Source: a virus. Taken from it: DNA of 64,000 nucleotides. Position numbers and translations under genes: made by a program. Below are positions 1 through 64,000 of the stretch, piece after piece; within the stretch, counting starts at the first letter, position 1; each line of letters begins with the position of its first letter. Below the pieces are notes generated by a model. It made no database searches, had not been told where the DNA came from, and saw only the letters and a program-made list of their open reading frames with translations. Where the stretch lies: IMG/VR virus record IMGVR_UViG_3300032665_000006, positions 1 through 64,000 of that record; one strand, 5' to 3'.

Positions 1-1
1 T

Positions 2-3000
2 ACCCGAGATAGCAACCGTTCCACCTACTCCGTTTTGTGTAATTGAATATAATGTTTTGCCAGCACTAGTAATAACTGCCGTACCCGATGTATGTAACCA
101 AGTCCACAACCCCGTACCAGTAGTAAATGTCATACCAGATACTAATGTCAATGATCTGTAGAATGAAAGTGTTATTGTAGCAGGTGTCCAAGTACCAGTA
201 AATCCAGTAAAGTTTAATGCGCCAATAACACTTCCAGTGGTTATAGTAAGAGCATAAGTGCCGGTAGTAATATTAAAATTAAATGCGTTATTACTAGCTC
301 CGCCAGTAGTACCAGCAGTTATAGTAGTAGCGGTAGCACTATTATTTGAAATGTTAACTGTTGGCGTGCCTGTATAAGTTAATCCAGTTGCTGTAGTGGT
401 ATCCCAAGTTGTTAATCCTGGAGTACTAGCGTATGTGTAGGATGGATAATTATTAACATCAAATCCAACTGCTACAAATAATCCTGCGCTATTAACTGCG
501 ATAGAATTTATATTATCTACTACATTTGCTCCATTAAATGAAGTTGGAGTAGTCCAAGTACTGCCATTAGAAGTAGTAGCATATACTCCTACTCCAGTAG
601 TATTTAAATACCCAACAGCCACAAATAATCCAGCACTATTACCTGCAACAGAAGTCATGGTAGTGCCTGTAGTAAATCCATTTATTGAAGCAGGTGTAGT
701 CCAAGTACTGCCATTGGAACTAGTGGCATATACTGGATAACTATTAACATCACGACCAACTGACACAAATAATCCAGCACTATTGACTGTTACAGAATTC
801 ATGATAGCGAATGTAGCTGAGCCATTCATTACAGCTGGTGTAGTCCAAGTACTACCATTGGAACTAGTAGCATACAATGGATAGCCGTTGCTATTAGACC
901 CAACAGCCACAAATAATCCAGCACTATTAACCGTTACAGAATTCATGGCAGCATAAGTAGTTGAGCCATTCATTTTAGCTGGAGTAGTCCAAGTACTGCC
1001 ATTGGAACTAGTAGCATACAATGGATAATTATTAGTATCATATCCAACTGCTACAAATAATCCAGCACTATTAACCGTTACAGATTCCATATAGGCTATT
1101 GTAGATGAGCCATTCATTTTAGCTGGAGTAGTCCAAGTACTGCCATTGGAACTAGTAGCATACAATGGATAATTATTAGTATCATATCCAACTGCTACAA
1201 ATAATCCAGCACTATTAACCGTTACAGATTCCATATAGGCTATTGTAGATGAGCCATTCATTTGCGCTGGTGTAGTCCAAGTACTACCATTGGAACTAGT
1301 AGCATACAATGGATAGCCGTTGCTAGTAGACCCAACAGCCACAAATAATCCTGAACTACTAACTGTTACTCCTGATATGTTCGTAACACCTGTGGTGTTA
1401 CCGTTCATTGCGGCCGGGGTACTAAAACCAAAACTTCCTGAAGTGGTGCCACTTGTTGTTGTAATATTTCCAGTACCAAATGAAATCGAACGAGTATTAC
1501 TATTATTTGAACTAAATGCTCCAGTACTTAAAGTATAATTGCCTGTGCTACCATTGGTTAAATCTAGTATTCCAGAAGTTAGTGTAAATGTATTTGTTGA
1601 TCCTAGTGTTATATTACTAGCTAATATTAATCCAGCATTAGCAGTTATATTACAAGAAAATGTTGTACTTGGGGCTGCAATTGTACTACTAGCATTAATA
1701 GTTAATAACCCAGTAGCACTCCAAGTAGTTGTACTGGATAATGTAATATTACCAGATACTGTTAATGTACCTGTTGAAGTAAATGTACAAGTAGCACCAG
1801 TAGTTGTTAAAGTGGCACAAACTGGACTGCCGCTTAATGTTATAGTTGGTGAACCAGAGTTGCCATCTACAATAACAACATCTAAACTAGTTGGCGGACT
1901 TGATCCGCCTGTTCCACCTGAACTTGTTGACCAGTTGGTTGTAGTTGATGTGTCCCATGTTCCATTGCCGCCAACCCAGTATAATGTTCTTGAAGCGTTA
2001 GGTACATAGGTAAGAACAACAATACCAGCTCCGGCTGTACCTCCAGTACTACTACCAGCTCCGCCTGTACCGCCACCATAATTGCCACCAACACCGCCCG
2101 ACGAACCCGCATTAGCACCGCCACCACCACCGCCACCTGGTCCTGCTGTAGCACTATTTGATGTTTGTGTCCATACATTTCCAGTAGAACCAGCGCCACC
2201 ACCGTAATTACTTCCAGAAGCATAGCCACCACCACCGCCACCTCCATTGGCAGGAGCAGTTGTAGCATTTGGTGGATTACTAGCAGTTCCTCCAGAGCCG
2301 CCGGTTTGGGTAGCACTTGCTCCGCCTGTACCGCCTGTAGTACCAGTAGTTACAGATGCTCCATATGTTCCTGGAATTCCTAATGCTCCAGAACCGCCAC
2401 CGCCGCCACCTAGATTGGCTGCTGTAGTGCCGCCAGAGCCGCCTATACCACCAGGTCCACCGGCGCCACCTCCGCCGCCACCATAACCAGTTGCACCGCC
2501 GCCACCTGCTCCTCCAGCAAAAGTTATAGTACCAATCGAACCAACACCACCGCCAGCTCCGCCGTTTGTAGCAGAACTAGCAGCACCACCGCCTATTGCC
2601 AATACGCCAGTAGTACTAGAAACAGGTGCTGCGTTTGAAGTATTAAACCATGTATTGCCTCCAGCAGTTCCGCTACTGCCGCCAGCGCCAATATTTACAT
2701 AAACAGTAGTATTAGGTGTAAGTCCTGTGATAGCACTTGAATATGCGTATGCTCCGCCACCAGAGCCAGCAGTATTAGCTGGAGAACTACCACCGCCACC
2801 AATAGCTTCAACTGAAACTAATGTGCTAAAATCTACTGGTATAGTATATGTTGTACCCGAAGTAATAAAAACTGTTTTAGTGGTTAAGGGAGTATAAGTG
2901 AGAATTAAAACTCCAGCACCACCAGCGATGGTTCCTGTAGTGCCACAGCCGCCGGCTCCGCCGCCTGGAAATCCGCCAAGTCCACCACTATTATATCCAC

Positions 3001-3718
3001 CACCTCCACCGCCACCTGGACCAAGTGTTCCGCCAAAAGTAGACGTCCATACAGCAACACCAGTCGCGCCTGCGCCACCATTATTATTATACGATCCGCC
3101 GCCGCCTGCTCCAGTATTTGGTGTTCCATCACCACCGCCACCAGCCCCTATCGTTCCAGCGCCTCCGCCTGTGCCACCAGTGCCATTAGCTCCATTGCCT
3201 GGACTTGCTTGCGTAGCATTTACTCCAGCAGAAGATGCGCTTGCTCCGCTACCGCCACCGCCTGTATAACTGCCACCATCATTTGCGCCATTACCGCCTA
3301 CACCACCAGGACCGGCTGCTCCACCGCCACCACCTCCATCATTACTTGATGAAGTTCCACCAGTGCCACCACTAAAAGCACCAGTAGATGGAATACAGTT
3401 AGCCGCTTGACCACCTTGACCATTACTATTTCCAGCTTTAGCTAAAATACCTTGAGAAGTAAGAGTAGGAGCGGCGTTGGCAGAAATATTAAGCCAAGTA
3501 TCTTTGTTTACACCAACACTAATGTTAGCTGTTTGACCAGCCGTAAGTGTTAAACCGGATGTAAGTTTAGCATATGATCCGCCACCGCCGCCAACTCCTC
3601 CATTAGAAGTGGTGCCATTACCGCCAGCACCAATAGCTTCAAGCGATACAAGTGTACCAAAGTTTGCTGGTATAGTATATGTTGTGCCTGAGGTAATGAA
3701 GACGACTTTATTTGTCAT
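2..3718 (-). CDS. Glycine-rich tail fibre/adhesin, C-terminus beyond the window
   Basis: This is an open frame of at least 1239 codons that continues past the left edge. The ATG at 3718 follows an AAGG ribosome site. Residues 1 to about 275 form a Gly-rich domain opening with a VFITSGTTYTIP strand. A second copy starts near residue 280. Near residue 579 a YWVGGNGTWD motif begins a Thr/Ser-rich beta region. Residues of about 767 to 1106 are seven 48-residue repeats with an S-x-N-G-S-T-W core, like the Asp-box of BNR/sialidase repeats. The composition suits a surface-exposed receptor-binding or decoration fibre. The receptor cannot be told. No frameshift was seen at the three points where the frame was checked. 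Confidence 0.72.
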   Translation of the reverse strand, partial: MTNKVVFITSGTTYTIPANFGTLVSLEAIGAGGNGTTSNGGVGGGGGSYAKLTSGLTLTAGQTANISVGVNKDTWLNISANAAPTLTSQGILAKAGNSNGQGGQAANCIPSTGAFSGGTGGTSSSNDGGGGGGAAGPGGVGGNGANDGGSYTGGGGSGASASSAGVNATQASPGNGANGTGGTGGGAGTIGAGGGGDGTPNTGAGGGGSYNNNGGAGATGVAVWTSTFGGTLGPGGGGGGGYNSGGLGGFPGGGAGGCGTTGTIAGGAGVLILTYTPLTTKTVFITSGTTYTIPVDFSTLVSVEAIGGGGSSPANTAGSGGGAYAYSSAITGLTPNTTVYVNIGAGGSSGTAGGNTWFNTSNAAPVSSTTGVLAIGGGAASSATNGGAGGGVGSIGTITFAGGAGGGGATGYGGGGGGAGGPGGIGGSGGTTAANLGGGGGGSGALGIPGTYGASVTTGTTGGTGGASATQTGGSGGTASNPPNATTAPANGGGGGGGYASGSNYGGGAGSTGNVWTQTSNSATAGPGGGGGGGANAGSSGGVGGNYGGGTGGAGSSTGGTAGAGIVVLTYVPNASRTLYWVGGNGTWDTSTTTNWSTSSGGTGGSSPPTSLDVVIVDGNSGSPTITLSGSPVCATLTTTGATCTFTSTGTLTVSGNITLSSTTTWSATGLLTINASSTIAAPSTTFSCNITANAGLILASNITLGSTNTFTLTSGILDLTNGSTGNYTLSTGAFSSNNSNTRSISFGTGNITTTSGTTSGSFGFSTPAAMNGNTTGVTNISGVTVSSSGLFVAVGSTSNGYPLYATSSNGSTWTTPAQMNGSSTIAYMESVTVNSAGLFVAVGYDTNNYPLYATSSNGSTWTTPAKMNGSSTIAYMESVTVNSAGLFVAVGYDTNNYPLYATSSNGSTWTTPAKMNGSTTYAAMNSVTVNSAGLFVAVGSNSNGYPLYATSSNGSTWTTPAVMNGSATFAIMNSVTVNSAGLFVSVGRDVNSYPVYATSSNGSTWTTPASINGFTTGTTMTSVAGNSAGLFVAVGYLNTTGVGVYATTSNGSTWTTPTSFNGANVVDNINSIAVNSAGLFVAVGFDVNNYPSYTYASTPGLTTWDTTTATGLTYTGTPTVNISNNSATATTITAGTTGGASNNAFNFNITTGTYALTITTGSVIGALNFTGFTGTWTPATITLSFYRSLTLVSGMTFTTGTGLWTWLHTSGTAVITSAGKTLYSITQNGVGGTVAISG
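400..1418 (-). repeat. Seven tandem repeats of about 144 bp inside the fibre gene
   Basis: The marker GTCCAAGTACT recurs at 552, 699, 843, 987, 1131 and 1275, with spacings of 147, 144, 144, 144 and 144. A diverged unit precedes it near 400. Each unit codes for a 48-residue Asp-box-like repeat. Units 981-1124 and 1125-1268 differ at only two bases, which points to a recent duplication or gene conversion. Confidence 0.9.
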
Positions 3719-3733
3719 TAGAATGCCTTAAAA

Positions 3734-3749
3734 TATTTAATATATTTAG
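3734..3749 (-). promoter_or_regulatory. Late promoter motifs for the fibre gene
   Basis: The minus strand reads CTAAATATATTAAATA, two overlapping T4-type late promoter cores. The inner one ends 15 nt before the fibre ATG, with an AAGG ribosome site in between. Confidence 0.5.
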
Positions 3750-3767
3750 TTAAGTTCAATAGTCAAC

Positions 3768-3789
3768 AAAAAAGCACCTTACGGTGCTT
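3768..3789 (-). terminator. Intrinsic terminator downstream of the 3935-4771 gene
   Basis: On the minus strand a 7-bp stem AAGCACC/GGTGCTT with a GNRA-type GTAA loop is followed by TTTTTTGTTGACT. It lies between the unknown gene at 3935 and the fibre gene, so it separates their transcripts. Confidence 0.75.
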
Positions 3790-3934
3790 AATTGTTTTAT
3801 TATTACTAGGTTTTACCGACCCACCAGCTTAATTTTATACTCAACTAAGTCATGAGTGCGTATTGCTATTATTATTTAGTGGGTAGTTAATGGTGTGATA
3901 GATTTTTACAGTTGATGCCGTGCCAGCGAGCGTA

Positions 3935-4771
3935 TTAGCTGTCGCACCACCAATCAGTACCATCGGTAGTAAGGCCGCAGTCGGGAGAGAAAAAGTCTAC
4001 TTCTGCTTCTTTAGCAAAAAACTCTTTGACTTTTTCGCCCACTACACTAAAACAAAACTGATTAGTTTCAGAATCTTTAATCCACTGTTTGTATTCTAGA
4101 GTATCATTTTCCATAGGTGAACCTGCCGGAGGATACGGACCCCACACATCTTCAAACATAGTCATATCTACCGACTCGTATAATTCTCTACAGTCCATGT
4201 AGGGTGGTTTGAACAAATCGTATTTTTTGTTTGTCCAGCAGTCGGGCTGATTATAGAAAGCTTCTACTTTTCTATCTAAATAATCAGACTTAAAATAAAC
4301 ATACAGCATTTCGTTATGGCTGTTTTTATAGTAAATGCGATAGATATTATTATCGTGTAGTTGCCCTTCTTCGGGCTTGTACCAATTTGAAATATACGGG
4401 TTTACCCATTTGTAATCTTTTGTTTGTACAATCATAAGATTGACATCAACAAATTCAAATTCTAACTTAGGTCGCAGATGAAATATTTTCATTTCTTCCT
4501 CATATTCTTCTTTAGTGTATTCTTCCGAATATAAGTAGTATCCTTCGCGGCCCCAATGTAGCTGACAAGCTGGACTACCTTCGCGATGAATAAATCCGTA
4601 TTTGCCCCACCATCTGTTACCAGCACGGGTTACGCTGTAGTTTGAACCGTCAGCAAATATTATTTTACGTTGGGCTTTGTTTAGTTCGCCTTTGAGCACT
4701 CGCATAAGATATTTTTTATCGTTAGCGGCATACTCATTAAAGTTTTCGTAAACTACTGATTTCTTAGCCAT
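3935..4771 (-). CDS. Unknown 278-aa protein with an HREGSPA motif
   Basis: I do not recognise the family. The protein is rich in Tyr, Trp and Glu. Near residues 40-80 it reads WGKYGFIHREGSPA followed by YYLYSEEYTKEEYEEE. This resembles the HREDGPA-type modules seen in many phage proteins, whose role is unknown. The frame is open from a GTG at 4810, but the ATG at 4771 is preferred because the extra 13 residues look like leader sequence. No strong ribosome site is visible for either start. It lies alone between two terminators, next to the fibre gene and a homing endonuclease, so it may be an insertion. No signal peptide or membrane segment is seen. Confidence 0.7.
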   Translation of the reverse strand: MAKKSVVYENFNEYAANDKKYLMRVLKGELNKAQRKIIFADGSNYSVTRAGNRWWGKYGFIHREGSPACQLHWGREGYYLYSEEYTKEEYEEEMKIFHLRPKLEFEFVDVNLMIVQTKDYKWVNPYISNWYKPEEGQLHDNNIYRIYYKNSHNEMLYVYFKSDYLDRKVEAFYNQPDCWTNKKYDLFKPPYMDCRELYESVDMTMFEDVWGPYPPAGSPMENDTLEYKQWIKDSETNQFCFSVVGEKVKEFFAKEAEVDFFSPDCGLTTDGTDWWCDS

Positions 4772-4830
4772 TATGATACCAAAGTTGTTATTGATATTAC
4801 ATTGTAGCACAAATACAACAAAAAGTCAAC

Positions 4831-5556
4831 CTATTTCGATAATTGTTTACAGTTTGGACCGTGATTGTACATTTTGAAGTGGCTTTCGCGCATAGTTTTG
4901 CCGCAACCGCAAGTTAGTATGACCTTATTTTTCTCTTTGGTGGCCGCAATAGCATCTTTTTGTTCTTGCAACATTGGTACACCTTTATTTTTGGCAGGTT
5001 TACCTTTTTTAGCTTTACTAATGTTTTCAGCTCGCTCTTTAGTACATGGTCCGTACATCGGGTTGTTTGCTCCGCTGTTTGCTTTGGAGTTTGCTTTTCG
5101 ATGTTCTTCGGTTTGTTTACGACCTTTATTTTTTCCAATATTGCTTTCTCTTAGCTTTTGTTTGTGTTCTTTAGTTTTAGGTTTATCTTTGTGTGTTTCA
5201 CTAATCTTTTTAGATCCAGCTTCTGTTAATATTTTTTTACCAGCAACGTTGCCGTTCATCCATACGTCTTGTCGCTCTAATACTTTGCTACGAGTTAGTA
5301 CTCTTGTTTCCCAGTTAGCCATTTCTTCTACAGTATCAAATGTTCTGCGTATTTCATAATCGAACGCATCTTTGCCTTCTTGTTCTATAATATTGTTAAT
5401 ATTTTCACTACTTGTTGTGTAGTGTTTCCAAAAATCTTCAGCCGGAGTCCTGTTAAGTTTAGTGTAGTTTTTACATCTACTACCGTAATATGCTTTACCA
5501 GTAGATTTGTGTTTAACAACATAGGTATAAGGTTTTATTTTGTTTAGTTCTTTCAT
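4831..5556 (-). CDS. GIY-YIG homing endonuclease with NUMOD3 repeats
   Basis: The N-terminus TYVVKHKSTGKAYYGSR is the GIY-YIG catalytic core, here in the YVV...YYG variant. The middle holds several NUMOD3-type DNA-binding segments (ISETHKDK, EEHRKANSKANSG, NPMYG). The C-terminus has a short Cys/His cluster, CGCGKTMRESHFKMYNHG...C, that could bind zinc. These proteins cut phage-genome sites and spread their own gene by homing. The ATG at 5556 is preferred over an upstream TTG at 5604 because that TTG lies inside the terminator of the capsid gene. A GATAAATA late-promoter motif sits only 5 nt before this ATG and no ribosome site is visible. Confidence 0.88.
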   Translation of the reverse strand: MKELNKIKPYTYVVKHKSTGKAYYGSRCKNYTKLNRTPAEDFWKHYTTSSENINNIIEQEGKDAFDYEIRRTFDTVEEMANWETRVLTRSKVLERQDVWMNGNVAGKKILTEAGSKKISETHKDKPKTKEHKQKLRESNIGKNKGRKQTEEHRKANSKANSGANNPMYGPCTKERAENISKAKKGKPAKNKGVPMLQEQKDAIAATKEKNKVILTCGCGKTMRESHFKMYNHGPNCKQLSK

Positions 5557-5561
5557 ACAAA

Positions 5562-5569
5562 TATTTATC
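5562..5569 (-). promoter_or_regulatory. Late promoter motif GATAAATA, contact spacing
   Basis: It matches seven of eight bases of TATAAATA and ends 5 nt before the ATG at 5556. If used at the T4 spacing, transcription would start at or next to the start codon. Confidence 0.4.
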
Positions 5570-5602
5570 TGTACCGCAACATCGCTATAAATTTTAGTCA
5601 AC

Positions 5603-5625
5603 AAAAAAGCTCCTTGCGGAGCTTT
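5603..5625 (-). terminator. Intrinsic terminator of the major capsid gene
   Basis: On the minus strand an 8-bp stem AAAGCTCC/GGAGCTTT with a GCAA (GNRA) loop is followed by TTTTTTGTTGACT. It lies about 50 nt after the stop codon of gene 23. Its T-run and the bases after it are the same as in the terminator at 3768. Confidence 0.82.
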
Positions 5626-5674
5626 CTTGCTTGTTGCTTTGCGTTTGAAACGCAGTACAAAATATCTTTCTGGA

Positions 5675-6871
5675 TTAAGAGAATGATAAGTTTTGCACGG
5701 CTATCTCTCCAACATAATCGGCCGCATTACCGAAAGACGATGCTGTGTTAGTCAATTCGACGAATCCGTAGCGTGTCATGAAACTTACTACTGGCTCAAA
5801 TGTACTTGGATCCAATACAACACCAGAACTCATCAATGGAATGTATGGGCAATAGAACGCAGCGGCATCAGCCTCTGAAGAACCTTTGTAACCAACTAAC
5901 ACTGATTGTGTATCTGGAGCATAGCTGTTTACGAATACACGTAAAGAACCGTTCAATGTACCAACAAACTTAGTGTTTGTAGGTGCTTCGAATGTACCTT
6001 CTGTTGTACGAGCAAAAGCTGATGTTGTAGCAGATTGTAATACTGTTAAAGCAGCTGAAGAAACAACAGCCCAGTTACCAGCGCCACGACGTGTGCGTTG
6101 AGCGATCAAGTTAGCAACACGATTGATAAGAACAGCTAAAGCAGCGTGTTCGTCACCAACGAATGTAGCAGTACCAGATACAGTAGCTTGGTTGTATGTG
6201 TACTCAGTTGCAGCCAATGAACTTAAAGATAATAAAATCTCTTGGTCGATTTCAGCTGTGATTTCTTGAGCTAAAGCAGCCATAATTTCTGCTTCAACAT
6301 CAATACCGTGCATAGCTTGAGCATCTTGTGCAGATTCAAATGTCCAACGAGCTTGTAACTTGCGTGTCTTTGCTTCAACAGCTTGTTTCAAGATTTGGAT
6401 ACTGATCTGCTTACCGCCTGTACCTTCCATAGTCGCTGTATTGTTACCAGTATAACCAGTAGCAGTAGTAGTGTTCTGTGGAACTGTAGAGTACGCTGTA
6501 GCAATGGTGAATGGGCTTAACGCTTCTTGACCAGCTGTTACAGATGTTGCAGCTAAACTATTATCAGTCAATGACTGAGCATAGCGTACACGTAATGTGT
6601 GGATTTGGGATACTGGGCCAGTCATTGGCTGTACACCAACCAACTCGTTAGCGATAACGGTTGGCATTACACGACGGATTACTGGGAGAATAACACGATT
6701 CAAAGTAGCGATATTACCACTAGCTGTTGAACCACTTGTTGCGTTCTCTTTCAAATACTTGCGTGTATTTTCGAGGATTACTGCCATTGAATTGCGCTTT
6801 GATCCGCCTAAGCCTTCAAGCAACGCATCTTTGGTTTCGCCCCAACGGCTTTCTAATAAATCTTGTGACAT
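5675..6871 (-). CDS. 23: Major capsid protein, gp23-like
   Basis: This is the T4 gp23 homologue, the HK97-fold subunit of the capsid shell. The best landmarks are residues 25-90: SMAVILENTRKYL, then VILPVIRRVMPTVIANELVGVQPMTGP, which closely follow the T4 gp23 sequence. At 398 residues it is shorter than T4 gp23 (521). It is the last gene of a head block whose order matches T4. A strong AAGGAGAC site lies just before the ATG, and a clear intrinsic terminator follows the gene, as expected for the most highly expressed protein. T4 gp23 is trimmed by the gp21 protease; a short N-terminal trim is plausible here but no site was assigned. Confidence 0.97.
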   Translation of the reverse strand: MSQDLLESRWGETKDALLEGLGGSKRNSMAVILENTRKYLKENATSGSTASGNIATLNRVILPVIRRVMPTVIANELVGVQPMTGPVSQIHTLRVRYAQSLTDNSLAATSVTAGQEALSPFTIATAYSTVPQNTTTATGYTGNNTATMEGTGGKQISIQILKQAVEAKTRKLQARWTFESAQDAQAMHGIDVEAEIMAALAQEITAEIDQEILLSLSSLAATEYTYNQATVSGTATFVGDEHAALAVLINRVANLIAQRTRRGAGNWAVVSSAALTVLQSATTSAFARTTEGTFEAPTNTKFVGTLNGSLRVFVNSYAPDTQSVLVGYKGSSEADAAAFYCPYIPLMSSGVVLDPSTFEPVVSFMTRYGFVELTNTASSFGNAADYVGEIAVQNLSFS

Positions 6872-6898
6872 TTAAGTCTCCTTTTTCTAATTTCTTTT

Positions 6899-7996
6899 TT
6901 ACAGCCCTGCCAAACGCTTTAAGTCGATGACATTGCTTTCGCTTTGCTCATCTTGCTCTTGGCTACGGGCAGATTTATCACCAGTTACTTCGGATAATGA
7001 TTCTGTAATTACTGGTTTAGTAGCTTTTACTGAACGATTTTCCAAAACGGCTGGAAGATACTTTTCGAATGCGTTTTTCAAACGAGGTGTTTGAACGCTT
7101 TCGAGTAAATTACGCATTACTTCTGCTTTCTCTTCGTTAAGAGGAGATAACAATTCATCCATTGTGCGTGAACGCTCATTGGACTCTTTAAGGATGCGTA
7201 CTTCACGTTCCTTGGATTCAACTAAGACAGTTGCCTTCTTAGCGAATTTGATGGCTTCAGCAATCTTCTGATCTTTCTGAGCAATAATGTCATGTAACTG
7301 ACGAACTTCCGCTTTCTCATTTAAATGAGTTGCGCCAAATTCTGCACTATATGCTTCAAAAATACGACGTCCAAAATTGTTCTCGCGAGCAACTTGGATA
7401 TCTTCTTTCAATTGACTGAGTTCAGCCTTGAGATGCTTAGTAACAGCACGTGTCATCTTGTCAGCAGATTCTTTTACAAATCGTGCTTTTAAGCCTTCTA
7501 ACTGTTGGCGAGCATTTGTAACTAAACGAACTTTAGTTTCAACTACATCACGCTTGTCAGCGGCAAATTCTTGGATTTCACGAGCTAACGCATGAACGAT
7601 GAAACCTTCCAATTTCTGGAGGCCTTCGTTATGTGTTTTGCGGTCTTTACGCAATTCGCCAATTTCTTCTGCTAATTTAGAAACCATGAAGCTATTAAAC
7701 TTCTGTGTGTCTTCTTTAATTTTGCGTTGGAATTTAACGCGATCTTCAGCAAGCGCAGCTTTTTCAGCTTTGATTTGTTGAACTTCGGCGATAAGACTTT
7801 CTGATACCATGCGATCAAGGGCTTCGACCATCACTGTTTTGTCATGCTCATAGCGTTGTGCAAACTCTTCGCGGAGTTCTGCACGTGCGGCTTCCTTGGC
7901 TTCAATTAACTTGGCTTCCCATGCTTCATTGATTTCTTGCTTTGCGTCCTCGGTAACCAGCTCACTATCTAATAACGGCTTTAGTGCGTCTAGCAT
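6899..7996 (-). CDS. 22: Prohead core scaffolding protein, gp22-like
   Basis: The protein has about 365 residues and is almost wholly charged and helical, with long runs of Glu, Lys, Ala and Arg and predicted coiled coil over residues of about 25-300. This matches T4 gp22, the main internal scaffold around which the prohead shell forms and which gp21 later degrades. It sits between the protease gene and the capsid gene, exactly as in T4. The ATG at 7996 follows GAAGGGAAATAAA, a good ribosome site, and lies 1 nt past the protease stop. An in-frame TTG at 8011 is less likely because that site overlaps it. The C-terminus is low in structure and rich in Ser and Glu. Confidence 0.9.
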   Translation of the reverse strand: MLDALKPLLDSELVTEDAKQEINEAWEAKLIEAKEAARAELREEFAQRYEHDKTVMVEALDRMVSESLIAEVQQIKAEKAALAEDRVKFQRKIKEDTQKFNSFMVSKLAEEIGELRKDRKTHNEGLQKLEGFIVHALAREIQEFAADKRDVVETKVRLVTNARQQLEGLKARFVKESADKMTRAVTKHLKAELSQLKEDIQVARENNFGRRIFEAYSAEFGATHLNEKAEVRQLHDIIAQKDQKIAEAIKFAKKATVLVESKEREVRILKESNERSRTMDELLSPLNEEKAEVMRNLLESVQTPRLKNAFEKYLPAVLENRSVKATKPVITESLSEVTGDKSARSQEQDEQSESNVIDLKRLAGL

Positions 7997-7997
7997 T

Positions 7998-8651
7998 TTA
8001 TTTCCCTTCAATCTTAAGACTACGTATTAAACGAATTACTTCGCTTTGTACGTATCTTTGTGCTTTATTGCTCTTAGCTGGATCCTTATACATATCCAAT
8101 AAGCGTTGTCCGCCGGCATGATTTAACAAACCTTCGTAAATTGCTGTTGGGTAAGCATTTGGAGCACTTGGCTGAGCAACTACATCAACAGTAACTATTT
8201 CAAAGTCACTGACGTGTCCATTAGCGTCGTTTACATTTCCTGATCCACGACTACTAACACCTAGTTTCACACCGCTGTCTAACATAGTCTTAACTAGTTG
8301 ACCCATTGGTGTAGGTAATATCTTTAACTTGCCATAACCGCAAGGACCATCCATCCACATATTTTCAATCATATGTGAAACGCGATCTAAATTAATTTTC
8401 AAATCATCTGGATGGTCTACTTCACCTAATACAGAATGACCTGTTTTGATTTGTTCGTTGATAGTGCCTACTGCTTTAGCAATTTCATGTACCGGATATA
8501 CACGCTCGTTAGCGTTTCTAACGCCACCCTCGATGCAAATACCCTTCATATAAAGAGTCTTGCCGGATCCATCCGCAGCTTCCTCAGACTCTAATACTAC
8601 TCGAGCCTGAGTAAAGCTAAGATGTTCCTTGAGATAAGTGTTGCGAGCCAT
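7998..8651 (-). CDS. 21: Prohead core maturation protease, gp21-like
   Basis: This is the T4 gp21 family serine protease, which cleaves scaffold and capsid precursor during head maturation. Family landmarks are LGEVDHP, with the likely catalytic His80, and GVSSRGSG, with the likely nucleophile at Ser133 or Ser134. VSDFEIVTVDVVAQPSAP near residue 150 follows, as in other members. Its 217 residues match the T4 length of about 212. The gene ends one base before the scaffold start codon, which suggests translational coupling. The start ATG is preceded by AAGG at a rather long distance. Confidence 0.95.
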   Translation of the reverse strand: MARNTYLKEHLSFTQARVVLESEEAADGSGKTLYMKGICIEGGVRNANERVYPVHEIAKAVGTINEQIKTGHSVLGEVDHPDDLKINLDRVSHMIENMWMDGPCGYGKLKILPTPMGQLVKTMLDSGVKLGVSSRGSGNVNDANGHVSDFEIVTVDVVAQPSAPNAYPTAIYEGLLNHAGGQRLLDMYKDPAKSNKAQRYVQSEVIRLIRSLKIEGK

Positions 8652-8660
8652 ATCTATGGA

Positions 8661-9611
8661 TTAACCTTTTGGAAAAGGTGTGCGTGTGTTAACACCAGTT
8701 GCTTGGGCCAAATGTGGCTTAGTTGCTGGTTCTTGCTTGCTACCGTCTTTTGCTGGGACGTTTTTAAACTTGTTTGCGCCTGGAAGATCGCCACGACCTT
8801 TGTCAGCATAACTTGTTGGAGCTTTGTAAGCGGATGTGCCATCTGGATTAGCTTCGGCAGCTACATTGCGTACTGGAGCACCTTGCATTCCGGCTGCGCC
8901 AGAATTGAAAGCTGTTGTTGAACGCTTGTTTACAAAACTTGGCTCTGTTGTTTCTGGTTTTGGAGCTGCTTGTAAGCTAATATTTTCGCTCATCGGCACA
9001 TCTTGGAATTCAGATGTATCATCATCCATATAAGCGTCGCCGCCTACTTCACCGTCAACTGGCTCCATATCGAAACCATCTTCGTCGCCATCAACTTCTG
9101 CTTCGTCGCCCATAAGAGCTTCAAATTCAGCCATTAATTCGTCTAATTTATCTTCTAAATCAACAACGCGATCTTCGATATCTTCTTCGCCATCATGTCC
9201 AGCTTCGATATCGTGTGTTAAATCTTCGCCATCTTCTTCTGCTTCGTCGTCGAATTCTGCTGTAGACTCTTCTTCGCCTTCTTGCATTCCTTCTTCTTCT
9301 GTTTCAACTTCGCGCATTAAATCTTGGCTAGCTGACCCGGAAGTTTCGCCCATATCTTCTTCAATAGACTCTTCTTCTTCTTCCATACCTTCGTCAGCAC
9401 GATCTTTCTTGTCATCATACTCGATGTCTTTAGCAACTTTTTTACCTGCTTTTTCAGCGTGATCGTCTTCTTCAGCATCAGACTCTTCGTTCATTAAATT
9501 CTCATAGATTTCGCGTGATTTCTCAACTACGATATCATGGAATAATTCTTTGGCTTTCGCCTCTTCATCGTTAATTACATATTCAATTAACTGTTCAAAT
9601 TTCGATGTCAT
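8661..9611 (-). CDS. 68: Acidic prohead core protein, gp68-like
   Basis: The first 55 residues (FEQLIEYVINDEEAKAKELFHDIVVEKSREIYENL) fit the start of the gp68-type prohead core proteins of aquatic T4-like phages. Residues of about 45-210 are extremely acidic, with long Glu and Asp runs. The last 100 residues are neutral, Pro/Ala/Gly-rich and probably disordered. At 316 residues it is about twice the length of T4 gp68 (141). Position between gp67 and gp21 is the main support. The ATG follows AAAGGAGAATTAA, a strong ribosome site, and a GTAAATA motif lies about 30 nt upstream. The acidic part may act as a charged core filler. Confidence 0.78.
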   Translation of the reverse strand: MTSKFEQLIEYVINDEEAKAKELFHDIVVEKSREIYENLMNEESDAEEDDHAEKAGKKVAKDIEYDDKKDRADEGMEEEEESIEEDMGETSGSASQDLMREVETEEEGMQEGEEESTAEFDDEAEEDGEDLTHDIEAGHDGEEDIEDRVVDLEDKLDELMAEFEALMGDEAEVDGDEDGFDMEPVDGEVGGDAYMDDDTSEFQDVPMSENISLQAAPKPETTEPSFVNKRSTTAFNSGAAGMQGAPVRNVAAEANPDGTSAYKAPTSYADKGRGDLPGANKFKNVPAKDGSKQEPATKPHLAQATGVNTRTPFPKG

Positions 9612-9708
9612 TTAATTCTCCTTTAGAATGGCTCGTAAATTTATTTACTAAAGAAGATTAATATTAGTGTATTATGGGGAGAAATATGGGTATTTTATGT
9701 AATTTTTA

Positions 9709-9927
9709 TTACATTGCTGGCTCAGGGGCCGGCGCATACTGCATTTGAATATATTTTAATTTATCTTTAAATTCTATTTCACGAAGCTCGTTCATTTGGC
9801 GTAACTTGCGAATTTGTTTTAAAGTAAGACGAGTTTTACGCAACTGACCCATTTGAGGTTGGGTGTTGTCATTGGATAAATCCTGATATGGCTCAGGACT
9901 TTTCTCGTAAATTTCATTTAAAATCAT
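9709..9927 (-). CDS. 67: Small prohead core protein, gp67-like
   Basis: This is a 72-residue basic helical protein. The segment RKTRLTLKQIRKLRQMNELREIEFKDKL fits the small gene found between gp20 and gp68 in T4-like phages, where T4 has gp67 (PIP). It is an internal head component and probable gp21 substrate. Length is close to T4 gp67 (80). A GCTAAATA late motif ends 7 nt before the ATG and no ribosome site is visible. Identity rests mostly on position and the conserved basic helix. Confidence 0.75.
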   Translation of the reverse strand: MILNEIYEKSPEPYQDLSNDNTQPQMGQLRKTRLTLKQIRKLRQMNELREIEFKDKLKYIQMQYAPAPEPAM

Positions 9928-9934
9928 AGTATAG

Positions 9935-9942
9935 TATTTAGC
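9935..9942 (-). promoter_or_regulatory. Late promoter motif GCTAAATA, contact spacing
   Basis: It contains the CTAAATA core described for T4-like cyanophages. It ends 7 nt before the ATG of the gp67-like gene and lies in the short gap after the portal stop codon. Confidence 0.45.
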
Positions 9943-9956
9943 TGACTTGGTTAGGA

Positions 9957-11774
9957 TTAAGCGCCAGCGCCACCAGCGGCTGGGCTACCTGCCGACCCGC
10001 CAGGAACTGTTGTAGGCATTGGGCCAGCACCTGCTCCGCCATCAGCTTCTGCGGTTCCTAATCCAGAATCTGCTATTTCTTGGCCAGTTTCAATATCAGC
10101 ATCCATGCCAGCTGGAGTTACACCAACAGAGCGTAAATCTTGACCTGATGTATTATTAAGAGATGCTAAATCGCGTTCTTCTTTCCACAATGTTTCATTT
10201 TCAAGTACTTCTTCATCAGTTAACCCTAAGTAGCGTTTAAGTAAAAAGCGTTTACTCATATATGGTAATGGCTCAATAGCTGTAAAGGTTGCTACACGAG
10301 CTGTGTCTAATTCTGATTGACGATAGCTAGCAAAATTTTGTGGTTCTGTTAAACGAATATTAAAGATTCCACTGTCAATACTAAAGCCTCTCCAGCGTAA
10401 AAATAGCTTAAATTCGTCATCTAACTTCTGCATAATCAGCTTTTGTAAGCGTTCACAGTACTTGTTAAAGCGGAATTCTTGGATTAATGCTGTGCCTACT
10501 TTACCATCATTCATTGCGGCTCCAGAATCGTCTGGTCCTGTTGGCAAATAGCTACTTGGCACACGCAATCCGCGGGCCATTTTGTTATTAAAATATTTTA
10601 AATCGTCAATTTCGCCAAGGTTTTGACCGCCTGGAAGCACTTCAACAGAGCTACCACGGCCTTCACTTGTTTGTGGGAAGAAGTAATCTTCGTTAACACT
10701 TAATGGATTATAGGATGCGTCCATCATGTTAGCGCCGCCGCCCGTTACAGTAGGAATTCTGCGCTGATGCATCTCATTTTTAACACGCTCAACAAAGGCC
10801 ATAGCCATATGACTTGGCATATTACCTACATCGATTTTAAATAAACGTCGTTCTGGAGCTCTTTGTACACGATAAATGAGTACAGAATCTTCTAATAATT
10901 CTTTTTGTTTGTAAACTTTATAAATGTTTTCTAAAATACTTTGTCCGAATGGCCAAAAGTAATCTAAACCTTCATTTAAACTTAAATGTACAACGTGTTT
11001 GGCGTCGATACATGATTCATTCATAGCTTGAGTAAAGCGCCCAGTGCCGCCACCGCCACCACCGCCACCTCCGTTTGGAGCGTTATAGTTATTACCAGTA
11101 GTAACAGATCCAGTTGAACGGCTCACATAATAGTCTGACGTTGTTTTAGACGCCATAGACATATTTTGAAAATTAGGATTAATGTCACGAATAATATATT
11201 GTTCAGGGCGTTTGCCTTCTGACTCGTTAACAATAATACGAGCTACTTTAATCATATCAATCCAGTACATTTCAAATGTTTCTGGATCGCGAACAAATAC
11301 TTGATCGCCATACTTAATAGTATTACGGAATAATTTAAAAATACGCTGATCTAATTTATTAAGTTTAGTCCATTGTATTAATTGTTTTTTAATAATTTCA
11401 ATTTCATGATCAGTTGGCTGATCTGTAAAATCAATATCAAAAGGTGTACTGTTATCTAAGTTTGCTTGTGTACTAAATTCAGCAATAATATCTAAGCAAG
11501 CGTTTACTTCAGAATCACAGTCCATATTTTCATATTGATTGTAACGCTCTAAACGATTAGGATGTCCTGAATAAACTTCAGGAAGACGGCTTGCGTAATT
11601 ACGAAACGCAAATTCATTTCTTGTGCCACTTTCAAAATCAGAACCAGGACGATTGTATCCAGGAAGCCCAAAATTGTTTTTACCAGAAATTGGACTTAAT
11701 TGCCCTAGTTGGTTTGTGTCTGCGATTTTGAAATACTTACGCCAGCCCTGGCGGCTATTACCGTTAGTTGCCAT
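9957..11774 (-). CDS. 20: Portal vertex protein, gp20-like
   Basis: This is the T4 gp20 homologue, the dodecameric portal through which DNA is packaged and to which the neck attaches. Recognisable blocks are YNQYENMDCDSEVNACLDIIAEF near residue 80, LFRNTIKYGDQVFVRDP near 150, and IDAKHVVHLSLNEG and RAPERRLFKIDVGNMP in the middle. It has 605 residues against 524 in T4. The additions include a run of nine Gly near residue 235-243 and a Gly/Ala/Pro-rich C-terminal tail. The start overlaps the end of the upstream homing endonuclease gene by 11 nt. AAAGG precedes the ATG. Confidence 0.97.
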   Translation of the reverse strand: MATNGNSRQGWRKYFKIADTNQLGQLSPISGKNNFGLPGYNRPGSDFESGTRNEFAFRNYASRLPEVYSGHPNRLERYNQYENMDCDSEVNACLDIIAEFSTQANLDNSTPFDIDFTDQPTDHEIEIIKKQLIQWTKLNKLDQRIFKLFRNTIKYGDQVFVRDPETFEMYWIDMIKVARIIVNESEGKRPEQYIIRDINPNFQNMSMASKTTSDYYVSRSTGSVTTGNNYNAPNGGGGGGGGGTGRFTQAMNESCIDAKHVVHLSLNEGLDYFWPFGQSILENIYKVYKQKELLEDSVLIYRVQRAPERRLFKIDVGNMPSHMAMAFVERVKNEMHQRRIPTVTGGGANMMDASYNPLSVNEDYFFPQTSEGRGSSVEVLPGGQNLGEIDDLKYFNNKMARGLRVPSSYLPTGPDDSGAAMNDGKVGTALIQEFRFNKYCERLQKLIMQKLDDEFKLFLRWRGFSIDSGIFNIRLTEPQNFASYRQSELDTARVATFTAIEPLPYMSKRFLLKRYLGLTDEEVLENETLWKEERDLASLNNTSGQDLRSVGVTPAGMDADIETGQEIADSGLGTAEADGGAGAGPMPTTVPGGSAGSPAAGGAGA

Positions 11775-12498
11775 TATTTGTTACCTTTAGTTTAGAAGCT
11801 CTACGAGCTTCTATTGTTTTTCTATACGATGCTTGTCTTTTAGCAATAGTTTCAGAACTTAGTTTTTTACCATACATACCATTATTTTTTCCGCTTGCAG
11901 CTTTTTTCTTTTTCTCTCGTCTATCAGTAGCAAGCGTTGGATCTTGTTCTTCTGCTTTGCGTCGTTTTTCTATGGTAGCATTGAATGAGGCTGTTCTTTT
12001 TTCTATTGTTTGTTTGCTTAACTTGCTACCAGTCAAGGATGTTGCTATTTTATCTCGAGTTTTTTGAAGCACAACGTGCCCTGTAAGAGTTTTGGCAATT
12101 TTATCTGCTACTTCTTTACTTGTAGTGCCTTTATAATTTTTGCGTTGTTCTTCGGTGCGAATCTTGCCTCTATTTTTATTGCTTATTGCTTGTTTAGCTT
12201 CTTCGCTATGCTTCCAACCAGCAAAACAAGCCCACTGATTAATTTTAACATTATCTAAAATACCGCCGTCAATTTTGCGGCCGTGCTTTGTAATTAATTC
12301 TTTTTCAAATTCTTTAGCTTCTTCGTTTGTTAAATTATCTTTAATAATAACTCTACGGTCTAACGGTGGTAACACTATTTTATGTTTGCTGTTAATACGG
12401 TTGTTTTTACCTTTACCAATATAATAAGGAACGTTATCCTTAGTCAAATATTGGTAGACATAGTAGTTACGCCCGTTTTTGCCGTCATTAATTGCCAT
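11764..12498 (-). CDS. GIY-YIG homing endonuclease beside the portal gene
   Basis: The N-terminal YVYQYLTKDNVPYYIGKGKNNR is a GIY-YIG core. Downstream are at least three NUMOD3-type DNA-binding repeats (HSEEAKQAISNKNRG, LTGSKLSKQTIEKR, NNGMYGKKLSSETIAKR). This is a free-standing homing endonuclease wedged between the tape-measure-like gene and the portal gene. Its last 11 nt overlap the portal start, so the portal ribosome site lies inside it. A CTAAATA motif ends 7 nt before the ATG, and no ribosome site is seen. Confidence 0.9.
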   Translation of the reverse strand: MAINDGKNGRNYYVYQYLTKDNVPYYIGKGKNNRINSKHKIVLPPLDRRVIIKDNLTNEEAKEFEKELITKHGRKIDGGILDNVKINQWACFAGWKHSEEAKQAISNKNRGKIRTEEQRKNYKGTTSKEVADKIAKTLTGHVVLQKTRDKIATSLTGSKLSKQTIEKRTASFNATIEKRRKAEEQDPTLATDRREKKKKAASGKNNGMYGKKLSSETIAKRQASYRKTIEARRASKLKVTNNGN

Positions 12499-12505
12499 AG
12501 TTTTA

Positions 12506-12512
12506 TATTTAG
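12506..12512 (-). promoter_or_regulatory. Late promoter motif CTAAATA, contact spacing
   Basis: The motif ends 7 nt before the ATG of the endonuclease at 12498. Transcription from it could also feed the portal and the other head genes downstream. Confidence 0.42.
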
Positions 12513-12516
12513 TTGT

Positions 12517-14925
12517 TTAGCTTTGTCGCTGTAATATCTTACGTGATGTATCACTATGCTTTTGCATGCCGTTTATAAGCTGTTCTAATTTGGCTATCTT
12601 CATAGTTGTGAGCTTATTAATTTCAAAAGAATTATCGTCTGCTCCTATATTTTGTATCGGTATCGTTCTGCCGTCTGGTAATGGAACTACCGCTTCGTTA
12701 CCATGTAACATAGCAGCATAACCGCCTTTAGGACCGCTTAAAATACCGCCATTTGCGGCTGATTGCATTTTGCCACCGCCGGATCCAGCTTGAGCCATTA
12801 GCGATGCTACTTCTTTGCCGCGATTACCTACTTGTTGAAACCATTTGCTATCTCTTAATCCTGCGGCCGCTCCGGCAAAGTCGCCGGCGGCAAGAGCCTT
12901 AGCTGTATTTGGAAATTTATTCCACCACTGGCCCATATTAAATGCCAAATCAATCATGGCACCTTTACCAGCTTCATTAGCTTTATCCCATCCTGGAGTT
13001 CTTTGTGCTATCGAATAATGTTTAGCAAAGTCTTGCTCAAACATATCCATAACTTCTTTTTGGCTAAATTCGCGATTCATATCAGACGGTAAAGATTTAC
13101 CATTGCCAATTAAGTGGCCTACCCCTACAGTCCATAGTCCCAGTGAATCTTGATATGGTCTAGTTTTTAAGCCTTCATGCTTAATAATCATTTGCTTAAC
13201 GGCATCCATACCTGCTACTAGTGTGCCGCCGGCGGCACTAACTACACCGCCTGCTGCCGAAGCTCCAGCACCTGCGGCTCCAGATATTATATCTTTAGCT
13301 TTTTCAATTATCGAAGGAGCTGTTGACGCTCCGGGTGTTGCGGCACCTGCCGGACTGGGAGCTGATACAGGAGCTGAAGGAGCTGTCGAAGGAGCTGCTG
13401 CTGGCAAAGAAGGACCCGAAGGAGCAGCTTCTACCGTAACAGAACTAGCCGGGGCGCCGCCACCTACAGCTTTTTGTAATAATGTACTACCTCCGCCTAC
13501 TTGTCCTTCTTTGCCAGCTACTTGACCAGCAGTACCTACGATTTGTTGTGCTACAGAAGTAAGAGCTTTGAATACGGCAGTAACTGGTTTTACACCTAGA
13601 TTTGTTAATTTGTCTAACGACTGTGTGGTATCTCTTTGATTTTGTCTTAGCTTAACTTGACTTCCTGTTTGGCTATCAACAGCATCTATTTGATCTTGTT
13701 GTTGTGCTGTTATAGTTTCTTGCGACTTGGTAGCATCTTTAATTGTGCCAGAAGCCATTTTAGCATATTCATGCATGTCGCCATAAGTTTTACTAAAATT
13801 ACCAACAGTACCTAACATCGATTGTTCGCCAGCTGTATCTTTGGCTCCTTCAACCATTTGTTTTTGTATTACACCAGCGTCTTTAACACCTTTGGTTATC
13901 GATTCAGCGGCTTTTGGCAATCCGCGTTGGAATCTTTGATAGCCTGGACTGTTTACTGCTCCTGCTAAAAATTGCGAAGCATCGTCGGCCATATGTTGGC
14001 CACCTTTAGCAAAAGCGAATTCAATAATTTCTTTGTTGCGTTTTATTTCGGCTTTAGCTGATTCATCTCCAGCATCTGCTCGTTGTTGTAATTCTTGCGT
14101 TTTAGCATTAAACTGTTGTTGCGCTAATGCGTGTTCGTAGACTTTATTTTGTTGTTCAGCATTTAATCCTGTTAACTTTGTTAACCGATCTTGCTCCATT
14201 ATAAAATCTCTGGCGCTTTCTTTTAATTCGTCATTAGTTTGAGTTTTTGTTGACCCACTTAACTGCTGAAGTTTTATATAATTAGCAATGCCGCTGTTAA
14301 TGTCATTAACAGTCATGCCCATATTCATAAAATTAGTTTCTAAATCTGAATTTTTTATTGATGCTGCTACATCAGAAAACTGTTTTGCTCCTTGTGCCGC
14401 TGTACCGCCAAATGTTGCTAGTGTAGTGGCATTTTCCTTCATTAACGAACCGTACTCTTTAATTTCAGCTACGGTATATCCTGCTGATTCAAGATTTTTA
14501 AAAGTATCGCTCATTCCGGTTACTAAACCAGAACGACTTATGCTTTGATAATTTTGAAATAATGCGTCAGCTTGTTTGTTGATTATTGTAATAGCTTTTG
14601 CGGCCGCATTAGCTGCTTTTTTAAGAGCATCTCCTACAATAGGTACTTGCTGAGCAAAGTTACCTAACGCTTGTCCGCCTGCTTCTACTGTGTCGTTATA
14701 AACACTTAATCCAGATTCGCCTTTGATTAAAGCCGAACCCATTTTTAACGCTGATCCTTTTAGTTGATCTAAACTATTTTTTAAATTATCTGTATAATTT
14801 TTAATGCCAGTAGAGGCATCTTTCATAGCCTTAGTTAAATCGGCGTCAATAGGAATACCGTCGGCAAGTTTTTGATTATACTCGTCAATAATTGCTTGTG
14901 CTGCGGCCGGATCAAATTTTGCCAT
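12517..14925 (-). CDS. Tape-measure-like protein A with a T4-lysozyme-type (GH24) domain
   Basis: Residues 1 to about 470 are Ala/Gln-rich, helical and homologous along their length to the next gene. They suit a tail length-ruler or tail-interior protein. A Pro/Ala linker follows near residues 480-560. Residues of about 575-720 are a glycoside hydrolase 24 domain. Glu584, Asp593 and Thr599 keep the exact spacing of T4 lysozyme Glu11, Asp20 and Thr26, and GVGH follows as in T4. After the enzyme comes the segment GGILSGPKGGYAAMLHGNEA, shared with the paralogue and typical of tape-measure C-termini. The enzyme would cut peptidoglycan glycan strands during DNA entry. No classical ribosome site precedes the ATG, which lies 9 nt after the paralogue's end. 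Confidence 0.85.
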   Translation of the reverse strand: MAKFDPAAAQAIIDEYNQKLADGIPIDADLTKAMKDASTGIKNYTDNLKNSLDQLKGSALKMGSALIKGESGLSVYNDTVEAGGQALGNFAQQVPIVGDALKKAANAAAKAITIINKQADALFQNYQSISRSGLVTGMSDTFKNLESAGYTVAEIKEYGSLMKENATTLATFGGTAAQGAKQFSDVAASIKNSDLETNFMNMGMTVNDINSGIANYIKLQQLSGSTKTQTNDELKESARDFIMEQDRLTKLTGLNAEQQNKVYEHALAQQQFNAKTQELQQRADAGDESAKAEIKRNKEIIEFAFAKGGQHMADDASQFLAGAVNSPGYQRFQRGLPKAAESITKGVKDAGVIQKQMVEGAKDTAGEQSMLGTVGNFSKTYGDMHEYAKMASGTIKDATKSQETITAQQQDQIDAVDSQTGSQVKLRQNQRDTTQSLDKLTNLGVKPVTAVFKALTSVAQQIVGTAGQVAGKEGQVGGGSTLLQKAVGGGAPASSVTVEAAPSGPSLPAAAPSTAPSAPVSAPSPAGAATPGASTAPSIIEKAKDIISGAAGAGASAAGGVVSAAGGTLVAGMDAVKQMIIKHEGLKTRPYQDSLGLWTVGVGHLIGNGKSLPSDMNREFSQKEVMDMFEQDFAKHYSIAQRTPGWDKANEAGKGAMIDLAFNMGQWWNKFPNTAKALAAGDFAGAAAGLRDSKWFQQVGNRGKEVASLMAQAGSGGGKMQSAANGGILSGPKGGYAAMLHGNEAVVPLPDGRTIPIQNIGADDNSFEINKLTTMKIAKLEQLINGMQKHSDTSRKILQRQS

Positions 14926-14934
14926 TTTTTATGT

Positions 14935-17088
14935 TTAACTTTGTTTTGCTAATATTTTGTTAGTAATATCATTTTGTTTGCTCATTACTCTAAGCATTGA
15001 GTCCAATTTTTCTAATTCCATAGAAAGTAGCGCAACTTGATCTTTTGATCCAGCTCCTCCGCCGCCACCTTTACTTTGTACTGGTATTGTTTTGCCGTCT
15101 GGTAGTGGAACCACCGCTTCATTACCGTGTAGCATTGCTTGATATCCACTCTTTGGCCCGCTTAAAATTCCACCAGTTGCCGCAGACGGCATTTGTATAT
15201 GTGGAGGATCTCCCGGTAATGGACTAAATCCATATTGTCCTAATAAGCCTGAAGATTGTAAATCAGCTACTTGACTTGAATTAATATCCAATGCTTTGCC
15301 AACATTGTGTAAACTTTTGCCAGGCGCAGCTTTTGGGTTGCCACCTGAATTTACATTAGCTTGTTCATCCATGGATCTAAAAGCAGAATTAACTTGTAAT
15401 TTTTTACCAGTTGAACTAAAGTATGCGCTGGCCATTTGTACAAAATTGTTTAGTACCGTTGGATTCAATTGTTGGAAATGTGTTTTGTCGCCAGTACCGC
15501 CTGAGAAATTTATAAGGCTATCCAGTGTTGCGCCGCTAGTTGAAGGAGGTGTAATAGGTGTAACTTTTGGCGGTGCTGGTGCTCCTGGAGCTGCTCCTGC
15601 GGCCGGCGCAGCTTCTCCGCCTATTCCAATTTTTTGTAATAATGTACTACCGCCACCCACTTGACCTTCTTTGCCAGCTAATTGCCCAAGTACGCTGGTT
15701 AATTGTTGGGTTACACCTGCTAATCCCGATAACCCTCTTGTAACTAATGGCACACCAACGTTAACAATTTTGTCAGTAGATTGTGTTATGTCTCTTTGAT
15801 CTCTTACTGTATCAACCATAGAACCAGTAGCAGAATCAGTTGCTGCTATTTGTTCTTTTTGTTGATCAGTAGCTTCTTTATTAGCTACCGCATAATCTTT
15901 TGTTGACGCCGCTGCTAATTTTCCTACTTCTTGAATAGGTGTAAAAATTTCATTAAATTTTCCATAGATACCTAGTTTAGATTGATCTGCCGCCAATGTT
16001 TTAGCATCACTAACTAATAAATTTTGTGCTTTACCTACATCTAACCCGCCTTTATCTAAGTAATCAGCGGTTGTAGAAAAACTTCTTTGGAACGCTTGAT
16101 AACCTTTTGAGTTAACTGCTCCGGCAATATAAAGTTGAGCTTGTTTAGCAGCTTCCGGACCGCCTTTGGCCATAGCAAATTCAATTAATGCTTTGTTTCG
16201 TTTTAGTTCTGCTTTGGCTTGTTCATCCCCTGCGGCTGCTCTTTGCTGTAATTGATATGTTTTAGCCGCAAATTGTTCTTGTGCTAATGCGCCTTCATAA
16301 ATTTTATTTTGTTGATCAGCAGTTAACCCAGTTACTTTAGTTAATTTGTCTTGCTCTATAATAAACTCAGTGGCACTTTGTGCTATTTGTTTATCATTTT
16401 GTTGTTGCGTTGATCCGCTTAACTGTTGTTGTTTTATATAATTGGCCATACCACTGTTGATATCACCAACAGTCATACCCATACGCATAAACTGAGTTTC
16501 TATCTCAGAGTTTTTAATAATTTTTGATGCTTTAGCAAAATCAGCTGCTCCTTGGGCGGTAGTACCGCCTAGTGTAGCTAATGTTGTGGAATTTTCTTTC
16601 ATTAGCGAACCGTATTCGCCAATTTCTTTCATTGTATAACCAGCCGCTTGTAAATTCTTAAATGCGTTGTCCATACTAAGAGCAACACCAGAACGGCTCA
16701 TAACTTGATAATTTTCAAACAATGAATCTGATTGTTTAGCTGCAGCATTTTCATAAGCTGCTGCCGCTTCTGCTACTTTACCTAATGCGTTACCGACAAC
16801 AGGAAGTTTCTTAGCCCAATTACTAAAAGTTTTTGCGCCTTTATTGATTGTATCGCTATAAACAGCAGCACCTGATTCTCCGTTGACCATGGCCATGCCA
16901 AGAGATTTCAAACTGCCAACAAGTGCTTCTTGACTAGCTTTTAAGTTTTTTGAATAGTTTTTGATGCCCGTAGAAGCATCTTTCATGGCTTGATTCAATT
17001 CAGCCGAAATTGGAATACCGTCAGCTAAATGCTTATTGTAGGTATCAACAATATCTTGAATTTCTTTTGGGTCGTATTCTTCTGCCAT
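14935..17088 (-). CDS. Tape-measure-like protein B with an M15-type peptidase domain
   Basis: The N-terminal 460 residues are paralogous to the neighbouring gene, with shared blocks such as HLADGIPI, MKDASTGIKNY and NGESGAAVY. Residues of about 540-635 match peptidase family M15 (VanY or L-Ala-D-Glu endopeptidase type). An SAFRSMDEQ motif is followed by SLHNVGKALD, with His594 and Asp601, and then PPHIQ with His630, giving the His-Asp-His zinc set. The C-terminal GGILSGPKSGYQAMLHGNEA is shared with protein A. The enzyme would cut peptide stems of peptidoglycan. The start is set by alignment with the paralogue. A perfect TATAAATA lies only 6 nt upstream. Confidence 0.85.
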   Translation of the reverse strand: MAEEYDPKEIQDIVDTYNKHLADGIPISAELNQAMKDASTGIKNYSKNLKASQEALVGSLKSLGMAMVNGESGAAVYSDTINKGAKTFSNWAKKLPVVGNALGKVAEAAAAYENAAAKQSDSLFENYQVMSRSGVALSMDNAFKNLQAAGYTMKEIGEYGSLMKENSTTLATLGGTTAQGAADFAKASKIIKNSEIETQFMRMGMTVGDINSGMANYIKQQQLSGSTQQQNDKQIAQSATEFIIEQDKLTKVTGLTADQQNKIYEGALAQEQFAAKTYQLQQRAAAGDEQAKAELKRNKALIEFAMAKGGPEAAKQAQLYIAGAVNSKGYQAFQRSFSTTADYLDKGGLDVGKAQNLLVSDAKTLAADQSKLGIYGKFNEIFTPIQEVGKLAAASTKDYAVANKEATDQQKEQIAATDSATGSMVDTVRDQRDITQSTDKIVNVGVPLVTRGLSGLAGVTQQLTSVLGQLAGKEGQVGGGSTLLQKIGIGGEAAPAAGAAPGAPAPPKVTPITPPSTSGATLDSLINFSGGTGDKTHFQQLNPTVLNNFVQMASAYFSSTGKKLQVNSAFRSMDEQANVNSGGNPKAAPGKSLHNVGKALDINSSQVADLQSSGLLGQYGFSPLPGDPPHIQMPSAATGGILSGPKSGYQAMLHGNEAVVPLPDGKTIPVQSKGGGGGAGSKDQVALLSMELEKLDSMLRVMSKQNDITNKILAKQS

Positions 17089-17094
17089 AATTAA

Positions 17095-17102
17095 TATTTA
17101 TA
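17095..17102 (-). promoter_or_regulatory. Perfect T4-type late promoter TATAAATA, contact spacing
   Basis: This is the only exact TATAAATA found before a gene in the window. It ends 6 nt before the ATG at 17088. In T4 the start site lies about 6 nt beyond this motif, which would place it at the start codon. Confidence 0.6.
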
Positions 17103-17115
17103 CAAGGAAAATCCC

Positions 17116-17955
17116 ATGATTTCAAACAATCCATTAAGTCAATATTTTAGACAACCAGCAATTTATATCAAATTGCCTAGCCAAGGCAAATACTATCCCC
17201 CAGGCGCATTAGATATGCCGCAAACAGGGGATTTACCAGTGTTGCCCATGACTGCCATTGACGAAATCACTTATCGTACACCAGATGCGTTATTCAGCGG
17301 CCAAGCCGTTATTAATGTTATACAAAGTTGTGTTCCCAATATCAAAGATGCTTGGTCTATCCCATCGATTGATATCGATACTATTTTAGTAGCTATTCGT
17401 ATCGCTAGTTACGGGCATGAAATGGAGTTTGCTACACAATGTCCAGCTTGTAATAATACCGACGATTATGGTGTTGATTTGCGTACGGTATTGGATCAAA
17501 TGAAAGCGCCAGATTATACAGCATCGATACATCAAGGCGATATTGAAATCTTCTTTAAGCCAATGACTTACAAAAACTTGTCAGATAACAATAAAATTCA
17601 ATTTGATGAACAGCGTATATTCCAAAGTATTCCTACAGATGGCACCGTAGATACACAACAAATTACAGCTATGTCACAAGCTCTTAAAAAGATGACTGAA
17701 ATGACAGTTGTAGCATTATCACAAAGTATTATGACAATTAAAACTCCAAGTGCTATGGTAACAGAACCCGAATATATCGCTGAGTTTATGGCAAACTGTG
17801 ACCGTGCGTTGTTTAATCGTATTCAAGATTATGTAATTGAACATAAAACACAAGCCGAAATGCAACCAGTCACTATTAAATGTAGTAAATGCGAAAATGT
17901 ATATAAACAAAATATTACATTGGACATGACAAGTTTTTTCGGGCGCGCCTCCTAA
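17116..17955 (+). CDS. 26: Baseplate hub assembly protein, gp26-like, with zinc ribbon
   Basis: The opening LSQYFRQPAIYIKLPSQGKYYPPGALDMPQTGDLPVLPMTA is typical of the T4 gp26/baseplate hub family of aquatic T4-like phages. A CPAC pair near residue 112 and a CSKC pair near residue 258 form a likely split zinc ribbon. It has 279 residues; the T4 protein is shorter (about 208). AAGGAAAATCCC precedes the ATG. It opens a two-gene plus-strand unit and is divergent from the tape-measure-like gene. Confidence 0.85.
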   Translation: MISNNPLSQYFRQPAIYIKLPSQGKYYPPGALDMPQTGDLPVLPMTAIDEITYRTPDALFSGQAVINVIQSCVPNIKDAWSIPSIDIDTILVAIRIASYGHEMEFATQCPACNNTDDYGVDLRTVLDQMKAPDYTASIHQGDIEIFFKPMTYKNLSDNNKIQFDEQRIFQSIPTDGTVDTQQITAMSQALKKMTEMTVVALSQSIMTIKTPSAMVTEPEYIAEFMANCDRALFNRIQDYVIEHKTQAEMQPVTIKCSKCENVYKQNITLDMTSFFGRAS

Positions 17956-17957
17956 CC

Positions 17958-18170
17958 TTGGATTCTGAGGGTGTCGCCAAATATGTTGACGGCATGGACG
18001 AAGAAATAAGCGGGATTAGATCTGAGGCGTTACGAATGGTTTGGTATATGCGTGGTGGGCTATCTTACGAAACAGCATTACAACTAAGTGTCGCTGAACG
18101 CAAAATCATTGGTCAATTAATACAAGATAATATGGAAACAACTAAGAAGTCAGGACTTCCTTTCTTTTAA
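17958..18170 (+). CDS. Small protein following gp26, possibly gp51-like
   Basis: A 70-residue helical protein contains EALRMVWYMRGGLSYETALQLSVAERKIIGQLIQ and ends in TTKKSGLPFF. A short gene of this look usually follows gp26 in aquatic T4-like phages. In T4 the hub assembly catalyst gp51 has a related role, so that name is only a suggestion. The TTG at 17958 starts 2 nt after the gp26 stop. The first in-frame ATG (17994) would shorten the protein by 12 residues. No clear ribosome site supports either. Confidence 0.72.
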   Translation: MDSEGVAKYVDGMDEEISGIRSEALRMVWYMRGGLSYETALQLSVAERKIIGQLIQDNMETTKKSGLPFF

Positions 18171-18227
18171 GTCATTCGTTTCCTAAAAACTCTAAACGAT
18201 TTTTATTTTGATTTATATTAAGTCTTA

Positions 18228-18660
18228 TTTAAAAGATTAGCTACGCTAATCCAAGATTCGCTTTGCAGCTCATCTTATTTTTTTATTTGCTTTTAGAAGC
18301 TCTTCATGTAGAATAGTTCAGTCGTAATTCACCGTAAGCACGGTGAAAAACAAAGACTACTTCATGTTAGACGTCCCTGTCGTTTATTAAAAGAGATTGT
18401 ATTTACATACACAGAGGCGGTTGACCGGTACCCCTTACCCTAGCTTCACATTATCAACGGAACCCTAGTAACCCGTAATAAATCCAAGTCCTATAAGCAT
18501 GGGTCGTATCTGTTTCAACGGAGCCCAAACCATTTGATGCCTTAAGTTAGCAACTTTCCTTTACACGCAAGATTCTAGACCGGGTATCTCACCGTTCCGC
18601 AATGCGAGTCGAGCTACCCCGACCAAACAATGTGTTTTATGATGCCTTACTAAGATGCCT
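18228..18660 (-). ncRNA. Candidate structured RNA, family unknown
   Basis: The evidence is GC contrast with AT-rich flanks, no coding frame, and several perfect hairpins. These are TTCACCG/CGGTGAA at 18328-18347, CGGGTA/TACCC(C)G at 18581-18621, and AAGTT/AACTT near 18544. The minus strand is G-rich (runs of GGGG), as many structured RNAs are. On that strand the region ends in a GATTAGC/GCTAATC hairpin followed by TTTT at 18229-18251. On the plus strand a TTGCTT-N16-TAGAAT sequence at 18287-18314 could also be a promoter, so the strand is uncertain. No match to tRNA, tmRNA, RNase P or a group I intron could be supported. Confidence 0.33.
18229..18288. terminator. Probable bidirectional terminator after gp26 and its partner
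   Basis: A 7-bp hairpin GATTAGC-TAC-GCTAATC at 18235-18251 is followed on the minus strand by TTTTAAA. A second, weaker stem AAGAT/ATCTT at 18253-18276 is followed on the plus strand by a run of seven T. It can close plus-strand transcription from gp26 and any minus-strand transcript arriving from the right. Confidence 0.55.
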
Positions 18661-18666
18661 GTATTA

Positions 18667-18828
18667 CTATTTTTGTGTGTTTGCGATGTTAGCTGATTGT
18701 TCTTCAAATAAATCTGTGAAGTTTGTTTTAGATGCTCGTTCTTCTTGCTGTCTTTTTATCGCTGCCTGATGTTTCAGCCGTTGCTCTGCCCAATACTTTT
18801 CGTCTGCCGGTTCAAATTTGTGTGACAT
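18667..18828 (-). CDS. Small charged protein of 53 aa
   Basis: This frame starts MSHKFEPADEKYWAEQRLKH and ends in TAG at 18667. The protein is strongly helical and rich in Glu, Lys, Gln and Arg. The ATG shares its A with the stop codon of the upstream GIY-YIG gene (TAATG), which indicates coupling. An AAAAGGAAAAA ribosome site lies at a suitable distance. I do not recognise a family, and no motif points to a function. Confidence 0.72.
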   Translation of the reverse strand: MSHKFEPADEKYWAEQRLKHQAAIKRQQEERASKTNFTDLFEEQSANIANTQK

Positions 18829-19256
18829 TAAATTTTTCCTTTTATATGACTACCATGTACACGCACTTGTATGTGCCCGTTATAGTAATCATCAGATTCT
18901 AATACTTTGCGACTAAATTGTTCACGAGCCTCTACATAACTACATTCAGCCTTGGACCTACAATAGTATAGTATTTCTCTCGTAAAACTGTTGATGCCTA
19001 ACTTTTCGATGTCTTCGTTTAATTCTATGTTGCTGCCGTAATATAGTTGCCAGTCGCTGTCTATTTTCGATTTAATTTTCTTGCGTTTTTTGTTGCCGTT
19101 CTTTTGTTTTACTGTTTTATATGTTGTTTTACTAAATTTTGCTAATTTTTTACCAATATACTTCCTACCAGTGAGATTATTTGTAATTAGATAAACAAAT
19201 CCAACACAATCTTCCGGTAACGCTTCAATAATTTTATTTTCGAAAAGCCAAGACAT
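18828..19256 (-). CDS. GIY-YIG fold protein of 142 aa, Seg-like
   Basis: The GIY-YIG core is FVYLITNNLTGRKYIGKK at residues of about 19-36. A basic Lys-rich insertion follows, then SDWQLYYGSN, a REILYYCRSKAECSYVEA segment with the expected Glu, and a C-terminal YYNGHIQVRVHGSHI. It lacks the NUMOD repeats seen in the other GIY-YIG genes here. A conserved family of this kind is common in T4-like phages, so it may be a resident nuclease rather than a homing element. It ends in a one-base overlap with the 53-aa gene. The start codon has no obvious ribosome site. Confidence 0.82.
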   Translation of the reverse strand: MSWLFENKIIEALPEDCVGFVYLITNNLTGRKYIGKKLAKFSKTTYKTVKQKNGNKKRKKIKSKIDSDWQLYYGSNIELNEDIEKLGINSFTREILYYCRSKAECSYVEAREQFSRKVLESDDYYNGHIQVRVHGSHIKGKI

Positions 19257-19299
19257 GGACTAATAGTTATCGTCTTGACCTTCGAATGTGTAAATTTCA

Positions 19300-21063
19300 T
19301 TAGACTATCTCAATATCTGTGTTATAGCTTGTAAATCCACCTTCTTTAACTACCTTAAGAATATTTTCTACACGCCCTGCTAGCTCGTCTCTATGTGACA
19401 CAAGCCAAATACTCTTATGTCGTTCTCTAGACATTTGTTTTAATAGTGCTAATGCTGACTCTACACCTTGCGTATCTAAGCCGTTGTCAATCATTTCATC
19501 AATAAACAATACATTAATTGGTGTGTATAGTGATTCAAACACATCTCTGAAAGCCCACGCCATACTTAGTATCAAACGGTTTCTTTCACCTCTACTCAGA
19601 TTATCAAAATCTAGCTCACGACCTAGTTCTTCGATGCTAACAGTTAAGTCATTTTGGAATACTACGGTATGTGGCAGTCCAATACGATCCAAATAATGAG
19701 TTAACCTTGAGTTTAAGTAAGATAAGTTTTGTTCAATAATCTTTTTACGAATAAAACTATCCTTGCTAGTAAGCAATTTAAGTAAGAAATCTTGGTGTTC
19801 TTGTAATTTTGTTAAGTCATTAAGTGTTTCATACGATACTTCTTCTAAAGCAGTATGTGTCATTTCATCAATCTGTTCGCCATACGGATCAACTTCAGCA
19901 TTTTTGCTAGTAATTTGTGTTTGTAATCCTTCAATAGTACTGCGATGCTGAATTGCTTGTTCTTCTGTATCATAAAATAACTTAGGAGGCTTACCTAAGA
20001 CGCCCAGGGCTTCAAGGGCAATCTCCAACTCTGATAAGAGCTGTGTATGTTCTGTGAAATTCGTTCGCGCACCATCCAAATCTCCCTGCTTGCTTGCCAA
20101 TACCGATTCGTGCTTATCGTCATGGAAGGGCTGGCCGCACGTATGGCATTCATGGTTTTTAAGAGTTTCAATCTCCTTAGATACTTTGGAAATCGCTTTA
20201 TCTTCCCGGGAAATGTCCATCTTCGTACGACTGATTTGAGTAGATAAATCGTTGATATCCTTCCTTTTTTGATCCCATGTTTTATGATCTTTGTGCGCCT
20301 GGATCTCTTTTTCAATGTCAATTTCCTGGAGCGATGATAATGCCCTCTCAAGTTCTTTGATATCTTCTTCATGTTTAGCTACCCATAGTCCTTGTCTGCG
20401 CTTTAAAGATTCTATTTGCTCTTCGATACGCTTATTGGCATCTTGAACAGCACGAATTCTAAATTCTTCTTTAGTAATATCTTCTTTGGTAGTACGATTT
20501 AGCTCTTTAATCTTTTCAGCTCGTTCACTAAGCATAGTAATACCAAGTAACTGCTCGATAATAGTACGCTGGTCGTTAGATTTTAGCGACAAAAACGGTT
20601 CAGTATAAGTGTTTAATACCATAATATGCTTAAACATATCGTGACTCATACCTAAAATACCTTCAATAGCATCTTGCGTTTCGCGACTATCGCCTTGTGC
20701 GCTATCTTCTGCTTCTGTTTCTTTATCGTTTACATAAAACTTTAACAGATTAGGCTTACGACCTCGTTCAATCTTATAAGAAGTGTTGTTGATTTCAAAA
20801 TCAAGACTAACGAGCATATTTTTGCCATTAGTTTTGTTTACGAGATTGTCGCGTCTTATGTTGCTTAACGCTGTTCCATACATAGCGTAGCTAAGAGCGT
20901 TGATGATTGTTGTTTTACCAGTTCCGTTGCGAGATCCATCACCACCTAAGTCCAGATTTTCGCCGAGAACCAATGTTAAGTCTTGCCGATCAAAATCAAT
21001 ACCTTGTGTAGCATTTCCTACACTCATAAAGTTTCGAACAGTTAGATTTTTTATTTTTATCAT
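19300..21063 (-). CDS. 46: Recombination endonuclease subunit gp46 (Rad50/SbcC-like)
   Basis: This is the ATPase of the gp46/gp47 complex that resects DNA ends for recombination-dependent replication and host DNA breakdown. The Walker A sequence RNGTGKTT is at residues 45-52. A coiled coil flanks a zinc hook CHTC at residues 306-309. Near the C-terminus are the ABC signature LSRGERNRLILSMAWAF, Walker B VLFIDEMIDNGLD and the H-loop WLVSHRDEL. Its 587 residues fit T4 gp46 (560). The ATG overlaps the gp47 stop codon by ATGA, so the pair is co-translated. Confidence 0.97.
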   Translation of the reverse strand: MIKIKNLTVRNFMSVGNATQGIDFDRQDLTLVLGENLDLGGDGSRNGTGKTTIINALSYAMYGTALSNIRRDNLVNKTNGKNMLVSLDFEINNTSYKIERGRKPNLLKFYVNDKETEAEDSAQGDSRETQDAIEGILGMSHDMFKHIMVLNTYTEPFLSLKSNDQRTIIEQLLGITMLSERAEKIKELNRTTKEDITKEEFRIRAVQDANKRIEEQIESLKRRQGLWVAKHEEDIKELERALSSLQEIDIEKEIQAHKDHKTWDQKRKDINDLSTQISRTKMDISREDKAISKVSKEIETLKNHECHTCGQPFHDDKHESVLASKQGDLDGARTNFTEHTQLLSELEIALEALGVLGKPPKLFYDTEEQAIQHRSTIEGLQTQITSKNAEVDPYGEQIDEMTHTALEEVSYETLNDLTKLQEHQDFLLKLLTSKDSFIRKKIIEQNLSYLNSRLTHYLDRIGLPHTVVFQNDLTVSIEELGRELDFDNLSRGERNRLILSMAWAFRDVFESLYTPINVLFIDEMIDNGLDTQGVESALALLKQMSRERHKSIWLVSHRDELAGRVENILKVVKEGGFTSYNTDIEIV

Positions 21064-22076
21064 AGGTTTTGGTAAATTTTTAATAATAACTTAGGATCAT
21101 AAAATTCTGATTCTATGTTGGTAATTTGATCAGTTACAATTTGATCTACTGATTCAAATTTAACATCGCCAGGTGCTAAATCAATATCAATATCAGTACG
21201 CTTACTAGGAATTAATGCCATTTCACGCAAATTGTAATCTTTAATAAATGTTTCTTTAATAAAATTAGCTTCTTCGTAACTAATGTCGATATCTAACTCA
21301 ACACGAACGTGCATATTTGGTACAAGTATATTAGCACCGTTGTCAATAGCTTCGCTAAGTTTCATAACACGATATAATGGTTGTCCAGGCCAAGCATGAT
21401 ATTGCTGTGGTTTGCCCCATTCTAATACCATCATGCCACGCTTATTATCTCCAGCATCAGCAAAGTTATGTGGAAAGCAATTACCAATGTAATTAATATT
21501 CCCTTTAGTTTGACGCAAATGAAAATGTCCTGAAAATACATTTTCGACACCTTTAAAATTATCTACGCTAATTTCTCCATGATCCGGCATCTCTACCATA
21601 GCGTTCATTTTAAAATGCGGAAGTTCAAAATGTCCAAACATATATTTTGCTGACATTTTAGACAACTTTTTGTGGTCGTCTCCAACTAACCAAGGAGCAA
21701 TAATAACATCGCCACGCTGAAACCAATCATTGACAATAACAATATTAGGTATATGCTTGGCCCATTCAGCCCCATGGATGTCCCGTTTATCACGATAGTA
21801 CAAATCATGATTACCAGGAATAAAATAAAAAGTATCAAAAGCAGCACTTAATTTCTCCAAACACCGTAATGAAGTATGTAATGTTTGCATATTGATTGAT
21901 GCTCGATGGTGGTGCCAATCACCTAAGAAGAAACCAGTTTCGCACCCTTCTTCTTTAGCCTTTTCAATAAACCAATCGATAAATTTTTCACAGTCGTTTA
22001 AGTGTACAAGGCTGTTAGACTTTAAACCAAAATGAATATCTGTCATCACGGCAGCTTTTTTAAATAAGTTACTCAT
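21060..22076 (-). CDS. 47: Recombination endonuclease subunit gp47 (Mre11/SbcD-like)
   Basis: This is the metallophosphoesterase nuclease partner of gp46. The motifs appear in order: TDIHFG (about 12-17), FLGDWHHHR (about 50), PGNHDLYYR (about 92), FGHFELPHF (about 150) and FSGHFHLRQ (about 184), which together bind the two metal ions. Its 338 residues match T4 gp47 (339). The start overlaps the end of the upstream homing endonuclease gene by 8 nt. Confidence 0.97.
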   Translation of the reverse strand: MSNLFKKAAVMTDIHFGLKSNSLVHLNDCEKFIDWFIEKAKEEGCETGFFLGDWHHHRASINMQTLHTSLRCLEKLSAAFDTFYFIPGNHDLYYRDKRDIHGAEWAKHIPNIVIVNDWFQRGDVIIAPWLVGDDHKKLSKMSAKYMFGHFELPHFKMNAMVEMPDHGEISVDNFKGVENVFSGHFHLRQTKGNINYIGNCFPHNFADAGDNKRGMMVLEWGKPQQYHAWPGQPLYRVMKLSEAIDNGANILVPNMHVRVELDIDISYEEANFIKETFIKDYNLREMALIPSKRTDIDIDLAPGDVKFESVDQIVTDQITNIESEFYDPKLLLKIYQNL

Positions 22077-22836
22077 CTTTTATTTCCCATGCCTTGTATC
22101 CATTATGCGATTCGCTTTTAATAGTTTTTTCGATTACGAGTCTTGCGGTTTGCTTTGTTACTCGATTGAATTCACTTTTACTTTTGTATTGTAGCACACT
22201 TCCGTCAGGATGTTCAACTAATATGGCAATACTAACCTTGGCAGCCCCTTTGAGTCCGTTTTGTCGATTTATTTCTTTCACTTGCTCGATATTTTGACTT
22301 TGCCACGCTTTAATTTTTTCGCCACGCTTAATTTTTTCATCTGGGTTAGCTTCGTAATATCGTTTAAGTGTTTTTGATTTTTCTTGATAAACTTCTTCGG
22401 TATGTAAATGCTTTACTAATTCTTTGCGTTCTTCTGCGGTAGTGTTTGCCCATCTTTTTTTATTATAATCACGCCAATGTTCGCCGAGGGCTTCTCGGAT
22501 AATGATAAGATCATCATTGCTCATATTAGCCCAACTACCGGCACTCAATCCGTCGCCACCAAGACTAGCATTTAATCCATTTTTGTAAGTATCGTTATCT
22601 TTAATGTATTTGATTTCGGCTAATGCTAATTTTGATACTTCTGTAAATCCGCGCTCTATAACTTCATATACGCAATTTTTAATACCGGCGGTTCGCATAG
22701 CTTTGTGAATTTTTCGTTCGGAATTATGCTTAAACGCTTCGCGACAATGATCCTTCCAGCGATATTGCTTATATTCTGGCTTTGTATCTAGTCCATAATA
22801 GACTTGATTGTTTACGGTAATTTTGTATATGAACAT
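22069..22836 (-). CDS. GIY-YIG homing endonuclease between gp55 and gp47
   Basis: The N-terminus MFIYKITVNNQVYYGLDTK is the GIY-YIG core. An Arg in the HKAMRTAGIKNCVYEVIERG region and a Glu in ALAEIKYIKDND suit the remaining active-site positions. The C-terminus, HPDGSVLQYKSKSEFNRVTKQTARLVIEK, looks like a NUMOD1 helix-turn-helix DNA-binding module. It overlaps gp47 by 8 nt. A CTAAATA motif lies 23 nt upstream of the ATG. Confidence 0.9.
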   Translation of the reverse strand: MFIYKITVNNQVYYGLDTKPEYKQYRWKDHCREAFKHNSERKIHKAMRTAGIKNCVYEVIERGFTEVSKLALAEIKYIKDNDTYKNGLNASLGGDGLSAGSWANMSNDDLIIIREALGEHWRDYNKKRWANTTAEERKELVKHLHTEEVYQEKSKTLKRYYEANPDEKIKRGEKIKAWQSQNIEQVKEINRQNGLKGAAKVSIAILVEHPDGSVLQYKSKSEFNRVTKQTARLVIEKTIKSESHNGYKAWEIKDE

Positions 22837-22859
22837 AATAGTTAAATCCCAAGTGTATG

Positions 22860-22866
22860 TATTTAG
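22860..22866 (-). promoter_or_regulatory. Late promoter motif CTAAATA
   Basis: It lies 23 nt upstream of the GIY-YIG gene at 22836. It could also transcribe gp47 and gp46 at late times. Confidence 0.45.
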
Positions 22867-22925
22867 TTATTCACTGGGGATTTTAATATTATACACTCCT
22901 AGATTGTAGATTACAACTAAACTGG

Positions 22926-23852
22926 CTATTCTTCAGTATTGTATTCAGAAATATCAATATTGGTAACAACAGAATTAAGATTAGGATCTTTTTTACCAGC
23001 CGCTTGTCTAGTCCACGAAGGGTTCAGCCCATTCATTTCAAGCATATCATCACGAATGTTTTGATTTTTCTTTTCAGAATTAAGAACATGAGTAAACGAG
23101 TTAGTAATAGCGGCAGTATAGTAAGCAAACGGATTTTGTGATTTTGATTCATCAAATCGTAAGCCAATTTGACTTAATTGTACCAGTGCTGCGCCACGCA
23201 TTTCTTCATTGTATGTATAGCCACGCCAGTTACTACGGGTAGCATAACGATCACATAATTTAATAAACATATTGGCTAAGGTACGAGTCATTGTGCCATG
23301 ATCCTTGCTAAACTCGCCCTTTTCCAAATCACCAACCCAGTGGCTTTTACCCACTAAAAACGGTTTCTTTTTATCATCTAAACGATAATGATAAAATGGC
23401 GGAAATGGAAGTCTGACAAATTTTGCTGTAGCGCCAACTTCTGGCTCGTCGATTGGGGGTAAACCTAAAATATCTTCTTCGATTAAATCAAGTTCAAAAA
23501 TATCATCTAATTTTTTCTTTTTTGTTGTAGCAGATTTTGGGATCTTTTTAGGAGCCATTGGAATATGCTCCCAACAAGTGATTCTAAATACTAAATCTGT
23601 GTTAGGAATTTTCTTTGGATCAATTACTACCCCAGTTTCTTTTTTAATGCGATCTGCGCGATTGCGTCTAGCTTCTGCTACAGTACGCTGATTAATTTTT
23701 TCAACAGTGGGCAAAATAATGTCATATTGGTGATCATTTACTGGATCTAAGTAAGTGCAATATGTGTTTTTGCTTAAATGTATTTGCTTTAAAATATCTC
23801 GATTATTGAGATAAATGACTTTTCTTTGTGATACGACTGGTCCTGTAGCCAA
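22926..23852 (-). CDS. 55: Late-transcription sigma factor gp55, TTG start
   Basis: The match is in residues of about 190-275: LANMFIKLCDRYA..NWRGYTYNEEMRGAALVQL, then RFDESKSQNPFAYYTAAITNSF. This follows T4 gp55 (FNFSGYTQSWKQEMIADGI...FDETKYKNPHAYIT). gp55 replaces the host sigma factor and directs RNA polymerase to TATAAATA late promoters. It has 308 residues against 185 in T4; the extra 180 N-terminal residues include a Lys-rich stretch and have no counterpart I recognise. The TTG start at 23852 is preceded by AGGAG at 8 nt spacing and no nearby ATG fits. Confidence 0.9.
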   Translation of the reverse strand: MATGPVVSQRKVIYLNNRDILKQIHLSKNTYCTYLDPVNDHQYDIILPTVEKINQRTVAEARRNRADRIKKETGVVIDPKKIPNTDLVFRITCWEHIPMAPKKIPKSATTKKKKLDDIFELDLIEEDILGLPPIDEPEVGATAKFVRLPFPPFYHYRLDDKKKPFLVGKSHWVGDLEKGEFSKDHGTMTRTLANMFIKLCDRYATRSNWRGYTYNEEMRGAALVQLSQIGLRFDESKSQNPFAYYTAAITNSFTHVLNSEKKNQNIRDDMLEMNGLNPSWTRQAAGKKDPNLNSVVTNIDISEYNTEE

Positions 23853-23871
23853 TGTAAATCTCCTATTTGAT

Positions 23872-23879
23872 TATTTATT
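23872..23879 (-). promoter_or_regulatory. Late promoter motif AATAAATA before gp55
   Basis: The motif ends 19 nt before the TTG start of gp55, with the AGGAG site between. Late-sigma autoregulation is possible. Confidence 0.42.
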
Positions 23880-23938
23880 ATAGCACAAGTCAACCGCTTG
23901 TCAACCTTTTTAACATAATATGAGCATATTATTTAAAC

Positions 23939-23946
23939 CATAAATA
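23939..23946 (+). promoter_or_regulatory. Late promoter CATAAATA of the baseplate unit
   Basis: The motif CATAAATA is followed by TTGTAT and lies 18 nt before the ATG at 23965. It heads the long plus-strand run of baseplate genes and is divergent from the gp55 promoter about 60 bp away. Confidence 0.62.
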
Positions 23947-23964
23947 TTGTATAGGATAACCAAA

Positions 23965-25155
23965 ATGGCAATATCACCGACCCCAGTAACACCCACTGAT
24001 CCGTTAGCAGAAGAAGCGGCAAAATTACAGGCTGAATTATCAGGCGACGGAGTAAGAGCGAATGTAGATACAGGACCAGCTCCAATAAGTCCAACGATTG
24101 ATCCTGCTTCTACACTTAGTCAGGGCGAAACCATAATAGTTCCGGCGAGCCAAGTTAATAAATCAGCCACTCCGATTAACGCTGTTACTCCAGGATTGCA
24201 AACATTTGATGATGGTTCCTCCATACAAACATTTGACGACGGATCTACATTAGTAACAGATTCTAACGGAAAAATTTCATCAACTCCAGAAACTAGCTCA
24301 AGTAGCCCTTTGGCAGCCGCTATTCAATCTGGCACTAATAATGCTCAGTTTCAACAAGAAAGAGCGACACAGTTAGGGCAACAATCTAAAAACGGTGACT
24401 GGCGAGTTAAATTAAGTTTAGCACAGGGCGCAACTTATTTGTACAATGCGCCTAACCCAGGAATACTTCAGCCGTTACAAGTTACTAACGGAGTTATATT
24501 TCCGTACACGCCAAAAATTGACATGAGTTATAAAGCAAACTATTCAACTTATGATTTAACACATTCAAATTTTCGTGGCTATTTTTATCAAAATAGTCAA
24601 GTTGGCGACATTAGTATTACAGGACATTTTACGGCGCAAGACACAAATCAAGCAAACTATTTGTTGGCAGTAATTCATTTTTTCCGTAGTGCTACAAAAA
24701 TGTTTTATGGTCAAGACGCACAACGAGGTAGTCCTCCGCCGTTAGTATTTTTATCTGGTTTAGGTCAATATCAGTTTAACAATCACCCTTGTTTAATTAC
24801 AGAATTTACATATAATCTTCCTGAAGACGTTGATTATATACGAGCTCAGGTTGCTAATAAAGTAAATTTAAATTTAACATCACAAAATGCGGTACAACAA
24901 AGTGTAGCTACTAATAATATTTTTGCTAGTATTCAACGACTAGCAAACGCCTTTACAACCAAAGGTGCTTTGCCTACAACTCCATTTGGCTCGCCTAATA
25001 TTCCAAATTTAGCGCAAGGCACGCCAACTTATGTACCAACAAAAATGGACATTACTATTAGATTATTACCTGTTAATACTCGTCAACAAGTTAGTCAACA
25101 ATTTAGTGTTAAAGAATTTGCTAATGGCAATCAACTTAAAGGAGGGTTCTGGTAA
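23965..25155 (+). CDS. Baseplate tail-tube-cap-like structural protein (gp48-like)
   Basis: Residues 1-140 are Ser/Thr/Pro-rich and probably disordered. The folded part from about 145 onward includes YSTYDLTHSNFRGYFYQNSQVGDISITGHFTAQDTNQANYLLAVIHFFRSATKMFYGQD, a block I recall from baseplate proteins next to gp53 in aquatic T4-like phages (gp48 or gp54 type). Its role would be at the top of the hub, where the tail tube starts. The exact T4 counterpart is uncertain. The ATG follows AGGATAACCAAA. An upstream TTG in frame at 23947 lies just after the promoter and is rejected. The stop overlaps the gp53 start by one base (TAATG). Confidence 0.65.
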   Translation: MAISPTPVTPTDPLAEEAAKLQAELSGDGVRANVDTGPAPISPTIDPASTLSQGETIIVPASQVNKSATPINAVTPGLQTFDDGSSIQTFDDGSTLVTDSNGKISSTPETSSSSPLAAAIQSGTNNAQFQQERATQLGQQSKNGDWRVKLSLAQGATYLYNAPNPGILQPLQVTNGVIFPYTPKIDMSYKANYSTYDLTHSNFRGYFYQNSQVGDISITGHFTAQDTNQANYLLAVIHFFRSATKMFYGQDAQRGSPPPLVFLSGLGQYQFNNHPCLITEFTYNLPEDVDYIRAQVANKVNLNLTSQNAVQQSVATNNIFASIQRLANAFTTKGALPTTPFGSPNIPNLAQGTPTYVPTKMDITIRLLPVNTRQQVSQQFSVKEFANGNQLKGGFW

Positions 25156-25457
25156 TGACAGCACAATATAATCAAACTAGCCCGTACTACTTAACACAAT
25201 ATAGTCAGTATTTTTTAGATGTGATGATAAATCGACCAATTCCAAAATTGGTGGATGATCAATACTTTACAATAAATGCGACTTACCAATATAGACCAGA
25301 TTTGTTAGCGCACGATTTGTATGATAATAGTAATTTGTGGTGGGTATTTTATCAACGCAATCCTAATACATTATCTAAACCGCCTCTTGATTTTACATCA
25401 GGAACACAAATTTATTTGCCAAAAATTACTACCTTACAATCAGTGTTAGGATTCTAA
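25155..25457 (+). CDS. 53: Baseplate wedge protein, gp53-like
   Basis: The 100-residue protein contains YQYRPDLLAHDLYDNSNLWWVFYQRNP and TSGTQIYLPKI. This is the gp53 baseplate wedge signature, with a LysM-like end. gp53 links wedges to the hub. T4 gp53 is longer (196); this is the short form common in other myoviruses. The start overlaps the upstream stop by one base. Confidence 0.88.
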   Translation: MTAQYNQTSPYYLTQYSQYFLDVMINRPIPKLVDDQYFTINATYQYRPDLLAHDLYDNSNLWWVFYQRNPNTLSKPPLDFTSGTQIYLPKITTLQSVLGF

Positions 25458-25458
25458 A

Positions 25459-26757
25459 ATGGCTTTTCGATTCAATACTATCGATCCATCAACAGGATAC
25501 GAACAATGGTTCGACCCTACAACAGGCGCATATCAACTGCGCCCCCCTGCTAACAATCCTGCTCCTGCGACAGTAACAACTCAACAAAGCCAAAGTACGT
25601 CGCAACAAACACCTGCCGGACCAATACCATATACTGCATTAACCACTTCTGCGGTAGGCGACGTAACAATAAAATTACCAGACTCTCAAGCGTCTGCTAC
25701 GGCTCCGCTAAATGCTCAACCTGCCGCGGCTGCTCCAACCGACGACAATTCTAATGGAGCAAATACTGTATCAGGAACTTCGGTGCTACTTAATGCCGCA
25801 ACAAGTCCTACTACCTTAATTACGCCACAGCCCAATATATTAGATCAATTTGCTAGTTACACATATAATATTGGATGGTATTTGTTAACCCCTACACAAT
25901 TTAAATCTGTTACAAATGCTGTAAAAATAGATGTTAATCAATGGTCGTTGCTTGTACAAAGCGGCGGAGCAAGTTCACAACAAACAGCGGCAACACAACA
26001 AGGCGCTCTTGCTGGGCAGTCTAATACTATTACTGGGCAATTAACAACAACAGCTACTACTGGGCGAAACAAATATTTTACACTTGATTACTACATTGAC
26101 GATTTAGAAATAAGTTCAACTTTAGGTGGCGGCGGCCCTGCTACGCTAACTGAGCTTTCTTTTAAAGTAACAGAACCTAACGGGTTAACTCTGTTACCAA
26201 ATCTTACTAATGCTGTTCGTGATTTGTATCAACAAACTAACGCAGCAAATAACTTAGCATTTTTTTGTATAGTTGTTAAGTTTTATGGGTGGGACATTAA
26301 TGGACATTTAATAACAGATCCGTCTAGCTCTTCGGGAACACCAGGCGCTACTCCTGGTATTACTAATGCTGTATTGACTAGATATTATCCTTTTCAAATT
26401 ACAGAATTTAATTTTAAAATGGCTAGCAAAGCTATTGAATATCAAATTAAAGGTGTACCGCAACATTTTAAATATGGGTCATCATCAGGCACAGCAAGTA
26501 TTCCTTATAATATAGAACTTACTGGAGCAACTGTTGGAGATGTATTATCGGGAGCAGGCATTTCTGCTAATACAGGAAATACAACAGGGTCTGGGCGTGA
26601 CGCAACAACAACATCGTCACCAACAGTACAAACTGGGCCAACAAAATTAACGGCTCAAGAAGTAGCAGCGTCTCAACTGGCTACAGTTAAGAATTTTATT
26701 TTTAATCCATTTGGCGCATCAAATTCGCAAACGAACGGCGGATGGGGCGAGGGTTAA
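25459..26757 (+). CDS. Baseplate hub-like structural protein, first of a pair
   Basis: The N-terminus has a WF-containing motif (YEQWFDPTTGAYQLRPP) and a long Thr/Gln/Ala-rich low-complexity part to about residue 125. The folded middle contains DYYIDDLEISSTLGGGG, FCIVVKFYGWDINGH and YYPFQITEFNFKMASKAIEYQIKG, typical of hub proteins that sit between gp53 and gp5. In related phages this place is taken by proteins annotated VrlC or hub subunit; that is from memory. It starts 1 nt after the gp53 stop. A gp27-like ring role is an inference. Confidence 0.6.
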   Translation: MAFRFNTIDPSTGYEQWFDPTTGAYQLRPPANNPAPATVTTQQSQSTSQQTPAGPIPYTALTTSAVGDVTIKLPDSQASATAPLNAQPAAAAPTDDNSNGANTVSGTSVLLNAATSPTTLITPQPNILDQFASYTYNIGWYLLTPTQFKSVTNAVKIDVNQWSLLVQSGGASSQQTAATQQGALAGQSNTITGQLTTTATTGRNKYFTLDYYIDDLEISSTLGGGGPATLTELSFKVTEPNGLTLLPNLTNAVRDLYQQTNAANNLAFFCIVVKFYGWDINGHLITDPSSSSGTPGATPGITNAVLTRYYPFQITEFNFKMASKAIEYQIKGVPQHFKYGSSSGTASIPYNIELTGATVGDVLSGAGISANTGNTTGSGRDATTTSSPTVQTGPTKLTAQEVAASQLATVKNFIFNPFGASNSQTNGGWGEG

Positions 26758-26777
26758 TACTATGATAGGAAATTATT

Positions 26778-28634
26778 ATGCCAGGTAGTAGCGGATTACC
26801 AGGACCAGCAGGCTTTGGAAGAGGAACTCAGTCAGCAGCTTCTTTGGCGGCTGCCAATGCCTTGCCAACTAACGCACGACAAACATCAAATGCTATAGCA
26901 GCCGCTACTGGCGCCAGAGGTCGCGGAGCGCCTCCATTAGCAACCGCAGCACCAACAGGGAACAACAAGTATACTTTTACTGGATTATGTGATGCGTTAA
27001 ATGCTTACGAGCAAGGATTAGTTAAAGACGGTACAGTAACTTATGCTAATCAGTATGTAATTGAATTTGCGCCAGCAAGTCTTCGCAGTTCAGGAGTTAC
27101 CTTGCCTGGAACTAGTGATAAAAAATTAGGACCAATGCAACAAACTAATACTGCTAAAGATAAAGTGCTTCCAGAAACAAACACATACAATACTAAGGCT
27201 AAAAATATTGCTGTAAGTCAAGGTACACAAATTATACAATTTATTGAAATGACTATGCGTAATAGTCGATATGTTACTGATCAATTAATTGTAGCGCAGG
27301 ATCAACTTTCTGGCAATGCGTTGCCTAGTACATCTACTACTACTAATAAAACAACAACATGGTTTAAAATTACAGTTAACGCAGTACCTATTGGCGATAA
27401 AATAGATGAATTGCGTAACGACTATGCGTATAAAATTACATATACTATATCAACTTATGCGTTGAATGAAGCACAAAGCCAATATTTTCCAGAAGCACAA
27501 TTTCGTGGAGTACAAAAAGTTTATAACTATTGGTTTACTGGAGAAAACACACAAGTATTAAGCTACGAACAAAATTATAACAATCAATATATTAATGTAT
27601 TAAGTAGCAAAACAAAAACACAAGGGTCACAGGGATTAAACAATGCGTTAGCAAATTCCGTAGGATATGGTATTGGTCCAAATAAAAATGTACCATCTCC
27701 TCGTTCTGGACAAAGCGATCAACAAGCACAAAATGGCGCAAATAATCCTGCTAGTACATTAGCAGACTATCTTTATAGTTTTGCTGATCAAAGTGAAATA
27801 ACTTTACAAATTATTGGCGACCCAGCATGGTTAGTTCAAGGCGAAGTTAAAGGACTTACTGCTAGTGCGTTTCAATTTACAGGCTTTTATTCAGATGGCA
27901 CAGTAAATCCAGATACACAACAGGTCGTATTTGCGGTTAATTGGAACGCTCCTGCGGATTATAATAACGGCACAAGCGGACCTTATAGCGGCACAGGATT
28001 AATGGATGTAAACGCTTCTGCTACACAAAATAACAATAATAATTTGTCGTCATCGCCAACGCAAGCAAGTGCGGCATATACGGCTACTGAAGTAAAAAGT
28101 ACTTTTAGTAAAGGTAAATTTACACAAGAATTAAAAGGCAATGCGCTTAAAAATTTAAATCCTACACAATTAGCTTCGGTCCCAGGAGTAACTCGTGCGC
28201 CAACACCTACTTCAACATTATCAGCGAACCAGCCACAAGCTGGTACTCGTACTAGTTTATTACAACAAATAGAAGCTGCCGGTAGTCAAATTCTTGGTGC
28301 TGTAACTAACGCATTAACACCGTCATCCTGGACTTCTCCTATTACTAATACACCAGTGTCGGCACCAGCGTCAGCTACTCCAGCAGTAGCACCACCTGTA
28401 CAACCGGCATCTGCCCCGACAGATGTTACTTCAGCTGGTGTAGTAGTAGGCGCCGCAAGCGCAACTTCGGCAGTTCTTAATGCTGGCACAGTAGTAACTA
28501 GTAATACTACATCCACTACAACGGTAACTGGCGGCGGATCGACAATTCGTACAAGCACTCCTACAGTCTATGTAAATACACCTGAGTTTACTACAGGCTC
28601 GAGCACTCAACCAATGGCAGCTAAGGACGCATAA
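26778..28634 (+). CDS. Baseplate hub-like structural protein, second of a pair
   Basis: Folded segments include YTFTGLCDALNAYEQ near residue 75, TMRNSRYVTDQLIVAQDQL, TTWFKITVNAVPIGDKIDELRNDYAYKITYTI, NYWFTGENTQVLSYEQNYNNQYI and EITLQIIGDPAWLVQGE. The last is a tail-protein strand pattern. Residues from about 400 onward are Thr/Ser/Pro/Ala-rich and likely disordered. With the preceding gene it may form one hub assembly. TAGGAAATTATT precedes the ATG. The end overlaps the gp5-like start as TAATG. Confidence 0.6.
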   Translation: MPGSSGLPGPAGFGRGTQSAASLAAANALPTNARQTSNAIAAATGARGRGAPPLATAAPTGNNKYTFTGLCDALNAYEQGLVKDGTVTYANQYVIEFAPASLRSSGVTLPGTSDKKLGPMQQTNTAKDKVLPETNTYNTKAKNIAVSQGTQIIQFIEMTMRNSRYVTDQLIVAQDQLSGNALPSTSTTTNKTTTWFKITVNAVPIGDKIDELRNDYAYKITYTISTYALNEAQSQYFPEAQFRGVQKVYNYWFTGENTQVLSYEQNYNNQYINVLSSKTKTQGSQGLNNALANSVGYGIGPNKNVPSPRSGQSDQQAQNGANNPASTLADYLYSFADQSEITLQIIGDPAWLVQGEVKGLTASAFQFTGFYSDGTVNPDTQQVVFAVNWNAPADYNNGTSGPYSGTGLMDVNASATQNNNNNLSSSPTQASAAYTATEVKSTFSKGKFTQELKGNALKNLNPTQLASVPGVTRAPTPTSTLSANQPQAGTRTSLLQQIEAAGSQILGAVTNALTPSSWTSPITNTPVSAPASATPAVAPPVQPASAPTDVTSAGVVVGAASATSAVLNAGTVVTSNTTSTTTVTGGGSTIRTSTPTVYVNTPEFTTGSSTQPMAAKDA

Positions 28635-30148
28635 TGGCAGTAAATGTACAACGAACAACGGGCAGATCAGCACCCTATAAATTTGACCGCGGTAATACGC
28701 CTACGGACTTTGGGCCATTTATTGGTGAAATTGTAAACAATATAGATCCAACAAGAAGCGGTCGTGTTCAAGTTTTTATTGAACAATTCGGAGGCGGCGA
28801 TAAAACAGATCAAACTTTATGGCGCACAGTTAGTTACTGTCCACCGTTTGGCGGAGCTACACCAAAAACAAGTACATCGGCTGGGGTAGGAACTTATGGC
28901 TCAACTAATAATCAACAAAGTTATGGTATGTCATTTAGTCCTCCAGACATTGGTGTACAAGTATTATGTTTCTTTGTTGCTGGCGATCCTAACCAAGGAT
29001 TTTATGTAGGAGTAATTCCACCACAAGGTGCTAATCATATGGTGCCAGCTATTGGTGCTACACCTGCGGCAGCCAAACAAAATGTAAACCAAGACACATA
29101 TTTTGCTAACAGTCCTCAATTACCTGTCACAGAAATTAATAATGCTGAACAAAATACAGCAATTACTGAAAATCCGCAATTTTTTGATCAAACAAAACCA
29201 GTACATAGTTATGTAGCTAGTGTGCTGTTTCAACAAGGTACAGTTAATGATCCGATTCGCGGGTCAATAAGTTCATCTAGTCAGCGCGAAAGTCCTAGTA
29301 ACGCTTTTGGTTTTAGTACACCTGGCCGTCCAATATATCAAGGTGGATTACAAGATTCAACAATACAACAACAAGTGTCTTCTGGATCAGTTTCGCCTGA
29401 CGCAGTTAATGTTGTAGGTCGTAGAGGCGGACATTCATTTGTAATGGATGACGGTGATGTTGCTGGCAAAAATTCTATTGTGCGTATTCGTACAGCTAAG
29501 GGTCATCAACTCACAATGAGTGATGATGGCAATTGTTTTTATATTTCTCACGCTAGTGGCCAAGTATGGTTAGAGTTTGGACAAGAAGGAACACTAGATG
29601 TTTACTCAACTAATTCTATTAACTTACGCACAGAAGGCACAATAAACTTACACGCTGATAAAGATTTTAATGTCTATGCTGGCGGAAATATTAATATGAA
29701 AAGTAAAGTAGCTACAACACTTCAAAGTGATGGCGCATTTACTTGTGCTAATAAAGATGTACTAACATTGTTTAGTGAAACTTCAATTGGTGTCAAAAGT
29801 AATGGCGAATTAGCATTAGATGGAAAATTTGGATCATGGAAAGCTAGCGGAGATTTTGTATTACAAGCGGCAGCTATAGATTTAAACCCAGGATTTGCCC
29901 CATCAGTAGCAGTACCAAAAGGATTAACGGAATATACTATGCCAGATAGTCAATTTGACACTAGTTCAGGTTGGGCAGTATCTGGCGACGGGGTTAAGAG
30001 TATTGTTACTAGAGCACCAAGTCACGAACCTTGGCCATATCATAATCAAGGTGTACAAGTTAATGTTAATTTAGGTACAGGAACTAATTCTGCGCCACCT
30101 GGAGCTCCAACCATACCGGCTGGAACAACTATAACCAAAACAAATTAA
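28634..30148 (+). CDS. 5: Baseplate central spike/hub, gp5-like without a lysozyme domain
   Basis: Residues of about 28-140 are an OB-fold like that of gp5 and VgrG (FIGEIVNNIDPTRSGRVQVFIEQFGG, later PPDIGVQVLCFFVAGDPNQGFYVG). The C-terminal part of about 255-410 is a repetitive beta-helix spike (RIRTAKGHQLTMSDDG, INLRTEGTINLHADKDFNVYAGGNINM). T4 gp5 carries a lysozyme domain between these; here the linker has none of the lysozyme motifs. The spike would pierce the outer membrane. The gene overlaps its upstream neighbour by one base. Confidence 0.88.
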   Translation: MAVNVQRTTGRSAPYKFDRGNTPTDFGPFIGEIVNNIDPTRSGRVQVFIEQFGGGDKTDQTLWRTVSYCPPFGGATPKTSTSAGVGTYGSTNNQQSYGMSFSPPDIGVQVLCFFVAGDPNQGFYVGVIPPQGANHMVPAIGATPAAAKQNVNQDTYFANSPQLPVTEINNAEQNTAITENPQFFDQTKPVHSYVASVLFQQGTVNDPIRGSISSSSQRESPSNAFGFSTPGRPIYQGGLQDSTIQQQVSSGSVSPDAVNVVGRRGGHSFVMDDGDVAGKNSIVRIRTAKGHQLTMSDDGNCFYISHASGQVWLEFGQEGTLDVYSTNSINLRTEGTINLHADKDFNVYAGGNINMKSKVATTLQSDGAFTCANKDVLTLFSETSIGVKSNGELALDGKFGSWKASGDFVLQAAAIDLNPGFAPSVAVPKGLTEYTMPDSQFDTSSGWAVSGDGVKSIVTRAPSHEPWPYHNQGVQVNVNLGTGTNSAPPGAPTIPAGTTITKTN

Positions 30149-30149
30149 T

Positions 30150-31850
30150 ATGGCAATTTTTAAATATACACTTCCTTCTGGAGCAGAATTCCAATTAAAT
30201 GCTGAAGCTGGTACAACCCAAGCACAAGCTGACAAAATATTTTACGAACAAGTGGCCGCAGGAACATTTGTTGGATACAAAAAGGGCGATAAATTAACCC
30301 ACCCAGCGGAAGCCCTTACTAATTTTGGAATTACTCGACTACAAAGAGGAACAGCGGGTGTAGATGACAAAACATTGTTGGCAATTATTTCAGGCTTGCC
30401 TATAGTAGCACCATTACCGTCCTTAAAAAACACACCAATTCAAAATCCAATTGATCAAACAAATTTTATACAAGTTACAAGTAGCCCAACAGGACTTACT
30501 GACCTTGGCCCTAACGGAGTAGGTCAATTATCTTCAACACAAACACAAGCCTTGATGGCACAAATTGCTGCTACTACTCAAGGAAATGTTGATACAATTA
30601 CACAAACAATTGGAATTGGAACTTATGGATTTAATTGTACTCAACTTGAACAAGTAGGATTAATTAAACCAGGTATGTGTGCTTTATATTGTCCTACAGA
30701 TCCACAAACAGGTGCTAATCCATCAAATTTTGTAGAGTTTATGAATTCGCCGACACCTTGGACTGGTCTTAACGGCATAACAAGCACCAATGATATTGTA
30801 GGGGATCAAGCTACACAAAATCAAATTCAGGAACAGCTATTACAACAAAGTTATAATCAGTTAGTAGCTAACGGAACAATCGTACCTCCGACACCTACAG
30901 TCACTACACCAAGTATTAGTACAGGGCAAGTATATAGTTCTAGCGGAACACTTGTGGCAACATCAGCATTAACATTAATTGCTTCTGGATTAGGCTATAA
31001 TGGAGCTAACGCTCTGTTTAGTGATTTTAATAATTTATTTTCTTCCAATTCTTCTTCATCCTTGTACAGCGAAGCGGTTAGTACTTTGGGTAGTGTAGGA
31101 AATTCTATTAGTGGTTTCTTTTCAAGTTTAACTAGCTCACCAGTTGGCGATGTGCCAGTAGATATTCAAAATTTAGGAACAGATGCTGTAGCAGCATATA
31201 ATTCAGGATTATCAAGTTTATCTTCTGGAGCCGTAGGATTTTCTAATAGCACATTAAGCAATATTTCAACAGCAACTGGGTCGTCTGTAACTCAATTATC
31301 TGGGCTGGCATCAGGACTTACTGGTGGATCTGTGGCAAATACTACCGCCGCAATAACTTCTACACTTAATAGTGATGTTGGCGCATTGTTAGCAACTAGT
31401 AGCAAGTATGGCACTAGTTTAGTTACAGCTTGGGCTGATAGTGCTGGCTCTACATTAACTAGTATCGGAAATAATTTAGGATCATTAGCGTCAGGAGTAT
31501 CTACAGCCGCTACTAATGCTTTCAATACAGCACAAACTTCATTGTCTACAGGCATAGATTCCTTGGCAAAAGCATCACAATTTAGTATCAATTTTAGCGA
31601 TTTTTCATTAAGCAGTTTAGTAGCGGGGGTTCAACCAGCAGCCGGCTTTACTAATACAGTTGATAGAGCTACAGTGGATGCCGCAGTAAATCGAGTAATA
31701 GGATCATCATTAATTACACCACCTACTTTTGAACTTCCTTCAGTATCTAGCCTAGGAACATTAGCTGATATTAGTGCCGCAAAGAGTATTTTAGCACAAG
31801 CTCAGTCGGCGGCGCAGGGTGTTGGCAGCAAAATAGTTAATATTGTATAG
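30150..31850 (+). CDS. Ser/Ala-rich baseplate-associated protein
   Basis: The family is not recognised with certainty. The N-terminus IFKYTLPSGAEFQLNAEAGTTQAQADKIFYEQVAAGTF is a compact domain. Near residues 155-175 is IGTYGFNCTQLEQVGLIKPG, a short motif I recall from baseplate proteins near gp5. Residues 290-500 are low-complexity Ser/Thr/Gly/Ala with a helical heptad look. It starts 1 nt after the gp5 stop and precedes gp25, so a hub or spike-associated virion role is likely. A peptidoglycan-binding function for the short motif is only a guess. Confidence 0.6.
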   Translation: MAIFKYTLPSGAEFQLNAEAGTTQAQADKIFYEQVAAGTFVGYKKGDKLTHPAEALTNFGITRLQRGTAGVDDKTLLAIISGLPIVAPLPSLKNTPIQNPIDQTNFIQVTSSPTGLTDLGPNGVGQLSSTQTQALMAQIAATTQGNVDTITQTIGIGTYGFNCTQLEQVGLIKPGMCALYCPTDPQTGANPSNFVEFMNSPTPWTGLNGITSTNDIVGDQATQNQIQEQLLQQSYNQLVANGTIVPPTPTVTTPSISTGQVYSSSGTLVATSALTLIASGLGYNGANALFSDFNNLFSSNSSSSLYSEAVSTLGSVGNSISGFFSSLTSSPVGDVPVDIQNLGTDAVAAYNSGLSSLSSGAVGFSNSTLSNISTATGSSVTQLSGLASGLTGGSVANTTAAITSTLNSDVGALLATSSKYGTSLVTAWADSAGSTLTSIGNNLGSLASGVSTAATNAFNTAQTSLSTGIDSLAKASQFSINFSDFSLSSLVAGVQPAAGFTNTVDRATVDAAVNRVIGSSLITPPTFELPSVSSLGTLADISAAKSILAQAQSAAQGVGSKIVNIV

Positions 31851-31858
31851 AATAAATA
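31851..31858 (+). promoter_or_regulatory. Late promoter motif AATAAATA, contact spacing
   Basis: It begins right after the stop codon of the preceding gene and ends 6 nt before the gp25 ATG. No ribosome site separates them. Confidence 0.42.
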
Positions 31859-31864
31859 TAATAT

Positions 31865-32239
31865 ATGGCAACTTTTATCGGATTCAATACAATTAATCAA
31901 AACAAGACATTTACACTTGTTGACTATGAATTAATTAAACAAGACTTATTAAACGCTTTTAATATTAGACAGGGCGAATTAGTAGGCCGTCCGGGCTATG
32001 GCACCATTTTATGGGCCTATTTGTTTGAAAATCAAACCCCTGAGTTAGAAACAGCAATTTATAATGAAGTTCAGCGTGTAGTTGGTGGAGATCCACGAAT
32101 TTATCTAAGTAGTATTAATATGTTTCCCCAGGAAAACGGCATATTATTAGAATTAGAACTACAAACAGTAGCAACAACATCAGCACAAATTTTATCGATA
32201 TTCTTTAACGAACAACAGCGTTCCGCAAGTTATGTCTAA
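31865..32239 (+). CDS. 25: Baseplate wedge protein, gp25-like
   Basis: The 124-residue protein follows the gp25 family, which is shared with type VI secretion TssE. DYELIKQDLLNAFNIRQGELVGRPGYGTILWAYLFE and the conserved acid-Pro-Arg motif (GGDPRIYL) are present. gp25 clamps gp6 and nucleates the sheath. Length fits T4 (132). Confidence 0.95.
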   Translation: MATFIGFNTINQNKTFTLVDYELIKQDLLNAFNIRQGELVGRPGYGTILWAYLFENQTPELETAIYNEVQRVVGGDPRIYLSSINMFPQENGILLELELQTVATTSAQILSIFFNEQQRSASYV

Positions 32240-32264
32240 CTTAAACTACCCAGTTTATTAAAAC

Positions 32265-32272
32265 CATAAATA
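32265..32272 (+). promoter_or_regulatory. Late promoter CATAAATA before gp6
   Basis: CATAAATACTGTAT lies in the 52-bp gap before gp6 and ends 19 nt before its ATG. The bases after the motif resemble those at 23939. Confidence 0.6.
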
Positions 32273-32291
32273 CTGTATCACTGGAACGACT

Positions 32292-35200
32292 ATGGCACAG
32301 ACAACAAGACAAACCGTACTATTTGGGGTTGAAGATTGGAAAAGAATCTATCAAACTTATAGTGAAGGTGACTTTCAAAGTTACGATTTTGAAACCCTAC
32401 GCAAATCCTTCATAGATTACCTGCGCCAGTATTATCCAGAAACATTCAATGATTATATTGAATCATCAGAATTTATAGCATTGCTTGATGTTATGGCTTT
32501 TATGGGCCAAGCATTAGCATTTCGTACTGACTTAAACACTCGTGAAAACTATATTGACACAGCAGAACGCCGTGATAGTGTTATTAAATTAGCAAATTTA
32601 GTAAGTTATGCTCCACAGCGTAATACAGAAGCTAGCGGATATCTTAAAGTATTTTCTGTACAAACTACAGAAAATGTAACAGACTACAACGGTGTCGACC
32701 TTGCTAATATTACAGTTAACTGGGCCGATCCTAGTAACTTTGATTGGCAAGAACAGTTCACAGCTATTCTTAATGCCGCTTTAGTTGATACACAATATGT
32801 AGGCAGTCCTGGAAACGATCAAAACATTCTTGGAGTAGATACACAAGAATATACTATTAACTTAGTGCCTGGTTACTTGCCAGTAATCCCTTATACTGCT
32901 ACAGTCGATGGAGTTAATATGCCATTCGAAGCAGTTAACGCAACATCATTAGGTGAAACATATATTTACGAACCACCTCCATTGCCAAACGGACAATTTA
33001 ATATATTGTTCCGCAATGATCAATTAGGATATCAGTCAGCTAACACAGGATATTTCTTTTATTTCAAACAAGGTGTTTTACAAAACCAAGATTTCAATTT
33101 AGTAGAAAGCATTGCTAATCGTACTGTTGATATCAATATCGAAGGCGTTAATAATACTGATGTTTGGTTATATCAACTTGATAATTTAGGAAATTTGCGT
33201 CAGTTATGGAATAAAGTTGATTCTGTATATGCGGCTGCAGTTGAACAGATGACTCCTACCTTGCGTACAGTATTTTCCGTTACTAGTCGTACTAATGATC
33301 AAATTACTTTAGTATTTGGTGATAATGTTTTCTCAGCTATTCCAGTAGGGCAATTCCGCAACTATGTTCGTGCGTCTAACGGATTACAATACATTATTAA
33401 TCCAGAAGATATGCAATCTATTTCAATTCCTATCTCGTATGTTAGTCGTACAGGTAGTATTGAAACAATTACATTTACTTGTGGCATAACAACACCTGTA
33501 ACTAATGCCGCTCCACGCGAAACTATTGATCAAATTAAACAAAGAGCGCCAGCTCGTTACTATACACAAAATCGTATGGTTAATGGCGAAGATTATACAA
33601 ACTTTCCATTTACAACATATAATTCAATCATTAAAAGTGCTGCGCTCAATCGTAGTTCAATTGGATCAAGTCGTTATTTGGATTTAGTTGATCCAACAGG
33701 CAAATATTCTTCTACTAATGTGTTTGGTAGTGACGGAGCATTGTGGTATATTAATAACACCCCAGCATTTACATTTACATACCAAACAACTAATGATATT
33801 AATAATGTTATTCTTAATGACATAACACCGTTGCTAATTCAAGCAACAATGAAACAATTTTATTATGCTTATTTTCCACGCCCAAATTTACAATCATTAA
33901 ATTATAGTTGGAATGAAAGTACAACTATTGTAAATGAAACTACTGGATATTTTGTAAACAGTAGCGGAACTCCTGTAGTAGTTGGGCCAACAGCTAGTAA
34001 TAATGCTAAATTTATTGTTGAAACATCATTAATTAAATTTGTTCCGCCTTCTGGGTATCACTTTGATAGCAAAAACGAATTACAACCAGGATTGCCAGTA
34101 TCTGATGATGACCACTTAGTCATATGGGCTTCGCCGACAGCAATATATGGCAACGGCACTAACGGTGGCGTCGGTAATTTAGCTGACGGAACTGGTCCTG
34201 TTGTATTGAATACCTATGTTCCTACTGGCGCAATCGCAGTTCAAGTTATTCCATTATTAACTTCAACTTTCTCTACACAATTAAAACAAAGTATAGCTAA
34301 TCAAATTTATTTAAAAGCTAACTTTGGATTAGGATATGACAGTACAGGAACAATTACTGGTACACCTTATACTTGGTATTTAATAACAGCAGCAAATCTT
34401 GATGTGGGGGCATCCTGGAGCCAAACTTATGCTGGCAATACTTCTGGAGCAAATCTTGATGCTAGTTGGTTAATTCAAGCAACCTTTGATGGCAGTCAAT
34501 ATACTGTAATATCACGCAGTCTTGATTACTACTTTGGTAGTGTTCTCGAAGTTAGATTCTTCTTTGATACAGATCAAGCAATTTACGATAGTCGTACTGG
34601 TACAGTTATTTCAGATTTTGCGAAAGTTTTAAAAACAAACAGTCAACCGTATAATAATTCTCCATTGTTAGCTGATATCCCACTTAAAATTATTGGACAG
34701 CCAGTATTGAGCGATGGCTTAGTTGATGATTATCAAGTGTTAGTTGGATATGAAGACAACAACACAGGTATTCCTACGGATCCAGATTTCTTTCAAGAGA
34801 TTGTTGGAGTTTCACCATCAAGTACAGCGTTGCCACAACCATATGTGTTCTTCCAACTAACGGTAGATTTTGATAATCTAGAAAGATATTTGTTACAGCC
34901 AGAAGGCATTGTAGTTGCTGATTATCCAACATTGGCTGAAATTGAAATAATAAAAACACAATATCCTACAGGGCAAGTATTTTATGCTTATGCAGAAAAT
35001 GCGTTTTATACATTAATATTAAACTTAAACGGTTCATTATCAGTAGTTGCGACTCCAGGGTGGGTAGCACAAGTAGGCCGCCAAAGTTTATATTTCCAAT
35101 ATAGACATAATAGTGCGTTGACAAGTCTTATTGATCCAGGCAGCACAAATATTATTGATTTATATGTTGTAACTGCCGAATACTATACAGCTTATGTTCA

Positions 35201-35720
35201 GTGGATACAAGATACAACAGGCACAGTTACACAACCATTGCCTCCAACTATTGATGAATTGACAACAGCGTATGCTGGCTTACAAGATTATAAGATGATT
35301 AGTGACAATATGATTCTTAATAGTGTAGAATTTTTGCCATTGTTTGGTAGTAAAGCACCAGAAGCATTGAGAGCGACTATTAAAGTAATTCCTGCTGCTA
35401 ATACAAACGCAAGCAATAATCAAATTCGTAATTTAGTGTTAGCAACAATGAACGCATACTTTGATATTGCTAATTGGAATTTTGGCGACACATTTTACTT
35501 CTCAGAATTGGCGGCATATATACATGCACAAATCGGAACTTATGTTGCCTCGGTAGTGTTGGTACCATTAAATCCACAAAAGAGTTTTGGTGATTTGTAT
35601 GAAATACAATGCGCTCCGTATCAAATATTTGTTAACGGCGCAACTATTAATGACATTGAAGTGATTACATCGTTGACTAGTACTAACTTACAAACTGCTC
35701 CTGGCAGCGGAGCAATTTAA
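32292..35720 (+). CDS. 6: Baseplate wedge protein, gp6-like, enlarged
   Basis: The start SYDFETLRKSFIDYLRQYYPETFNDYIESSEFIALLDVMAFMGQALAFRTDLNTRENYIDTA is the gp6 signature (baseplate J-like family). gp6 forms the wedge ring around the hub. At 1142 residues it is much larger than T4 gp6 (660). The extra material lies in the middle and is rich in Thr, Asn and Tyr, resembling the beta-rich style of the giant protein that follows. The C-terminal part returns to family form (ADFGD-like strands near LNPQKSFGDLYEIQCAPYQIFVNG). The stop overlaps the next start by one base (TAATG). Confidence 0.93.
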   Translation: MAQTTRQTVLFGVEDWKRIYQTYSEGDFQSYDFETLRKSFIDYLRQYYPETFNDYIESSEFIALLDVMAFMGQALAFRTDLNTRENYIDTAERRDSVIKLANLVSYAPQRNTEASGYLKVFSVQTTENVTDYNGVDLANITVNWADPSNFDWQEQFTAILNAALVDTQYVGSPGNDQNILGVDTQEYTINLVPGYLPVIPYTATVDGVNMPFEAVNATSLGETYIYEPPPLPNGQFNILFRNDQLGYQSANTGYFFYFKQGVLQNQDFNLVESIANRTVDINIEGVNNTDVWLYQLDNLGNLRQLWNKVDSVYAAAVEQMTPTLRTVFSVTSRTNDQITLVFGDNVFSAIPVGQFRNYVRASNGLQYIINPEDMQSISIPISYVSRTGSIETITFTCGITTPVTNAAPRETIDQIKQRAPARYYTQNRMVNGEDYTNFPFTTYNSIIKSAALNRSSIGSSRYLDLVDPTGKYSSTNVFGSDGALWYINNTPAFTFTYQTTNDINNVILNDITPLLIQATMKQFYYAYFPRPNLQSLNYSWNESTTIVNETTGYFVNSSGTPVVVGPTASNNAKFIVETSLIKFVPPSGYHFDSKNELQPGLPVSDDDHLVIWASPTAIYGNGTNGGVGNLADGTGPVVLNTYVPTGAIAVQVIPLLTSTFSTQLKQSIANQIYLKANFGLGYDSTGTITGTPYTWYLITAANLDVGASWSQTYAGNTSGANLDASWLIQATFDGSQYTVISRSLDYYFGSVLEVRFFFDTDQAIYDSRTGTVISDFAKVLKTNSQPYNNSPLLADIPLKIIGQPVLSDGLVDDYQVLVGYEDNNTGIPTDPDFFQEIVGVSPSSTALPQPYVFFQLTVDFDNLERYLLQPEGIVVADYPTLAEIEIIKTQYPTGQVFYAYAENAFYTLILNLNGSLSVVATPGWVAQVGRQSLYFQYRHNSALTSLIDPGSTNIIDLYVVTAEYYTAYVQWIQDTTGTVTQPLPPTIDELTTAYAGLQDYKMISDNMILNSVEFLPLFGSKAPEALRATIKVIPAANTNASNNQIRNLVLATMNAYFDIANWNFGDTFYFSELAAYIHAQIGTYVASVVLVPLNPQKSFGDLYEIQCAPYQIFVNGATINDIEVITSLTSTNLQTAPGSGAI

Positions 35721-38700
35721 TGGCCGCAAAAATCCGTTCAGTTGATTTCCTGCCGGAAATATTTCAAACCCCAGTAAACAAACAGTTTCTGGATGCCACA
35801 CTCGACCAATTAATTCAAGAGCCAAAATATAAACAGACTCAAGGATATATAGGACAAAAGGTTGGCCCAGGTGTAAATCCTGCCGACAACTATGTGGTAG
35901 AACCTACTAAAGTTCGTAATGATTATCAATTAGAACCTGGTATTGTATCGCTTAGTCCAACAACTTCAAAAATCGATGATGTCATTACCTATCCAGGTAT
36001 TATTGATGCTTTATCAACTCAAGGCGGCATAACAAATCAAGCAGATCGTTTGTTTGAAAGTGAATATTACTCTTGGGATCCATTTGTTGATTTTGACAAA
36101 CTTAATAACTATGCTCAATATTATTGGGTTCCAAACGGACCAGATTTAGTTACAGTAGCGCCAACAGCTATTCCAACAGAACAAACATTTACAGTTACTC
36201 GCACTAATGGAGCATATACTTTTAGCGGCTACACTGGTAATAATCCTGAATTGACATTAGTTCGTAACGGAAGCTATAACTTTGTTATTGCTCAAACAGA
36301 TCCAGTAACAGTTCAATATCGTGTTACAAATAACGGATCTAGTAGCTGGGCAATTAATTATCAACCAAATCCTACATTAACATTAGTTCGTGGCAACACT
36401 TATATCTTTAATTTAATACAAACAGCAAACTATGCTTTTTATATTAAAACTCAAGAAAGTTATGGTACTACTAACTTATGGACTGAAGGAGTTACTAACG
36501 GCGGCGCAGCTCAAGGGCAAGTTACTTTTACTGTTCCACAAGATGCTCCGGATACATTATACTATTGTAACGATTTAGAATTTAATTTACGCGGTCAACT
36601 TAACATCATTGATGCTTCTGCCGGCACAGGCCCAGAATTTTGGATACAAACAGAACCTGGTGTTGATGGACGCTTGCCTTGGTCTCCTAATATCTCTGAT
36701 AGAGATGTTTTAGGAGTTGTTAATAACGGTATTGATCTCGGAACCGTAACTTTTAATGTTCCTGATGTTAACGCACAGAATTTTTATTATTCTATGCCTT
36801 ATATTGGATATCCAACATCAACAACAGGAAAGGTTGATTTAATTTGTTCGTCTTTTACTTACGATCAACTTAACGGAGTTTCAGTACAACAATTTTTAAC
36901 AAACAATCCACAAGGTATTGACGGAATTACTAACCTTAATTCTCGTACATTAATTTTTACTACACAGTCATCTGATCCAGACTCGGGCGGTTGGTATAAT
37001 GTTACACCTTTTGATCCATTACAGCCTTCTGATAATAATCAAACCGGGGCATTTGATACTACAGCATTTGCTGAAGCAACTCCAATTACTGATCCGTCCA
37101 TTCAATTCAGTTTGTGGCAAATTCAATATGTTAATGATGTTAACGGTGTGCCATTTATAAAACTTAACAGTATTTTGTCAATTTCAGATTTAACACAATT
37201 TTCTGTTGCTTATGGCGCACAATATATTAATACTCAGTGGTATAAAAATGCTGAAGGCTTTTTTACACAGATGCCATTGCTTACTGCCGCATTGCCACAG
37301 TTATACTATCAAGATAGTATAGATCCAAGCATTTTTGGCGTAATTAATTTAATCGAAGGTAACACTAATAATAATGTACCGCCTTTATCGATTACAAATA
37401 TAACTTCAACTGGCACATCAGTAACATTAACATTTGCCGCACAACAAACAGCACCATATTCTATTGGTAGTACAATTATTGTATCTGAAGTTAATCCAGC
37501 ACAATACAATGGCGATTATGTTGTTACTGGATGTACAACATCGACAGTAACTTATTCTAGTACAGTTACCGAAAGTTATGTAAACAGCGGCACAATTAAT
37601 GCTATTAGCATCAATGCTTTTATTAATGTTGACACAGATATTTTAGGTAAAACTAATTATGTAAGTCCAAATGGGGTAACATTTACAAACGGACTTAAAA
37701 TTGTTTTTGAAGGTACAGTTTACCCATCAAGTTATGTAGGCAATACATATTATGTACAAGGTGTAGGATCAAGTATTGTATTAGTACCAGAAACTAGTTT
37801 AGTAGTTCCTGAAACTTACGCTGTAGAAATCGATGGTGAACCTGTCGTTCCTGATTATATGACCATCAATATGGCTAGTCAGGATCTTAATCCTTGGAGT
37901 CGTAGTAATCGCTGGTTCCACATTGATGTTATTGATGCCGCGGCCGCGTATAATGATATAGTACCAGATTTTACCAATGTACAGCGAGCTAATCGTCCTA
38001 TTTTAGAATTCCGTGCCGGAACAAAATTATTTAATTTTGGCACACAAGGTCTTCCTGCAATTAATATTATTGATTTTACACAAACTAACGCATTACTTAA
38101 TGTTAATGGGCAACCAAGCTACGGAGTAGATGGTTATAATTTAGTCGATGGCAGTTTAGTTATATTTGCTGCCGACTCTAATCCAGAAGTTGCTAATCAA
38201 ATTTATCAAGTTAATTTTGTAGTAGTGGATCCGGAAGTATCAACCGTACCTATTATTGATTTAACGCCTACAAGTTATAGTCCAGCATTAGCAAATCAAA
38301 CGACAGTTTGCCTTAATGGAAATACTTTAACTGGACAAAGTTTTTATTATAATGGCGTTTCGTGGAGTCCTCCGCAAAATCCTTGGATTATTTCAAGCTC
38401 TACTCAGCCAGCTAATACAACACCGGTGGTTCAATCATACGCAACACAAGTACTTGCCGAGGGATTAAACGCTACACAACAAAAATCTACGGTTAATCAA
38501 CCACCTTTGTTTGATGTTTATGACATCAATGGATATAGTTTTGGCGATATAGAAAAGTACCCAAGTACAAACTTCACTGGTTGTAAATTATTAAGCTACG
38601 CTGAAAATCCTGATAATCCAGCTGATGCTGTATTAGGCATTCCGTTAGCTTTCTTTAGTATTGATAATATTGGTGATATTTTATTCGACAATAATTTATA

Positions 38701-41700
38701 TAATGACACATTTATCTATACTCCATCTGGCACAGGTACTACAGTAAATGTAAGTAGCGGGTTTGTTTATCAATATTCAGACAGAATAGCATTTACTCCA
38801 GAGATTGGCTGGCAAACAGCGGCGATTCCATCATTACCTCGCCAACAATTTCAATTTAGTTATGCTGGTGTTCCATTACAACTTGACATTGCTGTTGAAA
38901 CAAGTCTCGATGTTCCAGCAGTACAAGTATTTGTTAATAATGTTTATCAAGTTCCATCAATATATACACTTTCAGTCAATACTACTACTAATGTTTCTAC
39001 TATTACATTAAATGGCACTTATGTTACTGGTGATATAATTGAAATACTTGCTTATAGTAGTCAAGTAAGCGCACAAGGTTTTTATGAAGTTCCTATCAAT
39101 CTTGAAAACAATCCGTTCAACGGAAATTCAAAACAATTTAGTTTAGGTACAATTCGTAATCACTACGGTACAATTTGCGAAAATTTAGTTGATTTACAAG
39201 GTCCTATAAATGGAAGAAATAATACTCGCGACTTAGGCGACATTGTTCCTTTTGGCCAATTAATTTTACAACAATCTTCGCCTTTAACATTAGCTGGATA
39301 TTTCTTACGCTCACCAAACTATGATATTTTTGCTGCTTTAGAATATAACAGTAGAGAATATATCAAATATAAAAATAAATTGTTAACGGCAGTTACACAA
39401 TTAAATCTTAACGGCACAGAAACTGTTTCGCAAATTCTTGATTTAGGTGTAAGAAATATTACACAAAGTTTAACAAGTTCTGATCCATTTTATTGGTCAG
39501 ATATGTTGCCTGTTGGGACAAATTATACTTCTAGTACAACAGTTGTAAATCCTATTACTACCGCAACATTTAACACAATTCAAACATACGACTTTACTTC
39601 GTCAAATTATCTTGGTTTATTAGTATATGTTAATAATGTATTATTAGTTCGTAACAGTCAATATGTTGTATCACCTGACGCTCCTAAATTAACAATTTTA
39701 ATACCATTAAATGTTGGCGATGTTGTAACGATTAATGAATATCCAACTACTGTAGCCAGCTGGTGTCCTAACACACCAAGTAAAATGGGCTTATATCCTA
39801 AGTATACTCCAAGTATTTTTGTTGATGAAACTTATTCAGAGCCAACAGTAGTAATTCAAGGACACGATGGCAGCATCACTATTGCTTTTGGTGACATTCG
39901 TGATCAAGTATTACTTGAATTTGAAAAGCGTATATACGATAACATCAAAGTTGATGACAATCCAATTCCATTAACTACTGATGAAGTTGATCCTGATTTT
40001 TACCCAGCACAAACTACAGCATTGTTGCCTGGCTTCTTCCGTAAAACTCCATATAGTTACGAAGAAGTTAACCAAATAATGAGTGAAGACTTTTTAACTT
40101 GGGTTGGACAAAATAAAGTAGATTATACACAACAAAATTATGTTGCTGATAATCCTTTCACATACAATTATATTCAAGCTGCTAATCGCATTGATGGCAC
40201 AGAATTCCTACAAGGTAACTGGCGTGGAATTTATCGTTACTTCTACGATACAGAAACTCCTAATACTACACCTTGGGAAATGGTTGGATTTTCGGAAGAA
40301 CCAGCTTGGTGGATTACACGATATGGTCCTGCTCCTTATACTGATGGCAATACAGTATTGTGGGATGATATGGAACTTGGCTTAGTTGCCGATCCAACAG
40401 GTCCTTATGTATTACCTGAATATGCTCGTCCTGGATTAAGTGAAATTATTCCTGCCGGATCAGAAGGCGAACTATTACCTCCGTTTGAATCTGTTATGGG
40501 CAAAAATGATCCATATGGATTCCAACAATCTTGGGTAGCTGGCGATGGCGGACCAGTACAAGCATCTTGGTGGAAGAGTAGTTCTTATCCATTTGCTATT
40601 ATGCGTTTGTTGGCATTAACTAAGCCAGCACAGTTTTTCTCATTATTCGCCGACAGAGATTTATATCGTTACAATACTACATTAGGTCAGTATTTGATGA
40701 ACAATCGTTATCGTTTAGATGCTTCTGGCGTTCAAGTGTATGGTAACGGAGTAAGTAAAGCAAGTTATATCAACTGGATTGTTGATTATAATCAACAAAC
40801 AGGCATTAATAGTACTACAGCACTAACTGAAGATTTAGCAAACTTAGATGTACGACTATGTTATCGTATGGCTTCATTCTCTGATCCAGTGTATGTACAA
40901 CTATTCACTGAAAGAGCTGGCCCAAACTCTACAAATAATAGTTTGTTGATTCCGCCAACAAGTTATGATTTATTATTTTATAAAAATCAACCTTTTAATC
41001 AGATTACATATAGTTCTGTAATTGTACAAGTAGAAGAACTAGAAGGTGGCGGCATCGGCTATTCTGTATTTGGATACAGCAATGTTCAACCATATTTTGA
41101 AATATTAGTAAGTAGTCCGGTTGGCTTATATCAAACTATTTCAGCAGGCGACATAACAGTTCAAGTACCTTCACAATATACAGCTAATGTAAAACAAATT
41201 CCTTATGGCTATGTATTCACAAGTCCTGCTAGTGTTTGCGACTTTTTATTAGGTTACGGAGCATGGCTTACAAGTCAAGGATTAGTATTTGATGATATCT
41301 ACAACGGTTATACATTAGATTGGAAACAAATGGCGCAAGAGTTTTTATACTTTGGCGCTCAAGGATGGCAAGCAGGCACAATGATTAATTTAAATCCTTG
41401 TGCTACTACTATCAAAGCTAGTCAACCTATTAGTATTGTGGACACTATTGCTAGTGTTACACCAGAAAATATGTTGTTAGATCAAAATCGATTTGTACTT
41501 GATGTTAGAACAATGGTTGTTAACCGTAATGGCAACGAATTTTCTGTTACTACAACTAACGGCCAAACAATTAACTATCTTACATTAAAGTTTACAAATT
41601 ACGAAGATATGATTGTATTGAATAATACTAGTCAATACAACGATTTAATTTACGATCCAATCACCGCGGCTCGTCAAGTACGCTTGAGTTTAATAGCCTC

Positions 41701-44700
41701 TACAACTACAGAGTGGGATGGCCAACTTAATGCTCAAGGTTTCATACTTAACTTAAACAATGTTCAGGAATGGCAACAATATCACAAGTATACTAAAGGC
41801 GAAATTGTATTGTATAAAAATACATATTGGCAAGCTATTGATATTAGTGAACCTCAGGAAACATTTAACTATGCTGATTGGGTTAAGAGTGATTACCAAG
41901 CTATTGATAATGGATTATTACCTAACTTAGCTAATAAAGCTGATCAATTAGTTGATACTTATAATGTATACACCGCTAATTTAACTAGCGACAATGATTT
42001 ATTTGCGTTTGGATTAATTGGATTCCGTCCTCGAACATATATGAGCGATATGAATCTTAATGGTGTAACACAGGTTCAAATTTATCAACAATTCCTTGGA
42101 TCAAAAGGAACATTGAAAGCGGCAGAAATTTTTAATACAGCTCAGCTTAATGGCAAAGAAAGTGGCGCTTACAATGTTTACGAAAATTGGGGCGTCTTAT
42201 CTGGCACTTATGGAGCTCAAGCTAACAAGAGTTATTTTGAGATTCAATTAAATCAAGCATTATTGCCTTATAATCCATCGACTATACAAATTATTAATCC
42301 TGGACAAACAAGTCAAGCAAATCAAGCAGTATATTTGAATAATTTATGGAGAGAAAGTTACAATATTACATCTCCTGATATTTTGCCAACAACATACGAA
42401 AATAGTAGCTTATCGTCAGCACTTCCTAGTGCCGGTTATGTATGCTTAGATGATGTTGATGTTACAGTATTCAGTCTTGAAGATCCTTCTGCTATTAGTG
42501 CGGATATTAATAATATTGGTATTGGAACTTATATTTGGATTGCCAAGATTAATAGTTATGACTGGGGTGTATACCGAGTAGCAAGCGTCCCTGGTCAAAT
42601 GATTCAATTAACAGATAACCTTGATGGCACTAGTATTGTTCAATTTAATGCGGCGCATAACTTGTCAGTTGCTGATTTAATTATTATCAAATATTTTAAT
42701 GTTGGAGCAAATGGTGTATATCGAGTATTAAGTGTGCCAACACCAACAACATTAACAATCGCATTTTCGTTTACAAATACTAATGTAACAACAATTAGCG
42801 GTAACGGATTAGTATTCCATTTACAAAGTGCTCGTGTAAGTCAAGCTAGTGATATAGCTTCATTACCTTATGTTAATAGCTTAGTACCTGGCGCTATTGC
42901 TTGGATTGATAATAATGGCGACGGCCACTGGGAAACGGTACAAAAACAAACACCTTTTACAACAAGCTCGACTATTGCTCCAGGATTAGTTGCTTCTAAT
43001 CAGTACGGTGCTAGTATAGCACAGACACAAAATAACTTTGCGGCTTTAGTTGGCGCTCCAACAGGAGAAGCTGGAGCGGGCTCAGTATTAACTTACTTCA
43101 AGAGTGTAATAAATGATTATCAATTTGGAACTACACTAAGTCTTGGCGTTCCAGAAACTAGTAATTTTGGCAATATGCTAGCTTTTGGAAATTCTAACTG
43201 GGCTATCGCTGGTGCTAACACTAGTATGTCAGGCACAGGCTATGCGGCAGTAATATATAGAGATTCAGCTTTAAATTCTATGGCAATAGCACAGATTCTT
43301 GTGCCACCAGATTTAAATTTTGGAGCTATTGGTTTTGGAACCTCGGGTGCTATCAGTCTTGACGAAAAGTGGTTGTATGTTGGTGCACCAGGTGCCAATA
43401 CAGTTTACGCATATGAAAAAATTGAAGTAGAAATTCAAACTGTTGCGTATACAGTTGAAAATAATGCGTTAGTTTATCAATATTCAAACGAGATACAAGT
43501 TAATTCGCAATATCCAGGTCAAATGATTGTTACATTGAGCGGATTTAAATTAACACCTGGTGTAGATTATACATTAAATCAAAATAATTTAATATTCACA
43601 GCTCCGCCAACAAACGGACAAAAATTAGTAATGACTCGCAATCTAGAAACTCAGCTAGATGATTACTATTACTATGGTGTACAACAAAATTCTACCTCCG
43701 GCACTGGAGTAGGAGCGGTATTCACAGTTGAAAATACTCGCGGCGAATACTATGTTACTTTAGCAGATGGCGGATCTAGTTATCGCGTTAACGATACACT
43801 TACAATCGATGGCACTCAAATTGGCGGCACCGCCCCTGCTAATAATTTAGTAATTACAGTAACCGCTAAAAATACACTAGGTCAAATAACTGGCTTCTCT
43901 TATATTGGCAATGGCCCAAGTAATACTAACAATTTTGCTTTAAATCAATATTTGTACAATGCTACTTCTATTAGTAGTTTTGTTGTTAAGGTAAATGGAG
44001 TAATTCAGCGTCCATATATAGATTATACATTTGACAATAATACAACCGTATTAACCTTTGTAACAATTCCTGGCTTAGGCGCTAAAATTAATGTAATAAC
44101 ATCAACATACTGGCAGTATGTTACAAATATTACTTCATCATCTTCAATATCTGGTGATATGTTTGGTGCTAGCGTAACAACTACTACTGATGGCCGTCAA
44201 ATAATAGTTGGCGCCCCAAATGCTGATATAAATGGAGCAACAGACGCTGGCGTAGTATATGTATTTGACCGTAGTGTTATTCGTTATATTGTATCAAACC
44301 CAGCACAAATGACATATACTGTTCCTGGTAATGTTACTGGTCCTGTGGCAGTAAGTGTTAATGAAACTTTCTTGTTGACAACAGCACAAGCCGTATTAGG
44401 ACAATTTACAGTTAACGGCAATAATATTGTATTCTCTAATATAGAATTTAATTACGGCGATATAATTGAAATTGAAACTAATCAAATAGTTCAAATTCAA
44501 GAATTAGTTAGCGATACAGTAGATGCCGAAGCTAATTACGGATTAGCACTCGATGCTTGTCCGTTAAATTGTAGTTTATATATTGGCGCACCGTTTGATA
44601 GCACACATTTATTAGATGCTGGCTCGGTAGATCATCAAGTAAATCAATCTAGAGTCTACGGAGTTACAACATCAACGATTGCTAATCCAACTTTATTTGG

Positions 44701-47700
44701 CACAGGAACTTTGCGTATTAATGATACGGTAGTAACAGTGCCGGTAGCGCCAAATAACACAGTTGTTGGATTTGCGGCCGCTATCAATGCTGCTCGTATT
44801 CCTAATGTAGTAGCACAAGTAACATCTGATTTAGAATTTATTACAGATGGCACTACTAAAGTATTTAATATTGGCACTTTGTATGCTGATGCGAGTTCTT
44901 ATACTACTGTAGTTTATCTTGATAACATATTACAAACTGTTGGTGGAGATTATTCTTATGATCCAACAACACAAAACATTTATTTTGTTTATGCGCCAAC
45001 GCCTGGAAGAGTTGTAACAGTAGTATCTGGTCGTTTAACTATTTCTGTACAAAATGCTACCGCTGGAAATGCTAATAATTTAATTACTGTATTGCCAGGG
45101 CCAGTTAATTCAGTGTTTACACAGTTAGGATTTGATACTTTTGTATTCACACAACAAATTTTAAGCCCATTACCAGTAACTAATGGACAATTTGGAGCAA
45201 GTTTAAGTATTGATAGTAGTGCGGTTAATTTAATTGTTGGCTCTCCTAACGGTAACATTTACGAACCAACAACATTTGATGCTGGCCAAACATACTTCGA
45301 TGAACATAGTACTACATTCTACAACCCAGTTAACAATGGCGGCGTAGCATATACCTATGATTTCTTCCCAAGTAGTACTAATAATATCAATAATCCTGGA
45401 CAATTTGCGTTCGGCCAACAAATTTATAACAGTATTACTCAAACAGGAGACCATTTTGGAACTTCTGTTAACTATACTACTGGCAAATTAATGGTTGGTG
45501 CTACTGGTGGCACAATCGAAAACACAAGTTCTGCTGGTTATGTTACAGTATTTGATAATTTAGCAGACACACCAGCATGGGCACCGATACGCACACAACA
45601 ACCAGTAGTTGATGTATATGCTATTGATGGCGTATTCAGTTATAACGGCGGACAAGCAATAGGTGTAAATGTTACAGCTACTGGCGAAACACAAACATAT
45701 TTTGATTTCTTTGATCCATTACAAGGTAAAATCCTTGGGGTTGCTCGTAGAAACATTGATTATATTGGCGCAGTTGATCCTGCTCAGTATAATCAAGGCA
45801 CAGTTCATAACAACGGCCAGCAATGGGGTAGTGAACATATTGGCCAAATGTGGTGGGATACTGATACTGTAAGATTTATTGATCCTAACCAAGATGACAT
45901 AGTATATGCTAGTCGTCGTTGGGGCACAACCTTCCCAGGAAGTAGTGTAGACATTTATCAATGGGTAGAAAGTACCAACCCTCCAGCTAGTTATTCTGGT
46001 CAAGGAACTCCGTTAAGCTCAACAAGTTATTGCGTAGCATCACAATTAGGCACAAATAATATCTTTACTACATTATATTATTTCTGGGTTAAAGGTATTA
46101 CTACTATAGCATCTGGTGCTGGCAAAACATTAAGTTCTAGCGGCGTATCTAATTATATTTTAGATCCTCGTAGTAGCGGATTACCTTATATTGCTGGGCT
46201 TAATGCTTCGACTATAGCAATTTATAATGCCCAAAGTTTATTAAACGCAACTAATACTATTTTAAGTGTTGGTTTTGACCGTCAACTTAATGATGCGGTA
46301 ATACACCAAGAGTATCAGATTATTAAAGATGGTATTGCTAAATCTTTCTTAAACCCACAGCTATATCGTAAATTGTTAGATAGCTTCTGTGGAGTAGACA
46401 CAGCCGGCCACGCAGTACCAGATCCAACATTAAGCCTAGGAATGCAATTTGGAGTACAATTCCGTCCTCGTCAAAGTATGTTTGCTGACAGATTTACGGC
46501 TTTAGAAAACTATTTAGGCCGTGCCAATAATGTATTAGCACAATTCCCTATTACTGAAACTCGTAGTTTCAACTTATTAAATGCTTCGGAACCAACTCCA
46601 GCCGCAAATAGTGGTGCTTGGAATTTTGAAGTAGCTAATTTGGAAATTTTAGGTTATCAAAATCTTAACATTGTGCCGGTTGGCTACAAGTATCTTGTGT
46701 TGTCCGATAGTAGTCAAGCAGGCTTATGGACAATTTATGAAGTACAAGCCGATAAAACATTAGCGTTGATACAAGTACAAAGTTATAATACTCCATCTTA
46801 CTGGTATTATATCAATTGGTACTTGCCTGGATATAATTCTACAGTTGCGCCAGTCGCAGCAGTACAAAATTATGGACAGTTATCAACATTGACTTATGCT
46901 CAAGCACCTGTTGGCTCATCAGTTCGTGTTATTACTAACGGTTCTGGTAAATGGGAAATTTATTTGCGTACAGGATTAAATCCTGTTACTGATTGGCAAC
47001 GAGTAGGATTAGAAGACGGCACAATAGCATTTGCTGAAGATTTATGGAATTACTCAGTTGGTAACTTTGGATTTGATTCTCAAGTATTTGATTCTCAATA
47101 CTTTGACGAAACACCACAAACTGAAACTCGTTATATTATTCGTGCGTTAAATGAAGAAATTTATATCGACGAATTACAAATAGAGCGTAATAGTAGTTTA
47201 ATCTTAGTCTTTAATTATGTTTACAGTGAATTTACAGATCCATCGTGGTTAATTAAAACGAGTTATGTCGATGTAAATCACAATATTCGTTCTTTATTGC
47301 CGTACCAAACATACTTGTCTGATAATCAAGACTTTGTATTAAATTATTTCCAAGAAGTTAAACCTTACCATGTCCAAGTTCGACAATTTAATTTAATATA
47401 CACCGGCGAAGATGATTTCTTAGGCGATATTACTGATTATGATTTGCCAGCTTATTGGAATTCTACTTTAGAGGTTCCTCAGTTTGTTAGTCCAATATTA
47501 ACTCCTTATACAGAAGCAGTTACAACTAATTACTCAACTGTAAGTGATACTCCGCCTAACGCACAAATTTGGCAATCACCAAGTTTATATAGTCAATGGT
47601 TTGAAAATTATTTCCTAACTGTTGAAAAAGCTGTAATTGTTAAGAGTGGAGCAGGATACACTTCTGCGCCTGTTGTTACTGTAACTGGTACTTGTGTAAC

Positions 47701-50700
47701 ACCGGCTGTGATGACAGCAATTATTAATTCAACTGGACAAGTAATTGGAATTACCGTAGTAAATCCTGGATCAGGTTACACAACCGATGCTACTATTACA
47801 ATCAGTGGTGGTGGCTTACCGGGCGATCCAACTACATGGGTGGCAAATTTAGCAGTAAATTCAAACGCATCTATTATTACATCTTGGAATAATATCTATC
47901 AAGTTGTTACTGGCGGCAATTTAGGAAATATTGAACCTATTGGAACAGGAACAGTAGTCAACGGAAGTGCTACATTAGAGTTTGTTGGGCAAATAGCACA
48001 AGCAGTATCAATAATGGGTAATCCATTAGTTCGTTCCTTTAATGTTACATTAAAATATGACCGTTATGAATATCAGTCAACTATTATTGATTGGGAAGCT
48101 AACACAACTTATGAAAATGGCACTCAGGTTCGATATGACAATATAGTATGGAGTGCTAACGGCACCGGTGGATCAGTAACAAATTCTGTATTTGATCCAA
48201 CACAATGGACAAAAGTTGATGCTAACTTGTTGAGCGGCGTAAATCGCACAATGGGTTATTATGTTAGTACTGTAAACAATCCTGGTTTATCGTTACCGTT
48301 ATTAATTGATGGCATAGATTATCCAGGCGTTCAAGTAGCAGCATTAACATTTGAGCAAGATACTGGATATGACCGCGGAAGTTTTGACATTAACCCATTT
48401 GATAATATTTCTTACGATCCTAATGGTCAACCAACTTACGATTTAGGCTTATTAGATACAATATTTGAAAGTAGCTATTTAGATCCGTACTTAGGAACTC
48501 GTCCAACTTCAATCAATGTAGATGGCGGCAAGTATGTTGACGCATTTGAAAGTCACGCACCAGAAGAATTAGTGCCAGGCATTGAATTTGACACCTTAGA
48601 TATGCGTGTTTATACAACACCGGGTGCTGACTGGCAGGGCCTTGGACATGGCTTTCCACAAGCAGTAAAACAAATTATATACAACAGTAGTAGTCCAACT
48701 ACAAGTTTTGCTGGATTATTCCCATATCCATTTGATATAGAAATTACTGATGCTACACAAGGTTACGATTTATCCGAAGGCGTAGATTATACTGTTGATT
48801 GGCCAAACCAAACCTTTACTATTAATACATCTTCAAGATTAATAGCTAACGGCGACCAATTAGGTATATATGTGTATGAATTAGGCGGCGGAAACCAAGT
48901 TTATAAGAATGTTTATAACGGTGCTGATGTAGGAAATACTATTATTGTTCCTGTAGCATACTATCAAGCAGACGGGACCACACCAGCAATCCAAGAATTT
49001 GTTATATTTGTTAATGGAAATTATTTAAATAATACCAATTACACTTATGCGTATAATTCATTTAGCACAACTCGTTTAAAATTTACAACAACATATACAT
49101 CAACTGACTTTATAAGTTTAGTAGTAATTGAGCCTACAACTATCAATGATGTAACTACTGATTATAGTTGGAGTTTACCAGTATCTCAAGAAATTACAGT
49201 AACAGCAACAGGGCAACTTGTATATTCATTGAATCCAGCATTTAGTTTATCTTACACAAATGCTGTTAATGCTATAGTTACAGTTGGCGGTATTACTGCT
49301 ATTGGTGCCGCAGGCGTTCCTTATGTAGGCGATGGTACAACAACTACATTTGAGTTCCCACAACGACTTAATGTTGATCCTACAACTATTCCAAGCGGTA
49401 ATGTGTTAGTTTATCTTGCTGGAACTTATATTCTGCCGTTTAACTATTCAATAACCACTAGTGGCGGTAATGCGTATGTACAATTTAATACAGCTCCAAC
49501 TGCTGGCGCAGAAATATACATAGCAACAAATATTTCTGCTCAGTATATTATTGATCCAATTGCTCAAACTTTAACTTTTGTATCAGGCGCAGGCATCATT
49601 CCGCGAGCTGGACAATTAATTTCAGTAACAACATTCAATGATACTCGTGAACAAAGATTATCAACTCAAATTTTCTATGGTCCTGTTACCGAAGGTGTAG
49701 CTGTTTATGAAGCATTTGATTCAACAGATTTTGATAATCCGCCTGGCGCTCCATCATCAGATCCTGGCGAATACGATGCTACCGTAGGTGAAGTTGTTTA
49801 TGTTAATGATTTAGTATTATATCAATCTTATAAAGACATTGCTCGCCCTTGGGTATCACTGAATGGTAAAACATTAACTGCTTATTTAGATTATACTATT
49901 GATGGCAATGTATTGAATTTAAACAATCGTGTTTTACAAACTACTGATGTGTTAGTAGTAACCAATGTAACAAGTTCAGTAGTTCCAGAAACTATGGAAT
50001 TCCGTATATTCCAAGATATGCGCGGAGTTCAAGCAACATATCGTATGACTCCTGCTACAACTACATCAGTAACTCAACCGGTAACATCAACTGATGATAT
50101 TATTCATGTTGCCGACGCCGGTGCGTTAACTATTCCAAACTTTGCTGCTAATGTTTGGGGTGTAGTAACAATCGATGGCGAGCGCATTATGTATCGAGAT
50201 ATTGATTTATCAACTAATACTATTTCTAGTTTACTTCGTGGCACAGCTGGAACGGCTGCTGCTCCTCACGCAGTTGGCGCATTAGTATATGATATGGGCC
50301 GTGGTAACTTAATGCCAGAAGAATTCCAAAATTATGTTCAAAGTAATTATTTCTTAGGCGATAGTACAACTAATGTGTTTGTTACAGATATCAATCTTAA
50401 CAATGCTAATGATTGGACTGGCTCTATCCCTTACGATAGTACCCTTTATTCGACTACTGGCCCAGATGGCGAGTACGATCCAGGCATGGGTAGCAACATA
50501 GAAGCAGTAGAAGTTTATTTAGGCGGCGAATTACAAACTAGTGGATACGGCATAACTAACACAGATACTGTAACAGTAGCATTTGAAACTCCGCCAGCAG
50601 ACGGCGAAGGGGTTACTATATTAGTACGGCGTGGGGTAACTTGGTATGCTCAGGGAGCAGGCACACCGTCTAATGGGGTTCCTTTACAGGAAACTAATAC

Positions 50701-50734
50701 TCCTGCGGCGCTCTTTTTAAGGGGTATAAATTAA
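35720..50734 (+). CDS. Giant 5004-aa baseplate wedge/fibre protein, gp7-type position
   Basis: One uninterrupted frame of 15 kb directly follows gp6. Its N-terminus (IRSVDFLPEIFQTPVNKQFLDATLDQLIQEPKYKQTQGYIG, later YYSWDPFVDFDKLNNYAQYYWVPNGPD) matches, from memory, the large protein after gp6 in aquatic T4-like phages, in the place of T4 gp7 (1032 residues). Residues of about 2425-3290 hold seven FG-GAP-like motifs as in an integrin-type beta-propeller. At least ten modules of the form VxVNG..DY...F..P..G..I are scattered near residues 1067, 1297, 2602, 2754, 2875, 3062, 4426, 4560, 4710 and 4927; they look like the T7 tail-fibre adaptor module. It is probably an extended wedge arm or fibre network. 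No transmembrane segment is seen. Confidence 0.82.
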   Translation: MAAKIRSVDFLPEIFQTPVNKQFLDATLDQLIQEPKYKQTQGYIGQKVGPGVNPADNYVVEPTKVRNDYQLEPGIVSLSPTTSKIDDVITYPGIIDALSTQGGITNQADRLFESEYYSWDPFVDFDKLNNYAQYYWVPNGPDLVTVAPTAIPTEQTFTVTRTNGAYTFSGYTGNNPELTLVRNGSYNFVIAQTDPVTVQYRVTNNGSSSWAINYQPNPTLTLVRGNTYIFNLIQTANYAFYIKTQESYGTTNLWTEGVTNGGAAQGQVTFTVPQDAPDTLYYCNDLEFNLRGQLNIIDASAGTGPEFWIQTEPGVDGRLPWSPNISDRDVLGVVNNGIDLGTVTFNVPDVNAQNFYYSMPYIGYPTSTTGKVDLICSSFTYDQLNGVSVQQFLTNNPQGIDGITNLNSRTLIFTTQSSDPDSGGWYNVTPFDPLQPSDNNQTGAFDTTAFAEATPITDPSIQFSLWQIQYVNDVNGVPFIKLNSILSISDLTQFSVAYGAQYINTQWYKNAEGFFTQMPLLTAALPQLYYQDSIDPSIFGVINLIEGNTNNNVPPLSITNITSTGTSVTLTFAAQQTAPYSIGSTIIVSEVNPAQYNGDYVVTGCTTSTVTYSSTVTESYVNSGTINAISINAFINVDTDILGKTNYVSPNGVTFTNGLKIVFEGTVYPSSYVGNTYYVQGVGSSIVLVPETSLVVPETYAVEIDGEPVVPDYMTINMASQDLNPWSRSNRWFHIDVIDAAAAYNDIVPDFTNVQRANRPILEFRAGTKLFNFGTQGLPAINIIDFTQTNALLNVNGQPSYGVDGYNLVDGSLVIFAADSNPEVANQIYQVNFVVVDPEVSTVPIIDLTPTSYSPALANQTTVCLNGNTLTGQSFYYNGVSWSPPQNPWIISSSTQPANTTPVVQSYATQVLAEGLNATQQKSTVNQPPLFDVYDINGYSFGDIEKYPSTNFTGCKLLSYAENPDNPADAVLGIPLAFFSIDNIGDILFDNNLYNDTFIYTPSGTGTTVNVSSGFVYQYSDRIAFTPEIGWQTAAIPSLPRQQFQFSYAGVPLQLDIAVETSLDVPAVQVFVNNVYQVPSIYTLSVNTTTNVSTITLNGTYVTGDIIEILAYSSQVSAQGFYEVPINLENNPFNGNSKQFSLGTIRNHYGTICENLVDLQGPINGRNNTRDLGDIVPFGQLILQQSSPLTLAGYFLRSPNYDIFAALEYNSREYIKYKNKLLTAVTQLNLNGTETVSQILDLGVRNITQSLTSSDPFYWSDMLPVGTNYTSSTTVVNPITTATFNTIQTYDFTSSNYLGLLVYVNNVLLVRNSQYVVSPDAPKLTILIPLNVGDVVTINEYPTTVASWCPNTPSKMGLYPKYTPSIFVDETYSEPTVVIQGHDGSITIAFGDIRDQVLLEFEKRIYDNIKVDDNPIPLTTDEVDPDFYPAQTTALLPGFFRKTPYSYEEVNQIMSEDFLTWVGQNKVDYTQQNYVADNPFTYNYIQAANRIDGTEFLQGNWRGIYRYFYDTETPNTTPWEMVGFSEEPAWWITRYGPAPYTDGNTVLWDDMELGLVADPTGPYVLPEYARPGLSEIIPAGSEGELLPPFESVMGKNDPYGFQQSWVAGDGGPVQASWWKSSSYPFAIMRLLALTKPAQFFSLFADRDLYRYNTTLGQYLMNNRYRLDASGVQVYGNGVSKASYINWIVDYNQQTGINSTTALTEDLANLDVRLCYRMASFSDPVYVQLFTERAGPNSTNNSLLIPPTSYDLLFYKNQPFNQITYSSVIVQVEELEGGGIGYSVFGYSNVQPYFEILVSSPVGLYQTISAGDITVQVPSQYTANVKQIPYGYVFTSPASVCDFLLGYGAWLTSQGLVFDDIYNGYTLDWKQMAQEFLYFGAQGWQAGTMINLNPCATTIKASQPISIVDTIASVTPENMLLDQNRFVLDVRTMVVNRNGNEFSVTTTNGQTINYLTLKFTNYEDMIVLNNTSQYNDLIYDPITAARQVRLSLIASTTTEWDGQLNAQGFILNLNNVQEWQQYHKYTKGEIVLYKNTYWQAIDISEPQETFNYADWVKSDYQAIDNGLLPNLANKADQLVDTYNVYTANLTSDNDLFAFGLIGFRPRTYMSDMNLNGVTQVQIYQQFLGSKGTLKAAEIFNTAQLNGKESGAYNVYENWGVLSGTYGAQANKSYFEIQLNQALLPYNPSTIQIINPGQTSQANQAVYLNNLWRESYNITSPDILPTTYENSSLSSALPSAGYVCLDDVDVTVFSLEDPSAISADINNIGIGTYIWIAKINSYDWGVYRVASVPGQMIQLTDNLDGTSIVQFNAAHNLSVADLIIIKYFNVGANGVYRVLSVPTPTTLTIAFSFTNTNVTTISGNGLVFHLQSARVSQASDIASLPYVNSLVPGAIAWIDNNGDGHWETVQKQTPFTTSSTIAPGLVASNQYGASIAQTQNNFAALVGAPTGEAGAGSVLTYFKSVINDYQFGTTLSLGVPETSNFGNMLAFGNSNWAIAGANTSMSGTGYAAVIYRDSALNSMAIAQILVPPDLNFGAIGFGTSGAISLDEKWLYVGAPGANTVYAYEKIEVEIQTVAYTVENNALVYQYSNEIQVNSQYPGQMIVTLSGFKLTPGVDYTLNQNNLIFTAPPTNGQKLVMTRNLETQLDDYYYYGVQQNSTSGTGVGAVFTVENTRGEYYVTLADGGSSYRVNDTLTIDGTQIGGTAPANNLVITVTAKNTLGQITGFSYIGNGPSNTNNFALNQYLYNATSISSFVVKVNGVIQRPYIDYTFDNNTTVLTFVTIPGLGAKINVITSTYWQYVTNITSSSSISGDMFGASVTTTTDGRQIIVGAPNADINGATDAGVVYVFDRSVIRYIVSNPAQMTYTVPGNVTGPVAVSVNETFLLTTAQAVLGQFTVNGNNIVFSNIEFNYGDIIEIETNQIVQIQELVSDTVDAEANYGLALDACPLNCSLYIGAPFDSTHLLDAGSVDHQVNQSRVYGVTTSTIANPTLFGTGTLRINDTVVTVPVAPNNTVVGFAAAINAARIPNVVAQVTSDLEFITDGTTKVFNIGTLYADASSYTTVVYLDNILQTVGGDYSYDPTTQNIYFVYAPTPGRVVTVVSGRLTISVQNATAGNANNLITVLPGPVNSVFTQLGFDTFVFTQQILSPLPVTNGQFGASLSIDSSAVNLIVGSPNGNIYEPTTFDAGQTYFDEHSTTFYNPVNNGGVAYTYDFFPSSTNNINNPGQFAFGQQIYNSITQTGDHFGTSVNYTTGKLMVGATGGTIENTSSAGYVTVFDNLADTPAWAPIRTQQPVVDVYAIDGVFSYNGGQAIGVNVTATGETQTYFDFFDPLQGKILGVARRNIDYIGAVDPAQYNQGTVHNNGQQWGSEHIGQMWWDTDTVRFIDPNQDDIVYASRRWGTTFPGSSVDIYQWVESTNPPASYSGQGTPLSSTSYCVASQLGTNNIFTTLYYFWVKGITTIASGAGKTLSSSGVSNYILDPRSSGLPYIAGLNASTIAIYNAQSLLNATNTILSVGFDRQLNDAVIHQEYQIIKDGIAKSFLNPQLYRKLLDSFCGVDTAGHAVPDPTLSLGMQFGVQFRPRQSMFADRFTALENYLGRANNVLAQFPITETRSFNLLNASEPTPAANSGAWNFEVANLEILGYQNLNIVPVGYKYLVLSDSSQAGLWTIYEVQADKTLALIQVQSYNTPSYWYYINWYLPGYNSTVAPVAAVQNYGQLSTLTYAQAPVGSSVRVITNGSGKWEIYLRTGLNPVTDWQRVGLEDGTIAFAEDLWNYSVGNFGFDSQVFDSQYFDETPQTETRYIIRALNEEIYIDELQIERNSSLILVFNYVYSEFTDPSWLIKTSYVDVNHNIRSLLPYQTYLSDNQDFVLNYFQEVKPYHVQVRQFNLIYTGEDDFLGDITDYDLPAYWNSTLEVPQFVSPILTPYTEAVTTNYSTVSDTPPNAQIWQSPSLYSQWFENYFLTVEKAVIVKSGAGYTSAPVVTVTGTCVTPAVMTAIINSTGQVIGITVVNPGSGYTTDATITISGGGLPGDPTTWVANLAVNSNASIITSWNNIYQVVTGGNLGNIEPIGTGTVVNGSATLEFVGQIAQAVSIMGNPLVRSFNVTLKYDRYEYQSTIIDWEANTTYENGTQVRYDNIVWSANGTGGSVTNSVFDPTQWTKVDANLLSGVNRTMGYYVSTVNNPGLSLPLLIDGIDYPGVQVAALTFEQDTGYDRGSFDINPFDNISYDPNGQPTYDLGLLDTIFESSYLDPYLGTRPTSINVDGGKYVDAFESHAPEELVPGIEFDTLDMRVYTTPGADWQGLGHGFPQAVKQIIYNSSSPTTSFAGLFPYPFDIEITDATQGYDLSEGVDYTVDWPNQTFTINTSSRLIANGDQLGIYVYELGGGNQVYKNVYNGADVGNTIIVPVAYYQADGTTPAIQEFVIFVNGNYLNNTNYTYAYNSFSTTRLKFTTTYTSTDFISLVVIEPTTINDVTTDYSWSLPVSQEITVTATGQLVYSLNPAFSLSYTNAVNAIVTVGGITAIGAAGVPYVGDGTTTTFEFPQRLNVDPTTIPSGNVLVYLAGTYILPFNYSITTSGGNAYVQFNTAPTAGAEIYIATNISAQYIIDPIAQTLTFVSGAGIIPRAGQLISVTTFNDTREQRLSTQIFYGPVTEGVAVYEAFDSTDFDNPPGAPSSDPGEYDATVGEVVYVNDLVLYQSYKDIARPWVSLNGKTLTAYLDYTIDGNVLNLNNRVLQTTDVLVVTNVTSSVVPETMEFRIFQDMRGVQATYRMTPATTTSVTQPVTSTDDIIHVADAGALTIPNFAANVWGVVTIDGERIMYRDIDLSTNTISSLLRGTAGTAAAPHAVGALVYDMGRGNLMPEEFQNYVQSNYFLGDSTTNVFVTDINLNNANDWTGSIPYDSTLYSTTGPDGEYDPGMGSNIEAVEVYLGGELQTSGYGITNTDTVTVAFETPPADGEGVTILVRRGVTWYAQGAGTPSNGVPLQETNTPAALFLRGIN

Positions 50735-50772
50735 GGTAAATATCTATAAGGTTTACACTGGGTACGAATCAT

Positions 50773-50780
50773 AATAAATA
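50773..50780 (+). promoter_or_regulatory. Late promoter motif AATAAATA, contact spacing
   Basis: It ends 7 nt before the ATG of the 47-aa gene, in the 53-bp gap after the giant gene. A GTAAATA core also lies at the stop of the giant gene. Confidence 0.42.
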
Positions 50781-50787
50781 AAGAACG

Positions 50788-50931
50788 ATGGAAAATAAAA
50801 CACCAACACAGCAACAAGAGCAAGTTAAACCTGAAAAACGGCCTAATGATACTGGGTCAGTAACTGTAGATGGTTTTGTGAAGATTTTTGACCCAAAAAC
50901 TCGCAAAGTATTTGTGGAGCAGAAAGCATGA
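50788..50931 (+). CDS. 47-aa protein resembling the N-terminus of the next gene
   Basis: The frame runs from MENKTPTQQQEQ to FVEQKA and ends in TGA overlapping the next ATG (ATGA). Its last 22 residues (VDGFVKIFDPKTRKVFVEQKA) align without gaps to residues 10-31 of the following protein (IEGFIKITDPITGEVLVDKKNA). The shared pattern is GF-K-I-x-DP-x-T-x-x-V-x-V-x-x-K. The first half is Gln/Lys/Pro-rich and probably disordered. It is a short paralogue of the head of that protein, perhaps a regulator, adaptor or duplication remnant. Confidence 0.72.
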   Translation: MENKTPTQQQEQVKPEKRPNDTGSVTVDGFVKIFDPKTRKVFVEQKA

Positions 50932-51536
50932 TTATTCAACCAGGTTTAGCAAAGATAGAAGGATTTATCAAAATAACAGATCCAATCACCGGTGAAGTTT
51001 TAGTAGATAAAAAGAACGCCATCAATTACGAAAATATTTCAATTGCTATGGCTAGTACCCTTTCAAATGCCCCAACAGGCTGGATTTATACTATGGCATT
51101 TGGAAATGGCGGATCAGCAGTTGATCCTACTGGAGTTATCACATATTTGCCACCTAATGTAACTGGGCAAAATGCTAGTTTATACAATGAAACTTATGCT
51201 CAAGTAGTAGATCAAAATTCAGCCGCAAACTTAGACCCCGCTAATAACAATATGACGGTGTTGCATACCTCAGGAAACCCATATACAGACATTTTAGTAT
51301 CTTGTTTGTTAGATTATGGTCAACCTGCTGGGCAACAAGCGTTTGATAATAGCACCAATTTCAATGGAGAATATGTATTTGATGAACTAGGATTACAATG
51401 TTGGAACGGTTCTGCTACAGATTTGTTCTTAATCACCCATGTCATATTCCATCCGGTCCAGAAAAGTTTGAACCGTCAAATTCAAATTGACTACACTTTG
51501 CGGATACAAACTTTGACAAATTTAAGTGCGGCATAA
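50928..51536 (+). CDS. Structural protein of 202 aa, probable wedge or fibre connector
   Basis: The family is common in aquatic T4-like phages but has no firm T4 name. Landmarks are GFIKITDPITGEVLVDKKNAINYEN at the start, IYTMAFGNGG near residue 63, and FDELGLQCW...LFLITHVIFHPVQKSLNRQIQIDYTLRIQ at the end. The last block is a strongly conserved strand pattern in collar or fibre connector proteins. It is translated from an ATGA overlap with the 47-aa gene. The stop is directly followed by the ATG of a homing endonuclease gene. Confidence 0.65.
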   Translation: MIIQPGLAKIEGFIKITDPITGEVLVDKKNAINYENISIAMASTLSNAPTGWIYTMAFGNGGSAVDPTGVITYLPPNVTGQNASLYNETYAQVVDQNSAANLDPANNNMTVLHTSGNPYTDILVSCLLDYGQPAGQQAFDNSTNFNGEYVFDELGLQCWNGSATDLFLITHVIFHPVQKSLNRQIQIDYTLRIQTLTNLSAA

Positions 51537-52211
51537 ATGTATTATATATATTATCTAATTGACCCGCGTACTAGCCTTCCGTTTTATGTAGGAAAAGGCA
51601 AAGGTAATCGGGCATACGATCATTTAAACGGGCGCGACGCTGGCATTAACAAACGAAAAGATGCAAAGATTGCTAAAATTCGTAGACTTGGATTAGAACC
51701 AACTGTTGAATATCCGGTTACTAATATTATTGACGAGAATTTAGCATATCGACTCGAAGATGATCATATATTAATGTTTGGTCGTAAAGATTATGATGCT
51801 AACGGAATACTTACCAATATATGTATTAATGCTGTTTCGTCAGCAAAAATGCCAGAAGCAAGAGAAAAAAATCGACTTGCTCATTTAGGTAAAGTAACTA
51901 GTGAAAAAACTAAAGAAAAACAAAGTTTAACAGCATTATCCAAAGGTGATAATCACCAAGCAAAATCATCAGAAAGTCGGTTAAAGAGAAGTATTGCTAT
52001 GTTGGCTAAGGGTGAACAGCATCATAATAAAACACTCGAAGCTAGAGCAAAAATAACAGATTCTGCCGAAAAAACCCCAGTAATAGTAGAAGGAATTTTA
52101 TATCGTTCTCTAACTGAAGCGGCAAAATCATTAAAATTAGGCAAAAGTAAAATTTTTTATAGATTAAAAAGTCCTAATTTTCCTACATACAACTATGTTG
52201 AAAGAGCATAA
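51537..52211 (+). CDS. GIY-YIG homing endonuclease with NUMOD3 and NUMOD1 segments
   Basis: The core is YIYYLIDPRTSLPFYVGKGKGNRAYDHL, a GIY-YIG of the type with YVGKGKG. Helical NUMOD3-like parts follow (AREKNRLAHLGKVTSEKTKEKQ, SRLKRSIAMLAKGEQH). The C-terminal GILYRSLTEAAKSLKLGKSKIFYRL fits NUMOD1. It begins with no gap after the stop codon of the preceding structural gene and was probably acquired by homing there. Confidence 0.9.
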   Translation: MYYIYYLIDPRTSLPFYVGKGKGNRAYDHLNGRDAGINKRKDAKIAKIRRLGLEPTVEYPVTNIIDENLAYRLEDDHILMFGRKDYDANGILTNICINAVSSAKMPEAREKNRLAHLGKVTSEKTKEKQSLTALSKGDNHQAKSSESRLKRSIAMLAKGEQHHNKTLEARAKITDSAEKTPVIVEGILYRSLTEAAKSLKLGKSKIFYRLKSPNFPTYNYVERA

Positions 52212-52239
52212 ATATGTATATATTAAATGGCCATAAATA
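52207..52239 (+). promoter_or_regulatory. Two tandem late promoter motifs CATAAATA
   Basis: CATAAATA occurs at 52207-52214 and again at 52232-52239. The second ends 23 nt before the ATG at 52263, with GGACGGAG as ribosome site. The first overlaps the end of the homing endonuclease gene. Confidence 0.62.
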
Positions 52240-52262
52240 ATAAAAAGGACGGAGTAAACTAA

Positions 52263-53549
52263 ATGTCATATACAATTAATCTAACAAATGGTAATATTTT
52301 ATGTACCATTCCAGATGGAACTATCAATTCATCTGCTTGTTCACAAGTCTTAGTCGGCAAAAACTATGCTGGCTACGGTCAATTTCTGGATGACAATTTC
52401 GTACATTTGTTAGAAAATGCTGCTAACAGCACTCCGCCATCAGCCCCTTTAACAGGACAATTATGGTTTGATACTACAACTAGTGTTCTACAAGTTTATA
52501 ATGGCACAGGCTTTAAGTCATTAGGCGGCTCACAAGCATCTGGTACAGCTCCAACAAATAACTCCGTTGGCGATTTATGGTATAACTCCACAGCACAACA
52601 ATTAAATGTATGGACAGGTTCCGCATGGTTATTAGTTGGTCCAATTTATAATTCAACTACAGGTATTACTGGAGCTCTGCCAGCTACTATCCTTGATAAT
52701 ACAGCTACATCACACATTGTTGTAGAATTATATGTAAACAATACAATCGTCGGCTTTATTTCTGAAGATGCTTCCTTTACTCCACAAACAGCTATCCCAG
52801 GATTTACAACAATTCGTCCAGGTATTACACTTGCTACAAGTATTGGTTCACAAGTTCCTTTATTCCAAGGCACAGCATCTAACTCATTAAGTTTAAATGG
52901 TGTATCTGGTACTTCGTTTATGCGTACAGATGCTAATACATCTACTACAGGCACATTAACTGTACTTAATAACACAGGATTGGCAGTAGGCGCTAACAGT
53001 GATTTTAAAGTTAGTGTATCTGGCGTAAATGTTAATTTAACTAATTCTGATAACAACGGCAATATTAATTTTGTTGTTAATAAAGCAGGAACTCCATCAA
53101 CAGCGATGACAATTAATGGCGCTACTGGAATTGTCAGTGGTGCGTATGGTATTACAGCTAACTATGCTGACGTAGCAGAACGCTTTGAAGCTGATACAGC
53201 TTATGCGCCAGGCACAGTAGTTGAGCTTGGCGGATCTGCTGAAATTACAAAATCCAATACAGAACTAAGTGAATCTGTATTTGGTGTGATAAGTACAAAA
53301 GCAGCTTACTTAATGAATAATGGCGCAGGTGACGATATAACACATCCTCCAGTTGCTATGACAGGCCGTGTACCAGTTCAGGTTACGGGTGTTGTACAAA
53401 AGGGTGACCGTTTAGTTTCCGCAGGTAATGGTATGGCAAGAGCTGCTAAAGCAGGCGAAGCAACGGCATTTAATGTTATCGGCCGCTCACTCGTAGACAA
53501 ATTAGATTCCGGCATTGGTTCCGTTGAAGCTATTGTCACTATCAAATAA
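52263..53549 (+). CDS. Tail fibre protein with an autoproteolysis-like C-terminal region
   Basis: The N-terminal part contains two copies of a GxLWFDTTTxxLxVYNGTxFxxLG / GDLWYNSTAQQLNVWTGSAWLLVG module, common in fibre and collar proteins. The middle is Thr/Asn/Val-rich beta structure. The C-terminal 130 residues begin with YADVAERFEADTAYAPGTVVELGGSAEITKS and end in IGRSLVDKLDSGIGSVEAIV. This resembles the ADxAExF...G conserved end of cyanophage fibres and peptidase-G2-like tails. Its tandem promoters and strong ribosome site suggest high expression. Confidence 0.72.
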   Translation: MSYTINLTNGNILCTIPDGTINSSACSQVLVGKNYAGYGQFLDDNFVHLLENAANSTPPSAPLTGQLWFDTTTSVLQVYNGTGFKSLGGSQASGTAPTNNSVGDLWYNSTAQQLNVWTGSAWLLVGPIYNSTTGITGALPATILDNTATSHIVVELYVNNTIVGFISEDASFTPQTAIPGFTTIRPGITLATSIGSQVPLFQGTASNSLSLNGVSGTSFMRTDANTSTTGTLTVLNNTGLAVGANSDFKVSVSGVNVNLTNSDNNGNINFVVNKAGTPSTAMTINGATGIVSGAYGITANYADVAERFEADTAYAPGTVVELGGSAEITKSNTELSESVFGVISTKAAYLMNNGAGDDITHPPVAMTGRVPVQVTGVVQKGDRLVSAGNGMARAAKAGEATAFNVIGRSLVDKLDSGIGSVEAIVTIK

Positions 53550-53562
53550 TTAGGGAACAAGA

Positions 53563-54510
53563 ATGACGTATACAAGCGGCGGCTTAATTCAAGCATCAGA
53601 TTTTAATGGCTTTAGTACCGGTGTTAATGCCGTATGGAATACTTTGTATGGCCAAACAGCAGTAACTACTGTTTCGACAGCCGGCACAGTTACAGCTACT
53701 CAATGGGCTTCTTTGAATTCTACAATTAGTTCAGAAGCAAGTCATCAAGGTACATCAATTACATCAAGAACTAATCCTACAGCAGGTCAAGTTATTTCTG
53801 TATTATCAAATGTACAAACAGATATTAATAATTGTACAACAAATCAGTATAATGCGTCCACACAAGGTAGTCAATATACAGGTTGGACAGGTAATTCTAG
53901 TTTAACAAGTGGTAAAGGATCTGGTTCAGCAGCTTGGACAGCAACATTTACAGATACAATTACATTTAGTAGTGGGGCAGCGGCAAGTTATTTCTTTAAT
54001 GCTGGCGCTACTGTTAAAATTCAATTTAGTAAAACATCTACTGGTACAGTAGCAGACACAGAATGGAACAATTTCGTTAATACTGTTTGCGGCACAATTT
54101 ACTTGTCAAGTACAGGCGCAGCTAAAACAATTAATGGTGTAACATATACAGGAACTACAAAAATTGGTGGAACCGGAACTCCGTCTATTTTAACTACTGG
54201 TACAGGATTTGCTCAATTAACATCAACGCCGGTTGTAATTTACAAGCAATTTGATAGCGGTACAGCTTATTCAAGTAACTATGTTCAAGTTACTGCGGCA
54301 TTTAGTGGATCATCGTTAACATTAGTAACAACATGGTACGATAATGGTGATACCAATCCAGGTTCAACAGCACAAATTAGTGGCGGCACAGCAACAACTG
54401 GTATTACTTTTGGTACAGCAGGAGCAACAGTAGTAACATATTTCCCACCAGAAACAACTTATTTGACAAATACTTGGGGTACTCCATCAGTAGCTTCTAC
54501 CGCAGCATAA
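53563..54510 (+). CDS. Thr/Ser/Gly-rich virion fibre protein of 315 aa
   Basis: It starts MTYTSGGLIQASDFNGFSTGVNAVWNTLYG, an N-terminus shared by short virion fibre proteins in aquatic T4-like phages. The rest is beta-rich with repeated TGTG and TTG motifs and a conserved VADTEWNNFVNTVCGTIYLSS segment. No enzyme motif is seen. GGGAACAAG precedes the ATG, 13 nt after the preceding stop. It ends the long structural run and is followed by a terminator. Confidence 0.68.
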   Translation: MTYTSGGLIQASDFNGFSTGVNAVWNTLYGQTAVTTVSTAGTVTATQWASLNSTISSEASHQGTSITSRTNPTAGQVISVLSNVQTDINNCTTNQYNASTQGSQYTGWTGNSSLTSGKGSGSAAWTATFTDTITFSSGAAASYFFNAGATVKIQFSKTSTGTVADTEWNNFVNTVCGTIYLSSTGAAKTINGVTYTGTTKIGGTGTPSILTTGTGFAQLTSTPVVIYKQFDSGTAYSSNYVQVTAAFSGSSLTLVTTWYDNGDTNPGSTAQISGGTATTGITFGTAGATVVTYFPPETTYLTNTWGTPSVASTAA

Positions 54511-54540
54511 TGTTCGCCTAACGGCACTTTTAGTTTTACC

Positions 54541-54560
54541 AAAGGGACTTCGGTCCCTTT
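54541..54560 (+). terminator. Terminator with a UUCG tetraloop
   Basis: A perfect 8-bp stem AAAGGGAC/GTCCCTTT closes a C(TTCG)G loop, the most stable RNA tetraloop. It is followed by ACTTTTAC, a weak T-run. It lies 30 bp after the last virion gene and separates it from the accessory cassette. Confidence 0.75.
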
Positions 54561-54588
54561 ACTTTTACACCTTTCTGTAGTATAATAA
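54559..54588 (+). promoter_or_regulatory. Possible promoter of the accessory cassette
   Basis: TATAAT at 54581-54586 has a weak TTTACT-like box 17 nt upstream. Read as a late element, TATAATAA matches six of eight bases of TATAAATA. Either way the start codon at 54593 is only a few bases away and no ribosome site is visible. Confidence 0.3.
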
Positions 54589-54592
54589 CTGT

Positions 54593-54901
54593 ATGGATAC
54601 TGACAAATTAGTTGCTCACGGCCGTAGCCGTTTTGAACACGAAGCGGCCAAACGAACTCTCAAAGAAAAATATCAAGGTAAATTGATATTTGCTTATAAT
54701 GGCGGAATGTTTAAAGCTAGTCCCGAATTGATTGTATTTTTAAAATCTTGCGAAACAGAAATCGAAGTAGTGTTACTTGATTTATATGATAATCCAATCA
54801 AAGTTAATGTTCACGCATTAAAAATGCTGGCACAACAACGATATCGAGAACAAATGGATGCTTGGTTATTAGAGTACAACGAACTTAATAAAAATAGATG
54901 A
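54593..54901 (+). CDS. Unknown 102-aa protein
   Basis: The sequence LVAHGRSRFEHEAAKRTLKEKYQGKLIFAYNGGMFKASPELIVFL is followed by IEVVLLDLYDNPIKVNVHALKMLAQQRYREQMDAWLLEYNEL. It is predicted alpha/beta then helical, with no catalytic motif. Similar small proteins occur near structural genes in aquatic T4-like phages, from memory. It overlaps the next gene by ATGA, so both are probably translated together. Confidence 0.7.
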   Translation: MDTDKLVAHGRSRFEHEAAKRTLKEKYQGKLIFAYNGGMFKASPELIVFLKSCETEIEVVLLDLYDNPIKVNVHALKMLAQQRYREQMDAWLLEYNELNKNR

Positions 54902-55692
54902 CAACCGGCGTATTAATTTTTGCTTTTAATAATGAACATATAGATTATCTAGCTATGGCTAATTGGTCAGCAAAAAATATACGCAGACATTTAAATTTGC
55001 CAGTTGCGGTAGTGACTAATCAATTAGTTCCTAATAATTATTTCTTCGAACAAGTAATACAAGCTGCGCCCGAGGGTAACCATTCAAGAAAGTTTGATGA
55101 TCAAGAAGAAAATGTAACTTGGTATAATGGTAATCGAGCTGATGCTTATAATTTGTCGCCATGGTCGCAAACATTAGTATTAGATGCTGACTATGTAGTG
55201 GCAAGCGATGAATTAAAAAAAGTAATAGCAATGCCAGAAAACTTTATAGCGCACAAAACAGCATATGATATAGTTGACCAAGATAATTTTAGTGAACTTA
55301 ACAACTTCGGTAATTTTAATATGCCTATGTGGTGGGCGACAATAATGATGTTTCGTAGGTCTGCTGAAGCAAAAATGATTTTTGACTGTATGACTATGAT
55401 AAAAAATAATTGGCAACACTATAGAAATTTATATGGTATTGCTCGTTCAACATATCGTAATGATTTTGCGTTAAGCATTGCCTTAGGTATAGTAAATGGG
55501 CATACCCTTAATCATACAGATATTCCGTGGGGACTTGCGTCAGTAACTCCGGCACACAAATTAACACAATTAGAACAAGACAAATATCGTGTAGATTTTT
55601 TAACTAGTGATCAAAAACCACGCTATATAACTTTGTCACAGGACTTTCATGCTATGGGTAAAAAACATTTAGGAGACATTGTTGCTAGTTGA
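54898..55692 (+). CDS. Glycosyltransferase-like protein A (GT-A fold)
   Basis: The start GVLIFAFNNEHIDYLAMANWSAKNIRRHLNLPVAVVTN fits a GT-A Rossmann-like opening. Near residue 100 is TLVLDADYVV, a DxD motif for metal and nucleotide-sugar binding. NMPMWWATIMMFRRSAEAKMIFDCM and a late DFHAMGKKH resemble phage glycosyltransferases of family-8 style. The acceptor could be virion protein, host glycan or DNA. It overlaps the previous gene by 4 nt and the next by about 11 nt. Confidence 0.68.
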   Translation: MTTGVLIFAFNNEHIDYLAMANWSAKNIRRHLNLPVAVVTNQLVPNNYFFEQVIQAAPEGNHSRKFDDQEENVTWYNGNRADAYNLSPWSQTLVLDADYVVASDELKKVIAMPENFIAHKTAYDIVDQDNFSELNNFGNFNMPMWWATIMMFRRSAEAKMIFDCMTMIKNNWQHYRNLYGIARSTYRNDFALSIALGIVNGHTLNHTDIPWGLASVTPAHKLTQLEQDKYRVDFLTSDQKPRYITLSQDFHAMGKKHLGDIVAS

Positions 55693-56401
55693 ACAAGGAT
55701 ATTTAATTCCGGCGATAGGCGAGGTATATGTTAAATGCGCCAATAAATTAAAGGATAGTATTTTACAGTGGCATCCCGATGTTAATATTACAATATTAAC
55801 AGAAGATATGTTACCGCATGGCAATCTTGGTGGCTTTGCCAATGACTGGCAATGTTACCAAGCAAGCCCGTATAAAAAAACAATTAAGTTGGAAGCAGAT
55901 ATGTGGTGCGCCAGCCCAATCGATCATTGGTGGGACTTGTTTGCTAATCGTGATGTGGTTATTAGTCAAGGTTGTAGAGATTTTTATGATCAACCTGGCA
56001 AGGCAAGAACATATCGTAAAATATTCGATAATAACAATTTGCCTGATGTGTATAATGCTATTACATATTGGGAAGTTAGTGACACAGCTGAAGAATTTTT
56101 TAGATTAGTGCGTGATATGTTTGAACATTGGGAAAGTTATAAACCTTTATTAAAATTTCCCGACGAAATACCTACCACTGATGTAGTATATGGAATGGCA
56201 GCCATTCTAATAGGGCCAGAGAATGTAACTTTACCTTCTGGTCCTACTATCGTTCATATGAAAAAACATATGATACCCATTGTATCAAATGATTGGAGTA
56301 AAGAGTTAATATTAGAACACACTAATCCAGGAGTTAGGATTAATACAGTAGCACAATGGGGTTTTGTACATTATCACATAAAGGATGTTGAAAATGAGTA
56401 A
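55682..56401 (+). CDS. Glycosyltransferase-like protein B (GT-A fold)
   Basis: GYLIPAIGEVYVKCANKLKDSILQWHPDVNITILTED opens a fold like protein A, and YKKTIKLEADMWCASPIDHWWDLF has an ExDMW in the DxD place. TTDVVYGMAAILIG and the final HYHIKDVENE complete the similarity, so A and B may be distant paralogues. TTG at 55682 is chosen because AGGAG lies 6 nt upstream; TTG at 55679 would leave only 3 nt. The stop overlaps the next ATG. Confidence 0.66.
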   Translation: MLVEQGYLIPAIGEVYVKCANKLKDSILQWHPDVNITILTEDMLPHGNLGGFANDWQCYQASPYKKTIKLEADMWCASPIDHWWDLFANRDVVISQGCRDFYDQPGKARTYRKIFDNNNLPDVYNAITYWEVSDTAEEFFRLVRDMFEHWESYKPLLKFPDEIPTTDVVYGMAAILIGPENVTLPSGPTIVHMKKHMIPIVSNDWSKELILEHTNPGVRINTVAQWGFVHYHIKDVENE

Positions 56402-56654
56402 AGACGAAGATAAATTTAAGCATAGCAAGCGTTTACAAAAAGTATGGAACGCAATTAGGAAACAATTAAAGATTGCTAAAGCGCACGGTAATCCCATCGA
56501 CGAACCGCACCGTTACGCTAAACATCATGCCATGGACTGTGGCCAGCCTGATTGTAATATGTGTCGCAATCCGCGATATAACGAAACAGTTAAAGGTAAA
56601 GATAAATTGACGGTACAAGAGCGCCGTAATAATCAAAAGAGTAACGATGACTGA
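56394..56654 (+). CDS. Small Cys/His protein, possible zinc binder
   Basis: An 86-residue basic protein contains HHAMDCGQPDCNMCRNPRYN at about residues 40-60. The H, C, C, C set in this motif suggests a small zinc site. A related H-x-C..C..CGNPR family occurs in many phages and bacteria with no known function. The ATG lies inside the end of the previous gene. An in-frame TTG at 56385 is less likely. Confidence 0.68.
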   Translation: MSKDEDKFKHSKRLQKVWNAIRKQLKIAKAHGNPIDEPHRYAKHHAMDCGQPDCNMCRNPRYNETVKGKDKLTVQERRNNQKSNDD

Positions 56655-56964
56655 AGACGAATTCTTTGCCGCGTTGGAGCCCGTCTCCCCAGTTGTTAAA
56701 ATACACAGGTTGTACTACGACGAGCAAGGAGCGCCATTATTTTTTAGTCAAGAAGATTTGCCTGGGAAATATATAGATATACCATGGGAAGTATATATTA
56801 ATCCACCTAAGCATTTTAAGGTAATTAATAACAGTATTGTACTTCTTGATACAGCAATAGTTAAAAAATTGTATCCTACCAAAGGCGGCACACCGTGTCA
56901 TCCGCAGGATATTAGTATTGTAGTTAAGAATACAGAACCAAATATTAAATGGAGTTTTCGTTGA
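56647..56964 (+). CDS. Unknown 105-aa protein of the glycosyltransferase cluster
   Basis: The pattern VKIHRLYYDEQGAPLFFSQEDLPGKYIDIP ... GGTPCHPQDISIVV is a conserved small phage protein, recalled from T4-like phages but without assigned function. It is beta-rich and compact. It overlaps the previous gene by 8 nt and the next by 4 or 16 nt depending on the start used, so it belongs to the same operon. Confidence 0.68.
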   Translation: MTEDEFFAALEPVSPVVKIHRLYYDEQGAPLFFSQEDLPGKYIDIPWEVYINPPKHFKVINNSIVLLDTAIVKKLYPTKGGTPCHPQDISIVVKNTEPNIKWSFR

Positions 56965-57887
56965 ATCATATTGACATAGCAGAATTAGATTGTGTATATC
57001 TAAGTTACGATGAACCTAATAAAGAAGAAAATTGGGTAAAAATTAAAAATATGGTACCATGGGCTATGAGAGTAGATGGTATCAAAGGATCAGACGCCGC
57101 ACATAAGGCCGCGGCTGATGTCAGTCTTACGGATCGATTTATTTTAATTGACGGTGATAATATTCCCGATGATAACTTTTTTGATCTTTCTTTACGATTG
57201 GAAGAACGAGACGAAAATTGTGTATTTCGTTGGAGAGCCCGTAATCACATTAATGGACTTATGTATGGCAACGGTGGATTAAGTTGCTGGACTAAAGATT
57301 TTATTTACAATATGCGTACACACGAAGCAAGCGATGGCACAGCAGAAAATGATGTGGAGTTTTGTTTTTATCCTAATTATATTGCTATGTACGATTGTTA
57401 TAGTACAACATATCCCAACGCTACACCTTTCCAAGCATGGCGAGCAGGATTCCGCGAAGGCGTTAAGATGTGTCTTGACCGTGGCAGTAAACCTAATATT
57501 ACAGAATTTAAACAAAGAGTTAACAATCGTAATTTAGATCATTTAACAATATGGCAAAATGTTGGCAGAGATGTAGAAAATGGAATATGGTCTATACTTG
57601 GTGCTAGAATGGGTACCTATATGTTAATGATTAATCCTACTTGGGATTATAAAGAAGTTCAAAACTTTGATGCTCTTAAAGCAATATACGAAACTATCAA
57701 CGGGCATGATCCAGAACAAATCGCGGCAAGATTAGCGCCAGATTTAATGAATCAATTAGATTTGCCTATTGCTATGCTAGACGAAAATGCTAGTAAATTC
57801 TTTAAAAGTCACTATCGCAGTGACTGGCACAACAAAGGAATTATGGTTCGCGAGTTAGATGTTATTCGTAAACTCGAGGGGTGGTAA
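56961..57887 (+). CDS. Glycosyltransferase-like protein C
   Basis: Near residue 60 RFILIDGDNIPDDNFFDL has a DGD metal-binding motif of GT-A enzymes. LDCVYLSYDEPNKEENW opens the fold and MVPWAMRVDGIKGSDAAHKAAAD follows, as in phage glycosyltransferases that use nucleotide sugars. The TTG at 56961, with GGAG 6 nt upstream and a TTGA overlap with the previous stop, is favoured. The ATG at 56949 would add four residues. The stop lies directly next to the stop codon of the convergent gene. Confidence 0.7.
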   Translation: MNHIDIAELDCVYLSYDEPNKEENWVKIKNMVPWAMRVDGIKGSDAAHKAAADVSLTDRFILIDGDNIPDDNFFDLSLRLEERDENCVFRWRARNHINGLMYGNGGLSCWTKDFIYNMRTHEASDGTAENDVEFCFYPNYIAMYDCYSTTYPNATPFQAWRAGFREGVKMCLDRGSKPNITEFKQRVNNRNLDHLTIWQNVGRDVENGIWSILGARMGTYMLMINPTWDYKEVQNFDALKAIYETINGHDPEQIAARLAPDLMNQLDLPIAMLDENASKFFKSHYRSDWHNKGIMVRELDVIRKLEGW

Positions 57888-58430
57888 TCATTTAATACCG
57901 ATTACCATGTATCTAGTAAACTTCCATTCAGGATATACAAATCGTAACTCGCCTTGATACATAATTTCTGAAAGTGGATAGTGTGCGACAAAATCATCGA
58001 TAGTAGCAGAGTGTACCACATGATCATCGTGCGGCATATTGTTGCCTTGTAATATAACTCTTGTGCCGTTTGGAATATTGTTAAACCAATCCATAGTTTC
58101 AAAATGTTCAGTACTAGTGTTAATGATTAAATCTGGATTACCAGGTAATACTTGATTACAGTCTCCGGTTTGGGCTTTAAACTGCCATTCTTTAATTACC
58201 CAATTTTCGTTAATCATATCAGCAATAGATTCGCAAGTAGGATCTAAATCATAACTTTCAATACGGTCCACTCTAAAGTTTTGTCTGCTTAATAATAAAA
58301 ACCCAAGTATACCGTACCAACCGCCGTATACGCGAGTTAGTTTACTATGCCATCCGATAGATTCTAATTCCTGGCATAGCCAAAGTTTACTATCAACTTG
58401 TCCATTCGAAAAAGCATCTTTGTTAATCAT
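57888..58430 (-). CDS. Class I SAM methyltransferase-like protein
   Basis: The 180-residue protein has TRVYGGWYGILGFLLLSR, a Gly-rich loop like methyltransferase motif I, and RIESYDLDP, with an Asp in the place that binds the SAM ribose. PDLIINTSTEHFE resembles motif IV. The substrate is unknown. It overlaps the preceding radical SAM gene by 4 nt (ATGA), so the two are coupled and probably act in one pathway. It is convergent, with no gap, to the glycosyltransferase C gene. Confidence 0.68.
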   Translation of the reverse strand: MINKDAFSNGQVDSKLWLCQELESIGWHSKLTRVYGGWYGILGFLLLSRQNFRVDRIESYDLDPTCESIADMINENWVIKEWQFKAQTGDCNQVLPGNPDLIINTSTEHFETMDWFNNIPNGTRVILQGNNMPHDDHVVHSATIDDFVAHYPLSEIMYQGELRFVYPEWKFTRYMVIGIK

Positions 58431-59581
58431 ATGTTTTCCTGTTTTGGAAGCATTGATGCTAAATTACCTAACCATAACCATGGATGTCTAAAAATAGGAT
58501 CTTTCAATATATCTAATAACTCTTGATGATGCGGATGATCCACTTGCCATACAGCCATAGATTTAAATTGTTCGTCGGTCATATGACCCCATTGTGCTAT
58601 ACAAGTAATGTTTATTTCGTGTTTAGATTTATATGATGTTTCGTATTCGACAAATTGTTTTAGTTCTTTAAAGTTATCTTCTTGAACTATAAAATTATTT
58701 TGCCAATGGATTAAATTAGGAAATTTTTTATTGAATACTAACTCATCAAGGTCTTCTAAATTTTTTATTAATTTTTTAAAAATACCATTTTTTCTTACTT
58801 TGCTGTATGTTTCTTCTGTAGCAGCATCTATGCTAACATCTAGATAAGAAATATGTTTTAACAACGGTTCTATTTCCATCCATCTTTCTTTGGTCATTAG
58901 TAAGCCGTTGGTTTTTAAGTTTATTCTAAGATTTTCTGGAATAGGATTATTTGCTAATTCGCAAAGATAATCCCAATAAAATACACTTGCGAACGCATCT
59001 CCTGATGAAGTTATGCCTATAGTAACTAGCTGATCATGATGTATTTCAAGTAATCTATTAACTAATGCTTTTGTTTTTTCATGAATCGTACCGATACGAT
59101 TACTTTCGTATGTATTATCTTTTGGATTCCAATATATAAACTCATTACGACAGCTAGGACATTGTAAATTACAGCTTTGGTCATAATTTAACCCAATATG
59201 TACTAATGTAGATTGTTTGAGTCTTGTTTCTAATTCGTTGCTGGGCACAATCCAATGATTTCGTTTGACACCAGATGTTAGTATTAAATTTAATTCAGGA
59301 CATTGGTCATTACAATAATCAAACTTGCTTTGCTTCATGCCTTCTTGTATTTTCAATCTTGTGGGATTGTTAATAATTTCATCAGCAGAATCAGTAAGAA
59401 CATTGCCAACAATTTCGGGTAACCAAGTACAACAACAAGCACTTACATCACCGTTTCCTAAAATATCATAAAATCCAAAAGGTGTTTTACAAGATAGATT
59501 AGCAAGTTTGGTACTAACATCTCGATAAAAACTTACAGGTTTGATTACAAAATTTACCATTAGATACATACTTATTAGCAT
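58427..59581 (-). CDS. Radical SAM protein 1 with an N-terminal Cys-rich domain
   Basis: The core cluster motif CNLQCPSC (Cys137, Cys141, Cys144) binds the 4Fe-4S cluster. An N-terminal Cys-rich part (LSCKTPFGFYDI, DVSACCCTWLPE, YCNDQCPEL) precedes it, like a twitch or SPASM auxiliary-cluster domain. In place of the usual GGE motif it has SSGDAF. The substrate is unknown. The start at 59581 is uncertain; the ATG at 59560 would remove seven residues and neither has a ribosome site. Confidence 0.85.
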   Translation of the reverse strand: MLISMYLMVNFVIKPVSFYRDVSTKLANLSCKTPFGFYDILGNGDVSACCCTWLPEIVGNVLTDSADEIINNPTRLKIQEGMKQSKFDYCNDQCPELNLILTSGVKRNHWIVPSNELETRLKQSTLVHIGLNYDQSCNLQCPSCRNEFIYWNPKDNTYESNRIGTIHEKTKALVNRLLEIHHDQLVTIGITSSGDAFASVFYWDYLCELANNPIPENLRINLKTNGLLMTKERWMEIEPLLKHISYLDVSIDAATEETYSKVRKNGIFKKLIKNLEDLDELVFNKKFPNLIHWQNNFIVQEDNFKELKQFVEYETSYKSKHEINITCIAQWGHMTDEQFKSMAVWQVDHPHHQELLDILKDPIFRHPWLWLGNLASMLPKQENI

Positions 59582-59632
59582 AAATAAGTGTTCAAATAAA
59601 AGTTTATTTGTTTACTCCCCCATCCGTAGTAC

Positions 59633-59640
59633 AATAAATA
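59633..59640 (+). promoter_or_regulatory. Late promoter motif AATAAATA for the radical SAM genes
   Basis: It ends 21 nt before the ATG at 59662, with TTAGGA as ribosome site. A second CATAAATA lies at 59579-59586, overlapping the start of the divergent gene. Confidence 0.48.
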
Positions 59641-59661
59641 TCATCTCCCCTTAGGACTCTC

Positions 59662-60618
59662 ATGAAGAAAAAATATTATAAATTAGTTCACGCTAAAGAA
59701 ACGAATACTGATTGGTTTGTAGTTAATTGGTGTTTGGGCAATACTTGTAATTTTAGTTGTAGCTACTGTCCAGAAAATTTACATAATGGAACAAATCCAT
59801 GGCCTACTCCGGATACTATCAAAAATTTTATTTCAAAAGTTAAAGCAACACACCCTAACAAAAAATTATATTTTGAATTTACTGGCGGTGAAGTTACATT
59901 GTATAAACATTTTATCGAGATTTGCCAATATTGTACAGAGCAAGGTGTTAAAGTAGGATTAATCTCTAATGGATCAAGAACATTGCGTTATTGGAAAGAA
60001 AACAAACAATATTTTGATCATATATGTTTAAGTTTTCACCCAGAATTCGGCGATGCTGATCACTTTATCGAAGTGGTTAAGGAATTAAATAATGATGTAA
60101 GAACTCATGTTAATATTATGATGAGTCCAGAAAAGTTTGACTATTGCTATGATATAGCGGACAAGATAAAAGATCTTGGAAATATTTCAATGGCGCTTCA
60201 GCCATTAATACATGACTTTGGCGAAGTATTATATGATTATACTCCTGAACAAAAACAAATTATCGATAATCAACATGAATTAATTAGCAAATATATAAAA
60301 TTTACTAAAGAGTTTGAATACTATCGCGGCGCTATGAAAATGTTATATGCCAATGATACTTCTTTGGCAGTTAGTGCTCATCGTTTTATTAATGAAAAAG
60401 CTAATGATTGGTCTGGGTGGGATTGTTATGCGGGAGTAGAACAGTTAATCGTGGATCAACGAGGGGCTATATTCCGTGGGTGGTGTAAAGAAGGCGACTT
60501 GGTAGGCAACATTGCTGATCCAAATTTAAATTTACCCACAGATCCGGTGCGTTGTACTAAATCAATGTGCCATTGTAATTTTGATATCATGAGCACAAAG
60601 GAATATCCAGGTGAGTAA
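59662..60618 (+). CDS. Radical SAM protein 2 with a C-terminal SPASM-like end
   Basis: CNFSCSYC (Cys29, Cys33, Cys36) is the radical SAM cluster and FTGGEV the SAM-binding GGE motif. Near the C-terminus CYAGVEQLIVDQRGAIFRGWC and CTKSMCHC form a SPASM-like auxiliary cluster set, the usual order for SPASM enzymes. SPASM enzymes commonly act on peptides or proteins. Its end overlaps the next gene by 8 nt. Confidence 0.87.
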   Translation: MKKKYYKLVHAKETNTDWFVVNWCLGNTCNFSCSYCPENLHNGTNPWPTPDTIKNFISKVKATHPNKKLYFEFTGGEVTLYKHFIEICQYCTEQGVKVGLISNGSRTLRYWKENKQYFDHICLSFHPEFGDADHFIEVVKELNNDVRTHVNIMMSPEKFDYCYDIADKIKDLGNISMALQPLIHDFGEVLYDYTPEQKQIIDNQHELISKYIKFTKEFEYYRGAMKMLYANDTSLAVSAHRFINEKANDWSGWDCYAGVEQLIVDQRGAIFRGWCKEGDLVGNIADPNLNLPTDPVRCTKSMCHCNFDIMSTKEYPGE

Positions 60619-61921
60619 AGATACTATATGTACTATCCCTTGGAATCATCTTGCTATTTTACAGAATGGTGATTATGGAATTTGTTGTCAGTGCGTGTAT
60701 AGTGCCGCTGGTCGATTAATTACCGATGGTGTGTCAGAAAATGTGTTAACAAAAGATATTGAAGAAGTTAGAAATCATCCAATGTATGTTGACCTTAGGC
60801 GTAGTATGATGGCCGGGGAAAAACATCCTTTATGTAAATTATGTTGGGATGAAGAAGAACTAGGTATCCTTTCAAAAAGACAAAATCAACAAAAAATTTA
60901 CGGTAATACCTTAGAACAAATTGTTAACTCTGAAGATAAAAGTGGAGTAATTGATACTAAAGAATATCCATTGAACTATTTAGATTTAAGATTGGGAAAT
61001 CTTTGTAATTTAAAGTGTCGTAGTTGCGGTCCAGCAGATAGTTCATTGTGGATCGAGGATATGTATGACGCTGGTATTACTGAATTCCGTGTACAAAACA
61101 TATCTAAATCATACGAAATTGAAAAAAAGAATAATGTATACAAAATTAAAAGTGATGATTTTCAATATTATGCTAGTGAACAATTTGGCAAAAATTTAGA
61201 AGAAACATTGTCTACTATTGATAGAATTTATTTTACGGGCGGCGACCCTTTGCTTAATAAAAAACATTATGAAATATTAGACTATTGTATTGAACACGAT
61301 TACGCAAAAAATATTACACTTGAATACAATACTAACGGAACAACTCTTAACAAAAATTTGTTGGAGCAATGGCGACATTTTGCCCATGTAATAGTTTGTT
61401 TTAGTATTGATGGTATAGGTGATATGGCGCATTATGTTCGCTATCCATCAGACTGGGAAGTTATCGAAGCAAATATAAAAGAGTTAGATAGTTCAGATTT
61501 AACAAATGTACTGTGTACAACTAATTTTACTGTAAGCATATTGAATGTAAAACATTTTTTAGAAACATTAGATTGGTTTTATGCTCAACCCTTTCAAAAA
61601 TTTGGCGGAAGAAATCGAAGACTATACTGGCATCGTTTAGTTGGACCGCCCTGGTTTAATTTACAAGTGTTACCGCAAGAAACAAAACAAGAAATTACAG
61701 CTCTGTATCAAAAATACATGGATGAATCTCCGAGATCATTTATTAAGAGCTATATTGGTCCTATTGTAGATTTTATGAACGCTGGCGATATGAGTCAATA
61801 TTTGCCAGATACAAAAAGAGTTATCGAAGGCATCGACAAGATTAGAAATCAAAAATTAGAAGATTATATTCCTTGGTTATCGGATGTATTGAAAAATGTT
61901 GAAAGCAATGCTAAAAAATGA
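60611..61921 (+). CDS. Radical SAM protein 3, Cys-rich domain before the core
   Basis: The core motif is CNLKCRSC (Cys132, Cys136, Cys139) and the GGD motif is YFTGGDPLL. The first 90 residues carry CTIPWNHLAILQNGDYGICCQC and HPLCKLCWDEEEL, so the auxiliary-cluster-like part comes first. The GTG start at 60611 overlaps the previous gene by 8 nt. It is most like the next protein and probably a paralogue. A C-terminal helical part of about 100 residues ends the chain. Confidence 0.85.
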   Translation: MSKDTICTIPWNHLAILQNGDYGICCQCVYSAAGRLITDGVSENVLTKDIEEVRNHPMYVDLRRSMMAGEKHPLCKLCWDEEELGILSKRQNQQKIYGNTLEQIVNSEDKSGVIDTKEYPLNYLDLRLGNLCNLKCRSCGPADSSLWIEDMYDAGITEFRVQNISKSYEIEKKNNVYKIKSDDFQYYASEQFGKNLEETLSTIDRIYFTGGDPLLNKKHYEILDYCIEHDYAKNITLEYNTNGTTLNKNLLEQWRHFAHVIVCFSIDGIGDMAHYVRYPSDWEVIEANIKELDSSDLTNVLCTTNFTVSILNVKHFLETLDWFYAQPFQKFGGRNRRLYWHRLVGPPWFNLQVLPQETKQEITALYQKYMDESPRSFIKSYIGPIVDFMNAGDMSQYLPDTKRVIEGIDKIRNQKLEDYIPWLSDVLKNVESNAKK

Positions 61922-63222
61922 CCGATAAAAAAGTATATAGATTGGAACAAAGTAAGACTTTTTGTATGGCACCTTGGGTACATATTCATAACTTACCAAG
62001 CGGAGAAATTTTACCTTGCTGTATAAACAATCAAACTTTAAAGATTGGTAATTTATACGAGGATTCCGTTGAAACTATCTGGAATAATGATGTTTACAAA
62101 TCTATTCGTACAGATATGTTGGCCGATACACCTATCGCTAGTTGCGAAAGATGTTACAAAGAAGAAGAATGGGGTAATAATCAATCATATAGAAAAGTAT
62201 TCAATAATGAATACGGTAACAGATACGAAGATTTAGTTGAGCAATTAACAACGGAAGATGGCACCGCAACTAAGATGGAATTTAGACGCTGGGACTTTAG
62301 ATTTAGTAATTTGTGTAACTTAGCCTGCACTAGTTGCGGCCCTAACTGTAGTAGTATGTGGGTAGAAATTGTTAATAAAATGGGGTTACCGCATAAAGGT
62401 GATAAATTTCAAACAAGTAGACAAAATCTAGAACTTTTTATCGATACAATAAAAAAGCAAGCTGATATTGTTGATAATGTATATCTAGCTGGCGGCGAAC
62501 CATTAATACAACCGGAACATTACGAAATTTTAAAACATATCGATGAAATTGGAAGATTGGATAAAATTAATTTTACTTATAGTACAAATTTAACATCACT
62601 AACATACAAATCTACTAATGTTATGGACTACTGGAATAAAATGAAATATGTTAAAGTATTAGTAAGTCTTGATGAAGTAGACCCTGATAGATTGTATTAT
62701 ATTAGATATCCATCTAAAGCAAGCGAAATTATAGACAATATTAAAACATTAAACAAAAATTTTACAGGCGATAATCGCAGATGGTCGATTACTCCAACTT
62801 GGAGTATAATGAATATCCATAGAATAAAAGATATTGCTAGATTTTTTAAAGATAATAACTTATTACCGGCAACATTTGCTGATAGCGCAGAGTGGGAAGT
62901 TGATTTACATAACATTCTTCTGCTATATCCAAATCATATGTCTATATCAGCGGCACCTCCAGAATGGAAACAGTATCTTCGAAAACAATTAGATGAATAT
63001 GTACAGTGGTATATAGACGAAATGCTTTCTATGAAAAACTCCCATGTTAAACAACGAGCTACTGATCTATTTTTAAGTAATATTAAAAGATTTTATGGTG
63101 CGCTCGATGATAATATACAAGTTGATCCAAAGATTCATAAAGATTGGTATTCAAGATTAGATAGAGTTAGAAATACTAGTTTTAATGACGCATTTCCTGA
63201 ACTAGCATGGAATTTAGCATAA
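61918..63222 (+). CDS. Radical SAM protein 4, Cys-rich domain before the core
   Basis: The N-terminus FCMAPWVHIHNLPSGEILPCCINNQTLKIGNLYED with CERCYKEEE is the auxiliary region. The core motif CNLACTSC is at Cys133, Cys137 and Cys140, and YLAGGEPLI is the GGE motif. Length and order match protein 3, so the two are probably a tandem duplication. It overlaps protein 3 by ATGA. The four radical SAM genes have different auxiliary Cys sets, which argues for different substrates or steps. Confidence 0.87.
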   Translation: MTDKKVYRLEQSKTFCMAPWVHIHNLPSGEILPCCINNQTLKIGNLYEDSVETIWNNDVYKSIRTDMLADTPIASCERCYKEEEWGNNQSYRKVFNNEYGNRYEDLVEQLTTEDGTATKMEFRRWDFRFSNLCNLACTSCGPNCSSMWVEIVNKMGLPHKGDKFQTSRQNLELFIDTIKKQADIVDNVYLAGGEPLIQPEHYEILKHIDEIGRLDKINFTYSTNLTSLTYKSTNVMDYWNKMKYVKVLVSLDEVDPDRLYYIRYPSKASEIIDNIKTLNKNFTGDNRRWSITPTWSIMNIHRIKDIARFFKDNNLLPATFADSAEWEVDLHNILLLYPNHMSISAAPPEWKQYLRKQLDEYVQWYIDEMLSMKNSHVKQRATDLFLSNIKRFYGALDDNIQVDPKIHKDWYSRLDRVRNTSFNDAFPELAWNLA

Positions 63223-63244
63223 GTATTAATGATAAGGAATTAAT

Positions 63245-64000
63245 ATGTCAATAATTGGTTTAGACCCAGCTCATTCCCCTTTTAAATATTTAGATGAATA
63301 TATAGATGAACCTAATTGGGAAACACTTCATAACGAAGTATGCTTAGGTATTGCTAAAGCAGAATGGAATAAAAAATTTGTATCTAGCGGTGTACATAAG
63401 GACTGGGCAGATAAGGAAATCACTACTACTTTTCTTAAATTAAAGGAAAGGTTGACCCCTGAACAGTTAGCCATATTTGTAACATTAAATTCTACAGACG
63501 AAAAGATAAAATATCTTAACGCATTAACACATACTCCGCATCCGTTTTGGGTAATATTTTTGCGGTGGAACAAAAGAGTAGAACAAACAGGGGTATATAA
63601 CAAAGCAGTACCAGAAGATTGTTTTTGGACTCCGAATGCTAAACACTTTCCAACTTTAGTAAAATTTATTGAATCTATGCCTTTTGAGGGAATAGGTCGT
63701 GTTATTTTCTTCATGACCGAAGCTAATAATCAAACAGTACCTCACTTTGATGTAGCTAACGAAGCACAACGAGCAGAAAAGTCTAACGATGATTTTATAT
63801 GGTTTACTACTAAACCAAACTCTAAAAGTATGTTTGTTATGAACGGTGAAACATTAGATAAAGTTTATGCTGATCCTGCCAAGAATTTTGTATGGTTTAA
63901 CGAAATGGATTTTCATGGAACTGACCCAGTTGACCACTTTAGTTTTTCTATTAGAATTGACGGTAAGTTTAAACCAGAAGTAAAAGAAGCTCTTACAAAG
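63245..64000 (+). CDS. 2-oxoglutarate/Fe(II) oxygenase-like protein, C-terminus beyond the window
   Basis: The 252 visible residues end at the edge. VPHFDVAN gives His167-x-Asp169, DFHGTDP gives His224, and FSFSIRIDG gives Arg237. This His-x-Asp...His...Arg set, with Arg 13 residues after the last His, is the iron and 2-oxoglutarate site of the dioxygenase superfamily. The N-terminal 120 residues are helical and have no known match. AAGGA precedes the ATG, 22 nt after the radical SAM gene, so it is probably in the same operon. The substrate (protein, sugar or base) is unknown. Confidence 0.68.
   Translation, partial: MSIIGLDPAHSPFKYLDEYIDEPNWETLHNEVCLGIAKAEWNKKFVSSGVHKDWADKEITTTFLKLKERLTPEQLAIFVTLNSTDEKIKYLNALTHTPHPFWVIFLRWNKRVEQTGVYNKAVPEDCFWTPNAKHFPTLVKFIESMPFEGIGRVIFFMTEANNQTVPHFDVANEAQRAEKSNDDFIWFTTKPNSKSMFVMNGETLDKVYADPAKNFVWFNEMDFHGTDPVDHFSFSIRIDGKFKPEVKEALTK

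Follow-up and report, generated by a model that had tools for sequence, protein, structure and literature searches.

A conserved pair of paralogous, tape-measure-like proteins bearing complementary cell-wall hydrolases in uncultured T4-like phages

Why would a T4-like virus carry, side by side, two large genes that are built on one scaffold and differ in the cell-wall hydrolase set into it? The question is raised by ORFs A and B (Table 1) of an uncultured virus record of 133,477 bases, bases 1-64000 of which make up the stretch of 64,000 nucleotides analysed here and referred to as the window. ORF B, the first copy, precedes ORF A, and 9 nt separate the stop of B from the start of A. A sequence-only reading of this DNA had described two genes with a common N-terminal half and a common C-terminal segment, and had made its proposal depend on homology between the N-terminal halves; by BLASTP, 270 of 483 residues of the N-terminal part were identical (56%, E 7e-169), as were 46 of 86 at the C-terminus (53%, E 3e-23), where the GGILSGPK motif begins at residue 726 of A and residue 639 of B. 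Between scaffold and C-terminus, no significant match of A to B was found by BLASTP. The presence of twin paralogous scaffolds with different hydrolases is thereby confirmed.

Table 1. Positions of the gene pair, its domains and the neighbouring tail and head genes in the window
Feature	Coordinates	Strand	Basis or content
ORF B, copy 1, 717 aa	14935..17088	-	helical scaffold + M15/VanY peptidase + tape-measure-type C-terminus
B scaffold, residues 1-486	15631..17088	-	56% identity to A; helical by prediction
B M15/VanY peptidase domain, residues 520-636 (H594, D601, D627, H630)	15181..15531	-	PF02557; fold match; motif
B C-terminal GGILSGPK..LHGNEAVVPLPDG segment + terminal helix	14935..15195	-	BLASTP; phrog_9807, phrog_1292, phrog_15478
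ORF A, copy 2, 802 aa	12517..14925	-	scaffold as in B + GH24 lysozyme + C-terminus as in B
A scaffold, residues 1-485	13471..14925	-	BLASTP vs B; scaffold tree
A GH24 (T4-lysozyme-type) domain, residues 575-713 (E584, D593, T599)	12787..13203	-	PF00959 4e-13; T4 lysozyme chains
A C-terminal tape-measure-type segment	12517..12771	-	53% identity to B; phrog_9807 1.3e-4
gp26 baseplate hub gene, divergent from pair	17116..17955	+	PF12322 2.4e-14, phrog_150 9.7e-17
gp20 portal gene, downstream of pair	9957..11774	-	PF07230 5.8e-101
gp5-type hub protein, 504 aa	28634..30148	+	PF04717 (OB domain) only; w/o lysozyme domain

The domain in A is a GH24 phage lysozyme and, on the basis of its sequence, a predicted muramidase. 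The Pfam family Phage_lysozyme (PF00959) matched residues 582-710 (E 4e-13), and T4 lysozyme chains matched the domain with E values to 3e-12, aligning E584, D593 and T599 with E11, D20 and T26 of the T4 enzyme; these three residues, whose intact spacing had been noticed from the letters alone, are kept in 6 of 6 GH24 orthologues. In B, the VanY family PF02557 matched residues 540-610 with an E value of about 9e-6, just above the family cut-off. The residues H594, D601 and H630, which the same reading had named, fit the M15 motif, and D627 (in DPPH), which it had missed, likely serves as the catalytic acid/base, as in M15C-type enzymes; the M15 orthologues of B's subfamily retain all four residues. 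Structure prediction, which had also been proposed, was of uneven value. The peptidase domain of B was modelled by AlphaFold with a pLDDT of about 80-90 across most of its length, and its best Foldseek matches were LdcB/VanY and the LysB4 endolysin (prob 1.00), so that zinc ligands, acidic residue and predicted fold together identify it as an M15/VanY peptidase. The model of A was poor (mean pLDDT 47.5), and its GH24 assignment therefore rests on homology to T4 lysozyme.

The pair lies in a tail module, between gp26 and the portal gene, and its T4-like neighbours in the window also include genes for the gp23 major head protein, the gp25 and gp6 wedge proteins and a gp5-type hub protein. The last of these matched phrog_13211 at 24-335 of 887, not reaching the lysozyme end of the profile; as this gp5 has its OB domain and lacks a lysozyme, A and B have likely assumed the task of opening the wall. 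Pfam searches of the window record and of two related records detected no T4 sheath or tube gene, so that the tail itself is deduced from the genes for gp26, gp5, gp25 and gp6.

The description of A and B as tape-measure-like is partly supported. In its favour, beside their place next to gp26 and a scaffold predicted, with low confidence, to be all-helical, the C-terminus of B matched three PHROG profiles, all annotated 'tail length tape measure protein' (phrog_9807, 4.5e-7; phrog_1292, 9.8e-6; phrog_15478, 5.7e-5), as did that of A, from 1.3e-4 (phrog_9807) to 3.9e-4. In each case the regions matched were the C-terminal ends of the tape-measure families. In one long relative (L019, copy 1), linker repeats also matched several tape-measure families, to 1e-21. 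Against it, hhalign detected no homology between the scaffold and T4 gp29 (probability 2%), comparison of the scaffold profile with solved structures returned coiled-coil-type noise only, and Foldseek of the whole of B gave no match outside the peptidase domain. In AlphaFold models of low confidence (mean pLDDT of 59.4 for B), helices were predicted across most of residues 6-469, partly compact, with residues 140-410 looking more like a compact helical domain than a single long rod.

The search for phages with the same gene pair, suggested by the sequence-only reading, was rewarded. Viral contigs were scanned first with individual proteins and later with an alignment of scaffolds (37 loci in the widest and last scan), and pairs were identified by profile search across the ORFs of the relative loci. 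About a dozen uncultured relatives in all have an adjacent, same-strand pair, as seen in the window lineage, L012, L013, L017, L040, L019 and L020 and also in L045, L047/L053, L048, L049, L062 and L064, with partial pairs elsewhere; in the relatives, too, the pair is located between gp26 and the portal gene. Genome contigs of bacteria and archaea were scanned for the scaffold as well, and no relative was found. Cassettes were assigned by Pfam, except that the M15-like cassettes of L019, L020, L045, L047 and L064 were recognized by the motif HxxGxAxD...H, with extra weak BLAST support for L019 and the motif only for L064. M15 was found paired with GH24 in the window, L012, L013 and L040, and L016 and L018 were counted with these, the peptidase end of copy 1 lying at the contig edge in both. 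M15-like/GH19 pairs were found in L019, L020, L047/L053, L061 and L064, M15/SLT pairs in L048 and L049, and the reversed order, GH19/M15, in L062. Every pair with both cassettes readable thus combines one peptidase with one glycan cutter, and no readable pair in the window family has two enzymes of one class. Single scaffolds also occur, in two lineages: with GH19 in L055-L058 and, in L063, with an unassigned domain that appears by eye to be SleB-type hydrolase-like.

The history of the two parts was followed in a maximum-likelihood tree of 35 scaffolds, in which 15 copy-1 and 15 copy-2 scaffolds formed separate clades (support 99/96 and 100/98) and the single copies, L062 and L059 made up a third group. 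The AU test rejected trees in which the M15 copy of L062 was placed with the copy-1 scaffolds (p 1e-4) or its GH19 copy with the copy-2 scaffolds (p 8e-4), which rules out a simple inversion; the likeliest origin of the reversed order is therefore a separate duplication, or conversion between the copies, a reading for which the long branches advise caution. The cassettes appear to tell a different story from the scaffolds. The GH19 domains of the second copies of L019 and L047 are 93% identical on scaffolds that are 47% identical, an apparent recent transfer of the cassette between phages (L019 11168-14869; L047 7093-10743); the M15 domains of window B and L062 copy 2 are 74% identical with scaffolds at 38%, and the cassettes of window B and L048 copy 1 are 77% identical with scaffolds at 49%. 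Cassettes that are more alike than their scaffolds across lineages are a mark of exchange, and these identities indicate that the hydrolases move independently of the scaffolds, with slower evolution of the enzyme domains contributing in the milder cases. Exchange of cassettes coupled with unbroken complementarity provides the strongest sign of selection on the pairing. The twin scaffolds probably arose by tandem duplication and were kept as a functional pair. A duplication of scaffold helices in the long forms L019, L020 and L047, considered on account of weak second HMM matches, was unsupported by direct comparison.

The design had been thought uncommon, and this did not hold: pairing is the rule in the window's phage group, and an analogous twin exists in T4-like cyanophages, where two adjacent large ORFs (~720-1565 aa) follow gp26-gp51 and precede a gp27-like tail gene. 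These twin 'endolysin' ORFs of the Kyanoviridae (phrog_790/phrog_1200; S-SM1, S-H25, S-CREM2, S-SCSM1) resemble the window pair in their adjacency, in their assorted cassettes and, in most, in mutually paralogous N-termini (hhalign E 2e-27 in typical members). By profile comparison, no homology was detected between the window scaffold and the cyanophage twin scaffolds, or between the cyanophage twins and T4 gp29. Profiles of the twin scaffolds gave weak or no matches to copy 2 of S-SCSM1 and to the twins of S-CREM2 and S-N03, which are accordingly regarded as analogues by place and architecture. The cassettes comprise GH24 and an amidase plus Hydrolase_2 in S-H25, glucosaminidase and VanY in S-SCSM1, and VanY in copy 1 of S-CREM1. 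Unlike in the window family, complementarity fails in some: S-CREM2 and S-N03 carry GH19/GH24, and in S-SM1 both GH24 and M15 are on copy 2 (L004 6804-9560), its twin having no recognised enzyme. Mass spectrometry of CsCl-purified virions detected both twins of S-CREM2, with 73 and 71 unique peptides (PMC10665884), and both the glucosaminidase and VanY twins of S-SCSM1 (PMC9602691). These data concern analogues and not the window family. The authors described the proteins as endolysins or considered a structural role unlikely, and the twins are not discussed as paralogous scaffolds in the passages of the two reports that deal with them (PMC10665884, PMC9602691).

Taken together, A and B are probably structural proteins of tape-measure type that belong to a T4-like contractile tail and deliver complementary wall hydrolases at entry. 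Each would begin with a helical scaffold housed in the tail tube and end in a tape-measure-type segment, with a flexible linker and then a swappable peptidoglycan-hydrolase cassette between the two. During assembly, the scaffolds would fill the lumen of the tube, anchored at the hub or tip; upon contraction, the tube would cross the outer membrane and the scaffolds would exit it, whereupon one hydrolase domain would cut the glycan strands of the peptidoglycan and the other its stem peptides, so opening the wall. The tail lysozyme would thus have moved from gp5, where T4 carries it, to tape-measure-type proteins. We infer the location in the tail tube, the presence of both proteins in the same tail and their action at entry.

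Whether both proteins serve as rulers is less certain. A single twin could be the ruler and the other an accessory carrier of a hydrolase, or particles could be heterogeneous, taking up either copy in no fixed mix. We regard this as unlikely, despite several observations that accord with it: the single-scaffold relatives (L055, L063) indicate that two copies are not essential, the copies of a pair have diverged (27-55% scaffold identity), and the lengths of the cyanophage twins do not covary, except in S-CREM2. Moreover, with published tail lengths, the longer twin alone gives about 0.14-0.15 nm of tail per residue (0.138-0.153 nm) in S-N03, S-H34 and S-SCSM1. Against it, the lengths of copies 1 and 2 change together in the window family (Spearman 0.93, n=11 related pairs), and the peptide counts of the S-CREM2 twins are similar (PMC10665884). 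Complementary pairing has also been conserved and has evolved anew, as would suit two proteins used together in a single particle. In S-CREM2, with its tail of 418 nm, the longer twin gives 0.267 nm per residue and the sum of both 0.138; its long low-complexity linkers may be extended, the twins may lie in series, or another protein may be the ruler. The four cyanophages are too few for length against tail to settle the ruler role. The S-CREM2 tail is the longest known of a cyanomyovirus, and neither twin alone spans it as a helix; both gp208 and gp209 (L081 5484-14555) are expanded, by different low-complexity repeats. ORF124 of this phage (2668 aa), the length of which would fit 418 nm, was considered as the true tape measure and set aside, its N-terminus appearing baseplate/fibre-like by eye. 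A bolder form of the preferred reading, which we put forward only tentatively and hold to be somewhat less probable than its negation, is a heteromeric tape measure, in which both paralogues would occupy one tube at fixed stoichiometry and bring glycosidase and peptidase jointly to the tip, with exchangeable cassettes and matched scaffold lengths, and which would have evolved more than once in T4-like phages.

Two further explanations would place the proteins outside the tail. Encapsulation in the capsid was proposed for the two 'endolysins' of S-CREM2 by the authors of that work, in which the twins were detected in virions without a location (PMC10665884), and A and B might likewise be ejected with the DNA in the manner of T7 internal proteins. 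The window pair adjoins the portal gene, and the cyanophage twins with GH24 match phrog_2083, 'internal virion lysozyme motif', the match running through the lysozyme domain. We nevertheless judge a capsid location improbable, given the tape-measure-type C-terminus, the position of the cyanophage twins within a baseplate-hub gene cluster and the lack of a detected capsid core protein signature. Least probable is that A and B are lysis endolysins, the name given to analogues by PHROGs and several GenBank records. In favour of this are matches to the 'endolysin' families phrog_7 and phrog_13118, mainly via the catalytic domain, and the PF00959 match of A, the sole one in the 133 kb record, but this record is a fragment and the absence of a second lysozyme says little. 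Against it, a common scaffold of 480 residues with a tape-measure-type C-terminus is foreign to lysis endolysins, and the analogues are virion proteins.

Single virion proteins that join a glycan cutter to a peptide cutter are represented by gp13 of phi29 and CwlP of SPbeta; both bond types are attacked by these at entry, as is predicted here, but with the enzymes on one polypeptide instead of twin scaffolds. Attack on both bond types by one virion is not new in principle. Neither are hydrolases on tape measures, as known for mycobacteriophage TM4, coliphage T5, staphylococcal phage phiIPLA35 and phiCbK, the gp95 of which has a CHAP domain (PMC6116005, PMC3556154). Like A and B, these are tail-length-type proteins with a wall hydrolase for entry; they are single proteins, whereas in the window, which belongs to a T4-like contractile phage, two paralogous scaffolds stand in tandem and their hydrolases complement each other. 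T4 itself has the gp26, gp5, gp25 and gp6 genes in common with the window, and the window GH24 domain is related to T4-type lysozymes; the differences are the lack of gp29 homology and the position of the lysozyme, on a scaffold protein and absent from gp5. A protein of ~880 aa with a VanY-type domain, similar to B, is found in Campylobacter phage NCTC12673, where its M15 gene stands shortly after a baseplate-hub gene, and in Vibrio phage Va1 (phrog_13118), in both as one copy with peptidase only. A literature search found no description of twin tape measures in T4-like phages, and a conserved twin scaffold with complementary, exchangeable cassettes seems undescribed in the literature searched. 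In many T4-like phages no protein is assigned as the tape measure, and a search for it in pelagimyophages is reported to have failed (PMC7029224); if this role belongs to the twins, a gap in the structural inventory of abundant aquatic phages would be filled and two-chain tapes would become a testable idea. The cyanophage twins carry the label 'endolysin' despite their presence in virions. The conserved and re-evolved pairing of glycan and peptide cutter suggests that both activities are of benefit when the wall is breached at entry, and in the exchangeable cassettes there is natural material for studying the adaptation of phages to host walls.

Other features of these records deserve mention. 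Homing-endonuclease genes (SegE GIY-YIG, NUMOD3 and I-TevI-type DNA-binding) stand among the structural and recombination genes of the window at 4831-5604, 11764-12498 (between ORF A and the portal gene), 18828-19256 and 51537-52211, and a possible further one, similar by eye and without a Pfam match, lies at 22069-22836. Directly after the gp6-like wedge gene, a single ORF of 5004 residues occupies 35720-50734, in the first 600 residues of which no Pfam family was found above cut-off. Four radical-SAM genes, three with SPASM domains, are located at 58427-63222, a density unusual for a phage, beside genes at 54898-57887 that appear by eye to be glycosyltransferase-like. The second half of another record (G000 positions 63245-80992, L029) has many genes of metabolic type as judged by eye, including desaturase, monooxygenase and amidohydrolase-like genes.
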